64,000 bases of DNA from Pseudomonadota bacterium (GCA_018240785.1 JAFEFC010000038.1:1-64000); one strand, 5' to 3'. Numbered from the stretch's first letter, positions 1-64,000 are shown. Translations and numbers: made by a program. Notes: a model not told the origin generated them from the sequence alone.

Positions 1-117
1 AGTCTGACGACCATAGCGTCTTGGTCCCACCCCTTCCCATCCCGAACAGGACCGTGAAACAAGACCGCGCCGATGATAGTGAGGCCCGCCCTCGTGAAAG
101 TAGGTCATCGTCAGACT
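1..117 (+). rRNA. rrf: 5S ribosomal RNA
   Basis: The segment has the classic 5S layout: the first ten bases (AGTCTGACGA) are perfectly complementary to the last ten (positions 108-117), and the interior carries the conserved CCCATCCCGAAC loop at about 39-50. It is the last gene of an rRNA operon whose 16S and 23S genes lie outside the window. Exact mature ends are not defined by the sequence alone. Confidence 0.93.
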
Positions 118-132
118 AACCACACAACACAA

Positions 133-165
133 CGCCCGAGAACTCAACGCCTCTCGGGCGTTCGT
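133..165 (+). terminator. rRNA operon terminator
   Basis: An 8-bp perfect stem (CGCCCGAG at 133-140 with CTCGGGCG at 153-160) with a 12-base loop lies 15 bases after the 5S gene and is followed by TTCGTGCGT. The U-tract is weak, but position and stem fit a terminator. Confidence 0.65.
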
Positions 166-255
166 GCGTCTACAGGCCGCGCGTGACTAGTCTGCTTCAA
201 TGCGGAGGCGGGCGGTCAGTGCCGCCGCACCCCCACCGGTGGCTTCCCGGAAGGG

Positions 256-705
256 TTAGCCTCGCGCCGGAATCATGATCTCCGCTTCACCGTCCAGCAC
301 CACGTTGCCGCGCACGGTGCACACGGTGGAAAACACCGCGCGACGCTTTTCGGTCTTCAGTTCCTTGACCGTGACGCGGGCAACCACGGTGTCGCCGATC
401 TTCACCGGCGCCTTGAACTTCAGCGTCTGGCTCAGGTAGATGCAGCCCGGACCCGGCAGGCGGGTGCCGAAGACCGCGGAGATGAGCGCTGCGGACAGCA
501 TGCCGTGGGCGATCCGACCGCCAAACATGGTGCTAGCAGCAAATTCTGCGTCCAGATGAACGGGATTCGTGTCGCCAGAGACGCCGGCGAACATCAGGAT
601 GTCGGCTTCGCTGACGGTCTTCGACAACGCAGCGCTCATTTCCGGCTTCAGATCCTCGAAGCGGTATCCATAAAGTTCCGAGAAATCACGGTTTGCTTCA
701 GTCAT
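256..705 (-). CDS. MaoC-family (R)-enoyl-CoA hydratase
   Basis: 149-residue protein of the single-domain MaoC/PhaJ hot-dog family, which hydrates trans-2-enoyl-CoA to (R)-3-hydroxyacyl-CoA and often feeds polyhydroxyalkanoate or fatty-acid metabolism. The hydratase signature SGDTNPVH with its Asp and His is present, followed by the GGRIAHGML segment typical of the family. The start at 705 is chosen because AGGA lies 7 bases upstream; the reading frame stays open further upstream, but that extension has no family resemblance. It is monocistronic and divergent from the sugar transferase gene. Substrate length cannot be judged from sequence. Confidence 0.85.
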   Translation of the reverse strand: MTEANRDFSELYGYRFEDLKPEMSAALSKTVSEADILMFAGVSGDTNPVHLDAEFAASTMFGGRIAHGMLSAALISAVFGTRLPGPGCIYLSQTLKFKAPVKIGDTVVARVTVKELKTEKRRAVFSTVCTVRGNVVLDGEAEIMIPARG

Positions 706-1055
706 GTCAGTTTCCTGGAGTGATGAAAAAAGAACAGAAATCCCAGCCGGCTCGAAAAGGCGGCAGCGAACGGCCGAGGCGCATCGCAACCGGGATGCAA
801 AATCGGTGATGCCGGGATGCCTGAGTTTAGCGTACAAGGCCGTCGAGGGTGGGCCTGTGTTACCATCTCGGCGCGTTTTCGGGCAGCGTTCGAAAAGTTC
901 ATAAAAACAATTGCTTGAGTACGGCTTCGCGTAGCACCTCTGGGCAAGTGTGACCGGTTTAACGGCCTGTCAGTCTAGCTTCGGCTATGGTGGAAGCAGT
1001 TTCGCTCTATGCGGCTGCGCCGGTTCCGCGTGGCGCAAGATTGCTGAGGACCATC
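706..1055. other. Intergenic region between divergent genes
   Basis: 350 bases between the MaoC gene and the sugar transferase gene, with no convincing gene. A GG-N10-GC element at about 992-1005 resembles a minimal sigma-54 -24/-12 promoter, but such spacing is expected by chance in GC-rich DNA of this length. No strong sigma-70 promoter was seen. Confidence 0.4.
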
Positions 1056-2438
1056 ATGCTGAAAGTGTTCAGCCACTACTTCCCCCTGCACACGCTACAA
1101 CAGGCGCTCTTCGACGCCGCGCTCCTGTTTGTGCTCGTTGTTGCGGCAATCTGGTCCCACGCGCAGCCGCAAGCTCGGCTCTGGGCGGCGATCACACCGT
1201 CGGCACTGGTCTTCGCCGTCGTCATGGTGGGGCTGAATTCGGCGATGGGCTTGTATCGCCCACTGAACCGCCGATCGACACGCCAGGCGTTTTCCCGGGT
1301 TGTCCTCTCCGTTGTGGTGAGCGTACCGGTTGCCTACCTGATCTTCGGGGCCCTGCCGTGGGGTGCGCCGACGAACGATGCCACGCAGTGGTGGGTCGTG
1401 CTTGGGCTGGGGGCTGTTCTGCTGGGGCGCGGCGTGATCAATCAGCGTCAGGCCGCGGTGCTGTTTGCGCCGCGAGTGCTGATCATGGGAACCGGGCCCG
1501 ACGCACAGGCGGTCTATCGCGATCTGACGCAGCCACTCCAGCGCAGTGTTGATGTCGTCGGCTTTTTTCCGTCGGACAGGGGTGAGGAGGTCACGGTCGA
1601 TGCTCGCTCGATTCTGCCGGCAGGTAACCTTGTTCAACTGGTGCGAAAGCATAAGGTCAATGAAATCATCGTCGCGGTTCGGGAGCGCCGTGGCGGCGCG
1701 CTGCCGCTTCGGGAATTGCTTGACTGCAAGTTGAACGGCGTCCGCGTGCTGGACCTGTCTTCATTCTTCGAGCGAGTGCAGGGGCAGGTGCCAGTGGACT
1801 CGCTTCGGGCGAGCTGGCTCATCTATGGTGATGGATTTCGTCAGGGTTGGGCGAGAACGTTGGTGAAGCGCTGCTTCGACCTCTGCGCGGCAATCATGCT
1901 GCTTGTCTTGGCGCTGCCGATCATGCTCGTCACTGCCTTGCTCATCCTGCTCGAGGATGGCGCGCCGCTCTTCTACCGGCAGGAGCGGGTCGGTCTCGGA
2001 GGACGGGTTTTCAAGGTCATCAAGTTTCGCAGCATGCGCCGCGATGCCGAGAAGGACGGCAAGCCGCGCTGGGCCAGCTCCAATGACGATCGGGTTACCC
2101 GTGTCGGTCGCATCATACGCAAGCTGCGCATCGACGAATTGCCGCAACTTCTGAACGTGATCGTGGGTGAAATGAGCCTTGTCGGCCCGCGGCCGGAACG
2201 CCCCTTCTTCGTGGATCAACTGGCTCGCGAGATCCCGTTCTACGCGGTGCGCCACTGCGTCAAGCCAGGCGTGACAGGCTGGGCTCAGGTCCGATACCAG
2301 TATGGGTCCTCAGTCGATGATGCGGTGCAGAAGCTTCAGTACGATTTGTACTATGTGAAGAATCACACCCTGGTGCTCGATGTGCTCGTCCTGTTCGAGA
2401 CCGTTCGCGTCGTGCTGACCGGCGAGGGTGCCCATTGA
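1056..2438 (+). CDS. PEP-CTERM-associated sugar transferase (EpsB-like)
   Basis: 460-residue polyprenyl glycosylphosphotransferase, which transfers a sugar phosphate to undecaprenyl phosphate as the first membrane step of exopolysaccharide assembly. The N-terminal half has several hydrophobic helices and a Rossmann-like region; the C-terminal third is a bacterial sugar transferase domain with [22 protein letters not shown] and [10 protein letters not shown] motifs. It matches the PEP-CTERM subtype by overall layout and by its place just upstream of prsK/prsR/prsT. The start at 1056 has GAGGA 6 bases upstream; an earlier in-frame ATG at 987 lacks a ribosome site and adds an atypical leader. 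Confidence 0.9.
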
Positions 2439-2528
2439 CGGATGCGTGCGTCGGCACGGGCGGATGAGTTCAGGCTGGCCTGTTGATGTGACACCGGGCC
2501 GGAACGTGGTTGGCGCAAGGGGCGTGTC

Positions 2529-4604
2529 TTGCTCGAAGTGGCGTATTGGGGCTATGGCCTGGCGGCCATCGCGTATCTGATTTTCGGCGTCTATGCCTTT
2601 CTTGCGTGGCGCGGCGGTCCAGCAGGCGCTACGCTGCTGGGCGCAATCCTGGCCTCCTGTCTGTGGGCGCTTGCGTCGGCTGCGTACGCGAGAACAGACA
2701 ACCCTCTGCTGTTCGGCTTGTGCGGCGTGCTCGACGCTGTGCGGACGGGCGCGTGGTATGCCTTCCTTGTCATGCTGCTGCGCACTATATCCGATCGGCC
2801 GGCCAGATGGCCTGCCGTGCTGGCCGGCGTAGTCGTTGTCGCTCAAGTGGTCAGCCTTGCGATCGATATGTCGGGTGCCGCGGCCGCTTCGCCGCTCCGG
2901 CCTGTTTTCGCAGCCTGGCTTGCGCAGGCGGTGGTCGGGTTGATGCTCGTCGAGCAGCTGTTTCGCGGGGTGCCGGCCGCGTCGCGTTGGGCGATCAAGC
3001 CTCTCTGCATCGCGCTCGGTGCGGGCTATGTCTTCGATCTTTATTGCTTCGCAGATGGATCGCTCTTCGGACGACTCGATACCGACGTGTGGGCGATGCG
3101 CGGAATTGCGCACGCATTGCTGATTCCGTTGATCGCCATGTCGGGCGCGCGCAACCCGTCGTGGACCGTGCGCATGTCGATGTCGCGCGAGATGGTCTTC
3201 CATTCCACGGCGCTTGCGGTTTCCGGGCTCTATCTGCTGGTGATCTCGGCCGCGGGCTATTACATCCGCTATTTCGGCGGCGACTGGGGCAGGGCGCTGC
3301 AACTCACGCTGCTCTTTGCCGGGCTGGTGCTGCTCGGCATGCTGCTTTTTTCCGGTGCGCAGCGTGCGCGCCTGCGCGTGTTCCTGAACAAGCACCTGTT
3401 TCCTTATCGCTACGACTACCGTAACGAATGGCTGCGCTTCACGCAGGCGCTGGCCTCGGCTGGAGGGGATTTGGGGCAGTCGGTGATCAGGGCGCTCGCC
3501 GACCTGGTGGAGAGCCCCGGTGGCAGTCTCTGGCTGCGCAATGCCGATGGGCGGTTTTCCATGCATGCGCGGCTGAACCAGCCCTCCAGCGAAGTCAGCG
3601 AAGCGACCGATTCGTCCTTCTGCTGTTTTCTCGATCACAGGGAATGGATTATCAGTCTCGAGGAGTACCGCCTCCGCCCGGCCCAATATGGCGAGCTCCG
3701 GCTGCCTGAGTGGCTTTCCGTCATGCAGGACGCCTGGCTGGTCGTTCCTCTAAAGGGCAGTGGTTCCCTGCTGGGCTTCGTCGTGCTCAACGCGCCAAGG
3801 GCACCGTTCGAAATCGATTGGGAGGTGCTCGACCTGCTCAAGACGGCACAACGGCAGGCAGCCGGATACCTTGAGCGCATGCAGGCAACGGAAGCCCTGC
3901 TCGAGGCCCGCAAGTTCGATTCCTTCAATCGCATGTCGGCTTTCGTCGTCCACGACCTCAAGAACCTCGTGGCGCAGTTGTCCTTGATGCTGAAGAACGC
4001 GGAGCGTCACAAGGACAATCCCGAGTTCCAGCAGGACATGCTCGAGACGGTGGCGCATGTCGAGTCGCGCATGCGAGGCCTGATGGGCCAGTTGCAGGAA
4101 AAGCGCTCGATCGACCCACCCAGGCTGCTGGACGTCGTCGACATTGCGCGCAACGTGTGTCGTTCGAAGCGCGGCCAGCTTCCCAAGGTGGAGTTGAAAG
4201 AAGAAATCGGCGGATCGGTGGAGGTCCTCGCCCACCCCGAGCGGCTCGAGCGAATCATCGGTCATATCGTGCAAAATGCACTGGATGCGACGGAGGAGGA
4301 TGGTATCGTCAGCTTGAGGGTCGCCGGCGGCGATGCGGGTCGCGTGCAGATCATCGTCGAGGATACCGGCTGCGGCATGGCCCCGGATTTCCTGCGTGAG
4401 CGATTGTCACGTCCCTTCCAGACGACGAAGACCAGCGGTATGGGCATCGGCGTCTTCGAAACCCGGCAGTATGTGAATGAAATCGGTGGGGCGCTCCGCT
4501 TCGACAGCGAGGTGGGGCGAGGAACGCGGGTGACGATCGATCTGCCTCGCGGTAATCGCGGAAGCGCCCGGCAAACGCCGGAAATGGAACCCGTGAATGG
4601 CTGA
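2529..4604 (+). CDS. prsK: PEP-CTERM system sensor kinase PrsK
   Basis: 691-residue membrane histidine kinase. Roughly the first 280 residues form a bundle of hydrophobic helices, followed by a GAF-like region and a kinase core. The H-box is VVHDLKN with His475, the N-box is VQNALDA, and G-boxes EDTGCGM and GMGIG are intact. PrsK is the family sensor paired with PrsR in exosortase/PEP-CTERM bacteria. The likely start is TTG at 2529, preceded by AAGGGG at a good distance. It overlaps prsR by 8 bases, which indicates translational coupling. The input signal is unknown. Confidence 0.9.
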   Translation: MLEVAYWGYGLAAIAYLIFGVYAFLAWRGGPAGATLLGAILASCLWALASAAYARTDNPLLFGLCGVLDAVRTGAWYAFLVMLLRTISDRPARWPAVLAGVVVVAQVVSLAIDMSGAAAASPLRPVFAAWLAQAVVGLMLVEQLFRGVPAASRWAIKPLCIALGAGYVFDLYCFADGSLFGRLDTDVWAMRGIAHALLIPLIAMSGARNPSWTVRMSMSREMVFHSTALAVSGLYLLVISAAGYYIRYFGGDWGRALQLTLLFAGLVLLGMLLFSGAQRARLRVFLNKHLFPYRYDYRNEWLRFTQALASAGGDLGQSVIRALADLVESPGGSLWLRNADGRFSMHARLNQPSSEVSEATDSSFCCFLDHREWIISLEEYRLRPAQYGELRLPEWLSVMQDAWLVVPLKGSGSLLGFVVLNAPRAPFEIDWEVLDLLKTAQRQAAGYLERMQATEALLEARKFDSFNRMSAFVVHDLKNLVAQLSLMLKNAERHKDNPEFQQDMLETVAHVESRMRGLMGQLQEKRSIDPPRLLDVVDIARNVCRSKRGQLPKVELKEEIGGSVEVLAHPERLERIIGHIVQNALDATEEDGIVSLRVAGGDAGRVQIIVEDTGCGMAPDFLRERLSRPFQTTKTSGMGIGVFETRQYVNEIGGALRFDSEVGRGTRVTIDLPRGNRGSARQTPEMEPVNG

Positions 4605-5958
4605 CAAGCAACAACGTACACTATTGATCGTCGAGGATGACCCTGCGCTGCAGAAGCAGATGCGCTGGGCGTTCGACGGTTTCGAAACCGTGCTGGCGAG
4701 CGATCGCGAGAGTGCGATCGTGCAACTGCGCCGGCACGAGCCAGCGGTGGTCACGATGGACCTGGGCTTGCCGCCCGCGCCCGACGACGTCAGCGAAGGT
4801 TTCCGCCTGCTGGGCGAGATCATCGCGCTTGCGCCGGAGACGAAGGTGATCGTGCTCACCGGCCAGCACGACCGCGAGAACGCGGTGAAGGCGGTCGGCA
4901 TGGGTGCCTACGACTTCTTCGCCAAGCCCTTCGAGCCTGAAATGCTCGAGCTCACCATCGATCGCGCCTTCCGCATGTATGACCTGCAGGCCGAGAATGC
5001 GCGGCTGGCGGCGATCCAGGCGAGCCCTCTTGCGGGCCTGCTGACGCGCGATCCGGGCATGCTCAAGATCTGCCGGACGATCGAGAAGCTGGCATCGGCC
5101 TCGGTCACCGTTGCCTTGCTCGGCGAGAGCGGCACCGGCAAGGAAGTGCTGGCCCGTGCGTTGCACGTGCTCTCGCCGCGCTCCGCCGAGCGCTTCGTCG
5201 CGATAAACTGCGCGGCCATCCCGGACACGCTGCTGGAAAGCGAGCTTTTTGGCTACGAGAAGGGGGCGTTCACCGGGGCCGTCAGGCAGACGCTGGGCAA
5301 GATCGAGACAGCACATCGGGGGACGCTCTTCCTGGATGAAATCGGCGATCTGCCGCTGCCGCTCCAGGCCAAGCTGCTGCGCTTCCTGCAGGAGCGGGTC
5401 ATCGAGCGCATCGGCGGACGCGAGGAAATCCCGGTCGATGTGCGCATCGTTTGCGCGACCCACCGTGACCTGAAAGCGCAGATTCGCGCAGGGCTGTTCA
5501 GAGAGGATCTTTACTATCGTCTCGCAGAGATCGTCGTCGACATCCCCCCGCTGCGCGAGCGGCAGGGCGATGCGGTGCTGCTGGCGCACGCTTTCGTGCA
5601 GCGCTTCAGCCGTGAGAACGGCAGGACGGGGCTTGGCCTTGCCGACGACGCGGTCGCTGCGATCGAATCGCATCCCTGGCCGGGCAACGTGCGCGAGCTG
5701 GAAAACTGCCTGAAGCGCGCGGTGATCATGGCCGACGGTGCCCGCATCGGCGCGGACGACCTCGGGCTCGAGGCGGTGGAAGACGACGTCGAGCTGCTGA
5801 ATCTCCGGCAGGTGCGCGACGAGGCTGAGCGGCGCGCCGTGTTGCGCGTCATGGCGCGCACCAATGGCAACGTCGCCCGCGCTGCCGAGTTGCTGGGCAT
5901 CAGCCGCCCATCCCTGTATGACCTGATCAATCGTTTCGGGCTGAAGAAGGAGAACTGA
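4597..5958 (+). CDS. prsR: PEP-CTERM sigma-54 response regulator PrsR
   Basis: 453-residue NtrC-type activator. The receiver domain (1-125) has the phosphoacceptor Asp55 in VVTMDLG. The AAA+ domain has the Walker A motif GESGTGKE and an intact GAFTGA sigma-54 contact loop. The C-terminal Fis-type helix-turn-helix reads NVARAAELLGISRPSLYDLI. With an intact GAFTGA loop it should activate RpoN-dependent promoters; PrsK/PrsR/RpoN control of PEP-CTERM genes is known in Zoogloea. Candidate targets in this window are the sigma-54-like sites before the E1-like gene and the PEP-CTERM gene. Confidence 0.92.
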   Translation: MADKQQRTLLIVEDDPALQKQMRWAFDGFETVLASDRESAIVQLRRHEPAVVTMDLGLPPAPDDVSEGFRLLGEIIALAPETKVIVLTGQHDRENAVKAVGMGAYDFFAKPFEPEMLELTIDRAFRMYDLQAENARLAAIQASPLAGLLTRDPGMLKICRTIEKLASASVTVALLGESGTGKEVLARALHVLSPRSAERFVAINCAAIPDTLLESELFGYEKGAFTGAVRQTLGKIETAHRGTLFLDEIGDLPLPLQAKLLRFLQERVIERIGGREEIPVDVRIVCATHRDLKAQIRAGLFREDLYYRLAEIVVDIPPLRERQGDAVLLAHAFVQRFSRENGRTGLGLADDAVAAIESHPWPGNVRELENCLKRAVIMADGARIGADDLGLEAVEDDVELLNLRQVRDEAERRAVLRVMARTNGNVARAAELLGISRPSLYDLINRFGLKKEN

Positions 5959-5960
5959 CA

Positions 5961-8762
5961 GTGAGCAAGCCGCACAACAAGCCGCAACGCAAAGCATGGG
6001 CCGGGAAGGCCAGCGCCGTTGCGGCCCTGACACTCTCTGCTCTCGTTCTGACCGGCTGCAAGGACAGCCCCGAGCAGATGGTGGCGTCGGCGAAGGGTTA
6101 TCTCGAGAAGAAGGATCTCGACCCAGCAAGCATCCAGCTCAAGAGTGCGCTGCAGGCCAATGGCAACCTGGTCGATGCACGTTTCCTGCTCGGCAAGGTG
6201 AACCTGGAGCAGGGCAACGTGCCTGGCGCGGTGAAGGAGCTTCAGCGCGCGCTCGATCTCGGGTACTCGAAGAACGAAGTCCTGCCGCTACTCGCGCGCT
6301 CGCTGCTGCGCTCGGGCGAGGTCGATCGTGTCGTCAAGGATTTCTCGGACGTTGCGCTGGACGATCCCAAGGCGCAGGCGGTGGTGCTAACCGCCGTTGG
6401 CGACGCCTACATGCTCAAGGGCGACGTGCCGAAGGCGCGCGCCAGCTACGAAAAGGCGCTTGGCGGTTTCGACGACGCCCTCGCGCGCGTCGGTCTGGCT
6501 CGCACCAAGCTGTATGGCGGTGACGCTCCGGGCGCGGAAGGCGACCTGCGGGCCATCGTCGCCCAGAATCCGGATCTGGCCGAAGTGCATGGCGCACTCG
6601 CCGAGGCAGCGCTGGCCCAGAAGCGGCCGGACGACGCGATCAAGGCACTGCAGGAAGTGGTCCGGATCAATCCGTCCAATGTCGGCAGTCATTACTCACT
6701 GGTGTCGCTGCTGCTGCAGCAGAATCGTCAAGATGAAGCGATTACCGGCTTGGAGGCGATGAAGAAGGTCGCTCCCAAGGATCCGTCCACACTCTATTTG
6801 CAGGCCTTCGTTGACTTCCGCAACAATCGCTTCGTCGAGGCGCGCGACGGTGTCCTCGCCGCGCTGAAGTCCGCGCCGGAGTTTCTGCCTGCGCACCTCC
6901 TTGCCGGTACGGTGCTGGTGCGGTTGAACGAGCAGGTTCAGGCCCAGACCCACCTGACCAAGGTCCTGTCGCGTGCGCCGGGCCAGCCCCTTGCCCGCAC
7001 GATGCTCGCCACGTCGCATCTAGCCCTTGGAGAGGCACCCAGGGCGTTGGAAGTGCTGCAACCGCTGCTAGACTCGCGCTCGCTCGACCCCCGTATTCTG
7101 GGGCTCGCCGGCCAGGTCTATCTCGCCAACGGTGATTTCGACAAGGCCGAGGCTTATTTCGAGCGCGCAGCCAAGGCGGCCCCGGAAGACCCGCGTGCGC
7201 GCATGCAACTGGGTGTGGCCAGGATGGCAGGCGGCGATGCTGCGGGAGCGTTCAGCGATCTCGAGACGGCCGCGCAGATGGATGAAGGCGGGATCCGTGC
7301 CGATCTCGCCCTGGTCGCCGGGCACATGCGCCGCGGGGAACTGGACAAAGCGCTTAAGGCGCAGGAGCAACTCGAGCGCAAGCAGCCGGACAACCCGCTG
7401 GTGCACAACCTGCGCGGCGGACTGATGCTGGCCAAGCGCGATCCGGCCGCGGCACGCGCCGCCTTCGAGAAGGCGCTGACGATCAAGCCCGATTACCTCG
7501 CGGCCGCGATCAACCTTGCGCGCATGGATGTGGCCGACAAGAAGCCGGAGAGTGGCCTGGCTCGGCTCAAGACCATCGCGGATCGCGATCCAAAGAACGT
7601 CGAGGCGCAACTCGCCTATGCCGACCTGCAAGTTGTCACTCGCGCCGAGCCGGCCGCCGTGCTGGCTACCCTCGAGCGGGCGGAAAAGTCTTCGCCTTCT
7701 GCACTGATGCCCAAGCTGGCCCTCGTTGAGTACCACCTACGCAATCGCGACGCAAAGGCTGCGCTCGCGGTCGCGCAGCAGGCCGCTGCCGCCTACCCAA
7801 ACGATCTTCGCGCCCTGGAAGCGGCCACCCGCGCCCAGCTTGCCGCGGGCGAAACCCAGCAGGCCATCTCGTCGCTCAACAAGGTGCTTGCGCTTCAGCC
7901 GCGTGCCATCGGCGCGCTCGTCCAGCTTGCGGACATCCAGCGCGCCAACAAGGACGTGACCGCGGCCGAGCAGTCGCTGCGCAAGGCGCTGGCCATCCGG
8001 GCCGACGCGGTGGATGCGCAGGCTCGACTCGCCGGCATCCTCGTCGAGCGCGGCGATCGCGAGGGGGCGCTGCAGATCGCGCGCACCGTGCAGAAGCAAC
8101 GCGCCGATGCCGCGGTGGGGCACGCCATCGAAGGGGATATCCAGGCTGCCGCGGGCAAATGGGCGGATGCGGCGACGAACTACCGCCGCGCTCTCGACAA
8201 GGGGCGCGATCCGCAGAGCCTGGTGAAGCTCCATGCGGCATTGCTGCGTGCGGACCGCAAGGGCGAGGCAGACAAGCTGGCCGCGGACTGGCTGCGCGAG
8301 CGGCCCAAGGATACCGCGGTGCGCGGCTATCTGGCCGAACGTGCTCTGGCCGAGAAGCGCTACGCCGACGCCGCGCAGCTCTATCGCGAGCTGAACGAGA
8401 TTGCGCCCGACAATGCGCTGGTGCTCAACAACCTCGCGTGGACCGCGAGCCAGATCAAGGATCCGAAGGCGCTCGAATATGGCGAGCAGGCGCTAAAGAT
8501 GGCGCCCGACAGTGCCGCCATCCTCGACACCGTCGGCATGATCCAGGTCGAGCAGGGACAGGCCGAGAAAGGCCTTGCCAACCTCACTCGCGCGGTCTCG
8601 CTCGCCCCCGAGGCTGCGAACCTTCGCCTCAACCTTGCGAAGGCCTACGCGAAGCTGGGCCGGCCGGCCGATGCGCGCAAGGAAATCGAAACCATGATGC
8701 CCAAGCTGAAGGAGGGGACGCCCGTCCACTCCGAAGCCACGTCATTGCTCAAGACTCTCTGA
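5961..8762 (+). CDS. prsT: PEP-CTERM TPR lipoprotein PrsT
   Basis: 933-residue secreted lipoprotein made almost entirely of tetratricopeptide repeats. The N-terminus has basic residues, a hydrophobic stretch and the lipobox LTGC (Cys about residue 33). The family accompanies PrsK/PrsR in exosortase systems; its role is not firmly known but a scaffold for export or polysaccharide assembly is usually assumed. The start is GTG at 5961, three bases after prsR, with AAGGAG upstream. A second full-length paralog sits at 34108-36897. Confidence 0.9.
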   Translation: MSKPHNKPQRKAWAGKASAVAALTLSALVLTGCKDSPEQMVASAKGYLEKKDLDPASIQLKSALQANGNLVDARFLLGKVNLEQGNVPGAVKELQRALDLGYSKNEVLPLLARSLLRSGEVDRVVKDFSDVALDDPKAQAVVLTAVGDAYMLKGDVPKARASYEKALGGFDDALARVGLARTKLYGGDAPGAEGDLRAIVAQNPDLAEVHGALAEAALAQKRPDDAIKALQEVVRINPSNVGSHYSLVSLLLQQNRQDEAITGLEAMKKVAPKDPSTLYLQAFVDFRNNRFVEARDGVLAALKSAPEFLPAHLLAGTVLVRLNEQVQAQTHLTKVLSRAPGQPLARTMLATSHLALGEAPRALEVLQPLLDSRSLDPRILGLAGQVYLANGDFDKAEAYFERAAKAAPEDPRARMQLGVARMAGGDAAGAFSDLETAAQMDEGGIRADLALVAGHMRRGELDKALKAQEQLERKQPDNPLVHNLRGGLMLAKRDPAAARAAFEKALTIKPDYLAAAINLARMDVADKKPESGLARLKTIADRDPKNVEAQLAYADLQVVTRAEPAAVLATLERAEKSSPSALMPKLALVEYHLRNRDAKAALAVAQQAAAAYPNDLRALEAATRAQLAAGETQQAISSLNKVLALQPRAIGALVQLADIQRANKDVTAAEQSLRKALAIRADAVDAQARLAGILVERGDREGALQIARTVQKQRADAAVGHAIEGDIQAAAGKWADAATNYRRALDKGRDPQSLVKLHAALLRADRKGEADKLAADWLRERPKDTAVRGYLAERALAEKRYADAAQLYRELNEIAPDNALVLNNLAWTASQIKDPKALEYGEQALKMAPDSAAILDTVGMIQVEQGQAEKGLANLTRAVSLAPEAANLRLNLAKAYAKLGRPADARKEIETMMPKLKEGTPVHSEATSLLKTL

Positions 8763-8782
8763 TACATCGCAAGGAAATACCC

Positions 8783-10063
8783 ATGACCACCATCGCCGTC
8801 ATCGGCCTCGGCTACGTCGGCCTTCCGCTCGCCGTCGAGTTCGGAAAGAAGTACCGCACCGTCGGCTTCGACCTCTCCGAGGAGAAGGTCGCCGCCTACT
8901 GCGAGTTCAACGACCCCACCGGTGAGGTGTCGTCCGACGATCTGCGTGCCGCTGTGCATCTCACCTGCCATACCGATCCCGCGGTGCTGCGCGAGGCCGA
9001 TTTCGTCATCATCGCCGTGCCCACGCCGGTCGATGAGGCGCACCAGCCGGATTTCACGCCGCTGGTGAAGTCGTCGACCACCGCCGGGCGGAACCTCAAG
9101 CGCGGCGCCATCGTCGTGTATGAATCCACCGTCTATCCGGGCGCCACGGAAGAGATCTGCATTCCCATCCTCGAGCGCGAGTCCGGCATGAAGTGGAAGC
9201 AGGATTTCTTCGTCGGCTATTCGCCGGAGCGCATCAATCCGGGCGACAAGGAGCGTACCGTCACCCGCATCGTCAAGGTGGTGTCCGGCGACACGCCCGA
9301 AACGCTGGAGACAGTGAAGCGCATTTACGGCGACGTCATCACTGCTGGCGTTGCGCCGGCAAGCTCCATCAAGGTGGCCGAGGCAGCGAAGGTCATCGAG
9401 AACACGCAGCGCGACCTCAACATCGCGTTGATGAACGAACTGGCCGTGCTGTTCCACAAGATCGGTATCGACACGCTGGAAGTGCTCGAGGCGGCGGGTA
9501 CCAAGTGGAACTTCCTGCCCTTCCGGCCGGGCCTCGTCGGTGGCCACTGCATCGGCGTCGATCCCTACTACCTCACGCACAAGGCCGACATGCTGGGTTA
9601 CCACCCGCAGGTGATCCTGGCCGGCCGCCGCATCAACGACAGCATGGGCAAGTACGTCGCCGAGCAGACGGTGAAGCAGATGATCGGCAACGGCTGCGGC
9701 ATCAAGGGCGCCAACGTCATCGTGCTGGGGCTGACCTTCAAGGAGAACTGCCCCGACCTGCGCAACAGCAAGGTGATCGACGTCATCCATGAATTGCAGA
9801 GCTACGGCTGCAATGTGCACGTCCATGATCCGGTGGCCTCGTCGGAGGAGGCGGTGCATGAATACGGGGTGAGCCTCACGCCCTGGGATGCGCTGCCGGT
9901 TGCGGACGCGATCGTGGCGGCGGTGTCGCACCGGGAGTACGTCGACGCACCGGTCGCCAGGCTGCTTGGAAAGCTCGCGCCGGGCGGCGTGTTCGCCGAC
10001 GTCAAGTCGGCTTATGATCAGGCGGTGCTGAAAGCGGCGGGTGCCAAAGTGTGGCGACTGTAG
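8783..10063 (+). CDS. UDP-N-acetyl-hexosamine 6-dehydrogenase (TviB/WbpA type)
   Basis: 426-residue nucleotide-sugar dehydrogenase that oxidises a UDP-N-acetylhexosamine to the uronic acid with two NAD. The Rossmann motif GLGYVGLPLA starts at about residue 8, and the catalytic cysteine lies in GGHCIGVDPYY. The closest layout is the Vi-antigen TviB / WbpA / UDP-GalNAcA subgroup; the exact sugar cannot be decided from sequence. It lies 20 bases after prsT with an AAGGAA ribosome site, so it is probably the last gene of the prs transcript and supplies an acidic sugar for the polysaccharide. Confidence 0.9.
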   Translation: MTTIAVIGLGYVGLPLAVEFGKKYRTVGFDLSEEKVAAYCEFNDPTGEVSSDDLRAAVHLTCHTDPAVLREADFVIIAVPTPVDEAHQPDFTPLVKSSTTAGRNLKRGAIVVYESTVYPGATEEICIPILERESGMKWKQDFFVGYSPERINPGDKERTVTRIVKVVSGDTPETLETVKRIYGDVITAGVAPASSIKVAEAAKVIENTQRDLNIALMNELAVLFHKIGIDTLEVLEAAGTKWNFLPFRPGLVGGHCIGVDPYYLTHKADMLGYHPQVILAGRRINDSMGKYVAEQTVKQMIGNGCGIKGANVIVLGLTFKENCPDLRNSKVIDVIHELQSYGCNVHVHDPVASSEEAVHEYGVSLTPWDALPVADAIVAAVSHREYVDAPVARLLGKLAPGGVFADVKSAYDQAVLKAAGAKVWRL

Positions 10064-10109
10064 GAGCGGAGCCGTTGCGGGTGATCCCCGTCTGCTTTGG
10101 AGCGTTGCC

Positions 10110-11054
10110 ATGAAGCGATTGAACAAGCGTGCGTTGAAGCAGGTCCGCTTCCTCATCGCGAGTCTGGGTTTTTCGGTGCTGCCCCCGGCCGTCGTGGCTG
10201 GGCAGGAAGAACAGGCCGTCAGGACTGCGTTTGCGGCGCAGGCGCGATACCTCGCCGAGCAGGGCCTGACCTACGAGCACGGCGAAGGCGTGCCGCGCGA
10301 CCAGAAGCATGCGGCGCGCCTGTATTGCGAATCCGCCCGCCTGGGTGACGCTGAGGGCATGTATGCGCTCGGCTGGATGTACGCCAACGGCCGCGGCGTC
10401 GAGCGCAACGACGCCTACGCCGGCACGCTGTTTGCGATGGCGGCGCAACTGGGCCATGTGCACGCGGAGCGCATGTTGCGCTTCACCGGCGAATATACGG
10501 GTGCCGTGCCCGAGTGCCTGCACACGCCGACCGAGACCGTGCTCGAGCATTGGCCGGTGGAGGGCGTCGTCGCCGGCATGGCGCCGGCACGCCGGGAGAT
10601 CGCTCAACTGCTGGTGAAACTGGCGCCGCAATACGGCATACAGCCACAGTTCGCGCTGGCGATCGGCATGACCGAGTCCAACCTCAACCCGGGCGCGGTG
10701 TCACCGAAGAGCGCAATGGGCGTGATGCAGTTGATCCCCGAGACGGCTGAGCGCTTCAACGTGCGCAATCCCTACGACCCCGAGCAGAACATCCGCGGCG
10801 GCCTCGCCTACCTGCGCTGGCTGCTGGCGTACTTCCGCGGCGATATCGCCCTGGCGGCCGCCGGCTACAACGCCGGAGAAGGCGCGGTCGATCGTTACCG
10901 CGGCGTTCCGCCGTTTCGTGAAACGCAGGGCTACGTCGAGCGCATCCTCGCCTTCGTCCGCAGCCGCCATCATCCCTACGACGAACGCATCGTCGCGCCA
11001 AGTGTTGCCGTTTCGGGTCTGCGCACGAGTGCTCAGGGCGCGGGCGAGTCGTGA
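10110..11054 (+). CDS. Sel1-repeat lytic transglycosylase
   Basis: 314-residue exported muralytic enzyme. It has a signal peptide ending near residue 30, two Sel1-type repeats (YEHGEGVPRD and YANGRGVERN), then a C-terminal SLT domain with the catalytic Glu in MTESNLNPGAVSP, the GVMQLIP motif and the AAGYNAGEGAV motif. It should cleave peptidoglycan glycan strands in the periplasm. The start at 10110 has GGAG 8 bases upstream. Its stop overlaps the start of the following protease by 4 bases, so the two are probably co-translated. Confidence 0.87.
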   Translation: MKRLNKRALKQVRFLIASLGFSVLPPAVVAGQEEQAVRTAFAAQARYLAEQGLTYEHGEGVPRDQKHAARLYCESARLGDAEGMYALGWMYANGRGVERNDAYAGTLFAMAAQLGHVHAERMLRFTGEYTGAVPECLHTPTETVLEHWPVEGVVAGMAPARREIAQLLVKLAPQYGIQPQFALAIGMTESNLNPGAVSPKSAMGVMQLIPETAERFNVRNPYDPEQNIRGGLAYLRWLLAYFRGDIALAAAGYNAGEGAVDRYRGVPPFRETQGYVERILAFVRSRHHPYDERIVAPSVAVSGLRTSAQGAGES

Positions 11055-11857
11055 CGGCCGTCGCGACGATCGCCGCTGCGTCGCGTCGACGCGCGCTCCT
11101 GGCCCTTCTTGCGACAGGCATGGCAGCAGCCGCGCTGCCGCGGACTGCCGTGGCCGATCTGGTGCGGATGCTGCCGCAGATCAAGCCGTCGATCGTGGCG
11201 GTCGGCACGTATCAACGCACGCGCAGCCCGGCTTTCCGGTTTCTCGGCACCGGCTTCGCGGTGGGCGATGGCCGGCTGGTCGCGACCAATGCGCACGTCG
11301 TGCCGGAGTCGATCGCCAGCGAGCAGATGGAGATGCTGGTCGTGGTTTCGCCTGGCGAGGAGCAGACCGGCAAGGTTCACCCGGTGCAGCGGGTCGCAAG
11401 CGACCGCGGCCACGACATCGCGCTGCTGCGGTTGCAGGGCGGTGGCGTGCTGCCGCCGCTGCCGCTTGCAACTGGCGAGCAGGTGCAGGAGGGGCAGTCG
11501 GTCGCCTTCACCGGTTTTCCCATCGGCAACGTGCTGGGCATGACGCCCGTGACCCACCGCGGCATCGTCTCGGCCATCACCCCGATCGGCATCCCGCAAG
11601 CCAATTCGCGCGACCTCAATCCTGCGCTGGTGCGTCGCCTGTCGGGCGAGGTGTTTCGCGTCTACCAGCTCGACGCCACGTCCTACCCCGGCAACAGCGG
11701 CAGCCCGCTGTTCGATCCCGAGACCGGCGAGGTCATCGGCATCATGAACATGGTCTTCGTGAAATCGACCAAGGAGAGCGTGCTGACCGACCCCTCGGGC
11801 ATCAGTTACGCCATTCCGGTCGAACACCTGCGCAAGCTGCTGGCGGGCGTCCGGTAG
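11051..11857 (+). CDS. Periplasmic trypsin-like serine protease
   Basis: 268-residue S1-family (DegP-like fold) protease without a PDZ domain. The catalytic triad is readable: His in TNAHVV, Asp in GHDIALL and Ser in GNSGSP. The N-terminus SRRRALLALL followed by a hydrophobic stretch and AVA is a signal peptide, possibly Tat-dependent. The GTG start overlaps the transglycosylase stop by 4 bases (GTGA). The coupling suggests a cell-wall or envelope processing function; the substrate is unknown. Confidence 0.85.
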   Translation: MTAVATIAAASRRRALLALLATGMAAAALPRTAVADLVRMLPQIKPSIVAVGTYQRTRSPAFRFLGTGFAVGDGRLVATNAHVVPESIASEQMEMLVVVSPGEEQTGKVHPVQRVASDRGHDIALLRLQGGGVLPPLPLATGEQVQEGQSVAFTGFPIGNVLGMTPVTHRGIVSAITPIGIPQANSRDLNPALVRRLSGEVFRVYQLDATSYPGNSGSPLFDPETGEVIGIMNMVFVKSTKESVLTDPSGISYAIPVEHLRKLLAGVR

Positions 11858-11872
11858 GACACCATCGCCCGA

Positions 11873-11907
11873 CAAAAAAACCGCAAAGCCTGTAGCTGTG
11901 CGGGTTT
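11873..11907 (-). terminator. Intrinsic terminator after tRNA-Arg
   Basis: On the minus strand the stem pairs AAACCCGCA (11899-11907) with TGCGGTTT (11878-11885) and is followed by a run of Ts. It lies just downstream of the leftward tRNA gene. It may also stop transcription coming from the rightward protease gene, but that side lacks a U-run. Confidence 0.7.
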
Positions 11908-11945
11908 CTGGTCCTTCCTGAGACTGGGCGATAAGGGTGTAAACG

Positions 11946-12017
11946 TCCCGCCACCGGGAATCGAACCCAGATCTGGCGCTTAGGAGGCGCCCGTTCTATC
12001 CATTGAACTATGGCGAG
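11946..12017 (-). tRNA. tRNA-Arg (anticodon CCT)
   Basis: Read leftward, the sequence folds into a standard cloverleaf: acceptor CTCGCCA with TGGCGGG, D-arm GTTC/GAAC, anticodon stem GGCGC/GCGCC with loop CTCCTAA, and a T-arm with GGTTCGATT. The anticodon CCU reads AGG codons. The 3' CCA is not encoded, since CGT follows the discriminator A. No integrase or attachment-site duplication is seen nearby. Confidence 0.9.
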
Positions 12018-12031
12018 ATGAGGCGCGCATT

Positions 12032-14134
12032 CTAGCCGTTCGGGGCGTCCGGTCCAAGCGGCTCGGGCGTATTTGGCGTCGAAGGCGTCGCGCCCGGTAA
12101 GGCATGCTCGGTGGGGATGTCCGCCCTGGGCGCGGGCTTCGCGCCGCGCAAGGGCGGCAGGAAGAACTCCTGTGGTCGCTTCAGGAATCGTTGCAGCAGC
12201 AGGCGGCCGAGGGTGCGGCCCTGGGCGAAGCTGATGCGGCGCGCGCGCATGGCCACCGTCAGGGTCAGCGAGAAGCTCACCGCCAGGTTCACCAAGCCGA
12301 TCAGCAGCACGCCGCCGAGCGCGAAGCTTACCGTCTGCCAGGGCAAGGCAAAGCCCAGTGCCTCGACCGAATAGCCTACGTAGGCCGACGAAAAGGCGAT
12401 GTGCCGGATGTCCAGCGGCAGGCCGAACAGCACGCCCAGCGCCGTCGTGCCGCCCAGCAGGAAGCCGAAGAAGAAGTTGCCGGCGAGCGCGCCCAGGTTG
12501 TTCTCCACATAGCTCGCCACGCGCTGCATGCGCGCCTCGCCCAGCAGGCGGCGCGGCCCGGCCAACTGCAGCAGGCGCTGCGGGATCCGGTTATAAGCCG
12601 AGAGGTTGTCGTAGTAGCCGGCAATGAGGCCCGACAGGAACAGGCACACCCCCGCGATCGCCGCAAAGAACGGCGCCCCATTGCGCGGGTCGATCTCGCC
12701 GAGCAGCGTGTGGGCCTTCTCCGAGGTGATGAAATGCGCGCCGCTGATGGCGTGGACCGCCAGCCCCACGGCGATCGCCACCGGAATGGCCAGGCCGATG
12801 TTGCCGAGGATGGCCGCAAGCTGGCTGCGCACGGTGCGCGCGATGAGATCGGCCAACGCTTCCAGGTCGCGCGTCTTGCCGCTGGCCTCGCCGATGGACG
12901 CTGCGATGGCGTTGGCGGTCATGGCCGGTTGCTTGGTCGCGACGGTGCCGCCAAGGATGTGGATCAGCACGAAACCCAGGCCGTAGTTCAGGCAGAAGGC
13001 GAGCGCCTCGTTGAGCGGCGCCATGCCCTGCTTGCCGAGCACGATCTTGAGCGCCGACATCAGCGCGATGATGACGCCGCCCAGCGCCGCCGAGCTCAGC
13101 ATGCGGAAATACTCGCCGCGCGTGCTGGTGATGTAGTGCTCGCCGGTGCGGCTGGCGCTTTCGGTCATGCGCAGCGACAGCAGCTCGACGTTCTGGCCCC
13201 AGTAGTCGAACAGGTGGTTCTTGCGGCACTCGGCGCGCACCAGTGCCTTGAACAGGCGGATCAGCCGCGGCGCGACGTCGTGCACCACGCGCCGAGTGCG
13301 CAGCTCGTCGAGCACGGCGAGCAGTTCGGCGATGCGTTCGAGGTGCTGTCGCAAGCGCTCCAGTGTGAAGGTCAGCGTCAGGCTGGTGCCGATGCGGGTG
13401 GCGCGCTTGCGAACGCGCTGCAGCACTTCCTCGCACTGGCCGAGCATCACCGTGAGGTGCTTTTCGTCCGCGACCATGACGCCGGGCGTGCTCCACCAGT
13501 CGATGTAGCGCTGGATGTAGGCGAGCAATTCCGCATTCTGGGCGAGGAAGGGCGATTCGTATTCCTCGAGGTTCGGATCGATGCGCACCAGCTCGGGATC
13601 CAGGCCGATGGCCGAGACGTGGTACGACAGCACGCGCAGCGCCTCGAGGATTTCGACGAGGGCGGGCGGTAGGTCGCTGGCATCGTGTTCCGCACGTGGC
13701 TCGGCCTCGTCGAGAACGGTGGCGAAAAAATCCAGCCAGAGTTCGTCCGGGACGGCATTGACCCACACGTCGTCATCGCGGCGGTGGAACACCACCGACA
13801 GCACGTCCTTCATGTAGGCGGTGTCGATGACCTGCGGCAGCAGGCGGCCGGAGATGCGGCGCGACGTTTCCGAGAAGAAGCCAGTGGACGGCAGCAGGCC
13901 GGACGACACATAGAGCGAGACCTGCTTGCGTTCGCGAAACAGGTCGAGTAGCGAGGTGCGAAGCGCGTGGCACAGTTCGGGCCGGCGCGCCAGCGTGTGC
14001 GTCAGCACGCGCAGCGCCTCCGCGGCGCGTTGCGACTGCGACGGGCGCGGTGGTCGCAGGTGCGCGACCAGCTCCGCCCACAACGCTGTAGGGTCTTGAT
14101 CGGGCGAGGTAAATCTTGCGAGAGTCTGTTCCAT
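12032..14134 (-). CDS. Gcr/SpecificRecomb-family membrane protein
   Basis: 700-residue protein of the family annotated as site-specific recombinase (gonococcal Gcr type). The first 370 residues are soluble and helical; the rest contains at least six strongly hydrophobic segments such as GGVIIALMSALKIVLG and AIPVAIAVGLAV. This topology does not look like a DNA recombinase, and no tyrosine or serine recombinase motif is visible, so the database name should be treated with doubt. The start at 14134 has AGGA about 9 bases upstream. The gene is divergent from uup. Confidence 0.75.
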   Translation of the reverse strand: MEQTLARFTSPDQDPTALWAELVAHLRPPRPSQSQRAAEALRVLTHTLARRPELCHALRTSLLDLFRERKQVSLYVSSGLLPSTGFFSETSRRISGRLLPQVIDTAYMKDVLSVVFHRRDDDVWVNAVPDELWLDFFATVLDEAEPRAEHDASDLPPALVEILEALRVLSYHVSAIGLDPELVRIDPNLEEYESPFLAQNAELLAYIQRYIDWWSTPGVMVADEKHLTVMLGQCEEVLQRVRKRATRIGTSLTLTFTLERLRQHLERIAELLAVLDELRTRRVVHDVAPRLIRLFKALVRAECRKNHLFDYWGQNVELLSLRMTESASRTGEHYITSTRGEYFRMLSSAALGGVIIALMSALKIVLGKQGMAPLNEALAFCLNYGLGFVLIHILGGTVATKQPAMTANAIAASIGEASGKTRDLEALADLIARTVRSQLAAILGNIGLAIPVAIAVGLAVHAISGAHFITSEKAHTLLGEIDPRNGAPFFAAIAGVCLFLSGLIAGYYDNLSAYNRIPQRLLQLAGPRRLLGEARMQRVASYVENNLGALAGNFFFGFLLGGTTALGVLFGLPLDIRHIAFSSAYVGYSVEALGFALPWQTVSFALGGVLLIGLVNLAVSFSLTLTVAMRARRISFAQGRTLGRLLLQRFLKRPQEFFLPPLRGAKPAPRADIPTEHALPGATPSTPNTPEPLGPDAPNG

Positions 14135-14270
14135 TCGCCGTCTGTCCTGGATGTTGCCTGCAAAGCGGCAAGGATTGTTGCGCCGCATTATGCGCGAAGC
14201 GGACCGCGATGCGGTCTGGCGGATAAAATCCGGTTTCGATTCTTCTTTCCGGCCCCGCGCCGCGCCCCTC

Positions 14271-16190
<1,920 letters not shown>

Positions 16191-16250
16191 TCCGGTTCCG
16201 CCTTGTCGCCCTGCGGCCACGCTCGCTCCCGCATGGAAGGCTGCAGCCCG

Positions 16251-17156
16251 TCAGCTCAGCAAGACATGTCGGCTGAACCACGCCAGCGCGGCCGCGGCGC
16301 ACAGGAAGACCGCCGCGTGAAAGGCGCTCCACCCCTGGTAGCGGCGCGCGATGCGCGCTGGATCGAGGTCCGAGATCAGGTACAGCCGGCCGTCCGCCGG
16401 GCGCCGCACCACATGCGCCTCGGCCGCCGACAGGGCGGCGTCGCGCTGCTGGCGCACTTCGCGCCGTGCCTGTGCGCGGGCGAGCTCCCATTCGCGCAGG
16501 TCGATCTCGCCGTCGCCGTCGACATCGAAGCGGGCGAGCAGGGCAGTGCGATCCTTCTTCCACTCTGCGAGCAGTTCGCGCACCTGCGCAGCGGCATCGA
16601 ACTCGGGCGTGATGCTGCCCAAGGTCAGGAAGTCGCCCAGCACATACACCGGATCGTGGCGCAGCAGCGACCATTGCGTGTGACGCAGCTCGCCCTGCAC
16701 CACCACGTCGCGGCGTTGCACCAGCATCTCGGCGCCTTCCGGATCCACGGCGCATTCGCCGCTGTCATCGACGACGAGGAAGGACGCGTCGCTCTCGTGG
16801 GTGCGCTCATGGCGCCACTTGCCGTCGCGATCGCGGCGCTCGGTGAGCACGCGATACCACAGCACCGGCAGGCCGTTGAGCGGCGACAGCACCGGCGTGC
16901 CCTGCAGTGGCTGCCCACGGCCGCGCAGTTCGGCGTAGCCCTGCGCGGCCGAGGCGATGCGCGCGGTCGGCGTGTCGAGGATCATGCGCGCATGATGTAG
17001 CGAGCGCAGCCAGCCGTAGAGCCCGGACGCCAGCAGCAGCCCCAGCGCGACGACGGCCGCCCGCCCGGGGCCGGCCCGCAGGGCGAGCGCGACGAGCGCA
17101 AGCTGCGCGAGCGGCAGCGCGGCGTTGAGTCCGTCGCGGCGCAGGCGGACGTGCAT
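16251..17156 (-). CDS. GIDE-domain membrane protein with EF-hand-like loop
   Basis: 301-residue protein with two hydrophobic helices near the N-terminus, a central region resembling the GIDE domain (shared with the eukaryotic MUL1 E3 ligase but without a RING finger), and a final membrane helix near the C-terminus. A complete EF-hand-type loop (DVDGDGEIDLRE) occurs at about residues 206-217 and could bind calcium. The gene lies 27 bases after lemA and is probably co-transcribed with it; LemA and GIDE proteins are commonly neighbours in bacteria. Function unknown. Confidence 0.78.
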   Translation of the reverse strand: MHVRLRRDGLNAALPLAQLALVALALRAGPGRAAVVALGLLLASGLYGWLRSLHHARMILDTPTARIASAAQGYAELRGRGQPLQGTPVLSPLNGLPVLWYRVLTERRDRDGKWRHERTHESDASFLVVDDSGECAVDPEGAEMLVQRRDVVVQGELRHTQWSLLRHDPVYVLGDFLTLGSITPEFDAAAQVRELLAEWKKDRTALLARFDVDGDGEIDLREWELARAQARREVRQQRDAALSAAEAHVVRRPADGRLYLISDLDPARIARRYQGWSAFHAAVFLCAAAALAWFSRHVLLS

Positions 17157-17183
17157 GGGGAAAGCTGCGGCGAGGCGCGGGGA

Positions 17184-17759
17184 TCAGTTGCCGAACAGCG
17201 CCTTCAGGTCGATGTCGGCCTTTTCGGCGGTCGAGAACTCCAGCAGGGGCTGCGCCATGAACTGGAACAGGCGCGCGATGACGAGGTCGGGGAACTGGTC
17301 GATGCGCACGTTGTTCACGTTGACCGCCTCGTTGTAGAGCTCGCGCCGGTCGGCGATGCTGTTCTCGAGCGCGGTGATGCGCGCCTGCAGTTGCATGAAG
17401 TGCTCGTTCGCCTTGAGTTCGGGATAGGCCTCGGCCACCGCGAAGATCTGGCCCAGGCCGCTACGCAGCGCGCTCTCGGCCGCCCCCAGCGCCGCCACGT
17501 CTCGCTGCTCGCGCGCGGTCGCCACGCGCGCCCGCGCCTCGGTGACGCGCGCCAGCGTCGTCGCCTCGAACTGCTTGTACTGCCGGCACACCTCCACCAG
17601 CTTGGGCAATTCGTCGTGGCGCTGCTTGAGCAGCACGTCGATGTTCGCCCAGGCACGCGCGACGTTGTGCTTCAGGCGGACCAGGCCGTTGTAGGCCATG
17701 ACCGTGTAGAGCAGCGCGAGAACTGCGATGCCCGAGAGTACGGCGCCGGAAATGCTCAT
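17184..17759 (-). CDS. lemA: LemA family protein
   Basis: 191-residue protein with one N-terminal membrane helix and a long helical body. The LemA signatures YNGLVRLKHNVARAWANIDVLL and the C-terminal YNEAVNVNNVRIDQFPDLVIA region are clear. The start at 17759 has AGAGG 9 bases upstream; the open frame extends further but without similarity. Together with the following GIDE gene it forms a small envelope operon whose biochemical role is not established. Confidence 0.9.
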   Translation of the reverse strand: MSISGAVLSGIAVLALLYTVMAYNGLVRLKHNVARAWANIDVLLKQRHDELPKLVEVCRQYKQFEATTLARVTEARARVATAREQRDVAALGAAESALRSGLGQIFAVAEAYPELKANEHFMQLQARITALENSIADRRELYNEAVNVNNVRIDQFPDLVIARLFQFMAQPLLEFSTAEKADIDLKALFGN

Positions 17760-17901
17760 CAATCCAGACCTCTTGCTTGTGGAAACCCGTGTTGGCGACA
17801 TCCTATACTCTCGCCGTCGGCCGGGCCGTTGCGCATGCCACGCTGCGCCGTCGATGTGTCGCCGATGTGTTGCTCCTGGGAGAACGTCGATCAATCGCCT
17901 C

Positions 17902-18012
17902 GTGATTCTGTCCCTGCTCGTCATCGCCTGCGGCGCGCTTGCAGCAATCTTCCTCGCCTATCAGCACCCGGCGCTGCTGCTGAACTTCGGCAACCTGCAG
18001 TCCTGCGGCTGA
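17902..18012 (+). CDS. Possible small membrane protein
   Basis: A 36-residue frame with a GTG start encodes one clear transmembrane helix (ILSLLVIACGALAAIFLAY) and ends one base before the converging HDOD stop codon. There is no well-placed ribosome site; the nearest, GGGAGA, is about 18 bases upstream. The coding-like hydrophobic composition is the only support, so it may be a real short gene or chance. Confidence 0.3.
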   Translation: MILSLLVIACGALAAIFLAYQHPALLLNFGNLQSCG

Positions 18013-18013
18013 A

Positions 18014-18877
18014 TCAGTCGGCCGCCGGCGCGGTGGTGAAGCGGCCGCGGTGCTCGTCCGGGACGCCGATGCGCTGCAACAGCACGTCGCGCGGCAGACG
18101 CAGCAATTGCTCGATCTGGTCGATGTCGGTCGGCAGCGCGGCATCGTCCCAGCCGCGCGCGAGGTGGCGGGCGAAGTCGGCGGCCAGCTTCACGGTGCGC
18201 ACGCGCGGGTTTTCGCTCAAGGTTTCGTCGAGCAGATGAACGAGCAGCTCGGGCAGCCGCCAGGCGCGGATCAGGCCGAGCTGGATCTCGTCGGCCGTTG
18301 CCCCGAACACCGACTTTTGCGCCACGGTGCTGCGCAGCGTGGGGTCGGCGTGCTGCATTGCATACACCCGCTGCGTCAGCTCGGGCGCAAACACCCAGCA
18401 CACGATCTCCGTCGCCTCGCGCAGCAGGGCCGCCACGGTGATCTCGTTGGGGTCCAGGTCGTGGCGCACCACCGCCCAGTCGCGGGCGTGATCGGCGGCG
18501 CGGCGCGCATTGCCGATCACCTTCAGCACGCCGATCAGCGCGCGAGGATGGGCCTGCAGCGCGTCCTCGACCGTCGGCAGGTCGGCAAAGGTGTGGAAGA
18601 AGGGCTCGACCCCCATCATCATGATGGCGCGGTCGATCGTCGTGATGTCGTGGTTCTGTGACCTTGCGCGATGGCGCTCGAGGTGGGTGAGCAGGCGCAT
18701 CGTCATCAGCGGATCGCCCAGCACGACTGCAGCGATCCGTTTCGCGTTCACCGTGTCGGCAGCGGCGCGCAGCGCTTCCAGCTCGCGGCGCGTCTTGCGC
18801 AGCACGGGCAGTTCCTGGCTGGAAAAGTGGCGGACGTAATCATCGGCCGAACTCAACGGCGTGGCGGGCAGGGTCAT
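18014..18877 (-). CDS. HDOD domain signalling protein
   Basis: 287-residue single-domain HDOD protein. It shows the helical, HD-like fold with segments such as RRELEALRAAADTVNAKRIAAVVLGDPLMTMRLL split over the first 65 residues and TIDRAIMMMG later. The metal-binding His-Asp pair of true HD hydrolases is not preserved, as is usual for HDOD. Such proteins act in signalling networks, often linked to cyclic di-GMP or stress. The start at 18877 gives the expected family length; the upstream extension is unrelated. Confidence 0.75.
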   Translation of the reverse strand: MTLPATPLSSADDYVRHFSSQELPVLRKTRRELEALRAAADTVNAKRIAAVVLGDPLMTMRLLTHLERHRARSQNHDITTIDRAIMMMGVEPFFHTFADLPTVEDALQAHPRALIGVLKVIGNARRAADHARDWAVVRHDLDPNEITVAALLREATEIVCWVFAPELTQRVYAMQHADPTLRSTVAQKSVFGATADEIQLGLIRAWRLPELLVHLLDETLSENPRVRTVKLAADFARHLARGWDDAALPTDIDQIEQLLRLPRDVLLQRIGVPDEHRGRFTTAPAAD

Positions 18878-18954
18878 CTCAGGGTGGTGCGGACGCTTTC
18901 GTGGGGAGGTTATCGGCTCCCCGGCGGCGAACTGAAGCGGGCGGCTGCAGCGCG

Positions 18955-18984
18955 TGAAGGATTCCACACCCATGTGGCTATAAT
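18955..18984 (+). promoter_or_regulatory. Probable sigma-70 promoter of acuI
   Basis: A perfect -10 box TATAAT lies at 18979-18984, about 45 bases before the acuI start. The -35 region (TGAAGG at 18955-18960, 18 bases upstream) is poor. Confidence 0.4.
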
Positions 18985-19028
18985 CCGGTGATCCACCGAC
19001 ACCATCTTCCACTCAGGAGACACGCTGC

Positions 19029-20024
19029 ATGAGCGCATTCAAGGCCTTCGTCATCGATCAGGATGAAAACAGGAAGGTCGTCAGCCGCCTGACGACGATG
19101 CAGCCGGAGCAGCTCGATGCCGGTGAAGTGCTGATCCGGGTGAGCTATTCCAGCATCAACTACAAGGACGCGCTCGCCGCCACCGGCGCCGGCAAGATCA
19201 TCCGCCGCTTCCCCTGCGTGGGCGGCATCGACCTGTCGGGCGAGGTGGTCGACAGCGCCGATGCGCGTTTCAAGCCCGGTGACAAGGTCGTTGCCACCAG
19301 CTTCGACATCGGCGTGGCGCACCACGGCGGCTATGCCGAATACGCGCGCGTGCCTGCCGGCTGGGTGGTGCCGCTGCCGGCGGGGCTCGATCTGTTCGAG
19401 GCGATGGCGCTGGGCACGGCCGGCTTCACCGCGGCGCTCGGCGTCGTGCGCATGGAGGACAACGGCCTCGCGCCGGCCAACGGCCCGGTCATCGTCACCG
19501 GCGCCACCGGCGGCGTGGGCGGCCTGGCGATCGAGATGCTGGCGCAGCTCGGCTATCACGTCGTCGCGCTCACCGGCAAGGAAGCCGAAAGCGATTACCT
19601 GAGGATGCTGGGTGCGGCCGAGATCAAGCTGCGCTCGTCCATCGACCTCGACAAGGTGCGTCCGCTGGAGGCGGCGCAGTGGGCGGGCGCGGTCGACAAC
19701 GTCGGCGGTCCCATCCTGCACTGGGTGCTGGCGACCATGATGCAGGCCGGCACGGTGGCGAGCATCGGCAACGCCGCGAGCTTCAAGCTCGACACCACCG
19801 TGTTCCCTTTCATCCTGCGCGGCGTCAGCCTGCTCGGCATCGATTCCGGCTATATGGGTTTCCCCACGCGCCAGCGCGTGTGGGACCGGCTGGCGACCGA
19901 CCTCAAGCCGAAGCACCTGGCCGCGGTGACGCGCACCATCGGCTTCGACGAGCTGCCCGGCGCCTTCGACGACTTCATCGCCGGCCGGGTCAAGGGCCGC
20001 ACCGTCGTGCGCATCGGCGCCTGA
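19029..20024 (+). CDS. acuI: Acrylyl-CoA reductase AcuI / YhdH-type oxidoreductase
   Basis: 331-residue medium-chain dehydrogenase without the zinc ligands, of the YhdH/AcuI group that reduces acrylyl-CoA to propionyl-CoA with NADPH. Visible motifs are SSINYKDALAATG near residue 43, the NADPH-binding VTGATGGVGGLA at about 158 and DNVGG at 223. It lies two genes upstream of prpE, which makes propionyl-CoA from propionate, so both products converge on propionyl-CoA. A quinone-reductase annotation is the usual alternative. Confidence 0.85.
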   Translation: MSAFKAFVIDQDENRKVVSRLTTMQPEQLDAGEVLIRVSYSSINYKDALAATGAGKIIRRFPCVGGIDLSGEVVDSADARFKPGDKVVATSFDIGVAHHGGYAEYARVPAGWVVPLPAGLDLFEAMALGTAGFTAALGVVRMEDNGLAPANGPVIVTGATGGVGGLAIEMLAQLGYHVVALTGKEAESDYLRMLGAAEIKLRSSIDLDKVRPLEAAQWAGAVDNVGGPILHWVLATMMQAGTVASIGNAASFKLDTTVFPFILRGVSLLGIDSGYMGFPTRQRVWDRLATDLKPKHLAAVTRTIGFDELPGAFDDFIAGRVKGRTVVRIGA

Positions 20025-20047
20025 CGAGGGCAGGGCCTGGGGCGGGG

Positions 20048-21241
20048 ATGCGCATGAACGACGAAGCAAAACTGCCCAAGATCCTGGTTGCCGACGATTC
20101 GCGCATGGTGCGGGCGAGCATCGCCAAGCACATCCGCGGCCAGTTCGACGTACGCGAGGAAAGCGACGGCCAGGCGGCCTGGGAGGCGCTGCTGGTCGAC
20201 CCCGCCATCAACCTGGTGCTGACCGATATCGGCATGCCGCGGCTGGACGGCTACGGCCTGCTCGAGCGCATCCGTGGCTCCCGTGTCGGCCGCGTGCGCA
20301 CGCTGCCGGTGGTGATCCTGTCGGGCGACGAGGACGAGAAGGCGCGCGAGCGGGCCCTGTCGCTCGGCGCCAACGGCTTCATCACCAAGGGCGGCGGCAG
20401 CGTGGAACTGCTCGCCACCTTGAACTCGATGGTGAGATTGGCGCAGACGCAGAACGAGCTCGAGGAGAGCCGCGCCGCCCTGTCGCGGCAAAGCCCGGTG
20501 GACCCCGCGACCGGGCTCGCCACCGAGGGCTACCTCCAGCATCGGGCGCAGCAGGAGATCTCCCGCGCGCGCCGCACGCAGACCGACATCGTCGCCCTCG
20601 TCGTCGAACTCGACGAGCTGGCGCCGCTGCTGGCGCGCTATGGCGACCACGTGGTGCAGCTCATCGGCCGCAAGCTGTCGAAGATGCTCGGCAGCCGCAC
20701 CCGCGCCGAAGACACGCTGACGCAGCGCTCGGCCAGCCAGTTCGCGCTGCTCGCACCGGGAACCGACCTCGTGGCGGGATGCGCCTTCGCGCTGCGCATC
20801 AAGCAGCGGCTGGAGAACCTCGTGATGACCTATCGCGAGGAACGCATCCGCGTCAGCGTGTCGATCGGCGTGGCCAGCGCCGCAGCGGACCGCCTGGCCT
20901 CGGTAGGCGACCTACTGGAGACGGCCACGCGCCGCGCACAAGCGGGCGTGGCTGCCGGTGGGAACAAAGTCATCGCCGACCGCGGCGAGGTGACGCAGGG
21001 GATGCTCGAGCGGCGGGCATCGCCGCTCCTGAGCGTCGATGCGGCGTTGCGGCATCTGCGTCTCGGGCAGCAGGAAGAAGTCACCACACAGTTGCCCGAA
21101 CTGTTGAGTTCCCTGATGCCCCTGCTGGAATTGCTAGAATCGCGCCTGCACTGCGGCCTCCCGATCGCACAGCTCAAGCAGATCGAAAACAGGACGGGAG
21201 GTCACGGTGACGATCTCGATGTGACGCAGACGCACATCTAG
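20048..21241 (+). CDS. Response regulator with degenerate GGDEF domain
   Basis: 397-residue protein with a receiver domain at about 10-130 (phosphoacceptor Asp in LVLTDIGMPRLDG, Lys in FITKGGG) and a GGDEF-fold domain at about 150-300. The active-site GG(D/E)EF is replaced by RSASQF, so it should not make cyclic di-GMP, although the fold and the SIGVAS segment are kept. About 60 helical residues follow. It is probably a phosphorylation-controlled adaptor. The start is ATG 20048 or 20054; GGGG precedes both. No kinase is adjacent. Confidence 0.8.
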   Translation: MRMNDEAKLPKILVADDSRMVRASIAKHIRGQFDVREESDGQAAWEALLVDPAINLVLTDIGMPRLDGYGLLERIRGSRVGRVRTLPVVILSGDEDEKARERALSLGANGFITKGGGSVELLATLNSMVRLAQTQNELEESRAALSRQSPVDPATGLATEGYLQHRAQQEISRARRTQTDIVALVVELDELAPLLARYGDHVVQLIGRKLSKMLGSRTRAEDTLTQRSASQFALLAPGTDLVAGCAFALRIKQRLENLVMTYREERIRVSVSIGVASAAADRLASVGDLLETATRRAQAGVAAGGNKVIADRGEVTQGMLERRASPLLSVDAALRHLRLGQQEEVTTQLPELLSSLMPLLELLESRLHCGLPIAQLKQIENRTGGHGDDLDVTQTHI

Positions 21242-21321
21242 GTTGCCGGGGCGGCAGCGAGCGCAGCGCCCGCATGCTGCCAGTCATTGCCTTGAGGGAT
21301 TCAAAGAGGGAGAGGATGCAA

Positions 21322-23214
21322 ATGACGACGTACACCGAGTTCCACCGCCGTTCAATCGACAAGCGCGACGAGTTCTGGGCCGAACAGGCGCAGCTCGTGC
21401 ATTGGAACAAGCCGGCCGAGCAGATCTGCGATTTCTCGCGCCCGCCTTTCGTCAAGTGGTTCAAGGGCGGCGAAACCAACCTGTGCTACAACGCGGTCGA
21501 TCGCCATGCCGCAGCGCGGCCGAATGACCGCGCACTGGTCTACATCTCGACCGAGACCAACGAAGAGAAAGTCTATTCGTTCGCCGAGCTGCAGCGTGAA
21601 GTCGAGCGCATGGCGGCGATCTACCAGGACCTCGGCGTCAAGCGCGGCGACCGCGTGCTGATCTACATGCCGATGATCGCCGAGGCCGCCTTCGCCATGC
21701 TGGCCTGCGCTCGCATCGGCGCCATCCACTCGGTGGTGTTCGGCGGCTTCGCTTCCGGTTCGCTCGCCACCCGCATCGACGACGCCAAGCCGGTGCTGAT
21801 GGTCAGCTCCGACGCCGGCATGCGCAACGGCAAGCCGGTCCCCTACAAGCACCTGGTCGACGACGCCTGCAAGCTGGCCGAATTCCCGCCCGCCAAGGTG
21901 CTGATCATCGACCGCGGCCTGGACAAGGGTTTCCCGCGCGTCGAAGGACGTGACGTCGATTACGCCGAGCTGCGCGCGAAGCACATGGATGCGAAGGTGC
22001 CGGTGGAGTGGATGGAATCGTCCGAGCCGAGCTACATCCTCTATACCTCCGGCACCACCGGCAAGCCCAAGGGCGTGCAGCGCGACACCGGCGGCTACTG
22101 CGTGGCGCTGGCCGCGTCGATGAAGCACATCTTCACCGGCAACGCGGGTGAGACCATGTTCTCGACCTCGGACATCGGCTGGGTGGTCGGTCACAGCTAC
22201 ATCATCTACGGGCCGCTGCTCGCCGGCATGGCCACCATCATGTACGAAGGCACGCCGCTGCGCCCCGACGCCGGCATCTGGTGGCAGATCGTCGAGAAGT
22301 ACAAGGTTTCGGTGATGTTCTCCGCACCCACCGCGGTGCGCGTGCTGAAGAAGCAGGACCCGGCCTTCCTCAAGAAGTACGACCTGTCCTCGCTCAAGCA
22401 CCTGTTCCTCGCCGGTGAGCCGCTCGACGAGACCAGCCACCAGTGGATCATGGAAGAGCTGGGCATCCCCGTCATCGACAACTACTGGCAGACCGAAACC
22501 GGCTGGCCCATGCTCGCCATCTGCCGCGGCGTCGAGGACAGCCCGATCAAGCTCGGCTCGCCCGCGTTCCCGGTCTTCGGCTACGACCTGCGCATCTTCC
22601 GCGAGGACGGCACCGAGTGCGGCGCCAACGAGAAAGGCATCGTCGGCATCGTGCCGCCGCTGCCGCCGGGCTGCCTGTCCACCGTGTGGGGCCAGGACGA
22701 CCGCTTCGTCTCCACCTACTTCAGCCTGTTCAAGGATCCGGTGGTGTACTCGTCGTCCGACTGGGGCATCAAGGACGACAAGGGCTACCACTCCATCCTT
22801 GGGCGCATGGACGACGTCATCAACGTCGCCGGCCACCGTCTCGGCACGCGCGAGATCGAGGAAGCGGTGCAGACTCACCCGGCCGTCGCGGAAGTGGCGG
22901 TGGTGGGCGTGGCCGACGAGCTCAAGGGCCAGATGCCGATGGCCTTTGCGGTGGTGAAGAACGGCGCCGATGTAGACACCGCCGAAAAGCGCGCCGCGCT
23001 CGAGAAGGAAGTGATGAAGAAGGTCGACGAGAGCCTGGGCGCCATCGCCCGTCCTGCCCGCGTCCACTTCATCGGCGGCCTGCCCAAGACGCGCTCAGGC
23101 AAGATGCTGCGCCGCTCCATCCAGGCCCTGGCCGAAGGCCGTGATCCGGGTGACCTGACCACGATCGACGATCCCAGCACGCTGGAGCAGATCAAGGCGG
23201 CGCTGAAAGGCTGA
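21322..23214 (+). CDS. prpE: Propionate-CoA ligase PrpE
   Basis: 630-residue AMP-forming acyl-CoA synthetase that activates propionate. It has the P-loop YTSGTTGKPKGVQRD, the YWQTETGWP motif, the GRMDDVINVAGHRL hinge and the C-terminal catalytic lysine in PKTRSGKMLRRS, also the usual acetylation site. The DTGGY sequence after the P-loop and the overall alignment fit PrpE rather than Acs. The start at 21322 has AGAGG 6 bases upstream; ATG 21316 is an alternative. A REP-like hairpin follows the gene. Confidence 0.9.
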   Translation: MTTYTEFHRRSIDKRDEFWAEQAQLVHWNKPAEQICDFSRPPFVKWFKGGETNLCYNAVDRHAAARPNDRALVYISTETNEEKVYSFAELQREVERMAAIYQDLGVKRGDRVLIYMPMIAEAAFAMLACARIGAIHSVVFGGFASGSLATRIDDAKPVLMVSSDAGMRNGKPVPYKHLVDDACKLAEFPPAKVLIIDRGLDKGFPRVEGRDVDYAELRAKHMDAKVPVEWMESSEPSYILYTSGTTGKPKGVQRDTGGYCVALAASMKHIFTGNAGETMFSTSDIGWVVGHSYIIYGPLLAGMATIMYEGTPLRPDAGIWWQIVEKYKVSVMFSAPTAVRVLKKQDPAFLKKYDLSSLKHLFLAGEPLDETSHQWIMEELGIPVIDNYWQTETGWPMLAICRGVEDSPIKLGSPAFPVFGYDLRIFREDGTECGANEKGIVGIVPPLPPGCLSTVWGQDDRFVSTYFSLFKDPVVYSSSDWGIKDDKGYHSILGRMDDVINVAGHRLGTREIEEAVQTHPAVAEVAVVGVADELKGQMPMAFAVVKNGADVDTAEKRAALEKEVMKKVDESLGAIARPARVHFIGGLPKTRSGKMLRRSIQALAEGRDPGDLTTIDDPSTLEQIKAALKG

Positions 23215-23221
23215 TGGCGCT

Positions 23222-23280
23222 GTAGGAGCGGGCTTGACCGCGACAGGAACACATTCGGTCGCGGTCAGGCCCGCTCCTAC
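23222..23280. repeat. REP-like long inverted repeat
   Basis: Two 23-base arms (23222-23244 and 23258-23280) are inverted copies with one mismatch, around a 13-base loop. Arms start or end with GTAGGAGCGGGC, which resembles REP elements of Pseudomonas and related bacteria. It lies between the convergent prpE and acyltransferase genes and could act as a bidirectional transcription or mRNA-stability barrier. Confidence 0.8.
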
Positions 23281-23311
23281 GTGAAGGCGGTGCCTTTCTC
23301 GCGCAGGCTCA

Positions 23312-24082
23312 CTATTCAGTGAGACGCTTGCGCTTCTCCGCCTCGTCGAACCCGCGCCCGATCTGCTCGCGCACGACATGCCACAGCGGATGCAGGATCC
23401 GCCGCATGTTGCGGATGATCTCCTCCACATGCATCACCGACGGGATGCGCAGCCCGCGGTGCTCGATCGGGCTGCCGATCTGTATCACCTCCACGCCCAG
23501 CTTGGCAAAATGCGCCGCAAGTCGTGGCTCGGTCAGCACGAAGACCGTGTCGATGCCGCTGCGCTCGGCGAGCGCTACTGCGCCCAGCAGCAGACTGGTG
23601 GGGATGAAGGGGAAGCGGGGCTGGTCGCCCGACGCGAAATCTTCTTCATGGATCTGCACTGGGCCATGCTCCTCGCCCTTGCGTCGCCGGTAATTGCGAT
23701 GCACCGCCAGCCGCGAGATTTCCGCAATCCGGTCGCGCGGCAACCGCGCAGGATCGAGGATGGAACGGTCCAGCGACGCCGCGCAAGTTTCTTCGAACGG
23801 CAGCGGAGCATCGGGATCCGAAGGGTCGGCGAGCACGATTCGCGTGCACCCAACCGGGTGGTACGGCTCGGACACCGTCCTCAGGAGGCAGTGAACGCTG
23901 TGTGCGTCGTGGACATCGATCTCGCGATGATCCGCTCGCACAGCCTCGAAGTGGAGATCTTCGCAGTAGACCGAGTGCCGCACGCGATAAACGGCGTCCT
24001 TGAGCTCATCGTCGAGCGCGGCATCGATGCGAAAGTAAGTGCTGAAGCCATTGCCGAGGTTGAAACGGTCGAAGAGCTGCAT
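23312..24082 (-). CDS. PEP-CTERM/exosortase-associated N-acyltransferase
   Basis: 256-residue GNAT-like enzyme of the exosortase-associated acyltransferase family, related to long-chain N-acyl amino acid synthases (FeeM type) and distantly to LuxI. Family landmarks are VYRVRHSVYCEDLHFE near the N-terminus, GCTRIVLAD and AEISRLAVHRNYRRR in the middle. Published work links such synthases to PEP-CTERM loci. The expected reaction is transfer of an acyl chain from acyl carrier protein to an amino acid amine. The start at 24082 fits the family N-terminus; a TTG at 24106 overlapping the permease stop is the alternative. Confidence 0.85.
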   Translation of the reverse strand: MQLFDRFNLGNGFSTYFRIDAALDDELKDAVYRVRHSVYCEDLHFEAVRADHREIDVHDAHSVHCLLRTVSEPYHPVGCTRIVLADPSDPDAPLPFEETCAASLDRSILDPARLPRDRIAEISRLAVHRNYRRRKGEEHGPVQIHEEDFASGDQPRFPFIPTSLLLGAVALAERSGIDTVFVLTEPRLAAHFAKLGVEVIQIGSPIEHRGLRIPSVMHVEEIIRNMRRILHPLWHVVREQIGRGFDEAEKRKRLTE

Positions 24083-24102
24083 GAAAGGGTCCAGTCTCGA
24101 TA

Positions 24103-25314
24103 TCAAGTGCGCTGCCTGAGTGCTTCAACCACCTCGGTGCGCGATACTCGACGGGCGGGAAAGATCGCCGCGAGCGAGGCAGCCACGACACCGATCAGGA
24201 AAGCAGAGGCCACGATTCCCGCATCCAGGCGGATCATCGCCGTGTAGCCGGTGTTTGCGCTTGGCGGCGGGGGCATGGGAATGCCGATCGCCGAGATCAA
24301 CAGCGCGAGCACGATCCCTATAACGGCACCCAAGGCGCCTCCCATTAGGCCCAGAAACACATTTTCCATCACGATCAGGCGGAACACGTCGCGACGCGTG
24401 TTGCCCAGCGCCTGTAGCGTTCCGAACTCACCCATGCGTTCGAAGGCGCTCATGTTCACGGTGTTGGCAACCGACAGCAGCACCATCACCAGGATGATGA
24501 GCTGCAGAACACCGAACTGGCGGTCGTAGAGCTGCAACGTCTTCTCATAGAAATCCGAAAGCTGCTTCCAGCTTCGCGCCTCGAGGCCGGCCGGCAGCAG
24601 CGCCTTGATCCTCTCCTGCGCCACGTCGGTGTCGGCGGTGCGGTGCAGCGTCACCACCAGCAGGTTGCCGCCGGGCGTGGCCATCAACTCCTGCGCGGCG
24701 GCGAGTGGGATTCGGATCGCGCGTGCGTCGAAATCCCGCGAGAAACTCTGGAAGATGCCCACCACCTCGACGTCGATGGTGTTCAGCGCCCCGCCGGTCG
24801 TGTTCATCAGCAAGGTCACCCGGTCGCCGATCTTGAGGCCGAGGGAGTGCGCCACGCCTTGGCCGATCGTCGTGCCGAAAAGATCGCTGTCAGCGAGCTG
24901 TCGGCCGGCAAGCATCTTCAGGAAGGAGCCGAGGCGCGCCTCCTTGTCGGGCTCCACGCCCTCGCCAACGATCGCCAGGTCGCGCTTGCCATTGTTCAAC
25001 AGCCCCGAGAAGCTGAGCCTTGTCGATACCTCGCTGACCAGCGGCTCCTTGGCGATCATCGACGCAATCGACTTCGGGTCGTCGATCAGGTAGCGCTCCG
25101 GTTGCCGGCTACCCTTCTCGCGAAAGCCCTCGCGGAACACTTGGACGTGTCCGGTCTCGGACTGGATGATGGCCTCGCCCAGTTGCACGAAGATGTCCTG
25201 CACGAAGCCGCCCGAGAGGATCAGCCCCACGACGCCGAACACGATCGCCGCTAGCGTGACGGCGCTGCGGACGCGCTGGCGGAATATGTTGCGCAAGGCG
25301 AGCTTGTAGAGCAT
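24103..25314 (-). CDS. FtsX/LolE-type ABC permease (1)
   Basis: 403-residue permease of the MacB/LolC-E architecture: one N-terminal membrane helix (AVTLAAIVFGVVGLILSGG), a periplasmic domain of about 230 residues, then three C-terminal helices with the FtsX core. A GIPMPPPPSANTGY loop precedes the last helix. It probably moves lipid-like substrates out of the inner membrane, but no ATPase gene is present in the window. It follows its paralog with 4 bases between them and precedes the acyltransferase. Confidence 0.85.
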   Translation of the reverse strand: MLYKLALRNIFRQRVRSAVTLAAIVFGVVGLILSGGFVQDIFVQLGEAIIQSETGHVQVFREGFREKGSRQPERYLIDDPKSIASMIAKEPLVSEVSTRLSFSGLLNNGKRDLAIVGEGVEPDKEARLGSFLKMLAGRQLADSDLFGTTIGQGVAHSLGLKIGDRVTLLMNTTGGALNTIDVEVVGIFQSFSRDFDARAIRIPLAAAQELMATPGGNLLVVTLHRTADTDVAQERIKALLPAGLEARSWKQLSDFYEKTLQLYDRQFGVLQLIILVMVLLSVANTVNMSAFERMGEFGTLQALGNTRRDVFRLIVMENVFLGLMGGALGAVIGIVLALLISAIGIPMPPPPSANTGYTAMIRLDAGIVASAFLIGVVAASLAAIFPARRVSRTEVVEALRQRT

Positions 25315-25318
25315 GGTT

Positions 25319-26560
25319 TCAGGTCTGGTGGCGCAGGGCGTCGACGATGTTCATGCGCGACGCCTTCCATGCGGGAAGAATGCTCGCGATCAGTGTGGTG
25401 ATGAAGGCGAGCAGGAAGCCCTGGATCGCGAGTGCGGCAGAAATGTCGATCCTGCCTGTATAGCCGCGAGACATGCCCGGCGGCGGCGGCATGGGAATGC
25501 CGACCATCGAGATGATCTTGCCCAGCACGAGGGCGATGCCGACCCCCAGAACGCCGGCGACCAGTCCGAGCACGACACCCTCCCAGATGAACAGCGCGAG
25601 GATGCCGCGCCGGCGTACCCCAAGCGCCATCGAGGTGCCGATCTCGACGGTGCGCTCGATGACGGCCATCGATAGCGTGTTGGAGATGCTTAGCGACACG
25701 ATGACTGCAATGAGCAGCAGTACGGCATTGACTTGGGTGCCGAAGAGCTCGACGGTCTTGTTGTAGAAATCCGCCAGATCATTCCAAGGGACGACGTCGT
25801 ATTGACCCGCGGGAAGTGAGGCGCGAAGTGCACTGACGGCCGCATTTGTGTGATCCGTGTCATCGAGCAGCACCACCCAGCTCGTGGCCCCGTCAACTCG
25901 CATCAGGCGGCGCGCAACCTCGATGGGTACGCGGATGGCTGTATCGTCGTAAGCTTTTACTGGCGTTGCGAAGATACCCGCCACTCTCAGTTCGACTGCA
26001 TTGACCCCGCCAGACGCGGTTGTTGCCACGAGCACCACAATGTCGCCCGGGTGCGCATCGATGTTCGCTGCGAGACCTTCGCCAAGCACCGCCGATTCGG
26101 CGCTGCTGGTGGCGAGGTCGCTGCCGGCCAGGATCGTGATTCCGCCGCTCAGCGGGATCTCGGCCTTCGGGTCGACACCCTCGCCAATGAAGGAAATCGT
26201 TGCGTCGTTCCGGCTGAGCAGACCAGTGAACGCAAGGCGAGGCGCGACCGTGCGGATGTCGAAAGTGGGCCCGGGTACGATGATCGATAGATCCTTCCCA
26301 AGCAGGAAACGATAAGGATCGCTTGCGCCGTCGCGAAAATAGCCTGGGCGGGTGATCTGTACATGTCCGAGTTGTGACTGGATCACGCCCTCTCGCATCC
26401 CCCACAGCACCCAGTTGATGAATCCCCCAGCAAGCAGAAACGAAATCACGCCGCCGCAGATGATCGCCAGTGCCAGCAAGGTGCGGCGCCGATGCCGGGT
26501 CAGGTTAACGATGGCAAGGCGAGCGTCTTGCACAGATTGGTGGATGAAGGGACGCCACAT
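25319..26560 (-). CDS. FtsX/LolE-type ABC permease (2)
   Basis: 413-residue permease, paralogous to the downstream gene and with the same topology: an N-terminal helix (LLALAIICGGVISFLLAGG), a large periplasmic domain and three C-terminal helices, including the shared GIPMPPPPGMSRGY loop. It is the first gene of a leftward operon with the second permease and the N-acyltransferase, and is divergent from the E1-like gene. The start at 26560 is the first ATG giving a normal cytoplasmic leader; no strong ribosome site is seen. The two permeases likely form a heterodimer. Confidence 0.82.
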   Translation of the reverse strand: MWRPFIHQSVQDARLAIVNLTRHRRRTLLALAIICGGVISFLLAGGFINWVLWGMREGVIQSQLGHVQITRPGYFRDGASDPYRFLLGKDLSIIVPGPTFDIRTVAPRLAFTGLLSRNDATISFIGEGVDPKAEIPLSGGITILAGSDLATSSAESAVLGEGLAANIDAHPGDIVVLVATTASGGVNAVELRVAGIFATPVKAYDDTAIRVPIEVARRLMRVDGATSWVVLLDDTDHTNAAVSALRASLPAGQYDVVPWNDLADFYNKTVELFGTQVNAVLLLIAVIVSLSISNTLSMAVIERTVEIGTSMALGVRRRGILALFIWEGVVLGLVAGVLGVGIALVLGKIISMVGIPMPPPPGMSRGYTGRIDISAALAIQGFLLAFITTLIASILPAWKASRMNIVDALRHQT

Positions 26561-26575
26561 TGCGATGTGAGCTTG

Positions 26576-26590
26576 GGGGCCGAGGTTGCT
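26576..26590 (+). promoter_or_regulatory. Candidate sigma-54 promoter of the E1-like operon
   Basis: GG at 26576-26577 and a perfect TTGCT -12 element at 26586-26590 are separated by the required 10 bases between GG and GC. It lies about 42 bases before the E1-like start. The rest of the -24 box matches poorly, so this is a candidate only; PrsR, encoded in the same window, is the obvious activator. Confidence 0.38.
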
Positions 26591-26631
26591 ATCATAGCTT
26601 TTAAGCCAATACGGATGAAGGAGGGTTGCCG

Positions 26632-27519
26632 ATGGGCGACCACTTTGCATACGACGTAGCCTTTTCGCGCAACATCGGGTGGGTCACAGAATTGGAGCAG
26701 GCCGCGCTGCGGGGCAAGCGTATTGCGATTGCCGGCATGGGGGGCGTCGGTGGGGGTCACTTGCTGACCTTGACGCGCTTGGGTATCGGTGCCTTCAACA
26801 TCTCCGATTTCGACACCTTCGACATTGCAAACTTCAATCGACAGGCGGGCGCCATGATGTCTTCCGTGGGGCGACCGAAGGTTGATGTGCTTGCGGAGAT
26901 GGCGCGCGATATCAACCCGGAATGCAGCCTGCGCTTGTTTCCGCAAGGCGTTTCGGAAGCCAATCTGGACGAGTTCCTGCGTGATGTGGATCTCTACGTC
27001 GATGCCATTGATTTTTTTGCATTCGAAACCCGCAGGGCGGTCTTTGCTGCTTGTCACCGCCTCGGGATTCCGGCCGTGACGGCCGCGCCACTAGGCATTG
27101 GCACGGCTGTCCTGATATTCATGCCCGGGCAGATGTCCTTTGAAGATTATTTCTGCCTTGATGGCTGCGATGAGGAGGAGATGGCCCTCCGCTTCCTGCT
27201 CGGCCTGTCACCGGCGATGCTGCAACTCGGCTATCTGGCCGATCCGTCGCGCGTCGACCTTGGCGAGCGCCGTGGTCCTTCCACTATCGCAGCTTGTCAG
27301 CTCTGTGCCGGCGCGATCGCAACCGAGGGGCTGAAGATACTGCTTAATCGGGGTAACATCATCGCGGCACCGAGAGGCTACCAGTTCGATGCGTATCGCA
27401 ATCGTCTCGTGCGGACGTGGCGTCCGGGCGGTAATCGAAATCCGATTCAGCGCATTGCCCTATGGGTGGCGCGAAGGCAGTTGAAGAGGATGAAGACGAG
27501 TGGGAGGGGCCATGCCTGA
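26632..27519 (+). CDS. E1/ThiF-like adenylating enzyme
   Basis: 295-residue ThiF/MoeB-type protein. The nucleotide-binding GMGGVG is at residues 35-40, the acidic DFDTFD and NFNRQ (69-71) match the E1 ATP site, and two cysteine pairs (Cys175/Cys179 and Cys222/Cys225) could bind zinc. No ubiquitin-like or ThiS-like partner is encoded nearby. Such enzymes adenylate a carboxylate, so an amino acid, peptide or N-acyl amino acid substrate is possible. The start at 26632 has an AGGAGG site 7 bases upstream. Its end overlaps the nitroreductase gene by 8 bases. Confidence 0.82.
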   Translation: MGDHFAYDVAFSRNIGWVTELEQAALRGKRIAIAGMGGVGGGHLLTLTRLGIGAFNISDFDTFDIANFNRQAGAMMSSVGRPKVDVLAEMARDINPECSLRLFPQGVSEANLDEFLRDVDLYVDAIDFFAFETRRAVFAACHRLGIPAVTAAPLGIGTAVLIFMPGQMSFEDYFCLDGCDEEEMALRFLLGLSPAMLQLGYLADPSRVDLGERRGPSTIAACQLCAGAIATEGLKILLNRGNIIAAPRGYQFDAYRNRLVRTWRPGGNRNPIQRIALWVARRQLKRMKTSGRGHA

Positions 27520-28615
27520 TCGAGAAACCCTGGTGCGGATTCTGGATCTGGCCCGCTGGGCCCCCAGCGGCGACAACACCCAGCCATGGCGGTTCAAGAT
27601 CATCGATGACGGACGTGTCGCGGTGCATGGCTTCGATACTCGTGATCATGTCATCTATGACTTCGACGGTCATGCGAGTCATATCGCACATGGGGCCCTT
27701 CTCGAAACGATACGCATCGCCGCAAGTGGCTTCGGGTGTACAAGCGCCTGGAAGTTGCGACCGGGCTGTCCGGATACTGCGCCAATCTATGATGTGTTCG
27801 TCAGAGAAGAAGCGAACCTTGGCGCCGATCCCCTCCTTGCTTACATCCAGACACGGGTCGTGCAACGGCGTCCGATGCGCACGACACCTCTCACTTCGAT
27901 GCAGAAGCAGGTTTTGACCACGGCGCCAGGCGAGGGCTACGAGGTTCGTTTCTTTGAGTCCGCCGCCGACCGGTGGGCCATGGCGAAGTTGCTGTGGGAG
28001 AACGCCTATGTTCGTCTGACGTGCCCCGAGGCCTTCCAGGTTCACCGTGAGGTGATCGAGTGGGGCGCGCGCTTTAGCAGGGACAGGATTCCGGAGCAGG
28101 CGGTCGGAGTCGATCCGCTGACCGGCAAGCTGATGCGCTGGGTCATGAAAAGCTGGGGGCGCGTCGACTTTTTCAATCGGTATCTGTTCGGTACGATCGT
28201 GCCGCGGATTCAACTCGACCTGCTCCCCGCGCTAGGCTGCGCGGCGCATCTGGTCTTGCATGCGGCAAGGCCGCCTTCAGACTTGGCTGACTACGCTCGG
28301 GTGGGCGGCGCTATCCAACGGCTGTGGCTTACGGCCGCATCTGTGGGTTTGCACCTTCAGCCCGAGATGACGCCCGTCATTTTCAACTGGTATGCGCGCG
28401 CGGGTCGGTCCGTCTCTGTCCTGGAAGGGCTCAATCGTCGAGTTGGATCCCTTGCTGGTCAAATCGGGAAGCTCATGGGGCCAGCCGGTTCTGCGGGTCT
28501 TGTGTTCATATGTCGGGTCGGCGTTTCGGACACCCCCATTTCGAGGTCGACTCGAAAGGATCTAGACGAGCTGACGGCACAGGCCTGGCAAACTGAAAAA
28601 TCGAACTCGGTATAG
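27512..28615 (+). CDS. Nitroreductase-fold flavoprotein
   Basis: 367-residue protein of the nitroreductase superfamily, longer than the usual 180-220 residues. The N-terminal LARWAPSGDNTQPW segment is a typical FMN-phosphate binding motif, and a later GGAIQRLWLTAASVGLHLQP matches the family's second conserved helix. Residues 150-270 are an insertion of unknown role. It overlaps the E1-like gene by 8 bases, with GGGAGGGG as ribosome site. Single-chain ThiF-nitroreductase fusions exist in actinobacteria (for example Rv1355c), so the two proteins probably work on one substrate. Confidence 0.8.
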   Translation: MPDRETLVRILDLARWAPSGDNTQPWRFKIIDDGRVAVHGFDTRDHVIYDFDGHASHIAHGALLETIRIAASGFGCTSAWKLRPGCPDTAPIYDVFVREEANLGADPLLAYIQTRVVQRRPMRTTPLTSMQKQVLTTAPGEGYEVRFFESAADRWAMAKLLWENAYVRLTCPEAFQVHREVIEWGARFSRDRIPEQAVGVDPLTGKLMRWVMKSWGRVDFFNRYLFGTIVPRIQLDLLPALGCAAHLVLHAARPPSDLADYARVGGAIQRLWLTAASVGLHLQPEMTPVIFNWYARAGRSVSVLEGLNRRVGSLAGQIGKLMGPAGSAGLVFICRVGVSDTPISRSTRKDLDELTAQAWQTEKSNSV

Positions 28616-28628
28616 ATGGGGAGACACG

Positions 28629-29285
28629 GTGCGCAAGATCTCAATCTCGCAGATTGCGTTCTTCATGTTTCTGCTCTTGGTGATCATCACCCTCGGCGTC
28701 GGTACGACCTACGGATTGCTCGGTGCGCTACCCCTAGGCGACTTTCGGGGCGTCGTTTTGGTCACGGCGGGGGTGGGATTTGTGTACCTTTGGGCAATGG
28801 CGATCTACAGGGCTTTTCTCCGCGTCATGCCCCTGAGGGAAGGCGAATTGGCGAACGGGTCGCGGGAAGAGTTTGCAGCCCAGGTCAACATTCTCTTTTA
28901 CCTCTTCCTGTTCAATTCACTGATTCGTACACACTTTTTGCCTGTCCCTATCATGCGTCTAGTGTATCTGGCGCTTGGGGCGCGCCTTGGAGCGAACACG
29001 TATAGCGCGGGGGTGCTGCTCGACCCACCGCTGACTGAGTTCGGCGACAACTGCATCATCGGACACGATGCAGTTCTGTACAGTCACGCGATCGAGGGGG
29101 CGCGGTTTTCCCTTGCGAGAATACGAGTAGGCAGCCACGTCACCATCGGTGCTACAGCCGTTGTCATGTCGGGCGTGACGATAGACGACGGTGCCATCGT
29201 GTCAGCGGGGGCAGTGGTGCTGAAGGATACGCGAATCGGAGCAGGAGAGGTGTGGGGGGGGGTTCCGGCAAGGCGTCTGCGATGA
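28629..29285 (+). CDS. Membrane-anchored hexapeptide-repeat acyltransferase
   Basis: 218-residue protein with two N-terminal membrane helices (about 8-30 and 40-62), a further hydrophobic stretch near 90-115, and a C-terminal left-handed beta-helix domain with hexapeptide repeats (IRVGSHVTIGATAVVMSGV and following). The domain ends with the GEVWGGVPAR signature common to acetyltransferases. Membrane anchoring suggests O- or N-acylation of a lipid-linked product. The start is GTG 28629, preceded by GGGGAG. A tract of nine Gs at 29254-29262 near the 3' end could allow frameshifting. Confidence 0.78.
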   Translation: MRKISISQIAFFMFLLLVIITLGVGTTYGLLGALPLGDFRGVVLVTAGVGFVYLWAMAIYRAFLRVMPLREGELANGSREEFAAQVNILFYLFLFNSLIRTHFLPVPIMRLVYLALGARLGANTYSAGVLLDPPLTEFGDNCIIGHDAVLYSHAIEGARFSLARIRVGSHVTIGATAVVMSGVTIDDGAIVSAGAVVLKDTRIGAGEVWGGVPARRLR

Positions 29286-29383
29286 AGGGAGGTGTCGGTA
29301 AATTTTACATCAGACCGATGCTCGGCCCTCTAAGGCACCATTCATATTTTGCAAGGCATTGATTTAAAAAAAGAAAGTTTTTC

Positions 29384-29399
29384 AGGCCTGAATCCTGCT
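29384..29399 (+). promoter_or_regulatory. Candidate sigma-54 promoter of the PEP-CTERM gene
   Basis: GG at 29385-29386 and GC at 29397-29398 have the exact 10-base spacing of -24/-12 promoters (AGGCCTG, 4 bases, CTGCT). An AT-rich tract lies just upstream at 29363-29382. The predicted transcript would start near 29410, giving a leader of about 75 bases. The match is partial; regulation by PrsR is inferred from known PEP-CTERM control. Confidence 0.4.
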
Positions 29400-29486
29400 T
29401 TAATCTTTCTAGGGCTAGGTAGCATGGACGCCCTGAGGCCCAGCTAGGGCGCTCGGCACGAGAATGCAACGACAGATTGGAGATAA

Positions 29487-30485
29487 ATGATGAAAGTTAA
29501 GAAAACTGCCCTGGCTGCCGGTGTTGCTGCCGCGATTGCCTTGGGCCTCGCAGGTCATGCAAATGCCAGCGTGTATGCCAGCTCGGCTCTTGCTATCAAG
29601 GATTTCACGGTGCAAATTGCCACACCGACTGCGAATCCGATCAAGACCTATGAATTCACGATTACGAACACGGCCACTTTGAATGGGGTGAGCGCCCCCG
29701 TCCAGACGAATACTTGCTCTGGCGGCGCGCCGGGTACGGGGTGCACAGGAAGTCCCTCGCTAGATGTTGCCGCAGCGAACGCGCCCGGTGGCACGGTAAC
29801 GCGCAGCAATAACGACTTCAGCTTCTTTGGCCCGGGCACGAATACCTACTCCAATGCCGACTCGGTGATCTATACTTCGGAGCTTGGCGGGACAGGGCCG
29901 AGCTCCACGCAGCAAATCGCCGAATCCGAGATTCAAAGCACGGGCTCCGCGAGGGCGAACGCAGAGATCACTTCCAACACCGGGTTCAGCTTCACGTTTA
30001 CGGTTTCTGGGACTGGCAGCTTGGTTCTGTCCTTCAATGCCGATCCCAGCCTGTACGCCGAGATCAATCAACTGCTCTTCACGAATGGTAGCGCTCAGGC
30101 GAACATGAACGCGTCATTCACGCTGTCGAAGGATGACGGCACGAGCACTGTCAATTGGCGCCCGAACGGTACTCAAGGTATCAACGACTGCACGGTGGTT
30201 GGTTCGGTGGCGAGCGTGGCTTGCACCGAAGATAATGACAACGCCGATTTGAACCAGAACGTCGGAGTGACGTCCAACCCGGGCGTTGCGCAACTCAGTC
30301 GCGCAGCGGGATGGTCGCTGATGGGTATTTCCGTCAATGGTCTGACGGACGGAGATTGGACGCTCGTTTTTAACGCTGTTACGTCGACGACTGTCCGTAC
30401 GGTTCCCGAGCCCAGCGCCCTTGCTCTTCTGGGCATTGCGGTCGCCGGTATGGGTGCTGTGACTCGCCGCCGGAAGTTGGTCTGA
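29487..30485 (+). CDS. PEP-CTERM sorting-domain surface protein
   Basis: 332-residue exported protein. A signal peptide ends at about residue 28 (AGHANAS). The body is rich in Ser, Thr, Asn, Gly and Ala, which suits a glycosylated extracellular protein. The C-terminus has the full exosortase signal: VPEPSALALLGI at 306-317, a hydrophobic helix and the basic TRRRKLV tail. Exosortase should cut near the PEP motif. The start is ATG 29487 or 29490; GGAG lies 4 or 7 bases upstream. Its own terminator follows, so it is probably monocistronic. The biological role of the body is unknown. Confidence 0.92.
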   Translation: MMKVKKTALAAGVAAAIALGLAGHANASVYASSALAIKDFTVQIATPTANPIKTYEFTITNTATLNGVSAPVQTNTCSGGAPGTGCTGSPSLDVAAANAPGGTVTRSNNDFSFFGPGTNTYSNADSVIYTSELGGTGPSSTQQIAESEIQSTGSARANAEITSNTGFSFTFTVSGTGSLVLSFNADPSLYAEINQLLFTNGSAQANMNASFTLSKDDGTSTVNWRPNGTQGINDCTVVGSVASVACTEDNDNADLNQNVGVTSNPGVAQLSRAAGWSLMGISVNGLTDGDWTLVFNAVTSTTVRTVPEPSALALLGIAVAGMGAVTRRRKLV

Positions 30486-30508
30486 GCTAGACCGTTGAAG
30501 TAGATAAG

Positions 30509-30531
30509 GCGCAGCCAAAGCTGCGCTTTTT
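30509..30531 (+). terminator. Terminator of the PEP-CTERM gene
   Basis: A perfect 7-bp stem (GCGCAGC with GCTGCGC, loop CAAA) is followed by TTTTT, 24 bases after the stop codon. Confidence 0.88.
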
Positions 30532-30536
30532 CTTTG

Positions 30537-30603
30537 GTGCGCCCGGCAGGGCGCACCCACTTGGAGGTCGAAGTCCTCTACTCGCCCGGCAAGGGAAAGA
30601 GTT
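30537..30603 (+). other. Possible 5' relic of a group II intron
   Basis: The segment starts with GTGCGCCC, the conserved GUGYG-type 5' end of bacterial group II introns, and folds into a perfect hairpin with GGGCGCAC at 30549-30556. It begins five bases after the T-run of an intrinsic terminator, exactly where group IIC introns insert. No domain V or reverse transcriptase is present, since the segment is cut off by an IS66 end at 30604. Confidence 0.4.
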
Positions 30604-31130
30604 GTAAGCCCCCGGCGAACGAATCTGGCCGTTTCGCTCAGACGCAGGCGACCGGCTGCCACCGATGCGGCAGCAAATCCCCAATCTTGCTATAGGGCTG
30701 AGTCGGCAGCCGTTCGAGCACATCCTTGAGATACGCAAAGGGCTCGTGGCCGTTGAGCCGCGCGGACTGGATCAGGCTCATGATCGCAGCCGCGCGCTGG
30801 CCCGCCCGCAGGCTACCCGCGAGCAGCCAGTTCTTGCGCCCGAGCGCAATCGGCCTGATCTGGTTCTCGATCCAGTTGTTGCCGATGGGCATGCGGCCGT
30901 CGTCGACGTAGTGCGTGAGCGCGACCCCGCGCTTGAGGCTGTAATCGATGGCGCGAGCGATGCCCGAGCCGTTGGGAACCTGGGTGCGCCGCGCGAGCAG
31001 CCACGCATGCAGACGCTCAAGGATGGGGCGGGCCTTCACGTCCCGTAAGCCCTGCCGGGCATCGATATCGAGTTCAACCGATTCACGCTCAACGCCGTAG
31101 AGCTGTCGGTGCCGATTTAAAGCTGACCCC
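30604..31130 (-). mobile_element. IS66 fragment (right end and tnpC 3' part)
   Basis: The left boundary carries the IS66-type terminal repeat GTAAGCCCCCGGCGAAC at 30604, facing outward. The fragment holds the 3' part of tnpC on the minus strand and breaks off near 31125-31132, where unrelated inverted-repeat DNA begins. tnpA, tnpB and the other terminal repeat of this copy are missing. Confidence 0.75.
30638..31126 (-). pseudogene. tnpC: IS66 transposase TnpC, 3' fragment
   Basis: About 160 codons of the C-terminal catalytic part remain, from LYGVERE near 31100 through DDGRMPIGNNWIENQIRP, the last acidic region of the IS66 DDE domain, to the conserved tail ALLPHRW-type (here DLLPHRW). The N-terminal zinc and HTH parts and the first Asp residues are gone, so it cannot act as a transposase. 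A GTG at 31039 opens the longest start-to-stop frame but is not a true start. Confidence 0.82.
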
Positions 31131-31132
31131 CC

Positions 31133-31180
31133 GAGTTCGACAGTTACGCTCGCAAGTGCTGGTTTTTGCTAGAGAGCACT
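31133..31180 (+). repeat. Orphan IS end, inverted relative to 33722-33771
   Basis: This stretch begins CCCGAGTTCGACAGTTA and matches, at roughly 75-80% by eye over about 48 bases, the reverse complement of 33722-33771. It abuts the IS66 terminal repeat at 31181. It is probably a leftover end of an element related to the IS1634-like copy, or one half of a pair bracketing the mosaic. Confidence 0.6.
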
Positions 31181-31842
31181 GTAAGCATCCGGCGAACCCA
31201 CCTTCCTGCGGCCACTTAGCCCATCGAAGATCGTGTCCACTAATTTTCGATGGTGGACACGATGGATGTGGTTATCCCGCGCCGGAGTCGGCGCTCGCAC
31301 AGCGAAGCCTTCAAGCAGTCTGTAGTCTCAGCATGTTGTGAGCCCGGCGTCTCGGTGGCCGGCGTGGCCCTGGCCAACGGCCTGAACGGCAACCAGGCGC
31401 ATCGCTGGATGCGCGAGCGCGGCATCGAGCCGCCGAGCCGGCGCAAGCCGGTCGGCGTGGGACTCACTGCGTTGGCCGAGCAGGGCTTTATGCCGGTGCA
31501 GGTCGCCCCCGCAGTCGAGACACCGGTGATCCGCCTCGAAGCGCAGCGTGGCAACGCCCGTGTGAAGCTCGAGTGGCCGCTCCAGGCCGCCGATGCGTGC
31601 GGGGCGTGGCTGCGCGAGTGGCTCGCATGATCCGCATCGAGGCGCTGTGGTTGTCAGCCGCGCCCTTGGACATGCGCGCCGGCATGGACATCGACACGCT
31701 GCTCGCGCAGGTGGTGCGCGTGTTCGGCCAAGCACAGCCCCATCACGCCTACCTCTTCAGTAACCGGCGCGGCACGCGCTTGAAGGTACTGGTCCATGAC
31801 GGCTTCGGAGTGTGGCTCGCGTGCCGGCGTTTGAACCAGGGC
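31181..31842 (+). mobile_element. IS66 fragment (left end, tnpA, partial tnpB)
   Basis: It opens with the IS66 terminal repeat GTAAGCATCCGGCGAACC and contains tnpA and the first two thirds of tnpB, overlapping by 4 bases as usual for IS66. It is interrupted at about 31842 by the IS1634-like element. Its tnpC does not follow on the other side of that insertion. Confidence 0.78.
31250..31630 (+). CDS. tnpA: IS66 accessory protein TnpA
   Basis: 126-residue protein of the IS66 OrfA family with an N-terminal helix-turn-helix (RRSHSEAFKQSVVSACCEPGVSVAGVALANGL split over residues 13-44, then NQAHRWM). It binds the element's ends. An 11-bp inverted repeat (31230-31240 and 31253-31263) covers the start codon and may hide the ribosome site, a common way to limit transposase synthesis. 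ATG 31262 is an alternative start. The gene appears intact but sits in a broken element. Confidence 0.82.
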   Translation: MVDTMDVVIPRRSRRSHSEAFKQSVVSACCEPGVSVAGVALANGLNGNQAHRWMRERGIEPPSRRKPVGVGLTALAEQGFMPVQVAPAVETPVIRLEAQRGNARVKLEWPLQAADACGAWLREWLA

Positions 31843-31914
31843 CCCGGGGTTCGACACTTCGCCCCGATTTTCGCCCCTTTTCGGAAAGTGCCTCCAGCAC
31901 CAGCGCGGGTTTGA
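31627..31914 (+). pseudogene. tnpB: IS66 TnpB, truncated
   Basis: The first 72 codons match the IS66 OrfB family (start MIRIEALWLSAAPLDMRAGMD-like, then DGFGVWLACRRLNQG). Family members continue with GRFHW and about 40 more residues; here the frame runs into the end of the IS1634-like element after about 31842 and stops at 31914. It starts at an ATGA overlap with tnpA. Confidence 0.8.
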
Positions 31915-33771
31915 AGGCCATGATCGCGAAAGTGTTGTGGTGGCACGTTTGTAACAGCGTCCGCTAAACTTGGCGGCGCTTTGTCGGTCTCTAAAGTGGC
32001 GGCATGCACGTCAAGCTCACTACCTCCGGAGGTCGCCGCTACGTCCAACTCGTCGAGTCCTATCGCGACGAGGCCGGACGAGTGAAGAAACGCACCGTCG
32101 CCACGCTCGGCCGTGCCGAGCAGGTCGATGGGTCGCTCGATGCGGTCATCAATGGCCTGCTGAAAATCACCGGCCGCGAGCCGATGGGCGCCAAACCGCC
32201 GGCGCCGACGGTGACATTCGAGTCCGCGCGGGCGCTCGGCGACGTGTGGGCGCTGACCGAGTTGTGGAAGTCGCTGGGTTTCTCGGGGCTGCGCCGGGTG
32301 TTTCGCCGCACGCGCCGCACCACGGACGTGGAGGCGCTGATCCGTCTGATGGTCCTCAACCGTCTGTGCGACCCCGAATCCAAGCTTGGCGTGCTGCGCT
32401 GGGTGCAGACCGTGGCGCTGCCCGACTTCGCGCCGAAGGCGGTGACGCACCAGCAGTTGCGGCGCAGCCTTGATGCGCTGATGGATCACCAGGACGAGGT
32501 CGATGCGGTGGTCGCCGGGCTGCTGCGCCCGCTGATCGACCAGGATCTGTCGGTGGTGTTCTACGACCTCACCACGATCCGCAGCGAGGGGCTCAGCCAG
32601 CAGGCCGGCGATGTGCGCCAGTTCGGCATGGCCAAGGAGGGGCTGATTGCCCGCCAGTTCATGCTCGGCGTGGTGCAGACCGCCGAAGGGCTGCCGATCT
32701 ACCACGAGGTGTTCGACGGCAACACGGCTGAGACCCGAACCCTGCTGCCGACGCTGACCAAGGTGCTCGAGCGCTTCCCGTCGGTGCAGCGTCTGGTGCT
32801 GGTGGCCGACCGGGGGCTGCTCAGCCTGGACAATCTGGAGGCGCTGAAAGCCGTGCGCCTGGCCAGCGGCAAGCCGCTCGAATTCATCGTCGCCGTGCCG
32901 GGGCGGCGCTACAACGAGTTCATCGAGCTGCTTGAGCCCTTCCACGAACAACGGTGCGCCACCGCCACGCAGGAAGTGATCGCGGAGCACGCCTGGAACG
33001 ACCTGCGGTTGGTGGTCGCGCACGACCCAGTAACGGCCGCCACCCAGACCGAACAGCGCAACGAGCGCATCGACGCGCTGACCCGCCAGGCAGACCAATG
33101 GACGGGCAAGCTCACCGAGCAGGACGAAGGCGTGAAGCATCGGGGCCGCAAGCTCTCGGACAGCGGCGCCAAGGCGCGCTTCTACCACGCAGTCAGCGAG
33201 GCGCACCTGTCGCGCATCATCAAGGTGGAGCTGGCTGAGGAGCTGTTCAGCTAATACATCGACGACAAGGCCAAGCGTCTCGCCGAAATGATGGACGGCA
33301 AGCTGCTGTTGGTCACCAACGCCGAGGGCCTGTCCGCGCAGAACGTGATTCAGCGCTACAAGTCGCTCGCTGACATCGAGCGCGGCTTCAAGGTGCTCAA
33401 GTCCGAGATCGAGATCGGCCCCGTGTATCACCGCCTGCCCGAGCGGATCCGCGCGCATGCGTCGATCTGCTTCATGGCGCTGATCCTGCACCGGGTGATG
33501 CGCAGCCGACTGAAGGCCGCTGACGTGGGCTACACACCCGAGCGCGCGCTCGAACAGTTGCAGCGCATCCAGCACCACCGCGTGCGCCTGCCTGGCGGCG
33601 AGCCGGTGGCGGGGGTGTCGACGATCAGCACGGAGCAGAACGAGGTGCTTCATGCGCTGGGGATAGGAGCGCCAGCAGCGCCGGAGCAGCTGGCGCTGTT
33701 GTAGTGGCATTCTTGAAAGCTCGCTCTAGAAGAATCAAGCACTTGCGCGCTTAACTGTCGAACTCGGGAGC
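31843..33771 (+). mobile_element. IS1634-like insertion sequence
   Basis: An element of about 1.9 kb interrupts the IS66 tnpB. The left edge reads GGGGTTCGACACTTCGC and the right edge, read inward, GAGTTCGACAGTTAAGC, sharing GTTCGACA and little more, so the inverted ends are poor and the exact borders uncertain. No target duplication is visible because the two flanks come from different elements. It carries one transposase gene broken by a nonsense codon. Confidence 0.65.
32004..33704 (+). pseudogene. IS1634-family transposase with internal stop
   Basis: 566 codons of an IS4-superfamily IS1634-type transposase start at ATG 32004 (HVKLTTSGGRRYVQLVESYR). Motifs include YDLTTIRSEG and ADRGLLSLDN with catalytic Asp residues, and a C-terminal YKSLADIERGFKVLKSEIEI with the Y-(2)-R-like Glu region. 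A single TAA at 33252-33254 separates EELFS from YIDDKAKRL in the same frame, so the gene is inactivated by one substitution unless read through. The catalytic Glu region lies after the stop. Confidence 0.85.
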
Positions 33772-33995
33772 CATGCTTCGAACCGAAAGAAATCCAGGTG
33801 ACGCCAGCCGCGGCGCACCCGGTCGTGGATCAACCGATGCTCAGCGCCACGCGCCGGACACGTGGCACGGCGACCGCTGTGCTCGACCTCGAAGTCGATC
33901 CGCCGCTTGCCCGTGTTGAGCTCGACCTTGGTAACGTGCCAAGGCGGTTGCAGGCCAAGCGCGGCGGTGAAGAGGGCTTCGATCTGAGTGTTCAT
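33735..33995 (-). pseudogene. ISL3 transposase, N-terminal fragment
   Basis: About 74 codons match the N-terminus of ISL3 transposases (start MNTQIEALFTAALGL, then a zinc-finger-like region and WRHLDFFRFEAWL). The frame then runs into foreign DNA for 12 codons and stops. One of the usual zinc cysteines appears changed (CPARGAEHRL where CPxCG is expected). All catalytic parts are missing. Confidence 0.75.
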
Positions 33996-34088
33996 GCGGT
34001 GCGCGTTCGGCGTCAGTCTCGGGCGGCTGTACCACCGATGGTCATCTTTGTTGTTGAGTCAATTTCCACGCGAAACGGCATAGAGCCC
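33772..34088 (-). mobile_element. ISL3-family fragment
   Basis: This is the 5' end of an ISL3 element on the minus strand. The outer end at 34088 reads GGGCTCTATGCCGTTTCGCG, which looks like an ISL3 terminal repeat, and the inner side is cut at about 33772 by the IS1634-like edge. It lies 20 bases downstream of the prsT2 stop. Confidence 0.62.
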
Positions 34089-34107
34089 GTAGGATCGAGT
34101 CGCCTCA

Positions 34108-36897
34108 CTAATTTTTTGCGAGTGTACCAATCAAGCGTCGCGCCTCGTTAGCCTGCGTTGAGTTGGGGAAGTTCTTTGCAACCCTTTCTAGAACTTCACG
34201 TGCTTCGCGGTGTTCTCCCTGAAGTATGAGAATGGATGCAAGGTGCATCTGGATCTCGGGACGTCCGGGAGCGCGTTGGGCCGCTTCGCGGATAAGATTG
34301 TAGGCGCGCGGGCGATCCCCGTTTTTCAATGTCATCATTCCAACCGTGTCAAGAACGTCCGGATCCGCTGGAGAGAGATTTTGTGCTCGCTGCGCGTACT
34401 CCATGGCTCTTGCCGGATTTCTATCGCTGTAGAGCCAAGCGATATTGTTCAATGCGGGGACATGGTTCGGCAAGATATCGAGTACCTTCGCATAAGTTGA
34501 AATGGCCTCATCGCTCCGCTCCAATGCGAGATAGTCGCCAGCTAGTTCCATAAGAACTCCAACATCCTTGGGGTGGTCTTCCAGCCACTTGTTTAGAACG
34601 CCGAATCCCTCATCATGCTTTTGCTGAAGAAGCATCGACCGCGCAAGCAACACCGTCAACTCTGCGTCTGGGTGCTTGTGCAATGCAGCCGAAAGCCGCG
34701 CCTCCGCCAATGCCGGATTTCCGGTGCCCAATGCAAACCATCCTTCTATCCCGAGAATCTCCGCGCGTTCGCCAAAATCGCCTCTTAGCCTCACCAGAGC
34801 CTTCTGGGCCTTATCCATTTCACCCGCATGCACCAGCATTTTTACTTCGCCAATACGCGCTGGAACAAATCTGGGGTCGAGTTCGATGGCGGTCCTTAGT
34901 TCCTTCCGGGCATTCTCCAAATTACCTTTGCGTGAAAGGGTTTCGGCAAGCAGGAAATGGGGTGCGGCAGAACTTGGCATTAGCCGCGACCATTGTTCGA
35001 AAGTGTTCCTGGCTCCTGTGACGTCGCCGGAAAGCATTTGGGCCTTGCCACGCAACTCCAACAACTTTGGTGCGGACTTCAGTTGCGAATCAGAGCGGCC
35101 ACTCGTTATCGCAAGGACGCGAGAAAGATTGCCGACGGCAAACTGCTCGGCAGCAAGACGCTCTGCCGCAGCGAGTGCGCCGGGGTTGTCTTTCACGACT
35201 GGTTCCAAGATGCTGATGACGCTGGCTGCGTCGGCTGCCTTGACCGCCATGTCTGCGAGCATCATGGCTGCTGGCTCGTCTCCCGGATGCTGCTTCAGTA
35301 GGCTCTGCAATGTCGATTTTGCTTCAGCCTGCTTTCCCTCCCGTAGTTGCAGGATGGCCAGATTTCGGGCAGCCGAGGGTTCGTCGGGTTGGAGTGCAAG
35401 CACCTTCAGCAGTGCGTCTTTTGCAAGATCCCACTTGCCCGCGGCCAGGTAACAGGCCGCAATGAGGTTGATGGGGTCGACCTTGTCCGCGTGTGTCTGA
35501 TGAATCTTCCTGGCCTGCTCAAGAGCCACTGCAATTCTGCCCTTGCGAAAATCGTTCAGTGCAAGCAGCATGGAACGCTCGTAATCATTGGCTCCTGCAG
35601 AGCTCGAATTACTTGCAATCCGATCAAAATCCTGACCGGCAACCAGTTTGGCTGCCATCAGCATGTGTTGCGCTTCGTCGGAGTCGGGGTCCAATGTCGC
35701 TAGCTTTTGGGCGTACTCAACAGCACCGCGCTCGTCTCCGTCAAGCATGGACAGCGTCGACAGCATTCGGAGGGTTGCCTTATCCTGCGGGGCGCTTGCG
35801 AGAGACGATTGCAGCATTTTGCGAGCCGCCGAGTATTCGGAGCGGTTGATCTGGATAGCGCCGAGGAGTTCACGAGCCGAGCTGGAGCGAGGGGTGCTGG
35901 AATAGAGGGCCTTTGCATGTTCAAGAGCTTGTTCAGTCTGTCCCTGCAGGAACCGCGTCGTTGCGAGATACATCCGGTTTGGCAGAAACGACGGATCTGC
36001 CGCGTAGCTGGCCTCGAATGCGGTGCCAGCTTCAGAGTATTTCTTTTGCTGGAAGTCGATGAGACCTTGGACGTAATTGACGTACCAGTGATTCTTCCAG
36101 CCGCGCTGCTTCAATGCATTGATGTCGGCTACAGCTTCCTCGTATTTCTTGAGTTGTAGGCGAGCAAGCGCGCGTCTTGCGCGGTCGAGACTTGGTTGCT
36201 TGCGGAACTCGACGGCGCGGTCGTAGGCCTTCTCTGCTTGTTCGGCATTCCCCCGGGAAAGCTCCAATTCGCCAAGAGTGCTCCACCCTTCTGCTGAGGA
36301 AGAGTCAGTCTCGAGTGCTTTGTCGATCCATGATTTGGCTTCTTCATATTGGCTGGCCGCGAGGTGCGTCACTGCCATGCCGACGAGCGCCGTTGTCGCC
36401 TTGGCGTCGATCTCTAGCGCCTTTTCGAGAACGGGGCGTGCATCACTGGCCTGACCCTTAAGGAGCAGCGCCTGGCCGCGGAGGCCCAAGAGCATGGCCC
36501 TTTCCGATGGAGGTGCATCATCAGGAATAAGTGAGGTTTCGGCAAGCGCCTTGTCGACAGCGCCCTGCAGCATGAGCGCCTTGACAAGTGTCAATTGCCC
36601 TGTCGCGCGTGGGAGACCGAACTGGATTGCATGCCTAACGTCCTTTTCGGCGCGAGCGGCATCTCCAGATTGCAGCGCAACCTGCGCCATCAGCCAGCGC
36701 GCGTCGACGTTATTGGGAGCTTGTGCGAGCGCGTTGGAGAGCTGCAGAGAAGCGGCTTGCAGTTCGCCCTTCTTGTAGTGTGCTTGCGCTTTCTGAATAT
36801 ATTCCTCAGGGTTTGTCTGGCTACAGCCAAAAACCGCAAATTGAATTGCAGCGGCGAGGGCAATGAATCTAAGGCTCCGAGAATTGGTTAACTTCAT
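34108..36897 (-). CDS. Second PrsT-type TPR lipoprotein
   Basis: 929-residue lipoprotein with the same length and architecture as PrsT at 5961-8762: signal peptide, lipobox VFGC (Cys about residue 25), then tetratricopeptide repeats to the end, including LNNIAWLYSDRNPARAMEYA and DTVGMM blocks that align with LNNLAWTASQIKDPKALEYG and DTVGMI of the first copy. Codon use is less GC-rich than its neighbours, suggesting separate ancestry. The start at 36897 has AAAGGA 8 bases upstream; ATG 36906 would leave no spacing. It is last in a leftward operon with a glycosyltransferase. Confidence 0.85.
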   Translation of the reverse strand: MKLTNSRSLRFIALAAAIQFAVFGCSQTNPEEYIQKAQAHYKKGELQAASLQLSNALAQAPNNVDARWLMAQVALQSGDAARAEKDVRHAIQFGLPRATGQLTLVKALMLQGAVDKALAETSLIPDDAPPSERAMLLGLRGQALLLKGQASDARPVLEKALEIDAKATTALVGMAVTHLAASQYEEAKSWIDKALETDSSSAEGWSTLGELELSRGNAEQAEKAYDRAVEFRKQPSLDRARRALARLQLKKYEEAVADINALKQRGWKNHWYVNYVQGLIDFQQKKYSEAGTAFEASYAADPSFLPNRMYLATTRFLQGQTEQALEHAKALYSSTPRSSSARELLGAIQINRSEYSAARKMLQSSLASAPQDKATLRMLSTLSMLDGDERGAVEYAQKLATLDPDSDEAQHMLMAAKLVAGQDFDRIASNSSSAGANDYERSMLLALNDFRKGRIAVALEQARKIHQTHADKVDPINLIAACYLAAGKWDLAKDALLKVLALQPDEPSAARNLAILQLREGKQAEAKSTLQSLLKQHPGDEPAAMMLADMAVKAADAASVISILEPVVKDNPGALAAAERLAAEQFAVGNLSRVLAITSGRSDSQLKSAPKLLELRGKAQMLSGDVTGARNTFEQWSRLMPSSAAPHFLLAETLSRKGNLENARKELRTAIELDPRFVPARIGEVKMLVHAGEMDKAQKALVRLRGDFGERAEILGIEGWFALGTGNPALAEARLSAALHKHPDAELTVLLARSMLLQQKHDEGFGVLNKWLEDHPKDVGVLMELAGDYLALERSDEAISTYAKVLDILPNHVPALNNIAWLYSDRNPARAMEYAQRAQNLSPADPDVLDTVGMMTLKNGDRPRAYNLIREAAQRAPGRPEIQMHLASILILQGEHREAREVLERVAKNFPNSTQANEARRLIGTLAKN

Positions 36898-36916
36898 GAG
36901 TCTCATCCTTTGATAT

Positions 36917-38125
36917 TCAGTGGCTTGACAGGCATTGTGAGATGGAAGTTTCGATCGTTTGACCGATCGCGTGGGGATCGGTCGATTTCATTAGCACTTT
37001 CGATCGCGCTGCATATCCAGCGTCGAAGAGGAGTTCCACTGCGCGCTTGAGTTCCTGTGTGCTGGCGCGGTCGCCTCTCACGAGCCTTCCCGCTCCGAAC
37101 CTCTCAATCGCCGCCATGTTCAAGAACTGATCCATGTTCCATGGAATTCCAAGCACGGGTACTCCGTGCAAGAGTGCCTGGCTTGTAGTCGGACTGCCGC
37201 CGTTGCAGACGACGAGCGCTGCGCGCTGGCACACGAGATCGCCCGGGACGTAGTCGAAAACTCGGGTTCGGTGCGAGCGCAGATCGCAGGATAGTTTCTT
37301 TCCGGCGGTTGAAACGACGACGTCGCAATCCAGTTGCTCGAGTACGGATGCGATGTTCGTCAGTACTTCCGTTTTGCCGGAGCTTCCCATCGTCACGTAG
37401 ACAAGTCGCTTCTCCCCTTGAGGAAGATCGAGCGGCGCGGTCGGTGTCGGCGACCAGGAGAGCGGACCAATGAACGCCGCTTGGTCGTTCAGAGTGACTT
37501 CTGGGAACAGCATGGGGAAGTTTGCGAACAGGCGAAGGTCGGCATCTGTATAGCAGCGACGCAGATCATGTTCGAGGGGCGGAAGCCCGTGGCGCGCGCG
37601 CAGCCGCTCGATCGGGAGCGTGTGCAGCCGCATCGCCAGCGGCGAAACGCACTGGAACAAGAGCGCAGCAACCGGGATCGGAATAAAGCGTGTGAATGAG
37701 AGTACCGGAAGCGGCGGTCTGAGCGGGTATTCCGGGCTCCAGTATGCGTCACAGACCGTGATGTAAGGCACATTTCGCAATCGCGCGCTGACCGTTAGCG
37801 ATAGCCGGAAATCGCCGATGATGACGTCGGGCGCTTCAGCATCGATCAAGGCTAGATCGTCTGCCGCGTATTTCTCAAGGGTGGCGTAGTCGTAAAGCGG
37901 CAAGCCATGCTCGAGGCGCCGGGTAAAGATGGCGCTGCTTTGACAGCGCAGGTCGACAGTGCGGAATGGCGCGTCGGCGGTGAGCCAGGCGTATGTCGCT
38001 GGGCGGGCGAATACCACTTCGAAACGTGCTGCGTCGAGCGAGCGCGCGAGGACGAATGGCCGCGCCGCGTGTGCGAGCGTGGCACCTTCCGCGAAAAACA
38101 GGACCTTCAAGTGCGAGTGGGGCAT
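36917..38125 (-). CDS. GT1-family glycosyltransferase
   Basis: 402-residue GT-B glycosyltransferase of the UDP-glucuronosyl / MGT type. The N-terminal KVLFFAEGATLAHAARPFVLARSL segment is the acceptor domain start; the C-terminal nucleotide-sugar domain has YVTMGSSG and the VCNGGSPTTSQALLHGVPVLGIPWNMDQ signature, in which the usual His of the donor site is Asn. Such enzymes glycosylate lipids, carotenoids or small molecules. AAGG lies 6 bases before the start. It is followed after 19 bases by the second prsT. Confidence 0.82.
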   Translation of the reverse strand: MPHSHLKVLFFAEGATLAHAARPFVLARSLDAARFEVVFARPATYAWLTADAPFRTVDLRCQSSAIFTRRLEHGLPLYDYATLEKYAADDLALIDAEAPDVIIGDFRLSLTVSARLRNVPYITVCDAYWSPEYPLRPPLPVLSFTRFIPIPVAALLFQCVSPLAMRLHTLPIERLRARHGLPPLEHDLRRCYTDADLRLFANFPMLFPEVTLNDQAAFIGPLSWSPTPTAPLDLPQGEKRLVYVTMGSSGKTEVLTNIASVLEQLDCDVVVSTAGKKLSCDLRSHRTRVFDYVPGDLVCQRAALVVCNGGSPTTSQALLHGVPVLGIPWNMDQFLNMAAIERFGAGRLVRGDRASTQELKRAVELLFDAGYAARSKVLMKSTDPHAIGQTIETSISQCLSSH

Positions 38126-38205
38126 GCAGGGCCTTCAGTGGAGGGGGTGTTTCGCGTGACCCATGATAGAGGATCCTCACCAGATGAAGAATCTGCCGCG
38201 AATGC

Positions 38206-39357
38206 TCATGTCGTGGCTAAGCGTGACGCTTGCTCCTCAGGGTAGGTGGAAAGATAGCCCATCAGTGCCACTGGCAAGAAAGTTTCGGCGCTCGGCAGTT
38301 CGAGACCACGCGCATGCAGCCAACGCATGAACTCTGCGTTGTCGAATGCCTGCTTGTCTGCCAGATAGTCCACATAGATCGGCAACGTCGACAACCTACG
38401 GCGTTGTTTTTCGGAGGCGAGAACGCTTGCGGCCCGCGGCAGTGCGGCAAACCAGTCCCGACGTATCGTAAAAGAGGGGGGGATGCGGTGTCCGTGCCCT
38501 CGAAAGGCTTGCCGCACAAGTGTCTTCAGATCGCGCAACTTCGGTGAGTGCCCGGGGCCGGAGCACAAATGGAGAATGCGTCCCGCTGTCGCCTGGCTGC
38601 GGCTCGCGGCGGTAAGGGCGTCGGCAACCCAATCGACTGGAATGACATCGAGCCGGATTTCGCCAAAATCCGGATACAGGCCGAAAGTCCTGCGCCCCGA
38701 CAGGATCTCGCAGATGTAATAGAAGATCTGGAAGTGGATGATGCGCCCATCGCGTGAGTCACCGATCACCATGCTCGGGCGATGTACCGTGATGGGCAGA
38801 TGCTCGCGCTCGATGGCGTCGCGCACCAGCACTTCGGCTTCGGCCTTGGATTGTTCGTAGGTGTTGTGGAAGGCGCGCGGCTCGTCAATCCAGGTTTCGG
38901 GCAGGAGGCCGGGGCGTTTTCCCGCAATGCCCACGGTGCTGACGAATTCGAGCTTCTGCAGCAGTCCGCGCTGCGCAAGTTCGCGTGCGAGGGCGAGGAT
39001 GGCCTCGGCGGAGCCGACTGCGGAGCGCCGGGCCTTGTCGAGCGGCTCGTTCATGCGCACGCTCGCAGCGCAATGGATGATGTGGGTGGTGTCCGCGGTG
39101 AGGGACGCGTAGTCGGCGTCGGACAAGCCGAAATGGTGCAGCGTGGCGTCGCCGCGCAGCGGCTGCATGCGGCGCCGGGCTTCGGCATCCGGCGCCAGCT
39201 GCCAGAATCGGCAGAGTTCCTCCAGTCGCGCCTGCAGGTGTTCGGGGGAATCGGCGCGCAGCAGCACGCGGACGTGCGTGTCGGGGTCGTCGAGCAGGAG
39301 GGGCACGACCGCGCTGCCGACGGCACCGGATGCCCCTGTGAGGAAGTAGTGCTTCAT
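38206..39357 (-). CDS. SDR/thioester-reductase-like oxidoreductase
   Basis: 383-residue extended short-chain dehydrogenase of the NAD-binding-4 (male sterility / thioester reductase) group, which reduces fatty acyl-CoA or carrier-bound acyl thioesters to aldehydes or alcohols. It has the Rossmann motif TGASGAVGSA at residues 7-16, HCAASVRMN, and the catalytic YEQSK tetrad part. The start codon overlaps the stop of the acyl-CoA ligase by 4 bases (ATGA), so the ligase probably feeds it activated acyl groups. A nucleotide-sugar epimerase role is less likely given the motif set. Confidence 0.78.
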   Translation of the reverse strand: MKHYFLTGASGAVGSAVVPLLLDDPDTHVRVLLRADSPEHLQARLEELCRFWQLAPDAEARRRMQPLRGDATLHHFGLSDADYASLTADTTHIIHCAASVRMNEPLDKARRSAVGSAEAILALARELAQRGLLQKLEFVSTVGIAGKRPGLLPETWIDEPRAFHNTYEQSKAEAEVLVRDAIEREHLPITVHRPSMVIGDSRDGRIIHFQIFYYICEILSGRRTFGLYPDFGEIRLDVIPVDWVADALTAASRSQATAGRILHLCSGPGHSPKLRDLKTLVRQAFRGHGHRIPPSFTIRRDWFAALPRAASVLASEKQRRRLSTLPIYVDYLADKQAFDNAEFMRWLHARGLELPSAETFLPVALMGYLSTYPEEQASRLATT

Positions 39358-41132
39358 GGTGCCTCGATGACGGGGGGCGTCGGTTTGCGCGTTTGCGACG
39401 CGGTTCGGCGATATGCCTGCTCGATCTGTGCGCGAAAGCGGTTCTCGATCGGGGTGCGACGGATTTTCTGGTTGAACGTCAGTTCGCCGCTCGCCACCGC
39501 AAGCGGGCTCGGCGAAACGATGAATGCGCCGGGTTGCTGATAGTCGGGAAAATGCCTGCAGGCCTGAGTTGCCTCGGCGGCGATGGCGGCCCGGGTTGCC
39601 GGCTCCGACAGCGCGACGGCGACACGATGGTGCGGGGTGATGGTCAGGATCGCGATGGGGTAGGGGCGGTTGCGTCCGATCACCACTGCGTGGTCGACCC
39701 AATCCAGCGTCTGCAGCGCGGCCTCCACCGGCACGGGGGCGACGCGGCGGCCGGTCGAGGTCTTGAAGATCTCGCTCTTGCGTCCGTCGAGCCACAGGAA
39801 ACCGTCGGCATCGAGGTGCGCGTAGTCGCCGGTATGCAGGAATCCGTCCGCGTCGAGCGCATCGGTGATGGTCGGGCTGGCGTAGTAGCCCTGGAACACG
39901 CCTGGGCCGCGCACCAGCAGTTCACCGTCGTCGGCAAAGCGCAGTTCATTGCCGGGCAGGGGTTTGCCCACGCTGCCGAAGCGGAAGTGCTGCAGCGTGT
40001 TGAACGCGATCGGCATCACGTTCTCGCTGATGCCGTATGCCTCCAGCACGATCCAGCCCAGACCATGCAGGCGCTTCAGCAGCCAGCGTGGCATGGGAGC
40101 CGAGCCGCTGGCCATGAATTGAAGGTTGGCGCCCATCAGGGCGCGAATCCGCGCCAGCACGCGGTCGGCGGCAGGAAACAGGAGCCGGCACCACAGTGGC
40201 GGGGGCGTGCCGGCGCGTGCGGCGGCGGCATGTCGACAGCCGATGGCCCACGCCGCGCGGACGAGCGCGCGCGCTGGGGCAGGGCGATGGCTGAGCTCGG
40301 TGATGAGGCCGCCGTGCAGCTTCTCGAAGAATCGTGGCACGCCGACGAACAGCGTCGGACGAATGCCGGGTGCGAGAGGGACGACTTCTTCGGGCTTGTC
40401 GACGAAATAGCTCGTTGCGCCACAGCTCATCGCGAACATGTTCAGGACGCGCTGGAACAGGTTTGCGATCGGCAGCCAGCACACCAGCCGATCGCCTTCG
40501 CGCACGGAGGGGAAGCGCTCGATCAGGCCGTCGATTGCAAGCACGAGCTGGCGGTGCGTGTAGGCGATGCCTTTGGGTTGCCCGGTGCTGCCCGAGGTGA
40601 AGATGATCGATGCGAGATCGTCCGGCTGCGGCGAGGGGGCGGAACTCGGCCCGCTTGCCGGAACGGCCTCGAGCAGCTCGGCGAGCCCATGCACGCCGGA
40701 CGGCAGGCTGTCGGAGCGTTCCGCGACGATGGCGATGTCGATGGAAGGGAATAGCGCCCGGAGACGGTCCAGTTCTGCCATCGTCTGGACGATCAGCAGG
40801 CGCGGTTTCGTCAGCGTCAGGACATGGAGCAGGTTCGGGTCCGAGTCATGGCTGTCCAGTCCGACGACGACGCCTCCCGCAGCCAGGGTCGCCTGCTGGC
40901 AGTACTCCCACTCGGGACAGGTGGGCAGCATGATCGCCACCCGATCCCCGGCCCGGAGGCCGACGCGGACGAGTTCGCTGGAAAGGGTATCGACGGTGTC
41001 GAGGACGCTCCTCCACGTGACTGCCTGCCACTCGTCGCTGCCGGACTGGCGGAACATGTAGGCGACGGCAGTCGGGCTGCTCGATGCCCGGGCTCGCAGC
41101 CGCGCCGGAACGGTGTGCTGCAGCGTGTCCAT
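39354..41132 (-). CDS. AMP-forming long-chain acyl-CoA ligase
   Basis: 592-residue ANL-superfamily enzyme. The P-loop is FTSGSTGQPKG at about 185, followed by YGISE, the HTGDYAHLDADGFLWLDGRK motif and the catalytic C-terminal lysine in TFNQKIRR. The overall layout fits long-chain fatty acid CoA ligases of the FACL/LACS type. It starts one base after the amidotransferase stop and overlaps the reductase gene, so all three are translated together. The substrate could be a fatty acid or another hydrophobic acid. Confidence 0.85.
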   Translation of the reverse strand: MDTLQHTVPARLRARASSSPTAVAYMFRQSGSDEWQAVTWRSVLDTVDTLSSELVRVGLRAGDRVAIMLPTCPEWEYCQQATLAAGGVVVGLDSHDSDPNLLHVLTLTKPRLLIVQTMAELDRLRALFPSIDIAIVAERSDSLPSGVHGLAELLEAVPASGPSSAPSPQPDDLASIIFTSGSTGQPKGIAYTHRQLVLAIDGLIERFPSVREGDRLVCWLPIANLFQRVLNMFAMSCGATSYFVDKPEEVVPLAPGIRPTLFVGVPRFFEKLHGGLITELSHRPAPARALVRAAWAIGCRHAAAARAGTPPPLWCRLLFPAADRVLARIRALMGANLQFMASGSAPMPRWLLKRLHGLGWIVLEAYGISENVMPIAFNTLQHFRFGSVGKPLPGNELRFADDGELLVRGPGVFQGYYASPTITDALDADGFLHTGDYAHLDADGFLWLDGRKSEIFKTSTGRRVAPVPVEAALQTLDWVDHAVVIGRNRPYPIAILTITPHHRVAVALSEPATRAAIAAEATQACRHFPDYQQPGAFIVSPSPLAVASGELTFNQKIRRTPIENRFRAQIEQAYRRTASQTRKPTPPVIEAP

Positions 41133-41133
41133 C

Positions 41134-42219
41134 TCAGGGCTGGCGCAACATCGGCGGATCGTACGCGCCCTTGGGCAACGTGATGCGCAGATCGGCTTCG
41201 CCCAGTCCCAGCCATTCCATGCTGCGCTTCACCTCGCGGCCCATGCCCAGCTTGTTGCGGATCATGAAGTTGACCAGCGGCGTCATGACCTTCCAGTAGC
41301 CGAGGCTGGCCTTGCCTTCGCGGATCAGCGCTGAGAATTCGGGCGTGTAGGGGTTGTAGCCGAAGTGGCGCAGGTCGGAATACATCATCAGCCAGTTGAT
41401 CGGGTAGTTGCTGACGATGGGGCTGGCGTGATGGCTGCGCTGCACCAGGCCCAGCTCGGTGACGCGGCGGATCACTTCGCGCTGGTCGTAATCCCACGCG
41501 TGGTAGGGCGCGAGATAGCGCGGAAAGCGCGTGCCGGCGGGCAGGGTGCGCGGGTTGTAGAAGTGCGCGAGGTCGGCGGCGGAGAATTCGCCGCATTCGG
41601 CCAGGTGCGGCGGCGTCCAGTCCTCGTCGCGGATCAGCGCGGGGTTGAACTCGTACTGCATGCGCTCCGGCTCGGGCTGGCCGGGCGAGTAGCCGGCGAG
41701 CACGAGCGGGATGCCCTTCTCGATGGCGAGGCGGATCGCGGCGCCTTCGAACAGCGGCGCATACACGTAGGACACGGTATAGACGGCGCCGCGCGCCTCC
41801 TGATTGCGCAGCAGATAGCGGAACAGGCGCGTCAGGAAGCCGTGGGCGGGCCGCCACACGACGTGGTCGATGTCGAGCCGGCGCAGCGCCCGGCGGATGT
41901 TGCGCCATGCCACCGGCGGCAGGTCGATGTCGCAGGTGAAGGCGAGCACGCGCAGGCCATGATCGACCTTGAGCCGATGCAGCAGATAGAGGCTGTCCTT
42001 GCCGCCGCTGAGCGGCACGATGCAGTCGTAGGCCGCTCCTGCCCCTGCCGTTTCGCGCGCGGCCTGCAGCGTGGCTTCGAGGTCGGCGCGGTGTGCTGCA
42101 TTGGCCGCATTCGCGGCGGGGAGGGCCTCAGGGTGGCGGCAGAACGCACAGACGCCGCTTGCGTCGATGTCGGCGTCCGGCACGATTTCCGGCAGCAGGC
42201 ACCGGATGCATTTTTTCAT
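41134..42219 (-). CDS. N-acetyl-sugar amidotransferase (WbpG-like)
   Basis: 361-residue PP-loop ATPase. It has a zinc-binding pair of CxxC motifs at residues 4-7 and 24-27, and the ATP pyrophosphatase loop PLSGGKDS at about residue 69. In the WbpG/PseA family these proteins work with HisH/HisF-like partners to put an amidino group on a sugar; here no such partner is adjacent. It is the first gene of the leftward operon ending in the second prsT. No strong promoter was found in the 120 bases before it. Confidence 0.8.
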   Translation of the reverse strand: MKKCIRCLLPEIVPDADIDASGVCAFCRHPEALPAANAANAAHRADLEATLQAARETAGAGAAYDCIVPLSGGKDSLYLLHRLKVDHGLRVLAFTCDIDLPPVAWRNIRRALRRLDIDHVVWRPAHGFLTRLFRYLLRNQEARGAVYTVSYVYAPLFEGAAIRLAIEKGIPLVLAGYSPGQPEPERMQYEFNPALIRDEDWTPPHLAECGEFSAADLAHFYNPRTLPAGTRFPRYLAPYHAWDYDQREVIRRVTELGLVQRSHHASPIVSNYPINWLMMYSDLRHFGYNPYTPEFSALIREGKASLGYWKVMTPLVNFMIRNKLGMGREVKRSMEWLGLGEADLRITLPKGAYDPPMLRQP

Positions 42220-42339
42220 CGGGCTTGAGTGCTCGTTTTGGGCAAACAGACTCCGATTTTGATGGCATCGGCCGAAAAATGCCAGCCGCGTGAGGTTCGG
42301 GTGCCGATTCGGAGGTGGATCGTCGTGCCCGCAGCCGGC

Positions 42340-43455
42340 TCATCTCGCGACCATGTTGTCGCGGTGGATCAGCTCCGGTTCGTCGATGTAGCCCAGCAGC
42401 TTCTCGATCTCCGCCGTCGGCTTACGCGCGATGCGGCGGCATTCCGAGGCGCTGTAGTTGGCGAGCCCGCGCGCGACTTCTTCCCCGGCGACGGTGCGGC
42501 AGGCGACTGCCGCGCCGCGCTCGAAGTCGCCGCGCACCTCGATGACGCCCACCGGCAGCAGGCTGCGGCCGTTCCTCAGTGCGGCGACAGCGCCGTCGTC
42601 GATGATGAGGTCGCCGGCGAGTTGCAGGTGGTCGGCGAGCCACTGCTTGCGCGCCTGCAGCGGCGTGCTGGAGGCGTACAGCAGGGTGCCGACCGCTTCG
42701 CCTGCGGCCAGGCGCAGCAGCGGGTCGGGGGTGCGGCCGCTGGCGATGCAGGTGTGGGCGCCGCTGCGGGCGGCGCGCTGGGCGGCGCGGATCTTGGTGA
42801 TCATGCCGCCCTTGCTGATGCCGCTGCCGGCGCCGCCGGCCATCGCCTCGTACTGGCGGTCCTCCGCGCGGCCTTCGGAGATCAGCGTGGCAGCCGGATC
42901 CTTGCGCGGGTCGGCGGTGTAGAGGCCTTGCTGGTCGGTGAGGATGATCAGCGTGTCGGCTTCGATCAGGTTCGCGACGAGCGCGCCAAGGGTGTCGTTG
43001 TCGCCGAACTTGATCTCGTCGGTGACCACCGTGTCGTTCTCGTTGATGATCGGCACCACGCCGAGTTCGAGCAGGGTGTTGAGGGTGCTGCGGGCGTTCA
43101 GGTAGCGGGTGCGATCGGCGAGGTCCTCGTGCGTCAGCAGGATCTGCGCGGTCTGCAGGCCGTGGCGGGTGAAGGCCTTCTCGTAGGCCTCGACCAGCCC
43201 CATCTGGCCGACGGCGGCGGCGGCCTGCAGCTTGTGCATTTCCTTGGGCCGCCCGCTCCAGCCCAGGCGCTGCATCCCGGCGGCGATGGCGCCGGACGAG
43301 ACGAGGGCGATCTCGCGCCCGTCGGCGCGCAGGGCGGCGATCTGGCGCGCCCAGTCGTCCAGCGCGGCATGGTCGAGGCCGGCGCCGTTGTTGGTGACGA
43401 GGGCGCTGCCCACCTTGACGATGAGGCGGCGGGCGGTGCGGATCTTCTCTCTCAT
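42340..43455 (-). CDS. proB: Glutamate 5-kinase ProB
   Basis: 371-residue enzyme of proline biosynthesis that phosphorylates glutamate on its gamma-carboxyl. The amino-acid kinase domain ([45 protein letters not shown]) is followed by a C-terminal PUA domain from about residue 275, the full-length arrangement. It lies downstream of obgE in the same direction, as in many betaproteobacteria (rplU-rpmA-obgE-proB). Confidence 0.95.
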
Positions 43456-43518
43456 GACGGTGCGCGGGCTCTGGGTCGTTTCGTAGCAGCGAGGCGGTGA
43501 TGTGGTGAAGTGGCGGGT

Positions 43519-44709
<1,191 letters not shown>

Positions 44710-44726
44710 TCAACCTCAAAAAAGAA

Positions 44727-44756
44727 AAAAGCCCTACCGGCAAGATAGGGCTTTTC
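44727..44756 (-). terminator. Terminator between rpmA and obgE
   Basis: On the minus strand AAGCCCTA pairs with TAGGGCTT around a short loop and is followed by a run of Ts. It lies 18 bases after the rpmA stop, so it separates ribosomal protein expression from obgE/proB, at least partly. Confidence 0.85.
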
Positions 44757-44773
44757 GGACCGCGGGTGAGTGA

Positions 44774-45037
44774 TCAGGCCGCTTCGGGCACGATCATCAC
44801 GGTGCGACGACGGGCCGGGCCCTTGACCGCGAACTGCACCACGCCGTCCTTCAGCGCGAACAGGGTGTGGTCCTTGCCGATGCCGACGTTGTCGCCCGGG
44901 TGGTATTCGGTGCCGCGCTGGCGAACGAGGATGTTGCCGGCAACGACGAACTGGCCGCCGTAGCGCTTCACGCCGAGGCGTTTCGATTCCGAGTCGCGGC
45001 CGTTACGCGAACTACCGCCAGCTTTTTTGTGTGCCAT
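44774..45037 (-). CDS. rpmA: 50S ribosomal protein L27
   Basis: 87-residue ribosomal protein. It starts [20 protein letters not shown], the hallmark of L27, and continues with LGVKRYGGQ and [13 protein letters not shown]. The AGGAGG ribosome site is well placed. It is second in the rplU-rpmA transcript. Confidence 0.98.
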
Positions 45038-45069
45038 GTTTGATTACCTCCTGCGCGAGTCGACCAAAA

Positions 45070-45381
45070 TCAGGCCGAAATCGCTTCGATGCGAAGCTCG
45101 GTATAGTTCTGACGATGCCCCTGGTGCTTCTGGTAGTGCTTGCGACGGCGCATCTTGAAAATCTTGACCTTGTCGTGACGGCCGTGCGAAACCACGGTCG
45201 CCTTGACGGAAGCCCCGGCCACCACCGGCGTGCCGATCTTCACGGCCTCGCCTTCACCGACCATGAAGACCTGGTCGATGGTGATTTCGGAACCCACGTC
45301 GGCCGGTATCTGTTCTACCTTGATCTTTTCGCCAGCGGCAACGCGATACTGCTTGCCACCGGTTTTTATCACCGCGTACAT
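45070..45381 (-). CDS. rplU: 50S ribosomal protein L21
   Basis: 103-residue ribosomal protein with the standard [18 protein letters not shown] start and the C-terminal [17 protein letters not shown]-binding segment. GGAG precedes the start at good distance. A strong promoter lies about 40-65 bases upstream. Confidence 0.98.
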
Positions 45382-45419
45382 GGTGTTGCTCCAGTTGATG
45401 GGTTTGCAAAGAATCGCGC

Positions 45420-45448
45420 ACTATACGTGGCGAGGCCGGGAATGTCAA
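45420..45448 (-). promoter_or_regulatory. Sigma-70 promoter of rplU-rpmA
   Basis: On the minus strand a perfect -35 TTGACA (45443-45448) and a -10 TATAGT (45420-45425) are 17 bases apart. Confidence 0.85.
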
Positions 45449-45524
45449 AAAGTCAATACGATCAGGCGCTTCAGCCGGAGATGGCGATGGCCAGCGGAGG
45501 CCGCACGGGGGCCGGGGGGCGGCG

Positions 45525-45725
45525 ATGAGCGACAAGGGCTGGGTGCAGTTCCTGCTGGTCGCGGTGCCGGTGATGTCGCTGGTCGGTTCGTGGCTGGCGT
45601 TGCGCACGGTGGATCGGCTGCGCGGGCGTCGACCGCCGCAGGCCGGCCAGTCGGAGGGGCAGTCGGGCGGCGGGCAGCCGGGCAGGCAATCGGACGCCGC
45701 CGGCAGCGAATCCGACCGGGCTTGA
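45525..45725 (+). CDS. Small single-helix membrane protein
   Basis: 66-residue protein with one N-terminal transmembrane helix (FLLVAVPVMSLVGSWLAL) and a Gln/Gly/Ser-rich soluble tail. GGGGG precedes the ATG. It lies alone between rplU (divergent) and the phosphatase gene. No family is recognised; it may be a real short gene of the Rhodocyclales. Confidence 0.5.
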   Translation: MSDKGWVQFLLVAVPVMSLVGSWLALRTVDRLRGRRPPQAGQSEGQSGGGQPGRQSDAAGSESDRA

Positions 45726-45891
45726 TCCGCTGTCCTGCTGTCCGCAGGCTCCGCGGGCAGCGCCTTCGTGAACTGCGTCACGCCGCCCGCGCGGGCGGCC
45801 GTCCGGCGACCGCGGGCGGCGTCCCTGAAGGCCGGACACTTGGTAATATCCTGCTCCGCCCACCTTCCGTCCGCTCACCACGCCCGCGTTC

Positions 45892-46641
45892 ATGCCGTTC
45901 GCTGCCGAAACCTGCATCGTGCATCACATCGGCGACCGCGCCGAGCAACAGGACCGCGTCGGGCTGTTTCCGCACCCGACGCGGCCGGAAATCCTGCTCG
46001 CGATTCTCGCCGACGGCATGGGGGGGCACTCCGGCGGGGCGATGGCGGCCGAGCAGGTGATCATCAAGGGTCGGCAGAACCTGAACGTGTTCGCGCCGCG
46101 TCACGAGACTGCCGAGCAGTTGCTGGGCAGCTTGATGGCCGATGCGCACACGGCGATACGCCTGACCCGTTTCACCAGCGAGCAGGACCCGCACAGCACG
46201 GCCGTCGCGCTTTTGCTGCAGGGCGACATGGCGATCTGGGCCCATTGCGGCGACTCGCGCCTCTACCACTTTCGTGGCCTCGAGGTCGTCGCGCGCACCG
46301 GCGATCATTCGATCGTCGGAGAACTGCAGCGCACCGGGCGGATCGATGAACGCCAGGCCTTGAGTCATCCGCAGCGCAACGTGTTGCTGTCCTGCCTGGG
46401 CAGCGACCGGGAGCCGCGCATCGAGTACGGCCACGCCCGCGAGCTCTGCGCGGGCCACGCTTTCCTGCTGTGCTCGGACGGACTCTGGGCCTACTTCAGC
46501 GACGACGAGCTGGCGCGAGTGCTGCATGAGCACTCCGCGCGCGTGGCTGCCGAGACCTTGCTCAAGCAGGCCAGGGAGCGTGCGGCCGGCAGCGGCGACA
46601 ACATTTCCCTGGTCGTCGTCAAGCTGGTGCCGCGGCGCTAG
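45892..46641 (+). CDS. PP2C-type serine/threonine phosphatase
   Basis: 249-residue metal-dependent phosphatase of the PPM/Stp family. It keeps ADGMGGHSGG (metal-binding Asp and Gly), HCGDSRLY, GDHS and the late SGDNISLVVV motif with its Asp. The first motif RAEQQDRVG has Gln-Gln-Asp where Asn-Glu-Asp is common. No partner kinase is encoded alongside. Upstream DNA at 45782-45799 contains a perfect GC-rich palindrome, possibly a terminator for the preceding small gene. Confidence 0.88.
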   Translation: MPFAAETCIVHHIGDRAEQQDRVGLFPHPTRPEILLAILADGMGGHSGGAMAAEQVIIKGRQNLNVFAPRHETAEQLLGSLMADAHTAIRLTRFTSEQDPHSTAVALLLQGDMAIWAHCGDSRLYHFRGLEVVARTGDHSIVGELQRTGRIDERQALSHPQRNVLLSCLGSDREPRIEYGHARELCAGHAFLLCSDGLWAYFSDDELARVLHEHSARVAAETLLKQARERAAGSGDNISLVVVKLVPRR

Positions 46642-46740
46642 CTCCCCACCTGCGGACGGCGCCGATCCGGACAACGGACGCGCGCGAGGTGGTGCCTCTG
46701 CCATGTGGGTGCTGCAATGCACCATTAAGGAAAAGCCTTA

Positions 46741-46768
46741 TTGCGCCTGAATCGGCAGCCGCTATGAT
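46741..46768 (+). promoter_or_regulatory. Probable promoter of the pnt operon
   Basis: TTGCGC (46741-46746) and TATGAT (46763-46768) are 16 bases apart, about 120 bases before pntAA. A small TAAGG/CCTTA inverted repeat lies just upstream. Confidence 0.4.
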
Positions 46769-46887
46769 CCCCGTAGCGGATGCCGTGCCCCATTCTGGTG
46801 CATGGCATGCCAAAGCAATCTTCCGGGCGCGGCGTGTTTCCTGTCGTCCCGAATTTCTGTTCTGAACCACTAGGAAGGAGTGCGCCC

Positions 46888-48012
46888 ATGCCTCTGGTCA
46901 TCGGAGTGCTAGCGGAGACGGCTCCGGGCGAACGGCGTTTGTCGGTCGTGCCGGACGTCGTCAAGAAATACCTGGGCCTGGGGGCCCAGGTGGTGCTGCA
47001 AAGGGGCGCGGGTACGCCTGCGCATTTTCGCGATGGGGATTTTTCCGGCGTGACCTTCGCCGACACCGGCATGGAAGTTTGCGCGCAGGCCGATGTCGTG
47101 TTCTGCGTGCAGCCGCCGTCGAACGAGGCGATCGCCGCGCTGAAGCCGGGCGCGGTGCTGATCGGGCTGCTGCAGCCATGGAGCAGCGCCGATCGCGCCA
47201 GGACGTTCCAGGAAAAGCAGCTCACCACCTTCGCCCTCGAGCTGCTGCCGCGCATCTCGCGCGCGCAGAGCATGGACGCGCTGTCGTCGCAGGGCGCGGT
47301 GGCCGGCTACGAGTGCGCGCTGATCGCCGCCGACCATTCGCCGAAGTTCTTCCCGATGCTCACCTACGCGGCCGGCACCATCCGCCCGGCCAAGGTGCTG
47401 GTGATCGGCGCCGGCGTTGCCGGCCTGCAGGCGATCGCCACCGCGCGCCGCATCGGCGCCATGGTGGAAGCCTACGACGTGCGTCCCGAGACGCGCGAGC
47501 AGATCGAATCACTGGGCGCGAAGTTCGTCGATACCGGCGTGTCGGCGGCCGGCGCGGGCGGCTATGCGCGCGAGCTCACCGACGAGGAGAAGGCGAAGCA
47601 GGCCGAGCGCCTGGCGAAGGCGGTGGCGCAGTGCGATGCGCTGATCACCACCGCGGCCATCCCCGGCAAGAAGGCTCCGCGCATCATCACCGCCGACATG
47701 GTTGCGAAGATGAAGCCGGGTGCGGTGGTCGTCGATATGGCGGCGGAGACCGGCGGCAACGTCGAAGGCACGGTGGCGGGCGAGAAGACCTGGATCGGCG
47801 ACGCGCTGGTCATCGGTCCCACCAACATCCCGAGCCGCATGCCGGTGCATGCTTCCGAGATGTACGCCAAGAACCTGTTCAACTTCATTTCGCCCTTCAT
47901 CAAGGACGGCGCGCTGGCGCTCGACTGGGAAGACGAAGTGGTCGCCGGAACCTGTCTCATCCACGCGGGCGAAGTGCGCCACGCCGGGGTGAAGCAGGTG
48001 CTGGGCCTGTAA
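46888..48012 (+). CDS. pntAA: NAD(P) transhydrogenase subunit alpha, part 1
   Basis: 374-residue soluble NAD(H)-binding domain I of proton-translocating transhydrogenase. It shows RISRAQSMDALSSQ, the Rossmann motif VIGAGVAGLQA, and the TGGYARELTDEE-like mobile loop (here GAGGYARELTDEE). The alpha chain is split in two genes (Rhodospirillum arrangement). An AGGAAGGAG site precedes the start. The complex uses proton motive force to reduce NADP with NADH. Confidence 0.95.
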   Translation: MPLVIGVLAETAPGERRLSVVPDVVKKYLGLGAQVVLQRGAGTPAHFRDGDFSGVTFADTGMEVCAQADVVFCVQPPSNEAIAALKPGAVLIGLLQPWSSADRARTFQEKQLTTFALELLPRISRAQSMDALSSQGAVAGYECALIAADHSPKFFPMLTYAAGTIRPAKVLVIGAGVAGLQAIATARRIGAMVEAYDVRPETREQIESLGAKFVDTGVSAAGAGGYARELTDEEKAKQAERLAKAVAQCDALITTAAIPGKKAPRIITADMVAKMKPGAVVVDMAAETGGNVEGTVAGEKTWIGDALVIGPTNIPSRMPVHASEMYAKNLFNFISPFIKDGALALDWEDEVVAGTCLIHAGEVRHAGVKQVLGL

Positions 48013-48024
48013 GGAGGAGCCGAA

Positions 48025-48327
48025 ATGGAAGGCTTTGCTGCAATCTACATCTTCATGCTGGCTGCATTCACCGGCTATGAGGTCATCTCGCGCGTGCCGG
48101 TGATCCTGCACACGCCGCTGATGTCGGGCTCGAACTTCGTGCACGGCGTGGTGCTGGTCGGTGCGATGGTGGTGCTCGGTCATGCCGATCCCAACGAGCC
48201 GGTGCAACTGGCGATCGGCTTCGTCGCGGTGTTCCTCGGTGCGGCCAACGCCGCCGGTGGCTATGTGGTGACCGAGCGCATGCTGGCGATGTTCAAGGGT
48301 GGCAACAGGAAGGAAGGGGGCGCGTAA
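48025..48327 (+). CDS. pntAB: NAD(P) transhydrogenase subunit alpha, part 2
   Basis: 100-residue membrane subunit with three helices, forming part of domain II. FTGYEVISRVPVILHTPLMSG is the family signature, cut here after GYEVISRVPVILHTPLM. It lies 12 bases after pntAA with AAGGAGG upstream, and ends directly at the pntB start. Confidence 0.94.
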   Translation: MEGFAAIYIFMLAAFTGYEVISRVPVILHTPLMSGSNFVHGVVLVGAMVVLGHADPNEPVQLAIGFVAVFLGAANAAGGYVVTERMLAMFKGGNRKEGGA

Positions 48328-49704
48328 ATGGTCAACGGCTTCATTCAGGCGTCCTACTTCGTCGTCGCCGTGGTGTTCATCCTCGGCCTGAAGGCGATGA
48401 GCTCGCCGGTCACGGCGCGCAAAGGTATCGTGTGGGCAGGCTACGCGATGGTCGCGGCCACCGTGGTCACCTTCTTCACGCCCGGCCTGGGCAACGTCGG
48501 CCTGATGGTGCTGGCGATCGTGAGCGGCGGCGCGGTGGCGTGGTGGTCGGGCAAGACGGTCAAGATGACCGACATGCCGCAGATGGTCGCCATCTACAAC
48601 GGCATGGGTGGCGGCGCCGCGGCGGCGATCGCGGCGCTGGAGTTCGCGCGCGGCGAGGTGCATGGCACGGTCGCGGCCACGCTGGCGGTGCTCGGCGCGC
48701 TGATCGGCTCGGTGGCCTTCTCCGGCTCGTGCATCGCCTTCGCCAAGCTGCAGGGCATCATGCAGAAGGCCTGGCGGTTGCCGGCACAGAACCAGGTCAA
48801 CATGGGCCTCGCTGCGTTGGCGGTGCTGCTCGGGCTGGGCATCATCATGTCCGACACGCCGGCGTCCTTCCTCGTCGTGCTGTTCTTCATCGTCGCGCTG
48901 GCGCTCGGCGTGGTCCTCACCAGTCCGATCGGCGGCGCCGACATGCCGGTGGTGATCTCGCTGCTGAACGCCTTCACCGGCCTCGCGGTCGGCTTCGAAG
49001 GCTATGTGCTGGGCAACCCGGCGCTGATCGTGGCCGGCATCGTGGTGGGCGCCTCGGGCACGCTGCTCACGCAACTGATGGCGAAGGCGATGAACCGCCC
49101 GATCACCAACGTGATCTTCACCCCGATCACCGGTGCTGCGGCAGGCGGCGGCGAGGCGGTCGAAGGCACGATGAAGGAGTTCTCGTCGCTGGATGCCGCG
49201 TCGGTGATGCGCTACGCCTCCAAGGTCATCATCGTGCCGGGCTACGGCATGGCGGTGGCGGGTGCGCAACACAAGGTGTGGGAAATGGCGCAACTGCTGG
49301 AAGAAGGTGGCGTCGAGGTGGTGTTCGCCATCCACCCGGTGGCGGGCCGCATGCCGGGACACATGAACGTGCTGCTGGCCGAGGCGGGCGTGCCCTACGA
49401 CAAGATCTTCGACCTCGAGGAGATCAACGCCGACTTCGCCCAGGCCGACGTGGCGCTGGTGATCGGCGCGAACGACGTGGTCAACCCGGTCGCGCGTACC
49501 GACAAGTCGAGCCCGATCTATGGCATGCCGATCCTGAACGCCGACATGGCGCAGAACGTCATCGTCGTGAAGCGCGGCAAGGGCGCGGGTTACTCGGGCA
49601 TCGAGAACGCGCTGTTCTACAAGGACAACTGCCGCATGCTGTACGGCAGCGCGCAGCAGGCCATCGGTGAGGTCATCCAGCATGTGAAGGCGCTGGAGGC
49701 ATGA
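48328..49704 (+). CDS. pntB: NAD(P) transhydrogenase subunit beta
   Basis: 458-residue subunit. Eight or nine membrane helices in the first 260 residues complete the proton channel; the last 180 residues are the NADP-binding domain III with IIVPGYGMAVAGAQ, HPVAGRMPGHMNVLLAEA and GANDVVNPVA motifs. Start and stop are contiguous with pntAB and overlap the next gene by 4 bases. Confidence 0.95.
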   Translation: MVNGFIQASYFVVAVVFILGLKAMSSPVTARKGIVWAGYAMVAATVVTFFTPGLGNVGLMVLAIVSGGAVAWWSGKTVKMTDMPQMVAIYNGMGGGAAAAIAALEFARGEVHGTVAATLAVLGALIGSVAFSGSCIAFAKLQGIMQKAWRLPAQNQVNMGLAALAVLLGLGIIMSDTPASFLVVLFFIVALALGVVLTSPIGGADMPVVISLLNAFTGLAVGFEGYVLGNPALIVAGIVVGASGTLLTQLMAKAMNRPITNVIFTPITGAAAGGGEAVEGTMKEFSSLDAASVMRYASKVIIVPGYGMAVAGAQHKVWEMAQLLEEGGVEVVFAIHPVAGRMPGHMNVLLAEAGVPYDKIFDLEEINADFAQADVALVIGANDVVNPVARTDKSSPIYGMPILNADMAQNVIVVKRGKGAGYSGIENALFYKDNCRMLYGSAQQAIGEVIQHVKALEA

Positions 49705-50159
49705 TGCGCCGCCCGCCGCATACGTTGTCGGCGGGTTGCGCTTCGCGCCTTTCGGGCCGCGCTCCGGGCGGATGTCGCCGCCCGGGCCGCGGCCCGATTT
49801 GCTCGCTGGCCCTGCTGTTGGCCTGCGTCTTCAGCATCGGTGCCTGGGCGCAGGGGGCACCGCCGACAACGCCGCCGGCAGAGTCGCCTGCTGCCCGTTC
49901 CGCCGCAACGAAGGGGAGCAAGGCCGGCGCTCCGCCGGCGAAGGCGCCCGCCCGCCCCGAATGGCGCGACACCACCGGCTACCGCTTTCCGGCAGTCGGC
50001 AAGACGGTGACCGACATGCAGAACGCCGCGCACGCGATGCGCCTGCGCGAGTACTGCGCCGATGCGCGCGTCAAGGACGTATTCGTGCGCGAGCGGCTCG
50101 AGCGCTTCAGCGCGATCACCGGACGCAAGGAGACCTGTCGGACGCTGCTCGATTATTGA
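49701..50159 (+). CDS. Exported protein of unknown function
   Basis: 152-residue protein with an Arg-rich leader, a signal-type hydrophobic segment (ICSLALLLACVFSIGAWAQ), a Pro/Ala-rich linker and a compact C-terminal part of about 65 residues with two cysteines (REYCADARVKDVF and KETCRTLLDY). The start overlaps the pntB stop (ATGA), so it is in the pnt transcript; ATG 49704 or a later start may be used. No family is recognised. Confidence 0.65.
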   Translation: MMRRPPHTLSAGCASRLSGRAPGGCRRPGRGPICSLALLLACVFSIGAWAQGAPPTTPPAESPAARSAATKGSKAGAPPAKAPARPEWRDTTGYRFPAVGKTVTDMQNAAHAMRLREYCADARVKDVFVRERLERFSAITGRKETCRTLLDY

Positions 50160-50234
50160 GTCACCCAGCGCGAGGGGCAGGCGCGCGCAGCGCATCGTCG
50201 GCGGGAGTGGGTGTCGGAATTTCTTACACCTGAC

Positions 50235-52364
50235 TCAGGTGCGGGAGGCGAGAAATACGTCGAAGGCGGCAGCGCTCATCGGCCGCCCGAACAAGGGCCC
50301 CTGCTGCAGGTGACAGTCGAGCGCGCACAGGAAAGCCTGCTGCGCCTCGTCGGTGACGCCGCGCGCGTACACTTCCAGGCCAAGCGGCGTGGCCATGCTG
50401 GCGATTGCTTCGACGATGGCTTCGTCCTGCTCCTGGCGGCCGACGCCCCGTACGAGGGCGGGGTGCAGTTTGAGCGCGCGCAAGGGGTGGCGCTTGAGCC
50501 GCGGGATCGAACACAGGCCGCGGCCGAAGTCGTCGATGGCGAGCCGCACGCCGCGCCCGGCCAGCTCCTTCAGCATGCCGGCGAGCACGGGAGAATCTTC
50601 CTCCAGCACCTGCTCGTCGAGATCGAGCTCGAGGCAGTGCGGCGGCAGGCCGCTGGCGGCCAGCGCGGCGGACACGCCCGCGAACAGGTCGCCCTGCTGC
50701 ACATGCTCGATGGCGATGTTGACCGTGACCACGAGGGGCTGCCCTTGGGATTGCGGCCAGTTGCGCGCGAGCCGGCAGGCGGCTTGCAGTGCCCAGTCGC
50801 CGAGGCGGGCGATCAGGCTGCCGTCGCGCACGGCACCGATGAAGCGGCTGTACGGGATCTGCCCGAGGCGCGGATGATTCCAGCGCAGCAGCGCTTCGCC
50901 GGCGCGGATGTGGCCGTCGCGCGCATCGACCAGCGGCTGGAAGTGAAGCTCGAGCTGCTGGCGCTCGAGCGCGTGGCGCAGTCCCGCGGCGAAGTGGTGG
51001 CGCTCGACGTCGGCGCGATCTGCCTCGGGGTGGTACAGGCGGATGCGGTTGCGGCCGAGGCGCCGTGCGTGATCGAGCGCCGCGCGGGCGCAGCCGAGCA
51101 TGGCGTCGAGCGTTTGAGCGTCCTGCGGAAACAGCGCGATGCCGATGCTGGCGGTGAGCGATATCGTGCTCCCCGCGGCCGCGACGGGGTGTTCAAGTGC
51201 GTGGCGCAGGCCTTCCGCACATCGCTCGGCTTCGCCGACGTGGTCGACATCGGGCAGCAGCACCATGAAGTTGTCGCTGCGTTCGCGCGCGATGATGCCG
51301 TCCGGGCCGAGTGCTGCGGCGAGGCGCTGGGCCGCCAGCCGCAGCGCGGTGTCGCCCACGCGGTCGCCGAGCTCGCGGTTTACCGTCTTGAAGCCGTCGA
51401 GGTCGATGCGCATCACGGCGAGGCTGCAGCGCCGCTGGCGCGCACGCGCCGTCGCGTCGGCAAAGCGCGCTTCGAACAGGCTGCGGTTGGGCAGGCCGGT
51501 GAGCAGGTCGTGGCTGTTGAGGTACATCGCGCTCGTGTCGGCACGTGCACCTGGGCTGGCGGTCGATGGGTTCGCGATCGACAGCGGAACGGCGGGTGCA
51601 GCGGCAGGGCTTGCACACCCCTTGCCGCGCGGGGGGGCATCCTGCAGCAGCAGCAGGCGCCAGCCGGCGCGGGGGCCCGGCAGGACATGGGCCGGCGTAT
51701 CACGCTGCGCGCTGCCGACGCGCACCTGCGCAAGGGGCGGCGCGCCCGGCTCGGGCCACACGATGTGCATGCACGCGCTCGCCAGGTGTCCGATGGCGTC
51801 CTCGCGCGCGACGCCGAGCATGCGCAAGGCGGCGGCGTTGGCGGCGTTGATCCTGCCCTCGGCGTCCACCACGATGAGCGGCTGCGCCAGCGCGCCGGCG
51901 AGCCGGGGCCAGATCGCATCGTAGGGTGCGGGGGGCTCGCCATCGGACGCGGGCGGCGCGCCGGGGCTGAGGATCAGCGCATGAATGCCTGGGCGAAGCC
52001 GCGCCGCGGCGATGAAGCGGAAATCGCGCGTGCCGCCGTCGGGCAGGGCGATGCTCAGGCTGCCACGCGTTTCACCGTGAATGAAGAGGCGCGCACGTGC
52101 GTCGAGGAAGGCGCGCTCGGACGGGAAGAGATCGGCCAGCGGGCGGCCGGCGACCTGCCGGTAATCCCGTCCCAGCAGCCGGCAGGCGGCGCCGTTGGCG
52201 TCGAGGATCACCTCGTCGCCGGTGATGACCAAGCCTTCGTCGAGCAGCTCGAGGAGGGCCAGGTAAACGCCGGTTTCCGCGCCCTCCGAGAGGTCGGGCA
52301 CGAAAGGATCGGCAGCATCGTCTTTGCCCTGGGGGCGTCCGGCGGGGTTCACGGGCAGCAGCAT
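50235..52364 (-). CDS. PAS-GGDEF-EAL protein with degenerate active sites
   Basis: 709-residue protein: two PAS-like domains (about 35-130 and 150-235), a GGDEF domain (about 285-440) and an EAL domain (about 455-705). The cyclase motif is replaced by RERSDNF. In the EAL domain, GEALLRW and IDDFG are kept, but LKID is LKLH and AEGVE is ARGVT, so key metal/catalytic residues are lost. It is probably a c-di-GMP-binding or signalling scaffold rather than an enzyme. No N-terminal membrane helix is seen. Confidence 0.85.
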   Translation of the reverse strand: MLLPVNPAGRPQGKDDAADPFVPDLSEGAETGVYLALLELLDEGLVITGDEVILDANGAACRLLGRDYRQVAGRPLADLFPSERAFLDARARLFIHGETRGSLSIALPDGGTRDFRFIAAARLRPGIHALILSPGAPPASDGEPPAPYDAIWPRLAGALAQPLIVVDAEGRINAANAAALRMLGVAREDAIGHLASACMHIVWPEPGAPPLAQVRVGSAQRDTPAHVLPGPRAGWRLLLLQDAPPRGKGCASPAAAPAVPLSIANPSTASPGARADTSAMYLNSHDLLTGLPNRSLFEARFADATARARQRRCSLAVMRIDLDGFKTVNRELGDRVGDTALRLAAQRLAAALGPDGIIARERSDNFMVLLPDVDHVGEAERCAEGLRHALEHPVAAAGSTISLTASIGIALFPQDAQTLDAMLGCARAALDHARRLGRNRIRLYHPEADRADVERHHFAAGLRHALERQQLELHFQPLVDARDGHIRAGEALLRWNHPRLGQIPYSRFIGAVRDGSLIARLGDWALQAACRLARNWPQSQGQPLVVTVNIAIEHVQQGDLFAGVSAALAASGLPPHCLELDLDEQVLEEDSPVLAGMLKELAGRGVRLAIDDFGRGLCSIPRLKRHPLRALKLHPALVRGVGRQEQDEAIVEAIASMATPLGLEVYARGVTDEAQQAFLCALDCHLQQGPLFGRPMSAAAFDVFLASRT

Positions 52365-52486
52365 CGAGAAGGCTTGAGGGGATATCCGGCGAGGATCTGG
52401 ATGCAGGATATCCGAGCCCGTGCAGGCCTTAGCCCCGAATAACCGGGTTCGCGGGGCCTAATTCAACCGCTTGGCTACGGCCAGGT

Positions 52487-53929
<1,443 letters not shown>

Positions 53930-54029
53930 GGGGGCCTTTCTGGTCGGCAGCCGCGGAGGGCTGCGCGGATTGGAAAGCCGTAATTATACACGCAGCAGAA
54001 AAGCGTTTCGGGTCAGGGGTTTCCGAGTG

Positions 54030-55124
54030 CTATTTCTTCAACGCGAGATAGGCGGTGACTTCCTCGCGATCGTGATAGAGCTGCTTGATGCGAAGTTCGT
54101 ACGGCCCGACGCTGTGCAGCCGCTTCTGGATCAGGTTGCGGCACTGCTCCACCGCCTCGAGGCGGCGCTTCATCGGCAGCTTGAGGTTGAAGATCGTGCG
54201 CCGGCACTTGCCGGTGGCGATCCATTCCGCCATCAGCGAGGCGATGCGGCTGGGCTGCTCGACCATGTCGCACACCATCCAGTCGACCGGGCGCGGCGGC
54301 CGCCAGGTGAAGCCGTCGGCGCGGATGTGCTCGACCATCTCGGTGGCCATCACGTTGTCGCGCAGCGGGCCGTTGTCGATGGCGATCACGCGCAGGCCAC
54401 GATTGACCAGTTGCCAGGTCCAGCCGCCGGGCGCTGCGCCGAGGTCGACCGCACGCTGGCCGGCGCGCAGCAGCGATTCGCGCTCCTCGTCCGACAGCAG
54501 GGTGGCGAAGGCTTCGGCCAGCTTCAGCGTCGAGCGGCTCGGTGCGTTCGACGGCATGCGCAGGCGCGGCACGCCCATCACCCAGGGCGAAGCCTGGCCG
54601 GGCATTTCGGCGGCGAGCCAGGCGGTGGTGGCGTCGCTGAACAGCACGTGCAGCACTGGCAGCCCGGTACGGCTGGTGCGCAGCGCGCTGGCCTTCTCGA
54701 GTTCGCGCGACAGCGGTTCGGCGAAGCGGCGGCAGAAGCCCGATTGCTGCTTGGCGACGTCCGTGTCGGGCGTCTCGAGCACGACGCCGCTGAAGCGCTG
54801 GCCGGAAGCCTTCACCGCCGCGACGATGGGGGTGGCGCGGTCGCGCTCGGGCAGGCCCTCCACGCGGCCGAACCACGGCAGCAACTGGCGCGCGAACACC
54901 GGGCGGCGCCAGTCGGTGGCCTCGCCGAGGGCGGCGAGGGGCACCGGCTCGAAGGTTTCATAGACGACGTAGCCGGTGTCGGGCAGGGCGCGAACGTAGC
55001 CGATCAGGCCGGCATCGGCAGCGATCTCGTCGATTTCGGCGGCAAGTTCCTTCTCGAAGCCGGCGCGACAGTAGCCGATGAGGCCGGAAACGGAAAGGCT
55101 GGAGCCGGGGGCGTGATTGGACAT
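54030..55124 (-). CDS. rlmM: 23S rRNA C2498 2'-O-methyltransferase RlmM
   Basis: 364-residue SAM-dependent enzyme. The N-terminal half is a THUMP-like RNA-binding region; the C-terminal RrmJ-like domain has the SAM motif VDLGAAPGGWTWQLV, then DNGPL, CDMVEQP and the K-D-K-E-type lysine in NLKLPMKRR. It methylates C2498 of 23S rRNA. The gene is divergent from the aldo-keto reductase. Confidence 0.92.
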   Translation of the reverse strand: MSNHAPGSSLSVSGLIGYCRAGFEKELAAEIDEIAADAGLIGYVRALPDTGYVVYETFEPVPLAALGEATDWRRPVFARQLLPWFGRVEGLPERDRATPIVAAVKASGQRFSGVVLETPDTDVAKQQSGFCRRFAEPLSRELEKASALRTSRTGLPVLHVLFSDATTAWLAAEMPGQASPWVMGVPRLRMPSNAPSRSTLKLAEAFATLLSDEERESLLRAGQRAVDLGAAPGGWTWQLVNRGLRVIAIDNGPLRDNVMATEMVEHIRADGFTWRPPRPVDWMVCDMVEQPSRIASLMAEWIATGKCRRTIFNLKLPMKRRLEAVEQCRNLIQKRLHSVGPYELRIKQLYHDREEVTAYLALKK

Positions 55125-55297
55125 CGGAGACTGGAGGCAAGAGGGCGGGGCGCCCGTCGGGCGCAGGTGCGCGCTGCAGTATCATGGCGCGAAGACGCGA
55201 GATGATAAGCGATAAGCCCGCGGGGCGTCGCACGCCGGGCAAGGAATGCCGGGTCTGCAGCGACGTTGCTGCACCCAACACAGGAGAGAAACTGCGT

Positions 55298-56350
55298 ATG
55301 ACCGAACGTGCGATGAGCTACCGGGTGCTGGGCGAGAACGGCCCCAGGGTGTCGGCGATCTGCCTCGGCACCATGACCTTCGGCCAGCAGAACACGGAAG
55401 CCGAGGCCCACGCCCAGCTCGACCTCGCCGTGGAGCGCGGCATCAACTTCATCGATTGCGCCGAGATCTACCCGGTGCCGACGCGGGGCGAGACGTCGGG
55501 TGCCACCGAGCGCTACATCGGCACCTGGCTCGCCCGTCAGCAGCGCGACAAGCTGGTGATCGCCACCAAGGTCGCCGGCCCCGCGCGTTCATTACCGTGG
55601 ATCCGCGGCGGTCCGGTCGCGCTCGATCGCGCCAACATCCGCGAGGCCGTCGAAGGCAGCCTGCGCCGCTTGCGGACCGACTACATCGACCTCTATCAGT
55701 TGCACTGGCCCGAGCGCAACCAGCCGATCTTCGGCCAATGGCAGTTCGACCCGACGAAGGAGCGCGACTGCGTACCGATCCGCGCCCAGCTCGAGGCGCT
55801 CGCCGAGCTGGTGCAGGAGGGCAAGGTGCGGCATGTCGGCCTGTCCAACGAGCATCCGTGGGGCGTCATGGAGTTCGTGCGCCTGTCGCGCGAGCTGGGC
55901 CTGCCACGGGTGGTGTCGGTCCAGAACGCCTACAGCCTGGTCAATCGCAGCTACGAAGCGGGCCTGGCCGAGATCGGCCATCGCGAGCAGATCAGCCTGC
56001 TGGCGTATTCGCCGCTGGCCTTCGGTCACCTGTCCGGCAAATACCTGGCGGACCCGGCGGCCAAGGGGCGCATCACCCTCTTCGAGCACTTCGGACAACG
56101 CTACTCCAAGCCCAACCTCGTCCCGGCGGTGCAGGCTTACGCGGACCTTGCGCGCGAACACGGGCTCACGCCGGTGCAGCTTGCGCTCGCCTTCGTCTAT
56201 TCGCGCTGGTTCGTTGGCAGCACCATCATCGGCGCCACGACGATGGCGCAACTGGAGCAGAACCTGGCAGCGTGGAACGTGTTGCTGGATGCACCGTTGC
56301 AGGAGGCGATCGACGCGCTGCACCTGCGCTACACCAATCCCGCGCCCTGA
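55298..56350 (+). CDS. NADP(H)-dependent aldo-keto reductase (Tas-like)
   Basis: 350-residue TIM-barrel oxidoreductase close to E. coli Tas. The catalytic Asp and Tyr lie in NFIDCAEIYPVPTRGETSG; the lysine is in VIATKVAGP and the His in YQLHWPER. The NADP-binding STIIGATTMAQLEQN segment is near the C-terminus. The start at 55298 has GGAG 10 bases upstream. The physiological substrate is unknown. Confidence 0.88.
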   Translation: MTERAMSYRVLGENGPRVSAICLGTMTFGQQNTEAEAHAQLDLAVERGINFIDCAEIYPVPTRGETSGATERYIGTWLARQQRDKLVIATKVAGPARSLPWIRGGPVALDRANIREAVEGSLRRLRTDYIDLYQLHWPERNQPIFGQWQFDPTKERDCVPIRAQLEALAELVQEGKVRHVGLSNEHPWGVMEFVRLSRELGLPRVVSVQNAYSLVNRSYEAGLAEIGHREQISLLAYSPLAFGHLSGKYLADPAAKGRITLFEHFGQRYSKPNLVPAVQAYADLAREHGLTPVQLALAFVYSRWFVGSTIIGATTMAQLEQNLAAWNVLLDAPLQEAIDALHLRYTNPAP

Positions 56351-56375
56351 CACGGCGCGAATTTGACGGGGCGCG

Positions 56376-56711
56376 TCAGTGCCCAGCGGCAGGGCGCGGC
56401 GCCTGGATTGCGGTGGGCTGCTGGCGCGGCGTCGGCGGGATCTGTGAGGGGACGACTTCGAGCTTGTGCTCCATCATGTAGTCGTTCATTTCGCGCCAGC
56501 CGGAGAAGACAGCCGCTTTCTCGGCGCCGGGATTGAGCGTGAAGCAATCTTCCAGCGAGCGTCCGGCATGGCGGCAGGCGCTGCCGATTGCGCGGCCCTC
56601 GGCTTCCGTCCTCTTCGGATTCGGCAGATCGAGTGCCGAAGTGAGCTGGTCGCAGCCCGCCGCGAGCGGAAGCAGCGCAAGCAGGAACAGGGTCGGAAGA
56701 GCAGGGCGCAT
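56376..56711 (-). CDS. Small lipoprotein of unknown function
   Basis: 111-residue protein with a lipoprotein signal peptide (FLLALLPLAAGC, Cys about 20), a short region with two more cysteines (SACRHAGRSLEDCFTLNP) and a Pro/Gln-rich tail. The middle resembles small secreted proteins found near others in this family, but no function can be assigned. Confidence 0.72.
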   Translation of the reverse strand: MRPALPTLFLLALLPLAAGCDQLTSALDLPNPKRTEAEGRAIGSACRHAGRSLEDCFTLNPGAEKAAVFSGWREMNDYMMEHKLEVVPSQIPPTPRQQPTAIQAPRPAAGH

Positions 56712-56896
56712 GGCGGAATCTTTCGGTCGGTTCACCTGCAGGGTATCGTCATTCGCGCCGCGTTCTTGAGGGTGAACCGGCGGTGGAGCGCCGGCAGGCC
56801 TGCAGCCTCTCGTGACGGGATGGTGCCGAAAATGCGGGCGCGGCGAACTATAATGAAAAGCTGTTTCCAATTCGCCTTCATCGCGCCGCCAAATCC

Positions 56897-58183
56897 ATGA
56901 ACCAGAAGTCGTGCTCTCGCATTGCCACCCAGCTCGCCGGCCTTGGCCTGGGCCTTGGTCTCGCCCTTCAGCCCGTGTGGGCGGCCGCAGACGCAAAGCC
57001 TGCGGCGATCCAGCAGATCGAGCTGTTCCATCAACTGCCCGCCAGCAAGGTGGAAGCGCTGAAGGAACTGGTCGACCGCTTCAACGCGCAGAGCAAGGAT
57101 GCGCAGATCGTCCTGTCGCAGACGGACTGGCGCGCCGCCAGCGCGCCACACCTGATGATCCTCGACGGCGAGGAGGAAGAAGGCTTTCTCGCGGGCAAGC
57201 CGCGCTACAAGCCCCTCTACGCAGTGATGAAGGAGTCCGGTGTGCCGCTGCAGACCTTGCGGCCGCCGGCGATGATGACACGCACGCCGGTCGACTCGAA
57301 GGGGCAGCTGCTTGCGCTGCCTGTGGGCCTGTCGACGCCCGTCCTGTTCCTGAATCGCGACGCGCTTCGCCGCGCGGGCCTGAACGCGGACAAGCCTGAA
57401 GTCGCGACCTGGTTCGACCTGCAGAACACGCTGGGCAAGATGGCCGACGCCGGCCAGAAGTGCCCTTACACCGTCGCCGAGCCCAGCCGGGTCATGGTCG
57501 AGAACCTCAGCGCCTGGCACAACGAGCCGGTCGCGGCGATGCGCGGCAAGGCGATGGCGCCGTCGTTCAACGGCATGTTCCAGGTCAAGCACGTGGCGAT
57601 GATGGCGAGCTGGCAGCGTGCCCGCTACCTGCACGTGTTCGGAGCCAAGGCCGAGGCGGAGGACCACTTCGCTTCCGGCGACTGCGCAGTGATTGCCGCC
57701 CCGTCGGCGAGCTGGGTCGATTTCCGCAGCAAGGGCAAGGTGGATGTCGCCGTGGCTCGCCTGCCGTATTACGACGACTTCCCCGGGGCGCCGCAGAACA
57801 CGATCGCCGACGGCCCTGCGCTGTGGGCGTCCGCCGGCAAGAAGCCCGCTGAATACAAGGCGATGGCGCGCTTCGTCAGCTTCTGGCTGCAGGCGGAGAA
57901 CCAGGTCGCGTGGCAGCGCCAGACCGGATACCTGCCGTTGAACCGTGCCGGCCTGCTGGCGTCGCAGAGCGAACTGCTGGGCAACGACCTCGAGAACGTC
58001 AAGGTCGCGGTGGCCCAGCTCTCGAACAAGCCGGCGACGGCGGACTCGTCGGCCCAGCCGGTGGTCGAGCGTGAGAAGGTGCGCCGCATCATCGACGAGG
58101 AACTCGCCGGCGTGTGGGCCGATCGCAAGGCTGCGAAGGAAGCGCTCGACAACGCGGTCGCACGCGTTTCGTCAGGCCATTGA
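56897..58183 (+). CDS. Extracellular solute-binding protein (UgpB-like)
   Basis: 428-residue periplasmic binding protein of the sugar/glycerol-phosphate family. A signal peptide ends at about 29 (LQPVWAA); IELFHQLPASKVEALKELVDRFN is the family's first strand and helix. Later segments such as FNGMFQVKHVAMM and WQRQTGYLPLN align with UgpB. No permease or ATPase gene adjoins it, so it is an orphan that may serve a distant transporter. The start at 56897 gives a normal signal peptide. Confidence 0.82.
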   Translation: MNQKSCSRIATQLAGLGLGLGLALQPVWAAADAKPAAIQQIELFHQLPASKVEALKELVDRFNAQSKDAQIVLSQTDWRAASAPHLMILDGEEEEGFLAGKPRYKPLYAVMKESGVPLQTLRPPAMMTRTPVDSKGQLLALPVGLSTPVLFLNRDALRRAGLNADKPEVATWFDLQNTLGKMADAGQKCPYTVAEPSRVMVENLSAWHNEPVAAMRGKAMAPSFNGMFQVKHVAMMASWQRARYLHVFGAKAEAEDHFASGDCAVIAAPSASWVDFRSKGKVDVAVARLPYYDDFPGAPQNTIADGPALWASAGKKPAEYKAMARFVSFWLQAENQVAWQRQTGYLPLNRAGLLASQSELLGNDLENVKVAVAQLSNKPATADSSAQPVVEREKVRRIIDEELAGVWADRKAAKEALDNAVARVSSGH

Positions 58184-58354
58184 CCGGCAGCGGGCCGCGA
58201 CCAGGCGCCCGGTCGCGGCCTTCCTGGGCAGTGCTCCGACGCGTGTCACACGGGCGTCGCAAGCCCCGCACGGGCGCATGCACGAGGTCGCCGTCAGGTT
58301 GACGCGGCTCGCGGCGCCCACCTACCATCCCGTTTTTTCGCGAGCGTTTCCGCC

Positions 58355-59323
58355 TTGTCCGTCAAGCAGCTATTCGAGCCGATCGCCGCCGACATGCAGG
58401 CGGTGGATGCGGTCATCCGCCAGCGCCTTTATTCCGATGTCGTCCTGATCCGTCAGGTGGCGGAATACATCATCCATAGTGGCGGCAAGCGCCTGCGCCC
58501 GGCCCTGGTCCTGTTCACTGCCGGTGCGATGGGCTACCGGGGCACGCAGCACCACGAGCTGGCTGCCGTGGTGGAGTTCATCCACACCGCCACCTTGCTG
58601 CACGACGACGTGGTCGACGAGTCCGATCTGCGCCGAGGCAACAAGACGGCAAATGCGATGTTCGGCAACGCCGCGTCGGTGCTGGTGGGCGATTTCCTCT
58701 ATTCACGCGCATTCCAGATGATGGTCGGGGTGGACAACATGCGCGTGATGCGGGTGCTGGCCGACGCCACCAACGTGATCGCGGAGGGCGAAGTGCTGCA
58801 GTTGCTGAACTGCCACAACGCCGACGTCGGCGTCGACGACTACCTGCGGGTGATCCGTTTCAAGACGGCCAAGTTGTTCGAGGCGGCAGCGCGTCTGGGC
58901 GGCATCCTGGGCGGAGCCGACGAGGCGCAGGAGGCGCGCCTGGCGGCATTCGGCATGCACCTGGGCACGGCGTTCCAGATCGTCGACGACGTGCTCGATT
59001 ATTCCGCCGACGAGGGTGAGACCGGCAAGCACCTCGGCGACGATCTCGCCGAGGGCAAACCGACCCTGCCGCTGATCCACGTCATGCTGCATGGCAGCGA
59101 CGAGCAGGCCGCGATCGTGCGCAATGCGATCGAGACGGGGGGGCGCGACGATTTCGCGCTGGTGCTGGCTGCCATCCAGGGCACGGGTGCGCTGGAGGAA
59201 GCGCGGCGCCAGGCGCGCGCTGAGGCGGATCTGGCAATCGAGGCGATTTCGACTCTTCCCCCTTCCTTTTTCAAGGATTCGCTGCTAAAATTATCGGACT
59301 TTGCAGTTGAGAGAAATCACTAA
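58355..59323 (+). CDS. ispB: Octaprenyl diphosphate synthase
   Basis: 322-residue trans-prenyltransferase for the ubiquinone side chain. Both aspartate-rich motifs are present (LLHDDVVDESDLRRG and FQIVDDVLDY), along with GGKRLRP. A TTG start at 58355 is chosen because homologs begin at this position with the conserved LFEPIAADMQAVD segment; the ribosome site is weak. A tRNA-Pro gene follows in the same direction. Confidence 0.9.
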   Translation: MSVKQLFEPIAADMQAVDAVIRQRLYSDVVLIRQVAEYIIHSGGKRLRPALVLFTAGAMGYRGTQHHELAAVVEFIHTATLLHDDVVDESDLRRGNKTANAMFGNAASVLVGDFLYSRAFQMMVGVDNMRVMRVLADATNVIAEGEVLQLLNCHNADVGVDDYLRVIRFKTAKLFEAAARLGGILGGADEAQEARLAAFGMHLGTAFQIVDDVLDYSADEGETGKHLGDDLAEGKPTLPLIHVMLHGSDEQAAIVRNAIETGGRDDFALVLAAIQGTGALEEARRQARAEADLAIEAISTLPPSFFKDSLLKLSDFAVERNH

Positions 59324-59357
59324 GCGGTTTTCGCCTCAGCAACGCAGGTAAAAGTGT

Positions 59358-59434
59358 CGGGGAATAGCTCAGCCTGGTAGAGCACTGCGTTCGGGACGCA
59401 GGGGCCGGAGGTTCGAATCCTCTTTCCCCGACCA
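59358..59434 (+). tRNA. tRNA-Pro (anticodon CGG)
   Basis: A full cloverleaf is seen: acceptor CGGGGAA with TTCCCCG, anticodon stem CTGCG/CGCAG with loop TTCGGGA, T-arm GGTTCGAATCC and an encoded CCA. The anticodon CGG reads CCG. It lies 35 bases after ispB. Confidence 0.93.
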
Positions 59435-59445
59435 AAAATTCCAGA

Positions 59446-59472
59446 AAAACCGCCTGCAGGGCGGTTTTTTTT
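59446..59472 (+). terminator. Terminator after tRNA-Pro
   Basis: AAAACCGCC pairs with GGCGGTTTT around a 5-base loop and is followed by a T-run. Confidence 0.9.
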
Positions 59473-59494
59473 CGCCCTTGCGATTCGTCGCCCG

Positions 59495-59944
59495 TCAGCC
59501 AGCGGGGATCAGCTCGATCAGGCCCAGCGTGCGGCGCAACTGAGGCTCGGGCGCGCTCAGGTCTGCCAGCGTCACGCCGTCGAGCGACGTCAGGAAGGCA
59601 AGCAGCGCATTCTGCAGTGCGCCCTTGAGGCGGCAGCCGCTGTTCAGGATGCAGCGCGAATGACTGCCGAAACACTCCACCAGTTCGAAGCCCGGTTCCA
59701 CACGGCGCACCACGTCGCCCAGCACGATGCTTTGTGCAGGGCGAGCGAGGCGCAATCCGCCTCCCTTGCCGCGTGCGCCATCGACGAAACCGTCGGTCAC
59801 GAGCTGATTCACGATCTTCATCAGATGGCTGCGTGAGATGTCGAAGCGCTCGGCCACCTCCTTGATCGTGACGCGCCGTTCGGTGCATGCGGCGAGGTAG
59901 ATCAGCAGGCGCAGGGCGTAGTCCGTGTGCTGGGTGATGTACAT
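59495..59944 (-). CDS. nsrR: Rrf2-family nitric oxide sensor NsrR
   Basis: 149-residue Rrf2 repressor. The N-terminal winged helix (MYITQHTDYALRLLIYLAAC, then ISRSHLMKIVNQL) is typical, and three cysteines for an iron-sulphur cluster lie in ECFGSHSRCILNSGC. NsrR loses DNA binding when nitric oxide attacks its cluster. The start at 59944 has GAGG 6 bases upstream; ATG 59950 adds two residues. It is divergent from a hemerythrin gene, with an NsrR-length palindrome between them. Confidence 0.88.
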   Translation of the reverse strand: MYITQHTDYALRLLIYLAACTERRVTIKEVAERFDISRSHLMKIVNQLVTDGFVDGARGKGGGLRLARPAQSIVLGDVVRRVEPGFELVECFGSHSRCILNSGCRLKGALQNALLAFLTSLDGVTLADLSAPEPQLRRTLGLIELIPAG

Positions 59945-60001
59945 GTCCATCCTCGTGCGCAAGGGGGAGAGAAAGATGGTAGCAATAAAGATGCATCCAA
60001 G

Positions 60002-60029
60002 TTGACTCTTTAAAAGATTCACGTAGTAT
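60002..60029 (+). promoter_or_regulatory. Promoter of the hemerythrin-ferredoxin operon
   Basis: TTGACT (60002-60007) and TAGTAT (60024-60029) are 16 bases apart, and the operator palindrome covers the -10 box. Confidence 0.6.
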
Positions 60030-60036
60030 GAATCTT
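60014..60036. promoter_or_regulatory. Probable NsrR operator
   Basis: A 23-base palindrome with perfect 8-base arms AAGATTCA (60014-60021) and TGAATCTT (60029-60036). Length and outer AAGAT/ATCTT match NsrR sites. It overlaps the -10 box of the rightward promoter, so bound repressor would block transcription. Confidence 0.72.
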
Positions 60037-60060
60037 ATAGATCTCGATCTGGGAACCGCC

Positions 60061-60414
60061 ATGAAACGCGACCATCGCCTCGTATCGCTATCGCGGGAAC
60101 ATCACACCGCATTGCGCCTGGGACGCAGCCTGCTGGCGGGCGGTGCGGCGGTGGCGCTGCGGGCGGAGCAGGCAGCGCTCGCGACCCATTTTGCCGAGGA
60201 GGAAGAGCGGTTCGTTCGGCTGCTGCAGGCACGCGGCCACGAGGCGCTTGCCGCCCGCCTGCTCCATGAGCATGCCACCCTGAGAACGTTGTTCGGGGCA
60301 GCCTTGCGCGGTGAGCGGGAGGGCGAGGCAGGGCAGGCCCTGCTCGACCATGTCCGCTTCGAGGAGCGCGAACTCTTTCCCGTGGTCGAGCGCCTGCTGG
60401 AGGTCGTGCCATGA
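60061..60414 (+). CDS. Hemerythrin-domain protein
   Basis: 117-residue four-helix protein with hemerythrin-like iron ligands: REHHTALRLG near the N-terminus, HFAEEEERF, LHEHATLR and HVRFEERELFP. Such proteins bind a di-iron centre and handle oxygen or nitric oxide. The start at 60061 follows GGGA and the predicted transcript start; an earlier ATG at 60028 lies inside the operator. It overlaps fdxA by 4 bases. Confidence 0.82.
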   Translation: MKRDHRLVSLSREHHTALRLGRSLLAGGAAVALRAEQAALATHFAEEEERFVRLLQARGHEALAARLLHEHATLRTLFGAALRGEREGEAGQALLDHVRFEERELFPVVERLLEVVP

Positions 60415-60806
60415 CCCATGTCGTGACTGAAGCGTGCATACGCTGCAAGTACACCGACTGCGTCGACGTCTGCCCGGTGGACGCCTTTCGCGAAGGGCGC
60501 AACTTCCTGGTGATCGACCCCGGGGAGTGCATCGATTGCACGCTGTGCGTGCCCGAGTGCCCGGTGGATGCGATCGTGCACGAGGACGACCTGCCCGATG
60601 GCCAGCGCGACTACCTAGACCTCAATGCAAGGCTGGCGCAATCGTGGCCGCCCATCGTCGAAAGCCATGCGCCCTTGCCCGATGCCGAGAGATGGGCGCA
60701 GGTGGCCGACAAACGCGTCGAGCTCGACAGCCAGCCGGGGGGCAGGGCCGCCGAGCGTGACGAAGTGAACGCCAAAGGCTTGGCAGCAAACGATAAGGAG
60801 CCGTGA
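60411..60806 (+). CDS. fdxA: Seven-iron ferredoxin FdxA
   Basis: 131-residue ferredoxin with two cluster-binding regions: CIRCKYTDCVDVCP and CIDCTLCVPECP. The 7Fe layout ([3Fe-4S] plus [4Fe-4S]) and the C-terminal extension (LNARLAQSWPPI) fit FdxA. It starts at an ATGA overlap with the hemerythrin gene, so it is NsrR-controlled by inference and may donate electrons for nitric oxide detoxification or cluster repair. Confidence 0.88.
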   Translation: MTHVVTEACIRCKYTDCVDVCPVDAFREGRNFLVIDPGECIDCTLCVPECPVDAIVHEDDLPDGQRDYLDLNARLAQSWPPIVESHAPLPDAERWAQVADKRVELDSQPGGRAAERDEVNAKGLAANDKEP

Positions 60807-60807
60807 A

Positions 60808-61131
60808 ATGCACCCCGACCCCAACCCAACCTCCGACCCCGAGCTTCATCGCTGCGCGGGCCAGTCCGCCGATGCCGTCGCCAACCGGTCCGGCTTGGTC
60901 GACGAGCGCGGCCCGCGCCGTACGCTGCAGCTCGGACGCGGCATGATGGCCGTGGCCGCGCTCGGCATGCTGCCGACGGTGCTGATCGCCTATCCCTACG
61001 CGTCGCGCTTCAGCCTGCCGGCCCAGGTTGCCGCGCATCTGCTGCTGCCGGTGGCGGCCGCCGTGTTCAAGCTCGGCTATGTCGTCCGTCTGGCTGCCCA
61101 TCACAAGCTCGGAAACTACTCCGCAGGCTGA
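60808..61131 (+). CDS. Small membrane protein of the NsrR operon
   Basis: 107-residue protein with a polar N-terminal 40 residues and two hydrophobic helices (MMAVAALGMLPTVLIAYPY and AAHLLLPVAAAVFKLGYVV). AAGGAG precedes its start two bases after fdxA. No family is recognised; its operon position suggests a role in the nitric oxide response. Confidence 0.7.
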   Translation: MHPDPNPTSDPELHRCAGQSADAVANRSGLVDERGPRRTLQLGRGMMAVAALGMLPTVLIAYPYASRFSLPAQVAAHLLLPVAAAVFKLGYVVRLAAHHKLGNYSAG

Positions 61132-61600
61132 TCGCCCATCAAAGCGCCGCGCACCGGCGGCGCCCTTCGCGCGGAGCCAGTGGAGGCCACTAGCCCGCGC
61201 CGATTTCACGCCCCGGGCGGCCGCGGCCATTCTCACACGCTGCGGTCCGCGTCGCGTCGAGCGTGATCTTCCCTGATCGCCCTCGTCCTTCCGACGTTCT
61301 TCCCTCATTCGCACGGCGTCGCGCGATCCGTGCGCCCTCGGGCCGCGCTGGCGGGCGCCCGCTCCGTCTCCTCTTCGAGCGCGCGATACCTGTCGCGGCT
61401 TCCCTCAGGCAAGGGCCTACAGATACGCCCGGCCGCGCCGATACCTCCTGCAGTACACCGCAACGTGCACAACCGCACGCTGGCAAGGGCGACGGATAGC
61501 AGCTCTAGATCAGGATCAAGGCTCTGCCCTGCTGGACGTGGTTTCATTCTGCAACAATTTCGCATCCGCCCAACTCTTCGGCGCCACGCGCACTGCAAAC
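61132..61600. other. Intergenic region before the chemosensory operon
   Basis: 469 bases without a supported gene. A 7-bp GC stem (61144-61150 with 61157-61163) shortly after the upstream operon may act as a weak terminator. No clear sigma-28, sigma-54 or sigma-70 promoter for the chemosensory genes was found by eye. Confidence 0.5.
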
Positions 61601-61966
61601 ATGAAGACAATTTTCCTCGTCGATGACTCGGCCACGATCCTCCTGTCGATCTCTGGCGTCCTCACCAAGGCCGGCTATGCGGTCGAGAAGGCGCCGAGCG
61701 CGCTCGATGCGCTGAAGAAGTTCCAGACCGGTGTCAAGGTCGACCTGCTGATCACCGACCTGAACATGCCCGGCATGAACGGCATCGATTTCATCAAGGA
61801 AGTGCGCAAGTTGCCCGCGTATCGCTTCCTGCCCATCCTTTTCCTCACCACCGAATCGCAGCAGTCGAAGAAGGCCGAGGCGAAGGCTGCGGGCGCGTCG
61901 GGCTGGATCGTCAAGCCGGCCTCGGCCGAGGAACTGCTCAACACCATCAAGCTGGTCATCCGCTGA
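61601..61966 (+). CDS. CheY-like response regulator
   Basis: 121-residue single receiver domain. The acidic pocket DD lies at residues 8-9, the phosphoacceptor is Asp in [13 protein letters not shown], and the conserved Thr and Lys are in LFLTTES and WIVKPAS. It is the first gene of a chemosensory operon and ends 2 bases before the MCP gene. The start at 61601 is the family start; the upstream frame is unrelated. Confidence 0.9.
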
Positions 61967-61968
61967 TC

Positions 61969-63246
61969 ATGGACGCCACGGTCTTCCAGCGACGCTCGCT
62001 GATGATGATGGCAGCCATTGCGGTCGGCGCCGGCGTCAGCGTGTTTGCGCTCAATGAGTGGTTCAACGGCACGGTGCTGCCCCTGCTGGGGGTGTCGCAA
62101 CCTTTCGGCAACGCCATCGGTTCGGTCCTGCTGGTGATCGCCGCCTACGTCGGCATCAGCCTCGTGTCGCTCGCGGTGTTCCGCGACCCGAGCTTCGGCC
62201 AGCGCGTGCGACTGGCGGAGCTGGCGAGCCACCGCGAACAGGAGAGCGCCGTGGCCGGCGAGGTCGCACGTGAATTGCGCGAGGTCCCCGCGTACAGCCA
62301 GGTGATGCGCAAGCAACTGGACAGCGTCGTCGAGCAGACCGAGAAGGCGGCCTTCGACATCAGCGAGCGGCTGCAGACCATCGACAGCGTGGTCGGCCGG
62401 CTCAACGCCTTCGTTGCCGCCCGCTCTGACGAGCAGGCCGAGATGGCACACGACTCCGAGACGCGGATCGCGCGTAACCAGCAGATCATCGGCCAGATGC
62501 AGGGCTACATCGACTCCCGCATCCGCGAGGCGCTCGCCGACCAGGAGCGCGTGGCGCAGGTCGTCGCCGAGGCCCGTTCGCTGGAGTCGCTCACCAAGCT
62601 GATCAAGGACATCGCTGCGCAGACCAACCTGCTGGCGCTGAATGCCGCCATCGAGGCGGCGCGCGCGGGCGAAGCCGGCCGCGGCTTCGCGGTGGTGGCC
62701 GACGAGGTGCGCAAGCTCTCCGCCGAAACCGAGAAGGCGGTGCTGTCGATCAACCAGGGCATCCTCGGCGTGGCCTCGACGATCGAGACACAGTTGCAGC
62801 AAAAGCTCTCCACCACCGACCTCGAGACGGAGCGCGCGGCACTGGGGCAGTTCGCCGAGCAGTTGGCCGAGCTCGGCCGCAGCTACGAGGACATCCTGCA
62901 TACGCAGTCGAGCGCGATGGAGACGGTGCGCGCCAGCAGCGAGGAGCTGGGCGCGATGTTCATGGACGCGCTCGCCAGCGTCCAGTTCCAGGACGTCACC
63001 CGGCAGCAGATCGAACACACCGGCGATGCCCTGCGCCGCCTCGACGAGCATCTCGGCATCCTCGCCACGCGCCTGGAGCACGGCGACCAGCCGGGTGCCA
63101 CCTACACGCCAATGGCCCTGCACCTCGATGAAATCTATGCGCGCTACGTGATGGAGCAGCAGCGCGCGACCCACCACGACGCCGTCGGCCGGCCGGGTGC
63201 CGCCGTAGCGGCGGGCGACGCGGGCGCGCGGATCGAACTCTTCTGA
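61969..63246 (+). CDS. Methyl-accepting chemotaxis protein
   Basis: 425-residue receptor with two N-terminal membrane helices (about 12-30 and 45-70), almost no periplasmic loop, and a cytoplasmic coiled coil with the hairpin tip [20 protein letters not shown]. It therefore probably senses an intracellular or membrane state. The C-terminal part ([20 protein letters not shown]) resembles receptors of non-flagellar or alternative chemosensory systems. It is followed by STAS and CheA genes. Confidence 0.9.
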
Positions 63247-63254
63247 GAAGCACC

Positions 63255-63572
63255 ATGCCCACACGCAGGAAGAAACCCCGCAGGCTCGCCATCGGCGAGG
63301 ACCTCACGATCTATCACGCCGCCGCGCAGAAGCAGCAGTTCATCGATGCGCTCGCCAGCGCGCCCGAACAGCTCGACATCGACCTGTCGGGCGTCGTCGA
63401 GATCGACACCGCCGGCTTCCAGTTGCTGATGCTGGTGAAGCGCGAGGCACGCCGGCTCGGCAAGGAGGCGCGCATCGTCGCCCACGGCGAGGCGGTGCGC
63501 GAGCTCATCGAGTTCTACAACGTAGCGGCCGAGTTCGGCGATCCGCTGCTGATCCCGGCGCAAGGCGCCTGA
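63255..63572 (+). CDS. STAS-domain protein
   Basis: 105-residue STAS (anti-anti-sigma-like) domain: DLSGVVEIDTAGFQLLMLVKREA contains the central strand and helix, with Thr in place of the usual phosphorylated Ser. STAS proteins between MCP and CheA genes are typical of some Rhodocyclales and Pseudomonas chemosensory operons. It lies 8 bases after the MCP stop. Confidence 0.85.
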   Translation: MPTRRKKPRRLAIGEDLTIYHAAAQKQQFIDALASAPEQLDIDLSGVVEIDTAGFQLLMLVKREARRLGKEARIVAHGEAVRELIEFYNVAAEFGDPLLIPAQGA

Positions 63573-63586
63573 TCCGGAAGCCCCCC

Positions 63587-64000
63587 ATGGATGAAATCAC
63601 CTCCGTCTTCGTCACCGAGAGCCGCGAGCAGATCGCCGCGCTCGAGTCCGCCTTGCTGCAGCTCGAGAACAGCCCGCGCGACGACGACACGCTCAATGCG
63701 ATCTTCCGCAGCGCGCACACCATCAAGGGCGGCGCCGGCGTGATCGAGTGCGGCTACATCGTGGCCTTCACGCATGTGGTCGAGAACCTGCTCGACCGCC
63801 TGCGCGAGCACGCGATCAATGCCGATGCCGACCTCATCGCACTGCTGCTGGGTTGCGCCGACCACATCGGCAACCTGCTCGGCGTGCTCGAGTCGGGCGC
63901 GGCCGGCCCCGACGCGAACCTGGCCGCCGACGGTGATGCGCTGCTTGCGCGCCTGCAGCGCGACTGGCTGTCGGACGAGGGCAGCCGCGCCGGCCTGCCC
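63587..64000 (+). CDS. cheA: Chemotaxis histidine kinase CheA (5' part)
   Basis: The first 138 codons of CheA are in the window; the gene continues beyond position 64000. The HPt domain is visible with the phosphorylated His in IFRSAHTIKGGAGV at about residue 47. The start at 63587 lies 14 bases after the STAS stop. Confidence 0.9.
   Translation, partial: MDEITSVFVTESREQIAALESALLQLENSPRDDDTLNAIFRSAHTIKGGAGVIECGYIVAFTHVVENLLDRLREHAINADADLIALLLGCADHIGNLLGVLESGAAGPDANLAADGDALLARLQRDWLSDEGSRAGLP

Follow-up and report, generated by a model that had tools for sequence, protein, structure and literature searches.

A candidate exosortase-A-linked N-acyl amino acid lipid locus with a putative split Lol-like exporter in a Pseudomonadota bacterium

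The window analyzed here is a 64,000-nucleotide stretch of a Pseudomonadota genome (GCA_018240785.1 JAFEFC010000038.1:1-64000), in which two divergent operons occupy positions 23312..29285. On the minus strand lie the genes for an N-acyl amino acid synthase of the TIGR03694 family, with a LuxI/FeeM-like GNAT fold (23312..24106), and for two ABC permease subunits, permB (24103..25314), which is of the LolE/MacB type and lacks an ATPase domain, and permC (25319..26560; FtsX/MacB_PCD), of the LolC/E type; permB and the start of the synthase gene share 4 bases. The plus strand encodes an E1/ThiF-like enzyme, probably an ATP-dependent cyclase (26632..27519), a nitroreductase-fold, flavin-dependent oxidase resembling Acg and the C-terminal part of Rv1355c (27500..28615; PF00881), and a membrane-anchored, accessory hexapeptide acyltransferase (28629..29285), followed by a PEP-CTERM protein of the EDSAP-1 family (29487..30485, plus strand). 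Every gene that the preliminary description had placed in the locus is present there as an open ORF, and the 71-base divergent intergenic region it reported (26561..26631) is exact, running from the permC ATG at 26560 to the E1 ATG at 26632. The PEP-CTERM protein that it put at the end of the locus was likewise confirmed, with 281 bits against NF041538 (cut-off 100) and a TIGR02595 match over the cut-off. The window contains 11 loose sigma-54 matches, none of them within the intergenic region or the stretch from 29285 to 29487, and the intergenic region has no site near the consensus. One match with two mismatches, at 28575, falls within the end of the oxidase gene and precedes the hexapeptide gene by 54 bases.

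The synthase scored 250 bits against TIGR03694 exosort_acyl (cut-off 112) and 52 bits against PF13444, along with 24 bits against PF21926 FeeM, below the cut-off of 27 for that model. The E1-like enzyme matched PF00899 (149 bits) and PRK08223 (462 bits, cut-off 266), and 18 aligned homologs share an invariant GMGGVGG loop (in which the second position varies), NFNRQ, D124-x2-D127 and one CxxC, the first three of these being the ATP-binding motifs of ThiF-like cyclases. Its closest relatives in the PDB are TcdA, ThiF and MoeB. TcdA catalyzes an ATP-driven cyclodehydration, and its position as the best PDB relative hints at the same chemistry for the E1-like enzyme. The oxidase scored 106 bits against the Acg/Rv3131 family, below the cut-off of 199, and aligned to positions 372-718 of the Rv1355c family with 104 bits, below the full-length cut-off; its closest PDB relative is Acg (2ymv).

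Proteins in which the E1 and the oxidase are fused were observed directly, and segments of a single NCBIfam model, PRK14852, match all three functions, namely, a FeeM-type synthase (33-222), an E1 (311-588) and the oxidase (614-692), these being partial matches to the model. By its homology to ThiF and MoeB, the E1-like enzyme could instead activate a ubiquitin-like or sulfur-carrier protein. We judged such a role extremely unlikely because of the E1-oxidase fusions, and the multi-domain models PRK14852, PRK14851 and Rv1355c also argue against it; no such carrier was noticed beside the E1 gene among ORFs of at least 90 amino acids, although these carriers would be shorter.

The core enzymes belong to a kind already known. 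An N-acyltransferase, a ThiF-like ATP-dependent cyclase and an oxidase of the nitroreductase superfamily, adjacent or fused, also make up the mycobacterial Tyz (TyzA/B/C) and Trz (TrzA/S) acyl-oxazolone systems and OxzAB of Pseudoalteromonas rubra, and the biochemistry of TyzA/B/C and TrzA/S has been demonstrated by others. The present locus differs from these in its TIGR03694-type acyltransferase, its Lol-like permeases, which contrast with the mmpL9 transporter gene near tyz, its hexapeptide enzyme and its PEP-CTERM context. The clusters for stieleriacine, kyonggic acid and thalassotalic acid, from Pseudomonadota and Planctomycetota, similarly combine an N-acyl amino acid synthase with ThiF and nitroreductase genes; in their producers, the ThiF genes are present but an oxazolone was not observed. 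In the extracts of the published accounts, the Stieleria cluster shares a PEP-CTERM gene with our locus, and no dedicated exporter is described for any of the three. The Stieleria cluster further holds a methyltransferase, whereas none was seen in 23312-29285. Here, the synthase is next to the ThiF and oxidase genes, but the two permeases stand between it and the E1. The presentation of the gene set as one not usually described together therefore does not hold for the enzymes, which are those of the Tyz/Oxz/Trz/stieleriacine set. The dedicated exporter is the unexpected part.

The best NCBIfam match of both permeases is lolCE, yet neither reaches the score of this equivalog (95.8 bits for 24103-25314 and 92 bits for 25319-26560, compared with a cut-off of 362). 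permB matched PF12704 (72 bits) and PF02687 (64 bits), and the predicted fold of permC resembles LolC/LolE. At 403 and 413 amino acids, and with no ABC_tran match, the two proteins are not MacB-type fusions of an ATPase with a permease. A profile search for exporter-type ATPases gave nothing above 250 bits in the whole window. The sole ABC gene among the Pfam-scanned ORFs (14151-16190) encodes a two-domain, ABC-F-like protein with an ABC_tran_CTD domain and was rejected as the permease ATPase. The locus is thus not the closed unit it had been taken for: its permeases come without an ATPase, and their likely partners sit in the XrtA locus. There, on a different contig, an ATPase, a LolA-like carrier and a DUF1302 barrel are encoded beside the exosortase-A polysaccharide operon. 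The ATPase scored 217 bits against the LolD equivalog, below the cut-off of 308, and the structure model of a DUF1302 homolog is a beta-barrel of modest confidence (mean pLDDT 66). In this genome, no such permease is encoded in the 20 kb around the XrtA-locus ATPase. In locus L081, ATPase, permC and permB are collinear, as they are in L080, which is cut by a contig end. Taken together, permC and permB look like two subunits of a five-part Lol-like exporter, the other parts being the XrtA-locus ATPase, the LolA-like carrier and the DUF1302 barrel.

The distribution of these genes across 150 related genomes points the same way. The LolA-like gene (at least 377 bits; 14 further genomes with weaker LolA matches were counted as absent) was found in 39 genomes and the permeases in 42, with both in 39. 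The permease count comprises matches of at least 465 bits to our profile A2 plus G021 (424 bits for permB, with permC cut) and G095 (345 bits, contig end). It excludes G147 (377 bits, with a LolA of 178 bits next to it), the second copy in G041 (371 bits) and every weaker FtsX match, these weaker matches looking like other paralogs. Outside the genus of the window, permeases occur in all 28 genomes with the LolA-like gene, and this gene in 28 of 29 permease genomes. The ATPase adjoins LolA in 38 of 39 loci, as does DUF1302 (38/39). Outside the order, each of the 13 permease pairs is accompanied in its stretch by the ATPase and LolA, with DUF1302 also present for 11 and the E1 for 9 (the single permeases of G240, 308 bits, and G467 contig 170, 339 bits, are not among these pairs). 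No LolA was found near either single permease, and one of the two has an ATPase.

Conceivably, the permeases use a housekeeping LolD and are a general transporter that lies next to the enzymes by chance. The window has no ATPase of the exporter type, and the genome encodes other LolD/MacB-type ATPases, which are 40-49% identical to that of the XrtA locus. Against this, the permeases occur together with the XrtA-locus trio in 39 of 42 genomes, with the collinearity in L081 and the pairs outside the order adding to the linkage, and they are only about 25-35% identical, over the matched parts, to the other permeases of the genome. At the other FtsX-permease loci of the same genome, an ATPase was present in the fetched stretch in 6 of 8 cases (one was without it and one was left out). 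We consider a chance neighborhood very unlikely and favor the split exporter.

The biosynthetic side is more loosely assembled. The preliminary description had joined synthase, permeases, E1, oxidase and hexapeptide acyltransferase in one pathway; among 47 of the 49 E1 genomes (the loci in G003 and G122 were left out; E1 was called from 300 bits upward, and its count takes in two subtypes), the five families lie together at one locus in only two, but the sub-modules do stay together, with the synthase within 10 kb of the E1 in 41, the oxidase within 5 kb in 33 and the permeases within 8 kb in 28 (not so in the other 19). The hexapeptide enzyme (PF00132, 40 bits; two hydrophobic N-terminal segments) lies within 6 kb of the E1 in only 5 of the 47, and we therefore rejected it as a core part of the pathway. 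An MMPL pump is found near the E1 in nine of these genomes, none of which has the permeases near the E1. Permeases and E1 are both encoded in 29 genomes, including our own, and are within 10 kb of each other in 28, which is more than chance would give. Thirteen of the 42 permease genomes lack the E1, so the cargo of the exporter may be wider than the cyclized product; ten have no TIGR03694 match over the cut-off, some of them having FeeM-type genes. By this criterion, the synthase is present in 51 of 150 genomes, and some match at E 0.001 or better in 127. Within the genus of the window, mere presence showed no association of the permeases with the E1 (p = 0.43) or the synthase (p = 0.41); the co-occurrence p-values for the 150 genomes are uncorrected for kinship, which inflates significance. 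A second sample, of 80 E1 loci, is biased to close relatives because these are the best 80 of 540; many end at contig ends, and 48 of the 80 are at least 18 kb long. The Oxalobacteraceae search, which covered 16 of the 18 among these loci, gave 16 genomes with an E1, all 16 with the oxidase profile beside it and none with a permC-type match above 262 bits; the enzymes are thus also encountered where this exporter is missing.

The exporter closely follows the exosortase. All 39 genomes with the LolA-like gene and 40 of the 42 with permeases encode an exosortase (any PF09721 match), which lies within 40 kb in 23 of the 39. Exosortase A, PEP-CTERM proteins, the EPS operon and PrsT are all present over the cut-offs in our own genome, with XrtA at 336 bits (cut-off 208; L114:12241-13890) and 10 PEP-CTERM matches; in L098, a kinase gene and a regulator gene scored 62 bits (TIGR02916, cut-off 300) and 338 bits (TIGR02915, cut-off 503) against the PrsK/PrsR models. 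We know of no accepted reason why N-acyl amino acid synthases should lie beside PEP-CTERM genes. Synthases of the same kind with the same PEP-CTERM linkage were reported by Craig, Cherry & Brady 2011, as related in citing papers. In the main text of Haft 2006, the terms "acyltransferase" and "ABC transporter" have 0 occurrences each, and among the entries listed from the PEP-CTERM/exosortase literature, subscription journals and preprints aside, no title or abstract opening describes such an exporter.

With a probability of roughly 0.57, we interpret the locus as the half of an exosortase-A-linked system that makes an N-acyl amino acid lipid, a system completed by a split Lol-like exporter. 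Gene content, predicted folds, co-occurrence and linkage are the observations from which we infer the reactions and their product, the permease-ATPase complex, the cargo and direction of transport, and the link to protein sorting. The synthase would N-acylate an amino acid with a fatty acyl group, the amino acid probably being aromatic and, by analogy, tyrosine. At the expense of ATP, the E1/ThiF enzyme would then activate the carboxylate and form an oxazolone ring, and desaturation of the cyclized product with O2 would fall to the flavin oxidase; the ring may be retained or may open again, giving an N-acyl-dehydroamino acid. Optional decorations could come from the hexapeptide enzyme and from the glycosyltransferase (see below). 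The permC/permB pair, driven by the XrtA-locus ATPase, would pull the amphiphile out of the inner membrane and pass it on to the LolA-like carrier, and through the DUF1302 barrel it would arrive at the outer membrane or surface, in the neighborhood of EPS and PEP-CTERM proteins. The preliminary interpretation is supported in part: precedent and co-occurrence speak for N-acylation, ATP-dependent activation and cyclization, oxidation, export and the PEP-CTERM tie, but an undescribed set, a closed unit and a core role of the hexapeptide enzyme are not supported.

Known transporters share parts of this scheme. Compared with LolCDE-LolA, all components here fall below the Lol equivalog cut-offs, a DUF1302 barrel adjoins and lipid enzymes are linked; the cargo of LolCDE is protein, not free lipid. 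Aat (AatPABCD) likewise combines a LolC/E-related permease, a LolD-related ATPase and a dedicated acyltransferase, which in Aat serves surface display, but it acylates a protein and has T1SS-type outer-membrane and adaptor proteins, in place of the LolA-like carrier, DUF1302 barrel and amino acid N-acyltransferase found here. AmeABCD also pairs DUF1302 with a LolA-superfamily protein (DUF1329) for hydrophobic cargo, but is energized by an RND (HAE3) pump rather than by an ABC ATPase. Alternatively, the product could be a diffusible signal or antimicrobial and the permeases, which resemble MacB too, could provide self-protection or efflux; for stieleriacines, an effect on the biofilms formed by competitors has been reported (PMC12479983). 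The constancy of the LolA-like and barrel partners and the linkage to the XrtA EPS locus make this unlikely.

Another possibility is that the exporter carries not free lipid but PEP-CTERM proteins anchored, after exosortase processing, to an N-acyl amino acid-derived lipid. This would fit the near-universal exosortase in exporter genomes, the position of the trio inside the XrtA locus, the PEP-CTERM-like ORFs (crude motif) in 55 of the best 80 of 540 E1 loci, and the lipidated protein cargo of LolCDE and Aat. Yet N-acyl amino acids lack the free amine with which a transpeptidase intermediate could be resolved, and the LolA-like gene is missing from 44 of 83 exosortase genomes, so sorting itself does not require this gene. 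We regard this reading as quite unlikely. A specific version, in which exosortase A cleaves PEP-CTERM proteins that are then anchored on the N-acyl amino acid-derived lipid or acylated by its reactive oxazolone, and moved to the outer membrane by the Lol-like machine and the DUF1302 barrel, is a long shot; were it true, Gram-negative bacteria would have a second lipoprotein route, based on the C-terminus, and it would hold for those 39 of the 83 sampled exosortase genomes that have the exporter.

If the preferred reading, export of the lipid itself, is right, Lol-type extraction has been reused for a small lipid, and a transporter candidate emerges for the N-acyl amino acid-type lipid class, the physiological role of which is called a major unresolved question in the mycobacterial work. 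An exporter of five parts whose occurrence follows that of the exosortase-A system also offers defined targets for gene deletion.

Beyond transposase genes, as seen from the biosynthetic locus, the minus strand encodes PrsT, the TPR protein of the XrtA/PEP-CTERM system (34108..36906; TIGR02917, 581 bits, cut-off 312), which may be associated with the lipid pathway. Next to it lies a UGT/EryCIII-like glycosyltransferase (36917..38125, minus strand; PF06722, PF00201; 518 bits to our own profile GT14), a possible tailoring gene, homologs of which occur near the E1 in 27 of the best 80 of 540 E1 loci.

Every ORF named in the preliminary description was found at its place in an ORF check of the window. 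The N-acyltransferase (synthase; 23312-24106; TIGR03694, 250 bits against a cut-off of 112) and two Lol/MacB-type permeases, permB (24103-25314) and permC (25319-26560), are encoded leftward. Across a 71-base intergenic gap, the rightward genes begin with an E1/ThiF protein (26632-27519; PRK08223, 462 bits against 266), followed by an oxidase of the nitroreductase fold (27500-28615) and then a hexapeptide acyltransferase with a membrane anchor (28629-29285), with an EDSAP-1 PEP-CTERM protein gene 3' of the latter. Past transposase genes, the same island encodes PrsT, which is a named protein of the XrtA system (581 bits against 312), adjoined by a UGT-like glycosyltransferase (36917-38125). 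The region 30638-33254, which parts the PEP-CTERM gene from PrsT, holds IS66 pieces (30638-31039 and 31573-31914) and a 416-aa ORF with no Pfam match, transposase-like by eye. A thioester-reductase-like protein (38206-39795) is likewise encoded next to PrsT, and a WbuX-like N-acetyl sugar amidotransferase (41134-42219) scores 97 bits, below the cut-off.

The lipid chemistry originally proposed for this locus is plausible in outline and the locus is real, but the enzymes are not, as had been claimed, a set not usually described together: N-acyltransferase, ThiF and nitroreductase are already known from Tyz, Trz and stieleriacine-type loci. Mycobacterial acyl-tyrazolones are made by TyzA (N-acyltransferase), TyzB (a ThiF homolog performing ATP-dependent cyclisation) and TyzC (a nitroreductase-superfamily oxidase performing O2-dependent desaturation), and tryptazolones by TrzA and TrzS, a ThiF-oxidase fusion; NAS, ThiF and nitroreductase genes also occur together in producers of thalassotalic acid, kyonggic acid and stieleriacine. 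All these sets comprise the same three enzyme kinds as the synthase, E1 and oxidase of the window, which are a further instance of this known kind. The E1 retains the ATP loop and paired aspartates, and its nearest solved structures are TcdA, then ThiF and MoeB; that of the oxidase is Acg, on which the flavin site of TrzS had been modelled. In four loci (L236, L237, L240, L248), E1 and oxidase were directly observed as a single-frame fusion, as in Rv1355c/TrzS. One NCBIfam model, PRK14852 (989 positions), is matched over different segments by a relative's FeeM-type synthase (33-222) and by the E1 (311-588) and oxidase (614-692) of the window, all partially and below the full-length cut-off, suggesting a putative triple fusion of the three enzyme functions.

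Unlike the enzyme set, the proposed split, exosortase-linked Lol-like exporter has no earlier description among the literature matches listed. PermC and permB score far under the Lol equivalog cut-offs, and a profile search of the whole 64 kb window revealed no matching ATPase. Their partners are likely encoded elsewhere in the genome, the hint where to seek them coming from relatives, in which an ATPase, a PF17131 LolA-like protein and a DUF1302 protein are often encoded close to the synthase. The genome of the window contains one strong and two weak PF17131 matches; around the strong one lie the LolA-like, ATPase (with Walker A, LSGGQ and Walker B) and DUF1302 genes, followed by a second, FeeM-type synthase (L098:12386-13168, on contig C1 of this genome, G000; PF21926, 164 bits) and the XrtA polysaccharide (EPS) operon (TIGR03027/03007/03018/03016/03015, each above its cut-off). 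Exosortase A (336 bits against 208) is encoded ~22 kb from the LolA-like gene.

Among 150 genomes, this one included, we identified synthases above the cut-off in 51, E1 in 49, the permeases in 42, the LolA-like protein in 39 and an exosortase in 83. Permeases and LolA-like protein occurred together in 39 genomes and the latter never alone (p = 7e-33; here and below, p-values ignore kinship); the three genomes with permeases only (G021, G027, G063) are draft assemblies in roughly 390 to 540 contigs. Within the genus of the window, this association persists (both/permeases only/LolA-like only/neither, 11/2/0/16; p = 2e-6), and permease presence is associated with neither E1 (p = 0.43) nor synthase (p = 0.41). 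Outside the genus, the corresponding table is 28/1/0/92, and permeases are associated with both E1 (p = 5e-8) and synthase (p = 6e-11). The ATPase and DUF1302 genes each neighbour the LolA-like gene in 38 of the 39 loci, the misses being L071 and L080, the latter truncated by a contig end. In G144 (L081), the ATPase, permC and permB genes are collinear on one strand, and in G059 (L130), the trio of ATPase, LolA-like and DUF1302 genes, E1-oxidase, permeases, FeeM-type synthase and EPS operon fall within about 13 kb. In a second sample, 14 of 369 genomes of the class, besides that of the window, matched at E 1e-90, and 13 of these contain the permC/permB pair; for these 13 pairs, some of which share a genus, the stretch on which they lie (20 kb at most) also encodes ATPase and LolA-like protein in 13, DUF1302 in 11, E1 in 9, oxidase in 8 and a TIGR03694-type synthase in 6. 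The tie between the exporter/lipid system and exosortase A is statistically strong.

The locus is modular. Of the 49 E1 genomes, 47 had their E1 locus examined: a synthase of either type lies within 10 kb of E1 in 41, the oxidase within 5 kb in 33 and the permeases within 8 kb in 28, while the 10 kb around E1 include a glycosyltransferase in 11 and an MMPL pump in 9, and the hexapeptide enzyme is within 6 kb in 5. Permeases and MMPL pump never occur together at these loci, as though they were alternative exporters. Permease, oxidase and synthase co-occur in 20/47, but all five families rarely do: the set including the hexapeptide enzyme is complete in the window and G020 (2/47), and G019 and G026 have all of it except the synthase on their stretch. 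Among the best 80 of 540 E1 loci, 52 have any synthase, 64 the oxidase, 30 the permeases, 55 a PEP-CTERM-like ORF, 13 the hexapeptide enzyme, 27 a glycosyltransferase and 11 the full trio, in all 11 cases with permeases. Since 16 Oxalobacteraceae possess E1 and oxidase with no permC/permB-type exporter found, and 13 of the 42 permease genomes lack E1, the enzymes do not require the exporter, nor the exporter E1. In these Oxalobacteraceae, no synthase lies within the E1 stretch; 14 encode a strong FeeM-type synthase (181 bits or more) elsewhere, and in the other two, the sole FeeM-type match is near 28 bits, just above the cut-off of 27, a kind of match that 12 of the 14 have as well, as their second one.

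Given the presence, predicted folds, linkage and co-occurrence observed, the most likely route leads from synthase through E1 and oxidase to the exporter. The synthase would join an acyl donor and an amino acid, E1 would close the ring of the N-acyl amino acid at the expense of ATP, and the oxidase would desaturate it with O2. The resulting oxazolone might persist or open, which would fit both the open dehydro forms reported for other producers and the effect of acid quenching in the Tyz work. After optional acylation or glycosylation, ATPase, permC and permB would extract the product and pass it to the LolA-like protein; at the DUF1302 barrel it would then leave or be inserted. The lipid may decorate the EPS/PEP-CTERM matrix, anchor proteins or merely be co-regulated.

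A distinct cluster (L060, L072, L076, L090-L094), resembling those of stieleriacine, contains extra synthases, E1 without a nearby oxidase, a LolA-like gene, an MMPL pump and, in most cases, a methyltransferase. In eight genomes (G029, G031, G035, G053, G066, G112, G113, G126), a single paralogous FtsX permease (about 240-275 bits) adjoins a LolA-like gene with a weaker match (about 139-151 bits); this is a separate, though related, carrier system.
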